Source of the DNA: a virus
Strand: one strand, 5' to 3'
Length of the DNA: 20,380 nucleotides
IMG/VR virus record: IMGVR_UViG_3300037189_000362
Coordinates: 1-20,380 of that record
Below the pieces are notes generated by a model. The model was not told where the DNA came from. It ran no database searches and saw nothing but the letters and a program-made list of their open reading frames with translations. Shown here in pieces: positions 1 to 20,380 of the stretch (within the stretch, counting starts at the first letter, position 1; each line of letters opens with the position of its first letter). Both the position numbers and the translations under genes were made by a program.

Positions 1-468
1 ATTGAACAGCTCTTCCTTGCGCTTAGCGATCTCCTCAGGGTTCTTCATGGACCCGTCTGGATTGGTAGGCTCGCTAAGGGCATCAAGGTTCTCGTACAGA
101 GCCTTGCTATAGTTCTCCATGACCATACGCTCACCGGCAGCCTCAAGGGTCGCCTGAGCACGCCATGGGGCAAATCCACCTGACTTCTCAATGGCCTGAG
201 CAACCTTGCGCTGAAGGTCAGCCTCGCTGGTCGCGGTAGAAACTTCCATGGCACCTGCCTGTTGTTCCTGACGGATACCAAAGGCAGCAACGTCGCTTGA
301 AATAGCACTGAGCTTAGGGCTCAGTTCAGCAAGTGCCTTGTAAATCTCAGCAGACTTCGGAAGCTCAGGCTGAGCAAGGTTGGGCCGGAAGTAAGTATCA
401 ACCGGCGAAGCCGCTGGCTGAAAGATCCGGGTCGGAGAGAAGTCAGGGTTGTTGCGCTGCTGGGCCAC
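1..468 (-). CDS. Internal virion protein, T7 gp15-like (3' end cut by window)
   Basis: The reading frame is open for 156 codons from position 468 to the window edge, with no stop. I chose the GTG at 468-466 because it follows an AGGAG ribosome binding site by seven bases and reads MAQQRNNPDFSP. The frame starts just after the stop of the upstream gp14-like gene, whose last codons contain the AGGAG. The visible part is hydrophilic, rich in Ala, Glu and Lys, and predicted helical. In T7, gp15 is an ejection protein that forms the inner core with gp14 and gp16 and helps build the channel for DNA entry. The assignment comes mainly from its place after genes 11, 12, 13 and 14 and from its composition. 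No catalytic motif is visible in this part. Confidence 0.72.
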   Translation of the reverse strand, partial: MAQQRNNPDFSPTRIFQPAASPVDTYFRPNLAQPELPKSAEIYKALAELSPKLSAISSDVAAFGIRQEQQAGAMEVSTATSEADLQRKVAQAIEKSGGFAPWRAQATLEAAGERMVMENYSKALYENLDALSEPTNPDGSMKNPEEIAKRKEELFN

Positions 469-471
469 GAA

Positions 472-1209
472 TTAGCTCCTCGTCCGCATGATTTCGCGGG
501 AGTACGGATTGAGGTAAAGGTTAGTAGCAAAGGTGCCAAGGTTGCCGCCAATGCTGAGACCAGTGGCCAGCAGGGACGGACTCTGAACGGGCTGCGGGGT
601 AGCCGACAAGACGCGGCCCTGATACTCGCCACGCATGGCTCGCTTGGACTGTTCCATCTGGAATAGGTTGGCACGCTGCTGCTGCTGAGTCACGTTCAGA
701 TAGTCAGCTTCCTTGCGGTAATAATCATTCATCAGGGCATCAACCGACAGGCCACTCACGCCGCCTTCAATGGACGACACGAGGGCTGCGCTGCGTGCCT
801 CAGCCGACTGACGGGCAATCACCTGCATCTCCTGAGAAGCCTTCTTGGACTCCTCCTGCTGACGACGGGAGATGTCCGAATACTGGGAAGCAAGCGACTG
901 TTCGGCAATGGCCTGGTTGGCCGAGTAGATCTGTTTCTGGTAGTCACGCTGGGAAGAAGCCATCTGCGACTGGGTGATGTACCCCATGATCGGAGTAGCC
1001 AAACCAGACAGAAGGCTTGCACCCAACGCGGCGTTCATACCCAGGGCTGCCAAGGGACTCACTGCCCAAGTGGTTGCCGCTGCAGTTGCACCCATAGATG
1101 CTGCCGCACCAGCAGCCGCACCAAGGGCTGCCGTGCCTGCTGCACCGGCTGCGGCACTTGCCGATGCTGCTCCTGCTGCTGCTACTGGAACTGCTGCGAA
1201 GAAGCACAT
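472..1209 (-). CDS. Internal virion protein, T7 gp14-like
   Basis: This 245-residue protein lies between the gp13-like and gp15-like genes, the place of T7 gp14 (196 residues). The first ~100 residues are very rich in Ala, Gly, Ser and Thr and include hydrophobic stretches (for example near LAALGMNAALGASLLSGLA), suited to insertion in a membrane. Residues ~85-190 are charged and Gln-rich (SQRDYQKQIYSANQAIAEQS, ISRRQQEESKKASQEMQ) and probably form a long helix or coiled coil. In T7, gp14 leaves the capsid first and forms a pore in the outer membrane. The ATG at 1209 sits two bases after the gp13-like stop, with an AGGA about 13 bases upstream. The function is inferred from position and composition, because this family diverges quickly. 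Confidence 0.8.
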   Translation of the reverse strand: MCFFAAVPVAAAGAASASAAAGAAGTAALGAAAGAAASMGATAAATTWAVSPLAALGMNAALGASLLSGLATPIMGYITQSQMASSQRDYQKQIYSANQAIAEQSLASQYSDISRRQQEESKKASQEMQVIARQSAEARSAALVSSIEGGVSGLSVDALMNDYYRKEADYLNVTQQQQRANLFQMEQSKRAMRGEYQGRVLSATPQPVQSPSLLATGLSIGGNLGTFATNLYLNPYSREIMRTRS

Positions 1210-1211
1210 GT

Positions 1212-1694
1212 TTATTTGATCCTAATGAATTGATGGAATAGCTCACCGTTTTTGCCACGGGGAGCTGTGTTTAGAAACTCAAAACCAAGCCACTTGAGCC
1301 AACGGACGTGCACAGTGTTCCTGACATCAACCCAGTTCCATAGAACGGGGTAGTCAGTGTGCAACTCATCCACACACCCAGGGACGATCCTGGCAGACCT
1401 GAGGGCCACCTTGGGAAACCCATCGGTGCCGACTAGCCAGCAACACCCAACGAGAAGCTCATTGTCAAGGGTGTGCGGACCAACACCAAAAAGTGCCACG
1501 GCTGTATCGTTGTCGTCTACAACGGCAAACACCTTGTCGCTGTAGATGCAGGAGCTGGCAAGGGCTGCCTTTGGGTCATACCCAAGGGCCTTTGCCTCCC
1601 TAGCATCATCACTCCGCATACCTTCAGAAACGGTGCGGATGTCCTTGATGGTGGCCTGTCTTACGACTTTATGCTCGCTGCGACCGTGTGACAT
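1212..1694 (-). CDS. T7 gp13-like protein with GNAT-like fold
   Basis: The 160-residue protein resembles T7 gp13 most clearly near its C-terminus: LWNWVDVRNTVHVRWLKWLG matches the T7 pattern LWNYVWVGNTSHIRFLKTIG. This segment is also the typical acetyl-CoA-site region of GNAT acetyltransferases, and phage gp13 proteins are often described as GNAT-like. In T7, gp13 is needed for correct assembly of the virion core but is not a lasting major component. I prefer the ATG at 1694, which has GAGG eight bases upstream, over a TTG at 1706 with no better signal. The gene overlaps the last 26 bases of the gp12 gene, which suggests coupled translation. Whether it acetylates anything is unknown. Confidence 0.82.
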   Translation of the reverse strand: MSHGRSEHKVVRQATIKDIRTVSEGMRSDDAREAKALGYDPKAALASSCIYSDKVFAVVDDNDTAVALFGVGPHTLDNELLVGCCWLVGTDGFPKVALRSARIVPGCVDELHTDYPVLWNWVDVRNTVHVRWLKWLGFEFLNTAPRGKNGELFHQFIRIK

Positions 1695-4638
1695 AGCTCG
1701 CCTCAATCTCAGCCGACAAGATGTGGAAGGGGAGGTGGTTATCGTTGATGATGTCGATACGCATCTCTTCGTTCTTACCGTGGACTGGGAATTTAAACGT
1801 ACCAGAATTTATGGGCACCGCAGCAATAACCGATAGGCCAGTGCCAAGGATCTTGCCAGTGAAGTCATACAGGTACACCGCAGAACCGAATCGGTTAACT
1901 GCCCTAGACCGGAAGTACGAAGAGTCGCTGTAGACCAGGTACATGTTGCGGATCTGGTATCGACCAGAAGCAAAGGCAGAAGTACCGCTGTCACTGCGCT
2001 GTTTCATGTACTGGGTGCTGAACTGATACCGGCTGCTGTAGACCTCACCAACCCACACGTCAATGCCGGTGACATCACCCTTGACAATGATGGTATTTGC
2101 AACCGCACCACCAATGCTTCCCGACGGTCTGTTGCCATTATCAGAATTGCTAAACTCTGAGGTGCCGACGCTGTTGAACGCCTGAACTGCGTATGAGTAC
2201 ACGATGCCGGGGAGAGCAGAGCTGTCCTCAAAGAAACCCGTGGTAGCCGTGCCGATTCGCACGGTAACGCCATTAAGGGTTCTCCAGACGATGTAGCCCG
2301 TGGCATCCGCAACGGCATCCCAGGTCAGCTCAACGGTCGTGGCGTGGCTTGTATCGCCATCAGAAGCCTCCAGGTTGGACGGTTTGGTTGGAGGGGTAGG
2401 GCCACCTCCACCACCCCCTCCGCCTCCCCCACCGCCTCCTCCGCCTCCACCGCCGCCACCAGTGTCACCACCATCAGGATCAGGGAACTCAGAGCCCGGG
2501 TCACCAGTGGAATTGTCCTCGCCGGTACCCTCACCACCGTTGGGACCTGAATTGCTGTTATCAATTTCGTTACCCAGCAGGCTGGGAGACCCTGGGATAT
2601 AGACCGTATAGGCATACCCGGCCTCAGACGAGGTTGTTGCCTTGGCCACCACACGGATGCGGGAGTAGTTCTCCACGCTGTAGGGGATGGTGATGGTTGT
2701 CTTGTTAGTGGCAGAATCGTAGGTTTTGACGGTGGGCTCAAAACGCCTGTCAAGATGCGTGACAAATTTACTGTTCTCATCCTTGCGGTTCGGTTCCACA
2801 ATGATCTTCTCAAGGTAGAGACCGTCAGTCCGCTGGATGGCCATGTACAGGGTGGACTTCATCCATGCGATACCCCTGATGGCACTTCCATTGAAGCTCC
2901 AGCGGGACCACGAGGACTGGACCCGCTCGCTACCGCTGTTAAGCCACTTGTAGACGTACAGGTTAAACGGCTCATCATCGGTAACACCGATAAGGATGTT
3001 GTCGTGGGTAGACCCAACGATCTGCCTGAGCTTGCCGCCAATGTACTTGGGGATGTGGGCAGAGATATCAGGGGCAGTCAGCGTGGCGTTATCGTTGGGG
3101 TTCGTGATCATCTCACGGACACCAGAGTAACCACCACGGCTGAACCCAAAGAAGACGCTTTCGGCCACAACCGATGGGCGGCAGTACGACAGGGTGTCAT
3201 AGTTGCCCACCACGTTCAGCGTGGCAGTCTTTGGGGTAAGAGCTGGGTTACCGCTGAGGACAAACTGGGTCTGATCAGAGAAGACCACCAGCCGCTCAGC
3301 AAACGGAACTGCATGGCGGAAGACCGTGATGGCTGGGTAAGACGACCCAACGTCGATAGGGTCAGAGTCCAGGAGCGTGGTGACGGTGCTTCGAAAGAAA
3401 TTGAAGTAGTTACCAGCTTCGGACAGGACAATGGCTTCCTGGCAGAGAAACCCAAGGCGACCACGGAACAGGAAGATGTCGTTAATGGTCTTGCCAATAA
3501 AGCTGGGATTGGGGTTAGACGAAGCATCACCAGCAGCACGGCCGGTCCACTTGTTAGCTGTATTGGCAAAGCTGCTGTACTGGGTACCGTCAAGACGCTT
3601 GAAGACAAACTCAGTGGACGACACGCGGATAAGAGCGTGTGGCATTGTGTTGTAGTTGTAATGCTGGACCGTGGACTGACCAACGGTCTCAGACCAAAGA
3701 CCTTCGCTGAGGGTGCTCGTGGTGTCCTTGGCAGCAAACTTCACATAGTAATCATCTTCGGTGGAGTCTGGAAGACCATCCACACGAACGATCATGTTGT
3801 TCTTGGCTACCGAAGGGAGGTCACTAAATGACTGCACAGAGTTCTTGATGAGGCCGATACCAGATTCACCAAGACCGCTGTTAACGGTCATGTCAAATGC
3901 GGCGGTCTTTGAAAAGTAAGTTGTATAGGAGCCTGCACCACGGGTAACAGTCCATCCATTTCCTGAGCTACCACCATTGGTAACGAAGGCAGCCTTTAGT
4001 TCGGCCATGATGGAAATAACGTCAGCATGGGAAACATTGTTAAACGATTCACCATCAAATGTTGAATTGTTATGCTGACTTGCTCCGCTCTTCATTTCAG
4101 CGGCAAGAGTGCCTGCAATAGCATATTTAGTGCTGTATCCACCTTGCTTGATCCACACCAAAGCCTCATTAACAGCCGCTGCTGTTGCCGTACTAGAGTC
4201 CATGCTGACAACCGTATCGGTGTTCAGGATGAACGTGTAGTCAGCCACAGACACAGCCTTGAACACGGAGTCGGCATTAATGGTCGTGAGGTAGGTAGGA
4301 ACGCCTGCAGTCAGGTGCACGTTACTGTGAATGGTCACCGTCATGGTGGTTGTGGTGCCATCATCATTGATCCGATACACCCCAATGCCACCACTGCGGA
4401 TCACCGCAATGTAACGCTCAGTACCATCCCCACGGTCAATCGCGTGCACCGTGGCCTTCCCTGCGTCACCGTTAATCAGCTTTTGAACATGCTCAGTGGG
4501 TGGACGCTTGCCAAGACCTTCCACAGGCGAGGCATACAGGTTTTCCTGAGCTTCGGCCTGGGTGGGGAACCGCAATGCGGGAGCTTGCTGAGAGACTCCG
4601 TTAAGGAGGTTAGCAATGGAAAGGGTAATAAGACTCAT
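1669..4638 (-). CDS. Tail tubular protein B, T7 gp12-like, with Gly20 linker and FN3 domain
   Basis: The protein has 989 residues, against 794 for T7 gp12. It begins MSLITLSIANLLNGVSQQAP, the usual N-terminal signature of podovirus tail tube B proteins (NGVSQQ). Other family landmarks are DIFLFRGRLGFL and the serine- and aromatic-rich middle. gp12 forms the hexameric nozzle below gp11 and carries the fibres, so it meets the cell surface at adsorption. The extra length lies near the C-terminus: an acidic Gly/Asn/Ser stretch, 20 consecutive glycines (residues 727-746), a fibronectin type III domain (about 749-837), then a return to gp12-like sequence (WVGEVYSSRYQFSTQY). The ATG follows the gp11 stop by three bases, with GAGGA some 15 bases upstream. 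Confidence 0.95.
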   Translation of the reverse strand: MSLITLSIANLLNGVSQQAPALRFPTQAEAQENLYASPVEGLGKRPPTEHVQKLINGDAGKATVHAIDRGDGTERYIAVIRSGGIGVYRINDDGTTTTMTVTIHSNVHLTAGVPTYLTTINADSVFKAVSVADYTFILNTDTVVSMDSSTATAAAVNEALVWIKQGGYSTKYAIAGTLAAEMKSGASQHNNSTFDGESFNNVSHADVISIMAELKAAFVTNGGSSGNGWTVTRGAGSYTTYFSKTAAFDMTVNSGLGESGIGLIKNSVQSFSDLPSVAKNNMIVRVDGLPDSTEDDYYVKFAAKDTTSTLSEGLWSETVGQSTVQHYNYNTMPHALIRVSSTEFVFKRLDGTQYSSFANTANKWTGRAAGDASSNPNPSFIGKTINDIFLFRGRLGFLCQEAIVLSEAGNYFNFFRSTVTTLLDSDPIDVGSSYPAITVFRHAVPFAERLVVFSDQTQFVLSGNPALTPKTATLNVVGNYDTLSYCRPSVVAESVFFGFSRGGYSGVREMITNPNDNATLTAPDISAHIPKYIGGKLRQIVGSTHDNILIGVTDDEPFNLYVYKWLNSGSERVQSSWSRWSFNGSAIRGIAWMKSTLYMAIQRTDGLYLEKIIVEPNRKDENSKFVTHLDRRFEPTVKTYDSATNKTTITIPYSVENYSRIRVVAKATTSSEAGYAYTVYIPGSPSLLGNEIDNSNSGPNGGEGTGEDNSTGDPGSEFPDPDGGDTGGGGGGGGGGGGGGGGGGGGPTPPTKPSNLEASDGDTSHATTVELTWDAVADATGYIVWRTLNGVTVRIGTATTGFFEDSSALPGIVYSYAVQAFNSVGTSEFSNSDNGNRPSGSIGGAVANTIIVKGDVTGIDVWVGEVYSSRYQFSTQYMKQRSDSGTSAFASGRYQIRNMYLVYSDSSYFRSRAVNRFGSAVYLYDFTGKILGTGLSVIAAVPINSGTFKFPVHGKNEEMRIDIINDNHLPFHILSAEIEASYVTRSQRA
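2128..2394 (-). other. Fibronectin type III domain within the gp12-like protein
   Basis: Residues about 749-837 of the tail tube B protein have an FN3 pattern: a start like PTKPSNLEAS, a first-sheet tryptophan in VELTWDAV, GYIVWRT in strand C, and a final YSYAVQAFNSVGTSEFSN with the tyrosine and the Ala-x-Asn-x-x-Gly-x-S pattern typical of strands F and G. FN3 and Ig-like domains on phage virions are thought to bind surface carbohydrates weakly. Here the domain is fused in frame and needs no frameshift. The domain limits are estimated by eye. Confidence 0.85.
2401..2460 (-). repeat. Twenty consecutive glycine codons (poly-Gly linker)
   Basis: Exactly 20 glycine codons run without interruption in the gp12-like gene, just before the FN3 domain. 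The codons are mixed (GGT, GGC, GGA and GGG), so the run is not a simple triplet microsatellite. Mixed codons suggest selection for glycine itself, as a flexible tether. The coding strand is nearly pure G with single-base breaks, so the mRNA could form two-layer G-quadruplexes. Confidence 0.95.
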
Positions 4639-4641
4639 TGG

Positions 4642-5247
4642 TTATCCAGTGAAGTCCTCGGGGTAGTTGCGATCAATGATCCGATACGTTGAGTAGTTAT
4701 CGAAGATGGTCCGATCAGCAGTCTCTCCGTCATACTCACGGAGCTTGGTGAGAGCAAACACCTCGTCACGCAGAGTGAACCCATGGTGCTTCTCAGAGCC
4801 CACCATGCGGTCACCAAAGGTGCGTGCAGCGCGGATCATGATGTACCCACGGGCTGCCTGAGGGATCTCCTCCCAGTCCAGACCGTAGATGACGGTAGCC
4901 TTGATGGTGTTCTCAAACACCGTGGTCTTGTTCTTCTTGTCGTAAAGCTTGTTGCCACGAAGAACAACCTCAAAGTTACCACGGTTGATCCCATCGACAT
5001 CGACCATGAGGGCGTTGGGCGAGACCACAATCTCACCGCTGCTGGGATCTGGGACCAGCTCAACATCCTCCTCGGTATTCCAGTGCCACCCTTCAGACTG
5101 AACCGAAAGGTTAATCTCATCCAGGATCTGAATAGCTAAGGCTGTATCGGAAGAATTGTAACCAGACAGAGAACTGATCGGGGAACACCCGATAGTGCTA
5201 AGCATGGTGTTGATAGCCTGAAGCTTGGTGGTTGGAGTAAGAGCCAT
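4642..5247 (-). CDS. Tail tubular protein A, T7 gp11-like
   Basis: This 201-residue protein is close to T7 gp11 in length (196) and carries family landmarks: LQAINTMLSTIGCSPISSL at the N-terminus, LDEINLSVQSEGWHWNTEED, and the C-terminal YIMIRAARTFGDRMVGSE. gp11 forms the dodecameric gatekeeper ring between the portal and the gp12 nozzle. The ATG at 5247 is preceded by a strong AAGGAGAG. It is followed three bases after its stop by the gp12 gene, as in T7. In this phage it is separated from the capsid gene by a large SGNH-like gene, whereas in T7 it follows gene 10 directly. Confidence 0.95.
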   Translation of the reverse strand: MALTPTTKLQAINTMLSTIGCSPISSLSGYNSSDTALAIQILDEINLSVQSEGWHWNTEEDVELVPDPSSGEIVVSPNALMVDVDGINRGNFEVVLRGNKLYDKKNKTTVFENTIKATVIYGLDWEEIPQAARGYIMIRAARTFGDRMVGSEKHHGFTLRDEVFALTKLREYDGETADRTIFDNYSTYRIIDRNYPEDFTG

Positions 5248-5262
5248 GGGCTCTCCTTTCGA

Positions 5263-6624
5263 TTACTTATTGAGAGCAGCTACGATCAGCCCACCCACAG
5301 CCGCATAGCCGGTCAGCTTGAGATGTTCGTTACCGCTGGTATCGTAGAAGCTGTTGGTGTTCAGGTAGGTGTAGGGGGCCATTTCATTCATATCAATAAA
5401 CATCACTTGATTACCCGTACCGAACGAGACATTGCTCTTGGCAAGAACTCGGGCAGACGCGAGAACACTATCGGAAGAACCCTGGGTATGGGTAACAGCC
5501 ACAACAAAAGCAAGATCCGAAGGGGGATAACCAAGGGCATCCCACTTGGTCTGGAAATGGCCAATCATGGCGTTAGTCTTGGTAGCCCAAGCAGACAGGT
5601 TTCCAGCACCAACATCATTGACACCGGTGTAGGTGAACACCAAGACTCGGCCAGAGCCGCCCTGAAGAACCTGACGCTCACGGAGCTCACGCAGGTAAGT
5701 CGTGATGGTATCACCCGAAGCAACCACGCCATCGCTGATCTGAGTCGTGGTGCCACCGGCGTAGTAACCCATGCCGGTAACAGCAAAACCCTTGACGCTG
5801 CGGGAAATGGACTCAAACAGGAATCCAGCAGGACCGATCACACTTCCCTGACCGTAGTAAGCATCTGTCTTTGTAAATCGAACAGCCTTACCAGAGCGAG
5901 CAGCGTTTGCTGCAATAGTGTGGCTAGCAATGCTATAGCCAGATGTTCCGGTGTTGGTGTTGTAAGACGTTCCGCTAATCCACGCACTGTCTGTTTGATT
6001 AAATGCACCAGCCTTAAAACTGCCAGATCCGGTAGTAAAGGTCGCATACCCAACTCGGTAGGTCAATGCATTAGTCACTCCAAGAGACGAAGTTGCAGCA
6101 AGCTCAGCATACTGGCTGGCTTGATAAGTTGTTCCACTGGCAATATAAGCCCAATCAAGCACAGTACCAGCTGGCTTGAATCCACTGCTGCCGCCGTTCC
6201 AGGCGTTGTTGATCGCAGTGAGGGAAGTCTGGGCTGAACCAAGAGACACCGAAGCAGAGCCACCCTGGGCCGTTCCAATCAGTGCTTGATTTGCATCAAT
6301 GGCAAGAGCAGAATACTTACCAGCGGGCTGAACAACAGTTGCCGTAGCTCCGCCACAAGGGAAGATTCCAGTGGCATAAGCAGCAGCACCAGCATCCAGA
6401 AGACCCTTTTCCCAAGCATAGAACATACCGCCGTTAGTACTGTATGCACCGTTGCTGTCAGCAATCACTACCACGTCCAGCGAATCCCTACCAGCAATAA
6501 CATCCTTGATGAACTGGTTGGCTTCGGTAGAACCGTAGGCTCCGGTACCTTGCTGATTAAGGGTGCTGGTGATATACCCACGGGGGTTACGTTCGCTGTT
6601 GCTGGGATCGAAAACTGCTGGCAT
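5263..6624 (-). CDS. SGNH-hydrolase-like virion-region protein
   Basis: The 453-residue protein shows the blocks of the SGNH (GDSL) esterase/lipase superfamily. Block I is VVVIADSNGAY, with the likely nucleophile Ser57. A Gly block may lie near GMGYYAGGTTTQISD (~285-298). Block III is TGVNDVG, giving the Gly-x-Asn-Asp at 334-337. Block V is near EHLKLTGYAA, with the likely catalytic His434. The usual Asp three residues before that His is a Gly; the nearest Asp is Asp428, six residues upstream. About 200 Gly/Ser/Thr/Ala-rich residues, probably beta, lie between blocks I and II like an inserted domain. No signal peptide is seen. The gene sits between the capsid terminator and gp11, so it is probably a virion protein that could remove acyl groups from host polysaccharide. 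Start: ATG with AAGGA five bases upstream. Confidence 0.72.
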   Translation of the reverse strand: MPAVFDPSNSERNPRGYITSTLNQQGTGAYGSTEANQFIKDVIAGRDSLDVVVIADSNGAYSTNGGMFYAWEKGLLDAGAAAYATGIFPCGGATATVVQPAGKYSALAIDANQALIGTAQGGSASVSLGSAQTSLTAINNAWNGGSSGFKPAGTVLDWAYIASGTTYQASQYAELAATSSLGVTNALTYRVGYATFTTGSGSFKAGAFNQTDSAWISGTSYNTNTGTSGYSIASHTIAANAARSGKAVRFTKTDAYYGQGSVIGPAGFLFESISRSVKGFAVTGMGYYAGGTTTQISDGVVASGDTITTYLRELRERQVLQGGSGRVLVFTYTGVNDVGAGNLSAWATKTNAMIGHFQTKWDALGYPPSDLAFVVAVTHTQGSSDSVLASARVLAKSNVSFGTGNQVMFIDMNEMAPYTYLNTNSFYDTSGNEHLKLTGYAAVGGLIVAALNK

Positions 6625-6659
6625 GTTGTTCCTTGTTGTTTAGGGTTGAGTGAGGAATA

Positions 6660-6688
6660 GGCCAAGAGCCCTTTCGGTACTCTTGGCC
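6660..6688 (-). terminator. Hairpin terminator after the capsid gene (T7 T-phi position)
   Basis: The inverted repeat GGCCAAGAG / CTCTTGGCC gives a perfect 9-base-pair stem, with an 11-base loop that can close further through CC/GG. It begins 20 bases beyond the capsid stop. On the transcribed strand it is followed by TATTCCTC, a weak T-rich run. T7 has its main phage-polymerase terminator at the same place, after gene 10. Partial termination here would lower expression of tail genes relative to capsid. Confidence 0.8.
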
Positions 6689-6708
6689 ATTTGTATTTTC
6701 AAACAGTA

Positions 6709-7698
6709 TCAGGCCGTAGCCAGAACCACCGCCGACTCGGGACGCAGGATGTTGGAACCCATGGCGTACTTAGCCACCATCAGGTTACCCTGAAGGCGCA
6801 TGTCGTACTCGGTTTCCATCGACAGGTCCATCAGCTTCACCGTACCGACAGCACTCTTGTGGAACGCAACGCAGTTGACGTTCGTGAAGGTACCACCGTA
6901 GGTGTTGTTCTGGGTGTTGCTCACAACCTGCTTCAGAATGGCCGCAGCATTGTTGCTCTTCACCAGAGCAATGCCTGCCACCTTCAGCAGCTTACCTTCG
7001 TAGTACGCACCGTTGCTGTCGCCGCCGAAGTCGCGGTCAATCAGGGCCAGACCCTGGGTGCTGTTAACGATGGTCCAGTAGTCATCGGGGGTGACGATGG
7101 CATAGCGATCTTCGCTCGGGACGTTGTTCTTGTCCAGAGCAGCAGCCGCCTTGTACAGACCATCCACGATACCCGCACCGGTGTAAGAAGCGTTTGCAGC
7201 AACGCTATTCTTGGTGGGCATACCAGAGGTGGCCGAAGCCTGACCAGCCAAGCAAGCCAGAGCGATCAGGTTCTTATCGAACTGGTTCGCCAGTGCACGA
7301 CCGATTTCCTGAGCGTAGATCGAACGCACATCGTAGTGGTTCTTCATCTCGTCCAGCTTGTCCACGAACACGCTCGACAGGAGGAGCTTATCAATGTAGA
7401 TAATCTTCTCATTGTGCTTGATGTTGGACAGATAGGTAGAACTGGCCTCAGTAGCAATATCCTCACCGGGGGTGTGGTAAGCCACGCTAGCCACGCCGCT
7501 GGTTGGGAACGAAGCCGACTTGCCGCTGGAAATCGTGCGGATAGTGTGCTTGTCCTTCATCACGGTCGTCGTTTCAAACGCCTGAAGAACCTCACCACCG
7601 AACACCTGAAGGAACAGCGCGTTGTCCGTAGCGAACGTGCCGGTCCAAGTACCCGAACCGTTGGCCTGACCGCCAAGGTTAATCTTAGTAACTGCCAT
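6709..7698 (-). CDS. Major capsid protein, T7 gp10-like
   Basis: The protein has 329 residues, close to T7 gp10A (344). Gene order (portal, scaffold, capsid, terminator, gp11) and its sequence features support the call: a short Gly/Thr-rich start (VTKINLGGQANGSGTWTGTF), the conserved FLQVFGGEVLQAFE, the SGKSASFPTSG segment, the middle IYIDKLLLSSVFVDKLDEMK with the E-loop/spine region, and the C-terminal MRLQGNLMVAKYAMGSNILR. This is the HK97-fold shell protein. It has one of the strongest ribosome binding sites in the window (AAGGAG, seven bases before ATG). A 119-base leader precedes it, the longest gene-free stretch here. I saw no convincing slippery site for a T7 10B-like frameshift near the 3' end. 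Confidence 0.96.
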   Translation of the reverse strand: MAVTKINLGGQANGSGTWTGTFATDNALFLQVFGGEVLQAFETTTVMKDKHTIRTISSGKSASFPTSGVASVAYHTPGEDIATEASSTYLSNIKHNEKIIYIDKLLLSSVFVDKLDEMKNHYDVRSIYAQEIGRALANQFDKNLIALACLAGQASATSGMPTKNSVAANASYTGAGIVDGLYKAAAALDKNNVPSEDRYAIVTPDDYWTIVNSTQGLALIDRDFGGDSNGAYYEGKLLKVAGIALVKSNNAAAILKQVVSNTQNNTYGGTFTNVNCVAFHKSAVGTVKLMDLSMETEYDMRLQGNLMVAKYAMGSNILRPESAVVLATA

Positions 7699-7735
7699 TG
7701 TATGGCTCCTTTAAGTAACAGAATGCGATTGACAA

Positions 7736-7756
7736 GGGACAGCACAAAGCTGCCCC
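7736..7756 (-). promoter_or_regulatory. Hairpin in the capsid leader
   Basis: GGGGCAGC and GCTGTCCC on the transcribed strand pair over eight positions with one A-C mismatch around a five-base loop. The hairpin lies between the candidate promoter and the capsid ribosome binding site. It has no T-run after it, so it is not an intrinsic terminator. It may protect the 5' end of capsid mRNA or be a processing site, as RNase III sites are in T7. Confidence 0.4.
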
Positions 7757-7770
7757 AAACATGGGATGCT

Positions 7771-7795
7771 TTTTCCCTCGACCGTGGTATGACAG
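7771..7795 (-). promoter_or_regulatory. Candidate phage-RNA-polymerase promoter upstream of the capsid gene
   Basis: The 119-base leader (7699-7817) is where T7 has its strongest promoter, phi10. On the transcribed strand this site reads CATACCACGGTCGAGGGAAA. It shares ATAC-AC and a terminal GGGA with T7-type promoters (TAATACGACTCACTATAGGG), but the spacing between these parts is two bases shorter. The call rests on position and this weak likeness, and I found no second convincing full copy. Confidence 0.3.
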
Positions 7796-7817
7796 CCGCA
7801 GCGTGCCAAAGACGATC

Positions 7818-8090
7818 TTACGGATTAAGCTTAGGGTCTTTAGAAGCAGCTCCCTCAGGAGCTACATACCCAGCGTACCAACCCTCGGGTAACGCTACGG
7901 TATTGGATGACAGTTCCCATTCGGAACCGTTCCAAAAATAGACATGGCCCCGGATATCAGGGCCAAGCCTTACTAGATCATGGTCTGCCGGGTGGACGAA
8001 CACGACCCGTGTATTGTTGCACCCGTTTAGAAAACCGGTCGTAGACATTGCCAGGACCAGCAGGGGCATCTTTCGCAAGCGTGCGTTCAT
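7818..8090 (-). CDS. Small lipoprotein, spanin-like (Rz1-type), overlapping its partner gene
   Basis: From the ATG at 8090 this encodes 90 residues. The start MNARLRKMPLLVLAMSTTGF has a positive N-terminus, a hydrophobic core and then LNGC, a lipobox with an unusual Asn at -2. After the cysteine come TRVVFVHPADHDLVRLGPD and later WELSSNTVALPEGWYAGYV. This pattern (VRLG..., then LPEGWY near the end) recurs in small phage proteins encoded beside lysis genes. A longer frame reaches up to 8150, but the signal peptide only makes sense from the Met at 8090. Its first 113 bases overlap the 61-residue gene in another frame, much like nested Rz/Rz1 pairs. Its role is probably outer-membrane disruption at lysis, by analogy only. 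Confidence 0.68.
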   Translation of the reverse strand: MNARLRKMPLLVLAMSTTGFLNGCNNTRVVFVHPADHDLVRLGPDIRGHVYFWNGSEWELSSNTVALPEGWYAGYVAPEGAASKDPKLNP

Positions 8091-8163
8091 TGGCGCGTTC
8101 CCATATCCGACAGACCAATTCCTTAACAAGGGTTTGAATGGCAACCACAATGGCTGCCCACAT
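7978..8163 (-). CDS. Small membrane-associated protein, partner of the lipoprotein (Rz-like position)
   Basis: This 61-residue protein has a hydrophobic N-terminus (MWAAIVVAIQTLVKELVCRI) able to span or lie on the inner membrane. A charged, Pro- and Arg-rich tail follows. Similar tiny proteins with an N-terminal hydrophobic helix and an AKDA...-type tail are common just before the VRLG/WY lipoproteins in phages. The ATG directly follows the stop of the 40-residue gene (TGAATG). Its 3' half is overlapped by the lipoprotein gene. It may be an inner-membrane spanin or an accessory lysis protein. It is shorter than classical Rz proteins and has no clear coiled coil. Confidence 0.6.
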   Translation of the reverse strand: MWAAIVVAIQTLVKELVCRIWERANERTLAKDAPAGPGNVYDRFSKRVQQYTGRVRPPGRP

Positions 8164-8286
8164 TCAATAACCCTTCTTCATCTGAGCGTAGGCTTCCTTG
8201 GACACCGTTGACTTAGACTTCGATCTACTGGTTCCAGCCTTCTTGCGTCGGTTAATGTTAATAACCAAAGCGTTCTTCTTCTTCAT
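8164..8286 (-). CDS. Small basic phage protein, 40 residues
   Basis: The frame begins ATG at 8286 and ends TGA at 8166-8164, encoding MKKKNALVININ, then RRKKAGTSRSKSKSTVS and a final AYAQMKKGY. It is strongly basic. The gene starts one base after the stop of the 76-residue gene and ends immediately before the next ATG. That packing supports a real gene, although it is too short for most gene finders. Similar Lys/Arg/Ser-rich micro-proteins occur in other T7-like phages in the structural region. The function is unknown; its charge suggests nucleic acid or virion binding. Confidence 0.65.
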   Translation of the reverse strand: MKKKNALVININRRKKAGTSRSKSKSTVSKEAYAQMKKGY

Positions 8287-8287
8287 A

Positions 8288-8518
8288 TCAGCATCCCCAC
8301 CTTTTTCGTGCGGCCATTCCTCGCTCACCCTTCCAAGAACTGCTACGAGCGCAGAAGGATTTATGGCGCGGATTGTCCTTATCCTTGGTAGGAGCCTTCA
8401 GGTTAGATCCTGTAGCCTTGTTGTACTTGGCCCGACCCTTGGCAGTAAGACCAGCACCCTGAGATACAGGAAGCTTTTCTCCTCGACCAATCGAAAGGTT
8501 GGGACTGCGGCGGTACAT
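8288..8518 (-). CDS. Small basic protein, resembles DUF6321 family
   Basis: This 76-residue protein includes GAGLTAKGRAKYNKATGSNL, then KAP, then RHKSFCARS and a C-terminal MAARKRWGC. From memory, this matches the DUF6321 pattern (GLTAKGRAKYN..TG.NLK, SFCAR, ..RKW.C), found in many phages near head genes. The family has no established function. The protein is basic and has two well-spaced cysteines. Its ATG overlaps the stop of the holin-like gene (TGATG), so translation is probably coupled. The segment between the two conserved halves is shorter than I recall for the family, where about 20 more residues precede the final RKW.C. Confidence 0.72.
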   Translation of the reverse strand: MYRRSPNLSIGRGEKLPVSQGAGLTAKGRAKYNKATGSNLKAPTKDKDNPRHKSFCARSSSWKGERGMAARKRWGC

Positions 8519-8709
8519 CAGCTATTCTTCTTCATTGACAGGCGTGCGCCGGTATAGCCAAGTGCCACCAGAGCAGCAGTGGCGGTACCCAAGATCTGGC
8601 CCCAAGGACCTTCCATGGGGACCACACCGCTGGCCTGAATCGCGCCAATGGCAACGGCAAACAGGCTCATCCAAAACTCACTCGTCTTATATCCAGGCTT
8701 AAGTTCCAT
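8518..8709 (-). CDS. Holin-like small membrane protein
   Basis: The 63-residue protein starts MELKPGYKTSEFWMSLFAVA and has two hydrophobic segments: residues about 11-31 (EFWMSLFAVAIGAIQASGVV) and 36-56 (WGQILGTATAALVALGYTGA). They are separated by a short PMEGP turn, and the protein ends in a basic RLSMKKNS tail. This N-in, two-helix layout, with the GYK(T/S)(S/T)EFW start and the ALGYT.AR motif, is widely annotated as a phage holin or membrane protein. It has an AAAAGGA ribosome binding site and starts 11 bases after the scaffold stop. T7 has its holin (17.5) far from here, so this position is a rearrangement or an independent gain. Function as a lysis holin is inferred. Confidence 0.68.
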   Translation of the reverse strand: MELKPGYKTSEFWMSLFAVAIGAIQASGVVPMEGPWGQILGTATAALVALGYTGARLSMKKNS

Positions 8710-8720
8710 TGTTTTTCCTT

Positions 8721-9482
8721 TTAAAGGTTAGAACCCTGAGCAATCTTACGAACGACCTCATCGCGGTATGCGGGATCATTCTTGTATCGCGGATCAGACA
8801 TTGCCTTGACCATTTCCGCTGCACTTGAAAACCCGCCAGACTTAGCTGGTCGTCCAGCGATCAGCTTGGGCTCGTTGTTGTTGGCAACGAAACGGGCATG
8901 AAGACCCTGTACTGCGAACAGCATTTGGCTGCGGTCACCAGACTCAACGGCCTTGTTGTACGCCAGAATCTCTTCCTCCTTTAGACTCTGGCGTGCCCAG
9001 TCAATGACCTTGTTGTACGAGTCCTTACCACCAACCGCAGACAAAACCTCTGCCTCGGCCTGGGTCATCACGGCCTGCTGACCAGCAATGAATTGATCAA
9101 CGATGTCCTTGCCAATACCCATCTTGGCCAACTGATCGTAGGACTTGTCACTCAACTTTCCGCTGGTGAAGAACTCCTGAGAGAACTGACTCAGCTTGTC
9201 CGAAGACTCAGCCACTTCAGCCTTGGGGTCAACGTCGTCTTCCTTGTCTTCGTCGCCGGTCTTTGGGTCAGCCTTAGAGCTCAGCTCGGCATACGCCTTG
9301 GCCAGCTCCTCGGGGCTGTTAAAGCCCTCAGGAAGCCACTCAGGGCGATCCGTCTGCTGGGCCTCAGTGCCATCGGCTTCTGCCACGGCATCGGTCTGAG
9401 GGGCTTGCTCCTTGTTCATCGCTTCCTGCTGGGCAGGGCTGAGCGATCCGGTAACATCAGGCTTGAATTCAACTCGGTCCAT
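8721..9482 (-). CDS. Capsid assembly scaffold protein, T7 gp9-like
   Basis: This 253-residue protein lies between portal and capsid genes. It has the expected acidic, low-complexity N-terminal half (AEADGTEAQQTDRPEWLPEG, KTGDEDKEDDVDPKAEVAES) and a helical, more basic C-terminal part. WLPEGFNSPEELAKAYAEL is the usual scaffold signature near residue 50. T7 gp9 (307 residues) guides prohead assembly and leaves before packaging. The C-terminal region (SAAEMVKAMSDPRYKNDPAY, then EVVRKIAQ) resembles the capsid-binding helices of podovirus scaffolds. Start: ATG with GAGGAA close upstream, seven bases after the portal stop. Confidence 0.93.
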   Translation of the reverse strand: MDRVEFKPDVTGSLSPAQQEAMNKEQAPQTDAVAEADGTEAQQTDRPEWLPEGFNSPEELAKAYAELSSKADPKTGDEDKEDDVDPKAEVAESSDKLSQFSQEFFTSGKLSDKSYDQLAKMGIGKDIVDQFIAGQQAVMTQAEAEVLSAVGGKDSYNKVIDWARQSLKEEEILAYNKAVESGDRSQMLFAVQGLHARFVANNNEPKLIAGRPAKSGGFSSAAEMVKAMSDPRYKNDPAYRDEVVRKIAQGSNL

Positions 9483-9489
9483 ATGTTCC

Positions 9490-11079
9490 TCACTGGGTTG
9501 GCTGCATCATACCAGCCGGGGGCTGTTGTGCTGGAGCCAGATTAGGAGAAATAACACCTTCTCGGACTGCTCCGCCCATCTGGTTGATGACGGCTGGGCC
9601 AAGCTTGTTGACCATACCGGCGGCCATCGCCTGATTAGACTCAGCAGCCTGTGACTGCTCATCCTTAAGCAGACCCTGGGGATCAATGCCAAGGGCTGCC
9701 GCACGGCGGGACAGGTATTCCTTGGGGTTAATGTACTGGGAGATAGCCTGGGGGCCAAAGGTCTGGGCAATGCCAGCAAGGAAAGCATCAAGCTTTACAA
9801 GGTCATTGCCACGGCCAAGGGCATCCACGCCGGTAATGACCACCGGCTTGACGAATTCCTTGGGAACCTTGGGGAGCTTCTTGGCCTTCTGCATCAGGTC
9901 CATGATCCGCTTGACCAGCGGGAGCTGGAACTCCTGGGACAGAATGCTATAGATACCGCCTAGCTGCCTCTCAACCGCTGCGGTCGTGAGTCGGATTTCT
10001 TCGGCGGTAACACGCTCAGCATTACGAATCGTTGACTCCGCAAGCAAGAAAGCATAATTAATTCGTTCACGAATCGAAGAGATCGCCTGCATCGCAATCC
10101 CGAGATCAGCCTGCTTTTGTAGCTGTACACATGTGACATCTGCTGCGTTACCCTCTCGGATAGCTCCATTAGGACTCTTGGCAAGGACATCGGCGCGGGT
10201 CATGCCGTTGGGGTTCACGAGGAACAGCACCTTGGCTGCCGCAGCGGAACCCTCAACGATTGCTTGGGTCAGGCCCTCAAGGCTACGGAGATCACCAAGG
10301 TACTCCTCAACGTAGCCACGGCCATAGCTCTCACCGTCCACGCGGTTCATACGAAGGGCAAGCCAAGGCAGGCTGCCCTCCTTGTACTTACCACGGGTGC
10401 TATCAAGGACCACTCCCTTGATTTCCTGGAATGCCGTGAACTCACCGTTCTCTTCACGGTGGATGCAGGTGTACAGGTCAACGGGAGTGTCGCTTCCATT
10501 GCCGTTCATCTCGTCGCCACCAATGGCGGCATAGGCTTCTTCGCTCAGCATGTCCTGAGCAACAGTCTCCTTCACCACAATGTCACACACGTTGCCCATG
10601 GGGTCACGCTTGATGACGTAACGGTTCAGGTGGAACACCCGAATGCCGTTGTCACCAAGATGGATCAGCGCATTGCCAGTAACAATCAGGTGCTTCAGTG
10701 CTTCAAATACAGCCGGTCGAATTGCCTTCGATTCAATCTCCTGCATCACCGACCGCTCAATCGAACTCAAGGTCTGGTCGATCTCCGTGCGGTATTCATC
10801 CATTCCACCCAAAGCCCGGACGGCCTCCTCATCCAGAACCAGACGGAAGAAGGGCTGGTTCGGGGGAAGAAGGCTCATCAACAGGCTGGCTGCAAGATGG
10901 TTTACGCCGCGTGCTCCCAGGCCCTGGAAGGGGGTAGCAAACTGGGTGACGCTGGACGTGCCATCATCAGGAAGAAGGGTGGGAAGGGTGACGCGAGAGC
11001 AATCCCTGCCACGACGAAGGTAAGAATCTCGGTCACTTTCAAGGGTGGAATACAACCTTCGGGCAGAGTAGTCAGACAT
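9490..11079 (-). CDS. Portal (head-tail connector) protein, T7 gp8-like
   Basis: At 529 residues it is nearly the length of T7 gp8 (536). Family landmarks are the N-terminal ESDRDSYLRRGRDCSRVTLP, QGLGARGVNHLAASLLMSLL followed by PPNQPFFRL, the wing segment YVEEYLGDLRSLEGLTQAI, and the stem region NAERVTAEEIRLTTAAVERQ and LGGIYSILSQEFQLPLV. The portal forms a dodecamer at one capsid vertex, through which DNA is packaged and ejected. The C-terminus is Gln/Pro/Met-rich and flexible. The ATG follows an AAGGA in the TAAGGAAATAAAATG context, so the upstream gene's stop codon overlaps the ribosome binding site. Confidence 0.95.
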   Translation of the reverse strand: MSDYSARRLYSTLESDRDSYLRRGRDCSRVTLPTLLPDDGTSSVTQFATPFQGLGARGVNHLAASLLMSLLPPNQPFFRLVLDEEAVRALGGMDEYRTEIDQTLSSIERSVMQEIESKAIRPAVFEALKHLIVTGNALIHLGDNGIRVFHLNRYVIKRDPMGNVCDIVVKETVAQDMLSEEAYAAIGGDEMNGNGSDTPVDLYTCIHREENGEFTAFQEIKGVVLDSTRGKYKEGSLPWLALRMNRVDGESYGRGYVEEYLGDLRSLEGLTQAIVEGSAAAAKVLFLVNPNGMTRADVLAKSPNGAIREGNAADVTCVQLQKQADLGIAMQAISSIRERINYAFLLAESTIRNAERVTAEEIRLTTAAVERQLGGIYSILSQEFQLPLVKRIMDLMQKAKKLPKVPKEFVKPVVITGVDALGRGNDLVKLDAFLAGIAQTFGPQAISQYINPKEYLSRRAAALGIDPQGLLKDEQSQAAESNQAMAAGMVNKLGPAVINQMGGAVREGVISPNLAPAQQPPAGMMQPTQ

Positions 11080-11088
11080 TTTATTTCC

Positions 11089-11304
11089 TTAGGCGGACAG
11101 ACCGCTGCTATATCCAAGACCGCCAACACCACCAAGTGGAATAGTCAGCATTGCCTTACCACGACCAGAAGCCTGGGTACGGTTAATGCCAGAAGCCATC
11201 TCCAGGGGAGAAGCCTGCTTTGCGCTAGCCATTGGGCTGGGCGGGGGTGGTGGCGGGGGCGGGGGGGTTGGCATAGACGGCATCTTGGGTGCGCTGAAAC
11301 ACAT
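11089..11304 (-). CDS. Small proline-rich protein upstream of the portal gene
   Basis: The 71-residue protein begins MCFSAPKMPSMPTP, continues with nine consecutive prolines (11239-11265), and ends in a Gly-rich RGKAMLTIPLGGVGGLGYSS. Short proteins with an MCF/Pro-rich start and a C-terminal Gly-rich hydrophobic patch are found just before the portal gene in several podoviruses, but I know of no proven role. The position matches T7 gene 7.3, a small tail-assembly protein, and this is a plausible counterpart without clear sequence likeness. The ATG has AGGAC seven bases upstream. The poly-proline run would stall ribosomes without elongation factor P. Confidence 0.72.
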   Translation of the reverse strand: MCFSAPKMPSMPTPPPPPPPPPSPMASAKQASPLEMASGINRTQASGRGKAMLTIPLGGVGGLGYSSGLSA

Positions 11305-11314
11305 GGTATTTGTC

Positions 11315-11530
11315 CTAGGTCTTTTTGATTACGTTGTCAAACCGGGTTTCCTGCTGCCTCTTATAGACAGACTTCAGGAAGTCCACGATGTGGCGTTGCC
11401 CTGCATAGTACCAAATGTACCGATCTTCCCAATGAAGCTCAGGGCAACGTGGCGGAAACCGCTTTTCAATGGCCTTGATAAAGTCCAATGTCAGCGTTGG
11501 GATGGGGTCTGTATCTTCCGGTGCATCCAT
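11315..11530 (-). CDS. Small conserved phage protein, 71 residues, unknown function
   Basis: The sequence includes FIKAIEKRFPPRCPELHWED, followed by YIWYYAGQRHIVDFLKSVYK. The pattern 'RFPPRCP....D..IW..AGQR.VVDFL' is one I recall from small proteins in many podoviruses, where it is called hypothetical. It is likely a compact helical domain with one aromatic-rich turn. The ATG is preceded by AGGTGA. The gene is packed between the sigma-like gene and the Pro-rich gene with gaps of eight and ten bases. No function can be assigned. Confidence 0.72.
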   Translation of the reverse strand: MDAPEDTDPIPTLTLDFIKAIEKRFPPRCPELHWEDRYIWYYAGQRHIVDFLKSVYKRQQETRFDNVIKKT

Positions 11531-11538
11531 AAAGTCAC

Positions 11539-11748
11539 CTATTCAATGTCGCTGAGCATGGCCGCAAACTCACGGACCTCTGCTTCAGTCATGTTTCGTC
11601 GGAGCTTTCGCATAGCCCTAAGAGCAATGTCACGAACGTTGCCCTCAGTGAGGTTGTCCCCACTCATGTGATTGTACATGGCGGTTACTTCCCCAAAGGT
11701 ACGAAGCTGTGGGATACGAGAAATGCTGTAGTCATTCTTTGCTGACAT
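11539..11748 (-). CDS. Small helix-turn-helix protein, sigma-70 region-4-like
   Basis: The 69-residue protein has RTFGEVTAMYNHMSGDNLTE followed by GNVRDIALRAMRKLRRNM. This resembles region 4.2 of sigma-70 factors, in which T-F-x-E-I, a turn, then V-R-x-I-E-x-x-A-L-R-K-L-R forms the -35-binding helix-turn-helix. There is no core-binding region 2, so it cannot act as a full sigma factor. It could bind host RNA polymerase flap or DNA, as a regulator of host transcription or of the switch to phage transcription. The strong AAGGAG start and compact packing support expression. The assignment is by motif reading only. Confidence 0.6.
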   Translation of the reverse strand: MSAKNDYSISRIPQLRTFGEVTAMYNHMSGDNLTEGNVRDIALRAMRKLRRNMTEAEVREFAAMLSDIE

Positions 11749-11759
11749 GGTGTTTCTCC

Positions 11760-12149
11760 TTAAAAGGGTTGAGTAAAATCTGGCAGGTCATCAAGCTCAA
11801 CAGGAAGCCGTCCAATTCTAATCATTTCCTGGGTGTGCATCAAGGCCCCAATGTTCCACCGGGCTGCTGCAAGGTGGTCCTCGTCTCGGTGGCCCATCAT
11901 AAACTTGTTCATGTGGCGGATGGCAGAGTCATAGTAACGGGACAGGGGCTGGCCCTTTTCCCAATTCCTATCTCCATACTTCTTGGCACCGAACTCAAGG
12001 TGCCGTGCATCACGCTCCATGACAAATGGGGACAGCAGGTCGAAACGTCCCTTGCCATCGCGGGTATCGCGGCGGCTACCTGTGTCAAACTCTTCCCGCT
12101 TACCAGAGTCCTTGACACCATCGAATGCAAACTTGCTTACGGATTCCAT
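11760..12149 (-). CDS. Probable dATP/dGTP diphosphohydrolase (MazG-like, DUF5664-type)
   Basis: From the ATG at 12149 this encodes 129 residues. It contains GKGRFDLLSPFVMERDARHL, EFGAKKYGDRNWEKG, YYDSAIRHMNKFMMGHRDED and HLAAARWNIGALMHTQEM. The pattern of acidic and His residues on two helices (E-x-x-x-x-x-F-G, then R-H-x-x-x-F-x-x-G-x-x-D-E-D-H-x-A-A) is that of the all-alpha nucleotide pyrophosphohydrolases used by phages on dNTPs or signal nucleotides. The same frame extends upstream to 12689, but this part is only the shadow of the exonuclease gene. The Met at 12149 has GGGAGAG upstream and begins the conserved domain. It overlaps the exonuclease stop by 13 bases, next to DNA metabolism genes. 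Confidence 0.72.
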   Translation of the reverse strand: MESVSKFAFDGVKDSGKREEFDTGSRRDTRDGKGRFDLLSPFVMERDARHLEFGAKKYGDRNWEKGQPLSRYYDSAIRHMNKFMMGHRDEDHLAAARWNIGALMHTQEMIRIGRLPVELDDLPDFTQPF

Positions 12150-12889
12150 TGCTTGATCTCTCCCGTCTTGAAGTTGTACTCGCCGTGCTGGAGTATATGA
12201 GCAACACGCGCCTGGGTCAACGCATCCTCCGCCGTCAGCCCCGCATCCAAGAATGCAGCCAGCACCGCTTCCCATGATGGGGTTGTGTCCACTCCAACAA
12301 TCTTCTCCGCCTTCACCGGCCCCACTCCCGGGCAACCCTTGTAGTTGTCCGTGGTGTCCCCCGTCAGGGTCTGGATGAAATGATTCCTTATAGCCTGGTG
12401 TGGGGTAATAGAGAACCTGTAACCCGTGCGTGGGTTGAAGTGTTCTCCCGGGATTGTCTTGAAGTCCTTGTCCTCCGAGACCATCACCGGCAGCTCCTTT
12501 GGATTGGGGCTGGTGGCCAAGATCCCGGCTACGTCGTCCCCCTCTAAACGCGCATATGCCGCACTCGCATACGTTTGAAGGGCATACTGGCGAACTTCCG
12601 TATAGCAAACAGGTTTGCGGGTAGTCGCCCGGTTCGCTTTGTAGTCGCTCAGGATAGTCATTCTGAAATTGTTCGGGCTGCTCAGGCACAGGGTGATCCT
12701 ATTGGTCTTGAGGTTGTCCTTGATTTCCTGCACGGAAATATCAAACATCTGCTTCGCTTCACGGGCATCGGCATGGAGTGTCCACATGTCGTCGCCCCAA
12801 TTGGTCGCCTTCTCTACCGCAGCACAGGCGTGGTAAAGAAGAATGTCGGCATCAATGTATGCGTGGATTGGCTTCTGTTTACGGCTCAA
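12137..12889 (-). CDS. 5'-3' exonuclease, T7 gp6-like (FEN family), TTG start
   Basis: The 250-residue protein has the flap-nuclease metal sites in order: YIDADILLY (Asp13, Asp15), LEGDDVAG (Glu116, Asp118, Asp119), VSEDKDFKT (Asp140, Asp142) and TGDTTDNYKG (Asp178, Asp181). A helix-hairpin-helix segment CPGVGPVKAEKIV follows. T7 gp6 (300 residues) degrades host DNA and removes RNA primers. The start is TTG at 12889 with GGAGGGG seven bases upstream. The first ATG in frame is at residue 35, which would delete the first metal-binding Asp pair. The TTG overlaps the TGA of the preceding gene (TTGA). The C-terminus is about 50 residues shorter than in T7. Confidence 0.92.
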   Translation of the reverse strand: MSRKQKPIHAYIDADILLYHACAAVEKATNWGDDMWTLHADAREAKQMFDISVQEIKDNLKTNRITLCLSSPNNFRMTILSDYKANRATTRKPVCYTEVRQYALQTYASAAYARLEGDDVAGILATSPNPKELPVMVSEDKDFKTIPGEHFNPRTGYRFSITPHQAIRNHFIQTLTGDTTDNYKGCPGVGPVKAEKIVGVDTTPSWEAVLAAFLDAGLTAEDALTQARVAHILQHGEYNFKTGEIKQWNP

Positions 12890-13107
12890 TCTTCAACCCC
12901 TCCAGCTGTGAGCAGCATACGGGCACACTCAACAAGCCCGATGCAGGAGTGGAACTGTCCAACAGAACAGAACGTCATGTCCTGTGCTGACTTGGTTTTT
13001 GGCTGGCAGCCGATGAACAGCAGGGCATCAAAGCGTGCGCCAAGGATTGCAAGCAACTCGTCTGTGGTGTATCGGTTCAACGGATGAAGCGGATCATGCT
13101 GTTCCAT
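12886..13107 (-). CDS. Small protein of unknown function, 73 residues
   Basis: I do not recognise this protein. It starts MEQHDPLHPLNRYTTDELLA and continues with ILGARFDALLFIGCQPKTKS. It has four cysteines, none in a paired zinc-binding spacing. Both ends are coupled to neighbours: its ATG lies within the last codons of the homing endonuclease gene (14-base overlap) and its TGA overlaps the exonuclease TTG. AAGG is seven bases upstream. This tight packing supports expression. A role linked to replication is only suggested by its neighbours. Confidence 0.6.
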   Translation of the reverse strand: MEQHDPLHPLNRYTTDELLAILGARFDALLFIGCQPKTKSAQDMTFCSVGQFHSCIGLVECARMLLTAGGVED

Positions 13108-13465
13108 AGTCTACCTTCTTTGCTTTCTTGAGATTCTTCAGCAGGCTTTCTCGCGCCGCTGAACCATGGGGAAACTTGTGGGCAGTGAGAATAATATCTG
13201 CTTGATAGGCTTTCTCCCTGAGCCAAGGTCTGATTTTCTTTACAAACTTCCTGGCATCAGGGCCGCACACTTCCCACCGATATGCGTTGCGCCTCGGTGC
13301 CTCGTTCTTGAACATCCTGATCTTCCCAAAACCAAACATCTTTTGGATATCCCTCAGATGGTATGGCCAGCATGAGGTGATATGCACACGGGCGGTCGTG
13401 GTCCACACAAGGCAACCCTCGCCATCGAACAGCCCAGCAATGTAGGCCAGCTCGGTTTTCTTCAT
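13094..13465 (-). CDS. Free-standing LAGLIDADG homing endonuclease
   Basis: The 123-residue protein begins MKKTELAYIAGLFDGEGCLV, a clear single LAGLIDADG motif with the metal-binding Asp/Glu at its end. The usual domain pattern follows: beta strand with HITSCWPYHLRDIQKMFGFG, then YRWEVCGPDARKFVKKIRPW and a final helix with EKAYQADIILTA. A single motif implies it acts as a dimer on a near-palindromic site. Its ATG overlaps the DNA polymerase stop (TAATG), so translation is coupled to the polymerase. Homing endonucleases commonly sit beside the conserved gene they target, here probably DNA polymerase or the exonuclease region. No intron or intein was seen in the polymerase. Confidence 0.88.
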   Translation of the reverse strand: MKKTELAYIAGLFDGEGCLVWTTTARVHITSCWPYHLRDIQKMFGFGKIRMFKNEAPRRNAYRWEVCGPDARKFVKKIRPWLREKAYQADIILTAHKFPHGSAARESLLKNLKKAKKVDYGTA

Positions 13466-15180
13466 TAGTGTGTCTCCGCCCAGTTGTTACCCATGCGTGC
13501 CTCGCCTGCAAGTGGGCAACGGAAGTTGAAGAACTCACCGGCCTTGGTGATGGCCTGCTTTGAACTGTCGATCAGCCAGTCAGCTTCGCTGGGGTCCACG
13601 CTGAACTGGATCTCGTCGTGGATGTGGGCAACCTGCTTGGCACTGGAACCCATGCGTGCAATCTCACGGTTGATCCCAACGGTTGCACGCTTCATCACCA
13701 GCGCACCGGCGGATTGAAGTAGGGTGTTGAGAGCGGCGTGCTCTGACCGAATGTTCAGTCGCCTGCCATCAAGTCCAATCAGGTAACCACGGGACTTTGC
13801 CGCAGACTCCACGGCTGACTTCAGGGCAGCCAGTGCCGGGACCTTTTCAAGGAACTGCTTCTGCATCCGCTTGCCTTCCTTGGCACCACCGCCGATGAGG
13901 GACCCAAGCTTGACTGGTCCTGCACCGTAGAGGAATGCGTAGATGAATCCCTTGGCTGCATTGCGGGTAGGCAGACCGGCAGCCTTCTGATTAGCCGTAT
14001 GGATGTCGCCTTGCAGCAACTCCTTGGCATAGTCACCATTATCCCACTTGGCCATGTAGTGGGCAAGGCATCGAAGCTCAAGACCTGAGGCATCACAACC
14101 AACCAGCACATGGCCTGGGTCTGAAAGAAAAAGCTCACGACATTCCTTACCGTAGGGAGAACCGCAGGATGGAACTTGGGCCATGTTAGGTCCACGGTGT
14201 GTGCACCTGCCGGTCACTGCACCGTTGTGGTTCACGCTGCCGTAGATGCGGCCACCGCGCTCCACCTTGATCCAAGCCTCATCACCTTCGGCCAACATAC
14301 CGATGCGCTTCTGAAGTAGCAGGTACTGGCTGAGCTTCTTGGCAATCGGGTACTCAAGAGAAGATAGGACAGACTCATCCACCTTCGCTTCACCGGATGG
14401 GGTAAAATCTTCAGGCTCCCACCCGTGCATGGTCTTCAGCGCAGCCGCGATCTGCTGCCTGCTGGCTGGGTTGAATAAGATCTCCTTAACCTTCGTCTTC
14501 ATCTGAATAATGGTTGGCGGTACGGTGGTGACCAACTCCTGGTTGATGGTCTCGCGCTCAGACGAGAGCTTGGCATACAGGGCGTTGGCCTTGTCCTTAT
14601 CAAAGGCAAAGCCATTGCGGACCTGCTGTGCAATGCACTCGGCAAACTCGTGCTCAAGGATCAGTGCCTCCTCCGCACACTTCGGCATCAGATGCTGGTA
14701 GAGCTCACGAGTAACCACAATGTCCTGCTTGCAATACTCGGCAAGTTGTGGGGTGAACTGAAGGTTCTTCCAGTCGGTGACTTCGCTACCGAACTCATTC
14801 TTCAGGTGGCCAAGGCGGTGGCCCCAAGCCTTCAGCGAATGACTGCCAATGAACTCCTTCGGGAATCCGCTGGTCTGCCAGTCACTGTCCTTGATGTCAG
14901 GGCTGGTAAGGCGAGCCATCACAAGGGTGTCACGAACGCAGCCGCTTGGTCCTGTCCACTTTGGGAACAGCTTCTTCAGCACAGGGATATCAAAGGCAAT
15001 GATGTTGTGGCCGATGATCTCGTCTGCATTCTGCAACTCAACTAGCGCAGCTTCGATTGCAGCCTTGTCATCACCGTTAACAACAAACTCCTTGTTGTCA
15101 TAGCCAATACCAAGGCAGACAATCCTGCTGACGCTATCCAGCAAGCCGTCACACTCAATGTCAAAATAAACTCGGTGCAT
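13465..15180 (-). CDS. DNA polymerase, family A, T7 gp5-like, without thioredoxin-binding insertion
   Basis: The 571-residue enzyme copies the phage genome. The 3'-5' exonuclease motifs are present: VYFDIECDG (Asp7, Glu9), GHNIIAFDIPVL (Asp64) and YCKQDIVVT (Tyr149, Asp153). Polymerase motifs are complete: VGCDASGLELRCL (Asp363), RNAAKGFIYAFLYG (Arg406, Lys410, Tyr414) and HIHDEIQF (His521, Asp522). The end GNNWAETH matches T7 GPNWAICH. The thumb goes almost directly from the helix near ETINQEL to LFNPASRQQ, where T7 has its thioredoxin-binding loop, explaining much of the shorter length (T7 704). An open frame reaches 15294, but only the ATG at 15180 gives the conserved start; GAGAG lies upstream. 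Confidence 0.97.
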   Translation of the reverse strand: MHRVYFDIECDGLLDSVSRIVCLGIGYDNKEFVVNGDDKAAIEAALVELQNADEIIGHNIIAFDIPVLKKLFPKWTGPSGCVRDTLVMARLTSPDIKDSDWQTSGFPKEFIGSHSLKAWGHRLGHLKNEFGSEVTDWKNLQFTPQLAEYCKQDIVVTRELYQHLMPKCAEEALILEHEFAECIAQQVRNGFAFDKDKANALYAKLSSERETINQELVTTVPPTIIQMKTKVKEILFNPASRQQIAAALKTMHGWEPEDFTPSGEAKVDESVLSSLEYPIAKKLSQYLLLQKRIGMLAEGDEAWIKVERGGRIYGSVNHNGAVTGRCTHRGPNMAQVPSCGSPYGKECRELFLSDPGHVLVGCDASGLELRCLAHYMAKWDNGDYAKELLQGDIHTANQKAAGLPTRNAAKGFIYAFLYGAGPVKLGSLIGGGAKEGKRMQKQFLEKVPALAALKSAVESAAKSRGYLIGLDGRRLNIRSEHAALNTLLQSAGALVMKRATVGINREIARMGSSAKQVAHIHDEIQFSVDPSEADWLIDSSKQAITKAGEFFNFRCPLAGEARMGNNWAETH

Positions 15181-15187
15181 TGTTCTC

Positions 15188-15391
15188 TCACTGTTCTCTG
15201 GCCTCAAGCTCTTGAAGCTTGTGGGCAGTTCGGTTGTATCGCTCACGGAGCATTGTCGCTTCGGCGGAAACCTCCATGAGCTTGGAGCGTACACTAACCA
15301 GCTCTGCCTTGGCTGTCAATAGGTCAAGCTTACAGATTCGCAAATCTTCTTCAACGTTTTTGAAGGTGTTCCACATCTCAGTGTTCTCCAT
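15188..15391 (-). CDS. Small coiled-coil protein, 67 residues, unknown function
   Basis: The protein begins MENTEMWNTFKNVEEDLRIC and consists almost wholly of charged heptad-like helix (KAELVSVRSKLMEVSAEATM, then LRERYNRTAHKLQELEAREQ). It is probably a short coiled coil. It overlaps the preceding 73-residue gene by 14 bases and starts seven bases after GGGAG. Its stop lies seven bases before the DNA polymerase ATG. No family is recognised. Its place between helicase and polymerase hints at a replication-associated or merely co-expressed role. Confidence 0.65.
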   Translation of the reverse strand: MENTEMWNTFKNVEEDLRICKLDLLTAKAELVSVRSKLMEVSAEATMLRERYNRTAHKLQELEAREQ

Positions 15392-15599
15392 TTTTAAGCT
15401 CCCGCTCCAGTTTGTTAATCCTGTCTAACGCTTCCAACCATGTCTCCTTGTCATGCGCGAAGCAGTCCCATCGCCACTTCTCTGCAATCTTGTGGGGATC
15501 TGCTGGTGATAGCTTGTCGCAGTACATGATACGGGCCTCATCGCGCTCCAGTCGAAGCCGCTTGATCATCTGCTCCTTCACCCATCTGATGTCTTCCAT
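15378..15599 (-). CDS. Small protein of unknown function, 73 residues
   Basis: I do not recognise this protein. It is highly charged, starts MEDIRWVKEQMIKRLRLERD and ends LDRINKLERELKNGEH, so both ends look helical. The centre has WRWDCFAHDKETWLEALDRI, rich in Trp. The ATG directly abuts the TAA of the primase-helicase gene (TAAATG), with AGGAG six bases upstream, so it is translated right after the helicase. It may be a partner of the replication proteins; no motif supports a specific function. Confidence 0.68.
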   Translation of the reverse strand: MEDIRWVKEQMIKRLRLERDEARIMYCDKLSPADPHKIAEKWRWDCFAHDKETWLEALDRINKLERELKNGEH

Positions 15600-17057
15600 T
15601 TAAAACTCCTGTGCCTCGTCGTTGAACTCCTGGCCCTGTGCCGGGAGTGGTACTTCGGAAAGCCTACCAGTGTCACGGTTGTAATGTAACGCCGTGGCCA
15701 GTCCAGTCTCGCCGGTGAATCGGTTCTTAAGCACACGCATCTGAGTCACGTCCTTGGACTCAGGGTCCTGCTGGTTACGCTCAAGGCCGATGCAGAAGTC
15801 TGACAGCTGAGCAATGGCAGCAGATCCACGGAGCTGGCTGAGGCTGGTCTGAGCACCTTCCTCATGGCCCTTGCCCTCAGGTCGCTTCAGGTGTGACACA
15901 AGGATAAGACCGCAGCCAAGCTCCTCCACGAGGGACCGAAGCGAAGTCATCGTATTGTCGATGAGCCGCCGCTCGTCACCCTCACCCATTCCTGAAACGA
16001 CAATCGAAAGATGGTCAAGGAAGATCCAATTACAACCCATACCACGCACCATGTAACGAATGCGGCTAAGCAGATTATCCGAATCAATAGATCCAAAGTG
16101 GTCGTATAGATATACCCGGCCACAACCAACGCTCTGTTGGTACGCATTCTTCATGTCCTTCTCTGTGATGCCATCCATGCTGATGTGCAGGGGCTTGTTC
16201 ATTGCGATACCCATGAGGCCCAACGCGGTGCGTCGGATGGATTCCTCAAGGGCAATGTATCCAACGGTCTGGCCCTGAGCAATAAGCCAGTGAGCCAGCT
16301 CACGACAGACGCTTGACTTTCCGATGCCGGTGCCTGAGCACAGGGTGATCAATTCACGCTGGCGCATACCCATGGTCATCTTGTTCACGCCTTCCCACGG
16401 GTAAGGGATTGCCTCAATGTTCGGAGCGTTGATGATGGCATCCCACAGTTCGGTGCCGGGGACAATGCCATCAGGGCGGAACGTCTTGGCACTCCACGTT
16501 GCATCCATCAGCTCCTTGCCCTTGCCTGCTACGAGCATGTCGTTGGCATCCTTCAGGGGAAGAGAAGCGATCTTTGCCTTGCCTGGTGACAGGAGAAGCG
16601 CGGCTTCCTTAGCAGCCTTCCTACCTGCGTCGTCCTGATCGAACATGATCACGACCTCTTCGAACTTCTCCAGCCACTCAAGGTTATTCTTGATTGCCTT
16701 GGCTGCATTGCTGGCACCGTTTGGGATGGACACCACCGGCCACTTGTTTCCCTGAAGCTGGCTCAGGCTGAGGCAGTCGATCTCACCTTCGGTCAATGTC
16801 ACACGCTTGCCGCCGTCACGCCACAGGTGTGAACCGTACAGTCCCATGGACTTGGCATCGCCAAGGATGAGGAAGTCCTTGTTGGGGAATCGAACCTTCT
16901 GTGCCACGGGATTACCGGCGGGGTCACAGTAGGTAGCCACCTGCACGGGGTTGCCGTTGTATGTGGCAACGCCGTACTTAAAGAAGCGGCAGGTCTCTTC
17001 GTTAATCATCCGCTTGTTCAGCGGGAGGTAATTGATATCAAGCAATGCGCTAGGCAT
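15600..17057 (-). CDS. Helicase-only short form from an internal start (T7 gp4B-like)
   Basis: Within the primase-helicase frame, Met57 (ATG at 17057-17055) is preceded by AGGAGAG six bases upstream, a much better site than that of the full-length start. Translation from here gives a 485-residue protein without the zinc-binding domain (Cys18-Cys40) but with the Toprim and helicase domains. T7 makes its 56-kDa gp4B in the same way, from Met64. The ATG lies in the linker after the zinc domain, as in T7. Use of this start is predicted, not shown. Confidence 0.75.
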   Translation of the reverse strand: MPSALLDINYLPLNKRMINEETCRFFKYGVATYNGNPVQVATYCDPAGNPVAQKVRFPNKDFLILGDAKSMGLYGSHLWRDGGKRVTLTEGEIDCLSLSQLQGNKWPVVSIPNGASNAAKAIKNNLEWLEKFEEVVIMFDQDDAGRKAAKEAALLLSPGKAKIASLPLKDANDMLVAGKGKELMDATWSAKTFRPDGIVPGTELWDAIINAPNIEAIPYPWEGVNKMTMGMRQRELITLCSGTGIGKSSVCRELAHWLIAQGQTVGYIALEESIRRTALGLMGIAMNKPLHISMDGITEKDMKNAYQQSVGCGRVYLYDHFGSIDSDNLLSRIRYMVRGMGCNWIFLDHLSIVVSGMGEGDERRLIDNTMTSLRSLVEELGCGLILVSHLKRPEGKGHEEGAQTSLSQLRGSAAIAQLSDFCIGLERNQQDPESKDVTQMRVLKNRFTGETGLATALHYNRDTGRLSEVPLPAQGQEFNDEAQEF

Positions 17058-17225
17058 TTTGGTCTCTCCTGTTTCTGTTTGATCGTCTGAGGCGAAGTAA
17101 GTGCGGCATCCAAAGCAGAAGCCGTGTCCGTCTGAGTAACGTGCTAGGTTGTCTTTTGATCCACACTCTTCGCACGGCTCGTGCCGGAGGAAGTTTGAAT
17201 CTGAATTACAATCTTCGGGGAGCAT
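15600..17225 (-). CDS. Primase-helicase, T7 gp4-like (full-length form)
   Basis: The 541-residue protein unwinds the phage replication fork and makes primers. A zinc site, Cys18/Cys21/Cys37/Cys40, has T7 spacing and surrounds the conserved YSDGHGFCFGC. The Toprim primase has EGEID (146-150) and FDQDDAG (195-201). The helicase domain has SGTGIGKSS with Lys303, catalytic Glu328 in ALEES, Walker B FLDHLS (Asp404), His445 in SHLKRPEGKG and an Arg finger, Arg502, in NRFTGETG. The C-terminus (NDEAQEF) is acidic and ends in Phe, as in T7, where that tail binds polymerase. The ATG at 17225 has only a weak ribosome binding site and lies inside the resolvase gene. A second start is annotated separately. 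Confidence 0.97.
   Translation of the reverse strand: MLPEDCNSDSNFLRHEPCEECGSKDNLARYSDGHGFCFGCRTYFASDDQTETGETKMPSALLDINYLPLNKRMINEETCRFFKYGVATYNGNPVQVATYCDPAGNPVAQKVRFPNKDFLILGDAKSMGLYGSHLWRDGGKRVTLTEGEIDCLSLSQLQGNKWPVVSIPNGASNAAKAIKNNLEWLEKFEEVVIMFDQDDAGRKAAKEAALLLSPGKAKIASLPLKDANDMLVAGKGKELMDATWSAKTFRPDGIVPGTELWDAIINAPNIEAIPYPWEGVNKMTMGMRQRELITLCSGTGIGKSSVCRELAHWLIAQGQTVGYIALEESIRRTALGLMGIAMNKPLHISMDGITEKDMKNAYQQSVGCGRVYLYDHFGSIDSDNLLSRIRYMVRGMGCNWIFLDHLSIVVSGMGEGDERRLIDNTMTSLRSLVEELGCGLILVSHLKRPEGKGHEEGAQTSLSQLRGSAAIAQLSDFCIGLERNQQDPESKDVTQMRVLKNRFTGETGLATALHYNRDTGRLSEVPLPAQGQEFNDEAQEF
17064..17070 (-). promoter_or_regulatory. Internal ribosome binding site for the short helicase form
   Basis: AGGAGAG on the transcribed strand lies six bases before the in-frame ATG at 17057. 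It is a strong Shine-Dalgarno match inside a coding region and is the reason for predicting a second translation start. Confidence 0.75.
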
Positions 17226-17572
17226 TGATGTGTGTCTGTCCAGTGCTTAGAAGCATCGACCATAACAACCTGACTGTCGTCATTCCACACGATGCCATTG
17301 CATCCATCGAAGACGGCCTTCACAAAGTTGTCGATGTCTGGCTTCGGATGCGAGAGCTTAGTAGACTTTGGTTTCTTGGCGAAGAACCAAAGGCTGACGG
17401 TGAGCTGAGAGCTTAGCGGTGTCTTGTCCCCCACCACCCGGCGAAGCTCACGGTGGAAATCCTTTCGCCACCGTGAGTACTTCGCTGGATAGTAGGTGCC
17501 GAACTTACCCACCCTTGGACGGGGGCAGGATACTGGATCAAGATTGATCTGGTACGTTCGGCTGTCTGACAT
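17144..17572 (-). CDS. RusA-family Holliday junction resolvase
   Basis: The 142-residue protein has the RusA pattern: a Pro-rich start (VSCPRPRVGKFGTYYPAKY), KPDIDNFVKAVFDGCNG with catalytic Asp79 and Asp81, then WNDDSQVVMVDASKHW with Asp98/Asp99. RusA enzymes act as dimers that cut four-way junctions symmetrically. It takes the place of T7 gene 3 (endonuclease I), lying between SSB and primase-helicase, so it should resolve branched replication products before packaging and may help degrade host DNA. The last 26 codons (residues 117-142), including a probable core strand (KIVIQI), overlap the start of the helicase gene in another frame. The ATG has AGGCG upstream, 17 bases after the SSB stop. 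Confidence 0.9.
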   Translation of the reverse strand: MSDSRTYQINLDPVSCPRPRVGKFGTYYPAKYSRWRKDFHRELRRVVGDKTPLSSQLTVSLWFFAKKPKSTKLSHPKPDIDNFVKAVFDGCNGIVWNDDSQVVMVDASKHWTDTHQCSPKIVIQIQTSSGTSRAKSVDQKTT

Positions 17573-17589
17573 CGCTTCGCCTAAGCGTA

Positions 17590-18237
17590 TCAGAAGTCAG
17601 GCGAACCGTCACCCACCGCAGCCTGCTCCTTGCTGGCAAATGGGTTAGCCTCGCCATCAGTCTCGTAGCCATCCTCAGCAGAGAACCCAAAGCTCGTAGC
17701 ATCCTTGCTACCGTAGGTCTTCAGTTCAAGAACCTGAACGCTACGACAACGCAGAGAAATACCAAAGCCAAGGCTGGCAGAGAACCAAGGGTAAACCTCA
17801 GCGTTCACACGGATCACCGAGCCACCGCCCACCTTGTTGCTGTCAGCGGGGATGGGGTTGAGCTTGGCATCAAACAACATAGGACGCTGCTCCCAAGACT
17901 TGCCTGCCTTGGTCTTCACGACAGCCTTGAGGCTGAACTTGAAGTCCACGAAGCCATCCACGGGGACCTTAGTCTCGGTCTCCTTGTCATAGTTGGTGGC
18001 ATCTGCCCACGGCATCGGGGCAAGCTTGATGTTCTTCTTGCCCAGCTTCTTCAGCTCCACTGCCTGTGCTTCGGAGTGGATCTTGGTGAGCTTGGCAATC
18101 AGCGGCGCAGCTTCTTCTTCGGTCAGGCGAAGGGTAACCTTGTAGGTACCTTCGGGATTGAACTTCTTGTCCGGCTCGTTCAGAGTCGGGAAGATGGCGG
18201 TGCCCTTCGGCGTAACAACGGTCTCGTTCTTAGTCAT
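17590..18237 (-). CDS. Single-stranded DNA-binding protein, T7 gp2.5-like
   Basis: At 215 residues it is close to T7 gp2.5 (232). It lies between RNA polymerase and resolvase, where T7 has gene 2.5. The OB-fold-like core contains VVTPKGTAIFPTLNEPDKKF, EGTYKVTLRLTEEEAAPL, WEQRPMLFDAKLNPI and GGGSVIRVNAEVYPWF, followed by GFGISLRCRSVQVLEL. This is the usual layout of the gp2.5/DUF2815 family. The C-terminal 35 residues are acidic and end in Asp-Phe (GSPDF), as in T7, where the acidic tail with final Phe contacts polymerase and helicase. The start has GGAG five bases before the ATG, and it begins 24 bases after the RNA polymerase stop. Confidence 0.93.
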   Translation of the reverse strand: MTKNETVVTPKGTAIFPTLNEPDKKFNPEGTYKVTLRLTEEEAAPLIAKLTKIHSEAQAVELKKLGKKNIKLAPMPWADATNYDKETETKVPVDGFVDFKFSLKAVVKTKAGKSWEQRPMLFDAKLNPIPADSNKVGGGSVIRVNAEVYPWFSASLGFGISLRCRSVQVLELKTYGSKDATSFGFSAEDGYETDGEANPFASKEQAAVGDGSPDF

Positions 18238-18261
18238 GGTGTCTCCAAAAAGGATTGGCGA

Positions 18262-20380
18262 TCAGGCGAAAAAGTAGTCAGCATTCCGTAGCTGACTAAT
18301 GTCCAGCGAGCCCTGCTTCGGGGGATCAGGAAGACTGATTCCCTTCGGGAGGTACTTGCTCATCTCAGAGTGTACACCATGAAGCAGGGGGTTGTCAAAC
18401 ATATCAACCGCACATTCCCGAATAATTGTTGAAATGCTTCCTGCGTCAGCAGGGCACACACCAAAGCTGTCGTGGATGCAGCTGATGTCTGTGATGCCAC
18501 AGTTCTTGGCCATGTTCACAGTCCGCATAAGCAGTGCGGCATCAAGACTATGGACAAAGTTGGGACTGATGCCGTTGACGTTGCGCTTCTTGCTGAGCTC
18601 TGTGCCGTCAACAATCATGCGGTGCTGCCTGATGGTGTGCCCGATGCTGGTCTTGACCATTACCTTGCTGGACTTCTTGTAACCCTGCTCCACCAGGAAT
18701 CCCGTAGGTGCAGTCCATCGGATCGGAACATTGGCATCAATGTGAATGGCTGCCACCTGCTTGAGCCAGTCCATGCACTCTCGTGCCGCCACAACAGTCT
18801 CCGAAATTGCGTCCCAAATGAGTCCACTCAGGAACAACACAGGTTGGAAACTGTCCAGTTTACCGAACGGTGCGTTGCCTGTAGACTTTGCCTTGTCACG
18901 ATACCACTCATCGACGTACCCACGGGCACTGTATTGGGTCAGCCCGTAGGGCAGGCACATGACCACACGCTTGGTTGTCTTGCGGTCGATTCCAAATGCC
19001 AGCCAGGTCTGTGCCAATGGATCGACGATGGCTACCAGCTTCTCCTTCACCCTGTCAGCAACGATCTGGTAGATGTCCTGAGGTGTGTCGGTCTGCACAC
19101 AGTTGGTAGCCAAGGCTCCGATGGGGTCCTTCAGCAGCAGAGAAAAAATCTGGAGGCCGTTGTTAGAGCCATCCAGATGAATCGGAAGTCCGCTGCTAGT
19201 ACCAGGATTGTCATGCACACGGGCCCACTCCATGGCGAACGCAAGAAATGACCAAGGCTTGTCTGCCTCAGTCCACTCCATGTTTGCCAAGGGGTCACGA
19301 CCAGCAGCAAGGATCATGTTGTGGTTGTCAGTGATCCAGCCCACTCGTGACTTGAAGTCCACCTTGTCCATGCCCCAGCTGTTGGCACCATGGACAGCCA
19401 GCCAACTCATGGCATTGTCGTCAACAGGCTTGCCCTTGGTGAACGTCAGCAGGGACCGCTGCCAGTCAGCACCTTGGTTGTTCAGGAAGATCGGCTTGGG
19501 GTAGACGCGGCCACGAAAGTCCAGCTCTTGGGGGAAGTAAATGGATCGACCACCAAACTTCTCAGCCAGCCAAAGGGTCTTGCTGACGGCCACACGTTTG
19601 GATCGGTCAGCCTCGTTGTCACAGTGGATCTTTGCTGCGGCCTTGCGCCAAGACCTACGGGCATCCACGTTGGTGTCAATGTCCACAGGCTTCGGTGGGA
19701 TAGGTGATCCTGATCGGCTAGGCAAATCACCAATCGAAATGTCCTGCTCCCAGCAGTGGCGAAGCACTTCGGCAACACGACTATTGACAGTCCACTCTGT
19801 CTCCTGAATGTTATTCACTGCCTGATAGACCTCAGGCATCTCCAGGTTATCCAGGGTTGCCAGGTACTTCCTACTGTGGACCTTGACCATGGGCTTGCGA
19901 CCAAAGGCCACACCGAAGTAGCCGCCGGTCCACACCGAATCCCACTTGCGTGGGGTAACGATCATGGGCATGTACACAGGAGCCAGCAGCGTGGCTGCAT
20001 CGTGACTCTTCTCAAGCCATTCCAAGAACTCATCTGTCCCTCTCACAAGGACAGTCTCCTTGCCCAGTGCATTGCTACGGTTGATGGTGTCAATGATCCC
20101 AGTGTGCTGCCGCATGAGCTCCACAAGGACCAGCCCAACGGCTGTCCGATCCTTGGGTGACCACTTGGGAAGCACGATGTTCTGGTACTTGGCAGAGCGG
20201 GAGATGTGCTTGATCTTGGTCTGGTCGCTAGGCTGCCTGCTTAGGTTCTTCATCATTAGCCGCCAGAATCCCTTGTGATTCTTGGCCAGCCAACGGAACT
20301 TGGATTCGTCTTCGATGAGGCGACCAAGGGTTACCGCTAGGGATGTGATGGTGCGGCTCGACGTGATGCCATCAATGACC
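18262..20380 (-). CDS. Single-subunit DNA-directed RNA polymerase, T7 gp1-like (5' end cut by window)
   Basis: The frame is open to the right edge, so the N-terminus is missing. An internal Met at 20256 is not the start, since in-frame sequence above it (TLGRLIEDESKFRWLAKNH) matches T7 ALGRSIEDEARF. Numbering from that Met, catalytic parts are LDGSNNGLQ (Asp362, T7 Asp537), TTKRVVMCLPYG (Lys429 and Tyr437, T7 Lys631 and Tyr639) and CIHDSFG (His595/Asp596, T7 His811/Asp812). The specificity-loop region is around residues 531-548 (KVMVKTSIGHTIRQH). The C-terminus ends DYFFA, like T7 FAFA, which closes the active site. The enzyme transcribes middle and late phage genes from phage promoters and pulls in DNA at entry. 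Confidence 0.97.
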   Translation of the reverse strand, partial: VIDGITSSRTITSLAVTLGRLIEDESKFRWLAKNHKGFWRLMMKNLSRQPSDQTKIKHISRSAKYQNIVLPKWSPKDRTAVGLVLVELMRQHTGIIDTINRSNALGKETVLVRGTDEFLEWLEKSHDAATLLAPVYMPMIVTPRKWDSVWTGGYFGVAFGRKPMVKVHSRKYLATLDNLEMPEVYQAVNNIQETEWTVNSRVAEVLRHCWEQDISIGDLPSRSGSPIPPKPVDIDTNVDARRSWRKAAAKIHCDNEADRSKRVAVSKTLWLAEKFGGRSIYFPQELDFRGRVYPKPIFLNNQGADWQRSLLTFTKGKPVDDNAMSWLAVHGANSWGMDKVDFKSRVGWITDNHNMILAAGRDPLANMEWTEADKPWSFLAFAMEWARVHDNPGTSSGLPIHLDGSNNGLQIFSLLLKDPIGALATNCVQTDTPQDIYQIVADRVKEKLVAIVDPLAQTWLAFGIDRKTTKRVVMCLPYGLTQYSARGYVDEWYRDKAKSTGNAPFGKLDSFQPVLFLSGLIWDAISETVVAARECMDWLKQVAAIHIDANVPIRWTAPTGFLVEQGYKKSSKVMVKTSIGHTIRQHRMIVDGTELSKKRNVNGISPNFVHSLDAALLMRTVNMAKNCGITDISCIHDSFGVCPADAGSISTIIRECAVDMFDNPLLHGVHSEMSKYLPKGISLPDPPKQGSLDISQLRNADYFFA

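Follow-up and report, generated by a model that had tools for sequence, protein, structure and literature searches.

The window (a virus record of 20,380 bases, analysed over its whole length) carries on its minus strand genes in the order T7-type RNA polymerase, SSB, RusA-like endonuclease, primase-helicase, DNA polymerase, LAGLIDADG-like ORF, portal, scaffold, a small protein, major capsid protein (MCP), a predicted SGNH-like esterase (hereafter the esterase gene), gp11, gp12, gp13-like and gp14-like proteins. The esterase gene is an uninterrupted reading frame of 453 codons starting with ATG at 6624, and its placement between capsid and tail tube genes, as proposed in the first-pass annotation, was borne out by the profile matches of both neighbours (Table 1). 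A wrong frame or an artefact was ruled out by the intact ORF, the ribosome-binding site and a dN/dS of 0.11 (gene versus its 88% identical relative), indicative of purifying selection. Additionally, shuffling the protein 20,000 times never brought the three motif blocks into rough register. Searches for a sigma-70 promoter belonging to the esterase gene and for repeated phage-promoter motifs found neither.

Table 1. Features at and around the esterase gene (window positions; residue numbers refer to the 453-aa protein)
Feature	Position	Strand	Details and basis
Predicted SGNH-like O-acetylesterase gene	5263..6624	minus	453 aa; intact ORF, relatives at same place, predicted fold
Ribosome-binding site AAGGA	6630..6634	minus	5 bases 5' of ATG; sequence
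Codons 1-25, N-terminal stretch retained when the rest is exchanged; putative virion attachment peptide	6550..6624	minus	L003-L005 nucleotide identity
Block I, D56-S57-N58, nucleophile Ser57	6451..6459	minus	invariant in 7/7 aligned proteins
Inserted region, about residues 84-287, CBM-like beta-sandwich (strands 172-286)	5764..6375	minus	model strands
Candidate block II oxyanion glycine G290 (Y-x-G-x-[TS]-[TS])	5755..5757	minus	invariant in 6 full-length proteins; putative assignment
Block III, G334-V-N336-D337	5614..5625	minus	G, N, D invariant in all full-length relatives
Block V, Y427-D428-x5-H434-L435	5320..5346	minus	Y, D, H, L and their spacing unchanged in every full-length relative
Terminator-like hairpin after MCP gene, upstream of esterase gene	6660..6688	minus	-21 kcal/mol
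Major capsid protein (gp10-like), upstream neighbour	6709..7698	minus	phrog_267, E 4e-77
gp11-like tail tubular protein A, downstream neighbour	4642..5247	minus	phrog_446, E 1e-49; 15 bases past esterase stop codon

T7 has a terminator after gene 10. A hairpin (-20 to -32 kcal/mol) follows the MCP gene at all of the 21 loci checked, irrespective of whether the next gene is the esterase or gp11, and the spacer from the esterase stop codon to gp11 measures 2-15 bases across the loci that carry the gene. Since the esterase gene lies past the capsid terminator and just before gp11, the arrangement suggests, by analogy, a tail-like rather than a capsid-like dosage.

Two other ORFs of the window deserve mention. 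The first (7818-8150, minus), located between scaffold and MCP, encodes a 110-aa protein with a lipobox-like N-terminus, possibly an o-spanin, which is 62-71% conserved in relatives and without a match in PHROG or Pfam. The second is the LAGLIDADG-like ORF (13094-13465, minus; E 8e-4, under the Pfam cut-off), which lies directly past the DNA polymerase gene and is shared with the near-identical phage of the G001 record (96%).

The esterase gene is restricted to one clade of T7-like phages. Full-length relatives were recovered from six other IMG/VR contigs (L002 and L003 by a protein scan of IMG/VR; L005, L007, L008 and L011 by an added MCP scan and alignment scan, which also supplied a partial copy in L006), with identities to the window protein of 88% (L002/L003), 52% (L005), 48% (L011), 46% (L007/L008) and 36% (truncated L006). 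The full-length copies are all situated between MCP and gp11, and the L006 copy directly after MCP. Every phage with an MCP at least 67% identical to that of the window, and with a contig reaching this slot, has the gene (7/7 testable phages of the clade, at the same place), while none of the phages from the MCP scan with an MCP at most 54% identical has it, their MCP-gp11 gap being 83-124 bp (L072 and L073 excepted).

No match to the esterase was obtained from 50,697 annotated phage records (tblastn) or from the GTDB bacterial genomes, and profile scans built from L006 and L011 yielded no further relatives. The window protein is matched by no model in Pfam, NCBIfam (both up to E 10), PHROG or the PDB sequences, and its relatives likewise gave no Pfam or NCBIfam profile match; hits to PHROG 32401, a nanobody and a hydantoinase (E 0.01-0.07) were single or partial and were taken as noise. 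Current profile libraries thus do not recognise this family. One homologue was nevertheless present among predicted structures: A0A6J5M2C8 (BFVD, from an uncultured Caudovirales phage), an uncharacterized protein without annotation that resembles the window protein across the whole model (39% identity, TM 0.77).

The first-pass annotation had described the site as one where T7 goes straight from terminator to gp11. This description fits the relatives outside the clade, which run MCP, terminator hairpin, gp11 (83-124 bp), as well as the cultured phages CRP-113, LUZ100, Pasto, RHEph21 and ctgrD200, in which the slot is empty; it does not extend to other phages, in which the slot is filled too. 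Contigs L100 and L102/L103 (gp11 63-65% identical) harbour Mtd_N proteins of 551 and 686 aa (E 2e-10 and 1e-14), i.e. fibres of the receptor-binding type, bounded by gp11 on one side and by MCP or the end of the contig on the other. These proteins (L100:96-1751, L102:1353-3413) are fibre-like and display repeated 'NT..VG..A' motifs. A 148-aa ORF between MCP and gp11 in L072 (7108-7554) and L073 (5996-6442) was rejected as a counterpart of the esterase, being not SGNH and showing a weak peptidase C47 match instead (E 0.011).

The Rhizobium phages RHEph01 and TRX32-1 (Autographiviridae, Paadamvirus) share the order MCP, terminator, esterase, tail tubular A: behind a strong terminator, their slot contains a small gene and a 540-aa 'lysophospholipase L1-like esterase' (phrog_8480, E 6e-171) with the SGNH motifs ADSL, GRND and DFIHP. 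This esterase has no sequence similarity to the window protein (BLASTP E 0.8; no phrog_8480 match) and differs from it in length, in the positions of its blocks, in its canonical DxxH and in following a gene for a small protein (about 86-103 aa). Several phrog_8480 esterases come after such a small protein (about 85-103 aa), and the pair looks like a mobile two-gene cassette, which RHEph21, of the same genus, is without. Such esterases (L173/L176, i.e. RHEph01, L177, L179 and L181) occur among head genes in T7-like and other phages.

As phrog_8480 relatives adjoin head genes in the non-T7-like RHEph04 (between head morphogenesis and head genes) and in TM26 (between portal and head morphogenesis), there is some room for a head location of the window protein as well. 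The strongest form of this idea, an esterase that decorates the capsid surface in about as many copies as there are hexons, would agree with the adjacency to MCP and with the presence of these unrelated esterases among the head genes of Rhizobium phages, even outside the T7-like ones. We regard it as rather unlikely, given that the window gene lies past the conserved MCP terminator and is coupled to gp11, an arrangement that predicts a tail-like rather than a capsid-like dosage for the esterase.

Within the protein, Ser57 (in A-D-S-N), GVND 334-337, His434 and Asp428 (at -6 of the histidine) were all located where the first-pass annotation had put them. In the predicted structure the serine comes after strand 1 (strand 49-55, followed by block I) and G334-x-N336-D337 is placed at the end of strand 326-334. 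The invariance of the catalytic positions (Table 1) holds among relatives of 46-52% identity, and H379 is likewise invariant in the six full-length proteins. The canonical DxxH of block V is absent and the Asp is found at -6 in every full-length relative, making it a family trait. The missing DxxH lowers the case for SGNH membership but does not remove it, because several accepted SGNH enzymes are without the block V Asp, and such enzymes (e.g., CE2) are active (PMC9487903). For the same reasons, an SGNH fold that has lost catalysis and serves binding alone, an option that had been raised at first and that would account for a block V His with no Asp at -3, appears very unlikely: Ser57, Gly290 (the candidate block II glycine), Gly334/Asn336/Asp337, Asp428 and His434 are invariant in the full-length relatives.

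AlphaFold models of moderate confidence were obtained for the window protein (mean pLDDT 65, pTM 0.76, from a 7-sequence alignment; first 33 residues outside the model) and for its 46% identical relative from L007 (pLDDT 68), and the two are not fully independent as the same small sequence set was used for both. When VIA-align was run on PDB candidates supplied by Foldseek, the window model was best matched by the Ape1 structures 4k3u (Z 21.2, rmsd 3.9, 323/350 residues), 8gkd (Z 21.2) and 8gld (Z 20.4), with ordinary SGNH esterases next (Z 10-14, about 170-180 residues aligned). The L007 model likewise gave Ape1 at Z 19.1 (319/356 residues), 18.9 and 18.5, with the next match at 11.9. The Ape1 match comes from VIA-align, since Foldseek by itself puts SsfX3 (3skv, an SGNH transferase; TM 0.22, E 7.6e-6) at its top rank, a weaker ranking than that of VIA-align. 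Taken by itself, the insert matched CBM15, CBM22 and CBM4-like modules at Z about 7, a level that can be due to chance. The SGNH-like protein with an inserted beta domain, as initially envisaged, is thus what both models and the whole-length Ape1 matches agree on, and the fold that would have contradicted it (something other than SGNH) did not surface, the top VIA-align matches of either model being SGNH esterases (Z 10-21). We predict that the window protein consists of an SGNH esterase core with a beta-sandwich inserted between blocks I and II.

This is the architecture of Ape1, in which a CBM35-like domain (residues 104-221) is inserted in the SGNH core and the catalytic residues are Ser80, Asp366 and His369 (PMC6174289). 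The Neisseria (4k3u) and Campylobacter (8gkd, 8gld) enzymes share with the window model both the core and a beta-sandwich placed after block I and before block II (in the window protein, strands 172-286, which lie between S57 and G290), at an identity of only 9-12% and with a larger insert in the phage protein (about 200 residues vs 118). Equivalents of the Ser and His of the Ape1 triad are present, whereas the Asp is displaced to -6 from the -3 of the DxxH. The last residue pairs of the structural alignments to Ape1 are 453-388 for the window model and 449-389 for the L007 model; should the last 19-20 residues align gap-free, His434 and the L007 His429 would fall on His369 of Ape1. Unlike Ape1, the window gene resides in a phage structural operon and its product shows no signal peptide apparent by eye. 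In Curtobacterium, prophages are predicted to encode Ape1-like proteins (PMC9862828).

Given that no other solved structures come nearly as close as those of Ape1 proteins, the protein could act on peptidoglycan as an O-acetylesterase just as Ape1 does, either carried by the virion or set free at lysis, where de-O-acetylation of MurNAc would allow phage or host muralytic enzymes to cut the wall. O-acetylation does block lytic transglycosylases and Ape1 relieves this block (PMC7083599), and the candidate o-spanin just upstream of the MCP gene would also fit this reading. Nonetheless, hmmscan of the window protein gave no match to Pfam Ape1_N (PF22753), and neither did a six-frame search, the controls of which were likewise silent; no lytic transglycosylase domain was recognised in the gp16-like protein encoded by the L003 record, and the apparent absence of a signal peptide points the same way. 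Moreover, the gene is swapped between near-identical phages (see below), which fits variable surface glycans better because wall chemistry differs little between close hosts. We therefore consider a peptidoglycan target unlikely.

The swap is most evident between L003 and L005, whose MCP and gp11 are 94% and 96% identical, respectively, as opposed to 53% for the esterase (protein level). In 60-base windows, the nucleotide identity stays at about 95-97% up to codon 25, breaks sharply there, ranges between 37 and 72% until just before the stop codon and returns to 98-100% after it. The same pattern is seen between the window and the G002 (L005) record (0.52-0.61 within the gene, 0.86-0.98 around it). 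Hence, the gene body is replaced behind a retained N-terminus, a type of exchange commonly seen in virion proteins that face the host, host-facing tail proteins among them, even if the breakpoint at codon 25 may merely mark the end of homology for recombination. A search with the exact DNA pattern of the 5' end for other bodies behind the same N-terminus returned only the three known close phages. That the product is a non-virion enzyme (intracellular or acting at lysis time) merely placed in the late operon we hold to be highly improbable; a 'moron'-like insertion past a terminator would look alike, but the same place is kept in 7/7 testable phages of the clade and whole-body exchange behind a retained N-terminus is typical of virion appendages.

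We reason that the window protein is probably a virion-attached SGNH O-acetylesterase acting on a surface glycan of the host, made up of a short attachment peptide at the N-terminus and a body that can be exchanged; a virion deacetylase was among the options offered in the first-pass annotation. The reading frame, its conservation and position, the transcriptional context and the exchange of alleles are observed, the fold and active site are predicted, and virion location, activity and substrate we infer. The first 25 or so residues would attach it to the particle, and the remainder would form the host-facing enzyme, with a carbohydrate-binding beta-sandwich within the SGNH core as in Ape1. 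Made at low copy from the post-terminator (tail gene) transcript, the esterase would bind the host surface glycan on contact and take off its O-acetyl groups by means of Ser57, His434 and probably Asp428, letting the phage reach or hold its receptor; between phages it is exchanged as a module. New here are the protein family, the Ape1-like architecture at this place of a T7-like operon and the swap pattern.

If this proposal is true, some T7-like phages bear an exchangeable esterase for surface sugars that is encoded away from the tail-fibre locus, and host-range prediction from fibre and spike genes alone would miss it. A wider proposal, which we advance tentatively and hold to be possible though doubtful, is that the place from MCP terminator to gp11 constitutes a recurrent slot for a second, non-tail-fibre host-interaction module, and that the window protein is an Ape1-architecture esterase on head or neck, held by a 25-residue peptide and with a freely exchanged body. 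The slot would then have been loaded independently in several lineages, an idea that the cultured Rhizobium phage RHEph01 makes testable at once.

The deacetylation of surface glycans by SGNH enzymes is an established phage strategy, typified by G7C gp63.1 and its relatives (PMC13123978, PMC7693777, PMC11654681), and SGNH deacetylases are known in tail spikes, including those of T7-like phages (PMC7693777, PMC13123978). G7C gp63.1 and the tail spikes of Pectobacterium phages Q19, PP47 and PP81 are likewise predicted polysaccharide O-deacetylases in podophage virions. These SGNH tailspikes carry tail-attachment N-domains, and those of Q19, PP47 and PP81 occupy the gp17 position, whereas the window protein has no Pfam or T7-tail domain and is encoded between MCP and gp11. 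An esterase of the window type is not the main fibre, since the record of L003 (a nearly identical phage) has its own T7-type tail fibre, encoded elsewhere, and collar proteins; the esterase would be a second host-contact part beside it.

Two further regions may be related to host contact. In the near-identical phage of the G001 record, a 582-aa protein (L090:1499-3247, minus; phrog_5939, tail protein) is encoded downstream of the large terminase and is another appendage candidate. In the gp12 nozzle protein of the window (1669-4638, minus), the conserved 670 residues are followed by a poly-glycine linker and by a stretch that weakly matches fibronectin-III (E 0.018). Its variable part (about 1830-3080) has a nucleotide identity to near-identical phages of 0.69-0.81, versus about 0.95 around it, and the gp12 of L007 is shorter by 140 residues; this patch appears to be a second exchanged, possibly host-facing, region.

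Follow-up and report, generated by a model that had tools for sequence, protein, structure and literature searches.

The window analysed here is a stretch of 20,380 nucleotides. It forms part of the genome of a T7-like phage known from environmental DNA alone, and its genes are located on the minus strand. The first part of the minus-strand gene order includes RNA polymerase, SSB, RusA, primase-helicase, DNA polymerase, a LAGLIDADG-like ORF and exonuclease. These are followed by a dATP/dGTP hydrolase-like domain, the 69-aa ORF which is the subject of this work (main ORF), a PHROG 4970 protein, a small gp7.3-like protein, connector, scaffold, capsid and tail proteins. The gp-numbers given to these genes are presumed assignments, taken in part from reference-phage annotations. 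The features relevant for the analysis are:

11539..11748, minus strand: main ORF, 69-aa stand-alone sigma-region-4.2-like helix-turn-helix (HTH) protein, ATG start
11749..11768, minus strand: short stretch 5' of the ATG of the main ORF, with a Shine-Dalgarno-like AAGGAG (from the sequence)
11760..12149, minus strand: upstream neighbour, stand-alone dATP/dGTP diphosphohydrolase N-terminal-like domain, 129 aa (Pfam PF18909, E 1.8e-20)
11315..11530, minus strand: downstream neighbour, small conserved PHROG 4970 protein, 71 aa (phrog_4970, E 7.5e-10)
9490..11079, minus strand: head-tail connector, T7 gp8-like, used as a synteny anchor (phrog_449, E 3.5e-169)
18262..20380, minus strand: phage single-subunit RNA polymerase, its 5' end beyond the window (Pfam RNA_pol, E 2.4e-88; phrog_414, E 1.1e-212)
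13094-13465, minus strand: LAGLIDADG-like ORF between DNA polymerase and exonuclease (Pfam LAGLIDADG_3, E 7.9e-4, below cut-off)
1669-4638, minus strand: nozzle (gp12-like) protein (Pfam Phage_nozzle at residues 1-667)
5263-6624, minus strand: 453-aa ORF between the capsid and gp11-like genes (relatives in L002, L006, L019 and L022)

The main ORF is found where the original prediction placed it and contains the quoted TFGEV and LTEGNVRDIALRAMRKLRR. It is separated by 11 bp from the end of the preceding gene and by 8 bp from the next one. The preceding hydrolase-like gene lacks the remainder of that enzyme and is among the best conserved small genes, with 76-100% identity in relatives. The LAGLIDADG-like ORF, a putative homing-type endonuclease, occupies the same slot in relatives (46-97% identity) and seems to be fixed, not sporadic. 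The C-terminal third of the nozzle protein contains a long linker of poly-glycine and, judged by eye, a fibronectin type III-like domain. No Pfam match at E <= 0.01 was obtained for the 453-aa ORF, which we take to be reminiscent of SGNH hydrolases.

Despite the presence of the phage's own RNA polymerase, no repeated T7-type promoter motif was found upstream of 22 genes (472-20256, minus strand) beyond the level of shuffles, so the main ORF is not assignable to a promoter class. A promoter consensus scan gave no excess, Rfam had no match, and no operator, promoter or partner was identified for the main protein.

Conservation of the gene

All 20 relatives with a connector identity of at least 69% were considered. 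Three of them (L006, L019, L022) start too late to cover the slot. The remaining 17 contigs all (17/17) carry a homologue of the main ORF in this slot, upstream of the PHROG 4970 gene, which is itself present in 17/17 loci. The hydrolase-like gene precedes the homologue in 16/17 loci, the exception being the L012 contig, which starts inside the slot. Besides the window protein there are 12 distinct homologues with 26-96% identity to it, giving a family alignment of 13 sequences. The dN/dS values for three divergent pairs (0.067 for window vs L003, 0.131 for L009 vs L012, and 0.081 for L011 vs L013) correspond to purifying selection; the pairs among the window, L001 and L002, as well as L012 vs L015, differ too little to give a meaningful ratio. 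With its Shine-Dalgarno sequence, purifying selection and fixed slot, the main ORF is a real gene.

A homologue was not detected in 19 contigs with connectors of <= 50% identity, although 12 of them have matches to the exonuclease, PHROG 4970 and the connector. Searching 50,697 phage records by tblastn with three family members as queries gave nothing credible (best E 3 to 4), and scanning the viral contigs with the L021, L012, L017 and L024 members added no contigs to the known relatives. A match in L004 was rejected as a homologue, being a short stretch within a large unrelated protein. In eight reference phages, inspection by eye of the small genes in the equivalent region revealed no sigma-4-like protein, and the family profile found no member in the reference-phage loci (best outsider E 0.79).

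Similarity to region 4 of sigma factors

Searches with single sequences stay below the thresholds. Pfam Sigma70_r4 (PF04545) matches the window protein with E 0.054 and 13.5 bits (12.6 bits in the record scan) while the cut-off is 24.1 bits, and ranks third behind TTRAP and UPF0147. Only one of the 13 family members matches Sigma70_r4 in Pfam at E <= 10. Neither Pfam, PHROGs nor NCBIfam contains an above-cut-off match for the window protein, the PHROG matches having E 0.19 and 0.37. TTRAP (E 0.015), UPF0147 (E 0.049) and NCBIfam PRK04330 (E 0.081) were dropped on these single-sequence scores, which are sub-threshold and come from one or two members only. When 10,831 viral ORFs were searched with an RpoD HMM, the window clade came first, but with E 0.039, and the other members were missed.

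With the family profile the resemblance does appear, for subregion 4.2. For RpoD region 4, an alignment was prepared from C-termini collected by a genome pattern scan, which listed 80 loci; a usable region was present in 78 of these, and removal of two odd ones left 65 distinct sequences. Comparison of the 13-sequence family with it by hhalign gave a score of 26.8 over 44 columns (probability 52%). Column shuffles, which preserve composition, reached at most 20.7, none of the 300 attaining 26.8. The family subset without the window clade still scored 22.8 (0/150 shuffles as high). Among the controls, GerE/LuxR and HTH_3 were at the null level, 47 and 28 of 150 shuffles, respectively, scoring as high, and ECF region 4 was weakly above null. 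The control alignments consisted of 29 (GerE), 27 (HTH_3) and 28 (ECF region 4) sequences, drawn from 90 control loci after exclusion of five on account of their length and of L211, whose strand was not given; there were 12 comparisons in all. Eleven other protein families of the window scored 7.0-16.7 against the same RpoD alignment, a further 11 having been left out as they had too few homologues.

Against PDB sequences, the best match of the family profile was 1tty_A, region 4 of Thermotoga maritima RpoD (E 0.032), and four of the five matches were sigma factors. A reverse scan of 398 Pseudomonadota genomes at E <= 0.001 gave two matches, both sigma factors and both, by reading of their sequences, of the RpoH type. 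At E <= 0.1 matches appeared in 86/398 Pseudomonadota and 58/299 Bacillota genomes (697 genomes in total), and most of them span the recognition helix only (profile positions about 36-60). Among the best 60 places, 51 are sigma-70 region 4 as judged by the RpoD HMM at E < 1e-3 (26/30 and 25/30). The other nine include one stand-alone ORF (L280, see below) and eight places without a sigma signal. As far as sequence comparison goes, the sigma-4 likeness exceeds chance and is confined to subregion 4.2 (H3, H4 and perhaps H5).

Predicted structure

The AlphaFold model of the window protein (pLDDT 79, pTM 0.51) has helices at residues 18-29, 35-53 and 56-68, and the model of the L021 member (pLDDT 75, pTM 0.48) agrees with it in having three helices. 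Foldseek against PDB gave no match at E <= 0.001 for the window model, for which sigma factors are mixed with calmodulins at E 2.9 to 9.7, and none significant for the L021 model. The best viral model for the window protein is A0A6J5M239, an uncharacterised 73-aa phage protein (E 2.1e-3, TM 0.67). In VIA-align the top eight rows for the window model are sigma chains (Z about 3, rmsd 3.5-3.8 A). They place residues 11..62 of the model on 566..611 of Escherichia coli sigma70, with the same six-residue offset as in the sequence alignment. For the L021 model no sigma chain is among the matches listed, the best rows being TEAD DNA-binding domains and histone folds (Z 2.5-3.4).

The sub-threshold single-sequence scores and the weak and inconsistent fold matches would fit a resemblance due to chance or composition. 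The product would then have no homology to sigma 4.2; it would be small and helical, with one helix amphipathic and basic, and would have an accessory role in structure, virion or ejection; the position of the gene, which adjoins the block of virion genes beside the gp7.3-like and connector genes, would suit such a virion role. We consider this explanation improbable, as it does not account for the failure of composition-keeping shuffles to reach the observed score, for the lack of matches to other HTH families, for the predominance of sigma region 4 in the best places of the reverse scans, or for the single register obtained by both sequence and structure.

Residues kept and lost

The alignments allow the two helices of the putative HTH to be assigned as follows:

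11662..11697, minus strand: first HTH helix, residues 18-29, FGEVTAMYNHMS, aligned with sigma H3 (AlphaFold helix 18-29; hhalign, MAFFT)
11590..11649, minus strand: recognition-like helix, residues 34-53, TEGNVRDIALRAMRKLRRNM, aligned with sigma H4 (AlphaFold helix 35-53; alignments)

T34 of the window protein aligns with T583 of E. coli sigma70, and relative to sigma the alignment contains six extra residues between the two helices. The equivalents of the scaffold residues are kept, each in 13/13 members: E/D575, V576, an aromatic residue (F/Y) at 580, T/S583, R/K588, A594 and K/R597. In the window protein R39, R44 and K48 correspond to sigma R588, K593 and K597. The recognition-like helix has a net charge of +4, and the net charge is about 0 in the window clade and +2 to +7 in the other members.

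Equivalents of R584 and E585 are found in none of the family members (0/13 for each). The position of Q589, another sigma residue that touches DNA, is occupied by Asp in 12/13 members. In sigma, R584 and E585 make the specific base contacts to the -35 element, according to excerpts of PMC2613000. Replacement of these -35-reading residues suggests that the window protein is probably a small DNA-binding regulator with its own specificity, and it is unlikely to read -35 boxes. The original prediction of a sigma-70 region 4 HTH without the rest of a sigma factor is thus borne out as to the relationship, which the profile comparison and the reverse scan support, but not as to -35 recognition. The window protein cannot be a sigma factor either, because region 2, which binds the core and the -10 element, is absent from the 69-aa ORF; the latter holds the 4.2-like part only.

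Subregion 4.1 (H1-H2) is absent as well: similarity begins at sigma H3, and AlphaFold shows three helices only. H1, H2 and H5 are described in excerpts of PMC2988021 as the contacts of sigma to the beta flap. Since half of the flap-binding surface is absent, a gp2-like or RNAP-redirecting role, as originally suggested for this protein, is possible but not favoured. In that role the protein would mimic region 4 on the host RNAP, competing for the beta-flap tip helix or occupying -35 regions and so shutting down or redirecting host transcription in the manner of T7 gp2, Xp10 P7 or lambda Q. The similarity to sigma 4.2 itself speaks for such a mimic, as does the precedent of lambda Q, whose HTH is shared with sigma region 4 and which competes with region 4 for binding to the beta-flap tip helix (PMC7171158, in excerpt). 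The T7 gp2 family (PF16857) was found in none of four records including the window, so the slot of a host RNAP inhibitor may be open, but this is weak evidence because gp2-type inhibitors may be too diverged to detect. Against a mimic stand the absence of H1-H2, which belong to the surface that touches the flap, the loss of the -35 base-reading residues throughout the family and the location of the gene after exo and before the connector genes rather than in the early region. Altogether, we regard a host RNAP mimic as quite unlikely.

The apparent lack of T7 lysozyme, which had been brought into the argument for such a role, agrees with our searches: Amidase_2 was found in 0/8 records. This search covers the Amidase_2 type of lysin, three of the eight records being 34-40 kb long; ends may be missing from the records, and the window is a fragment. 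The missing lysozyme has no bearing on what the small protein does.

We find it very unlikely that the product is a sequence-independent or a replication or packaging DNA-binding protein (nucleoid-like, recombination- or terminase-associated HTH) instead of a transcription regulator: its exonuclease and nucleotide hydrolase-like neighbours and the conserved Asp at the Q589 position, unlike promoter-reading HTHs, would fit, but it is specifically the sigma family that the protein resembles, and no terminase gene adjoins the main ORF in the window.

Proposed function

Overall, the window protein can best be considered a stand-alone, re-specialised HTH of the sigma-4.2 type, acting as a DNA-binding regulator near the switch from replication to morphogenesis; we give this reading a probability of roughly 0.55. 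Against it speak the sub-threshold single-sequence scores, the hhalign probability of 52%, the restriction of most genomic matches to the recognition helix, the moderate confidence of the AlphaFold model, the fold matches that lack significance, the net charge of about 0 in the window clade and the failure to identify an operator, promoter or partner.

The mode of action that we infer for the window protein, comprising DNA binding, dimerisation, a regulatory role and its timing, would be as follows. Its HTH may be derived from subregion 4.2 of a sigma-70/RpoH-type factor, or be convergent on it in detail. DNA would be bound through the recognition-like helix, and the protein would probably form a dimer or pair with a partner through its C-terminal helix. 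The base-reading face is changed and the turn is longer; the DNA specificity is expected to be other than TTGACA. We speculate that this small protein regulates transcription at about the point where replication genes give way to morphogenesis genes, which is where its own gene lies.

A bolder version of this history is that a T7-like phage lineage captured subregion 4.2 of a sigma factor, stripped it of the -35 readout and of the flap-binding half and lengthened the turn, making a regulator which helps to pass transcription on from the host to the phage polymerase, or from the replication genes to those of the virion. We hold this to be doubtful; if true, it would mean that a sigma fragment operates beside a single-subunit RNA polymerase.

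Much of what T7-like phage genomes encode is small proteins without an assigned function. Tying one such family to an exact piece of sigma yields a testable prediction as to its DNA-touching residues and its missing partner surface. The re-specialised HTH proposed here would show how a module for promoter recognition can be excised and put to new use, and would add a regulator to a phage group without a gp2-family or Amidase_2 (T7-lysozyme-type) gene in the records searched.

Comparison with related small ORFs and known systems

Two further small ORFs resemble sigma 4.2. One is a 68-aa sigma-4.2-like HTH ORF in a 39-kb relative, G002 (L177:13914-14120, minus strand; Sigma70_r4 E 0.0016), located directly after the primase-helicase gene. 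Unlike the window family, a member of which is also carried by G002, it has a canonical HTH without the six-residue insertion, and among the viral contigs it has no relative outside its own contig. The presence of this second ORF suggests that stand-alone sigma-4.2-like proteins may recur in this phage group. The other is a 64-aa stand-alone ORF in a bacterial chromosome, G240 (L280:1462-1656, plus strand; Sigma70_r4 E 5.4e-4). It shares the lengthened turn with the window family, followed by VRRIEAQALRKLR. It lies near a guanylate-kinase-like ORF, and the stretch is possibly a mobile element. The two ORFs are bridging stand-alone proteins toward sigma 4.2 and speak for the relationship of the window family to it.

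T7 gp2, Xp10 P7 and T4 AsiA, small regulators of host RNAP, have in common with the window protein that they are small phage proteins. In contrast to them, the window protein is like region 4 itself rather than like something that binds region 4 or RNAP; of the three, the gp2 family was compared by profile and gave no match.

Lambda Q is larger and belongs to a temperate phage, where it acts on host RNAP. It is a known example of a phage protein whose HTH is like that of region 4, and the likeness of the lambda Q and Q21 antiterminators to sigma region 4 is, as in our family, limited to the HTH (PMC7171158, in excerpt). The window protein differs from them in having no Q-family match, and its phage has an RNA polymerase of its own. 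No stand-alone sigma-4.2 protein of T7-like phages was found in the literature searched by titles and the starts of abstracts.

The closest known system is region 4.2 of sigma-70 (PF04545) of the RpoD/RpoH type. The family differs from it in consisting of proteins of 69-90 aa which stand alone, without regions 2-3 and without 4.1 (H1-H2), in having a turn longer by six residues, in lacking R584 and E585, in the replacement of Q589 by Asp and in scoring below the Pfam cut-off. What the family and sigma share is the HTH scaffold, its register, a long recognition helix ending in RAxxKLR and possibly an H5-like C-terminal helix.
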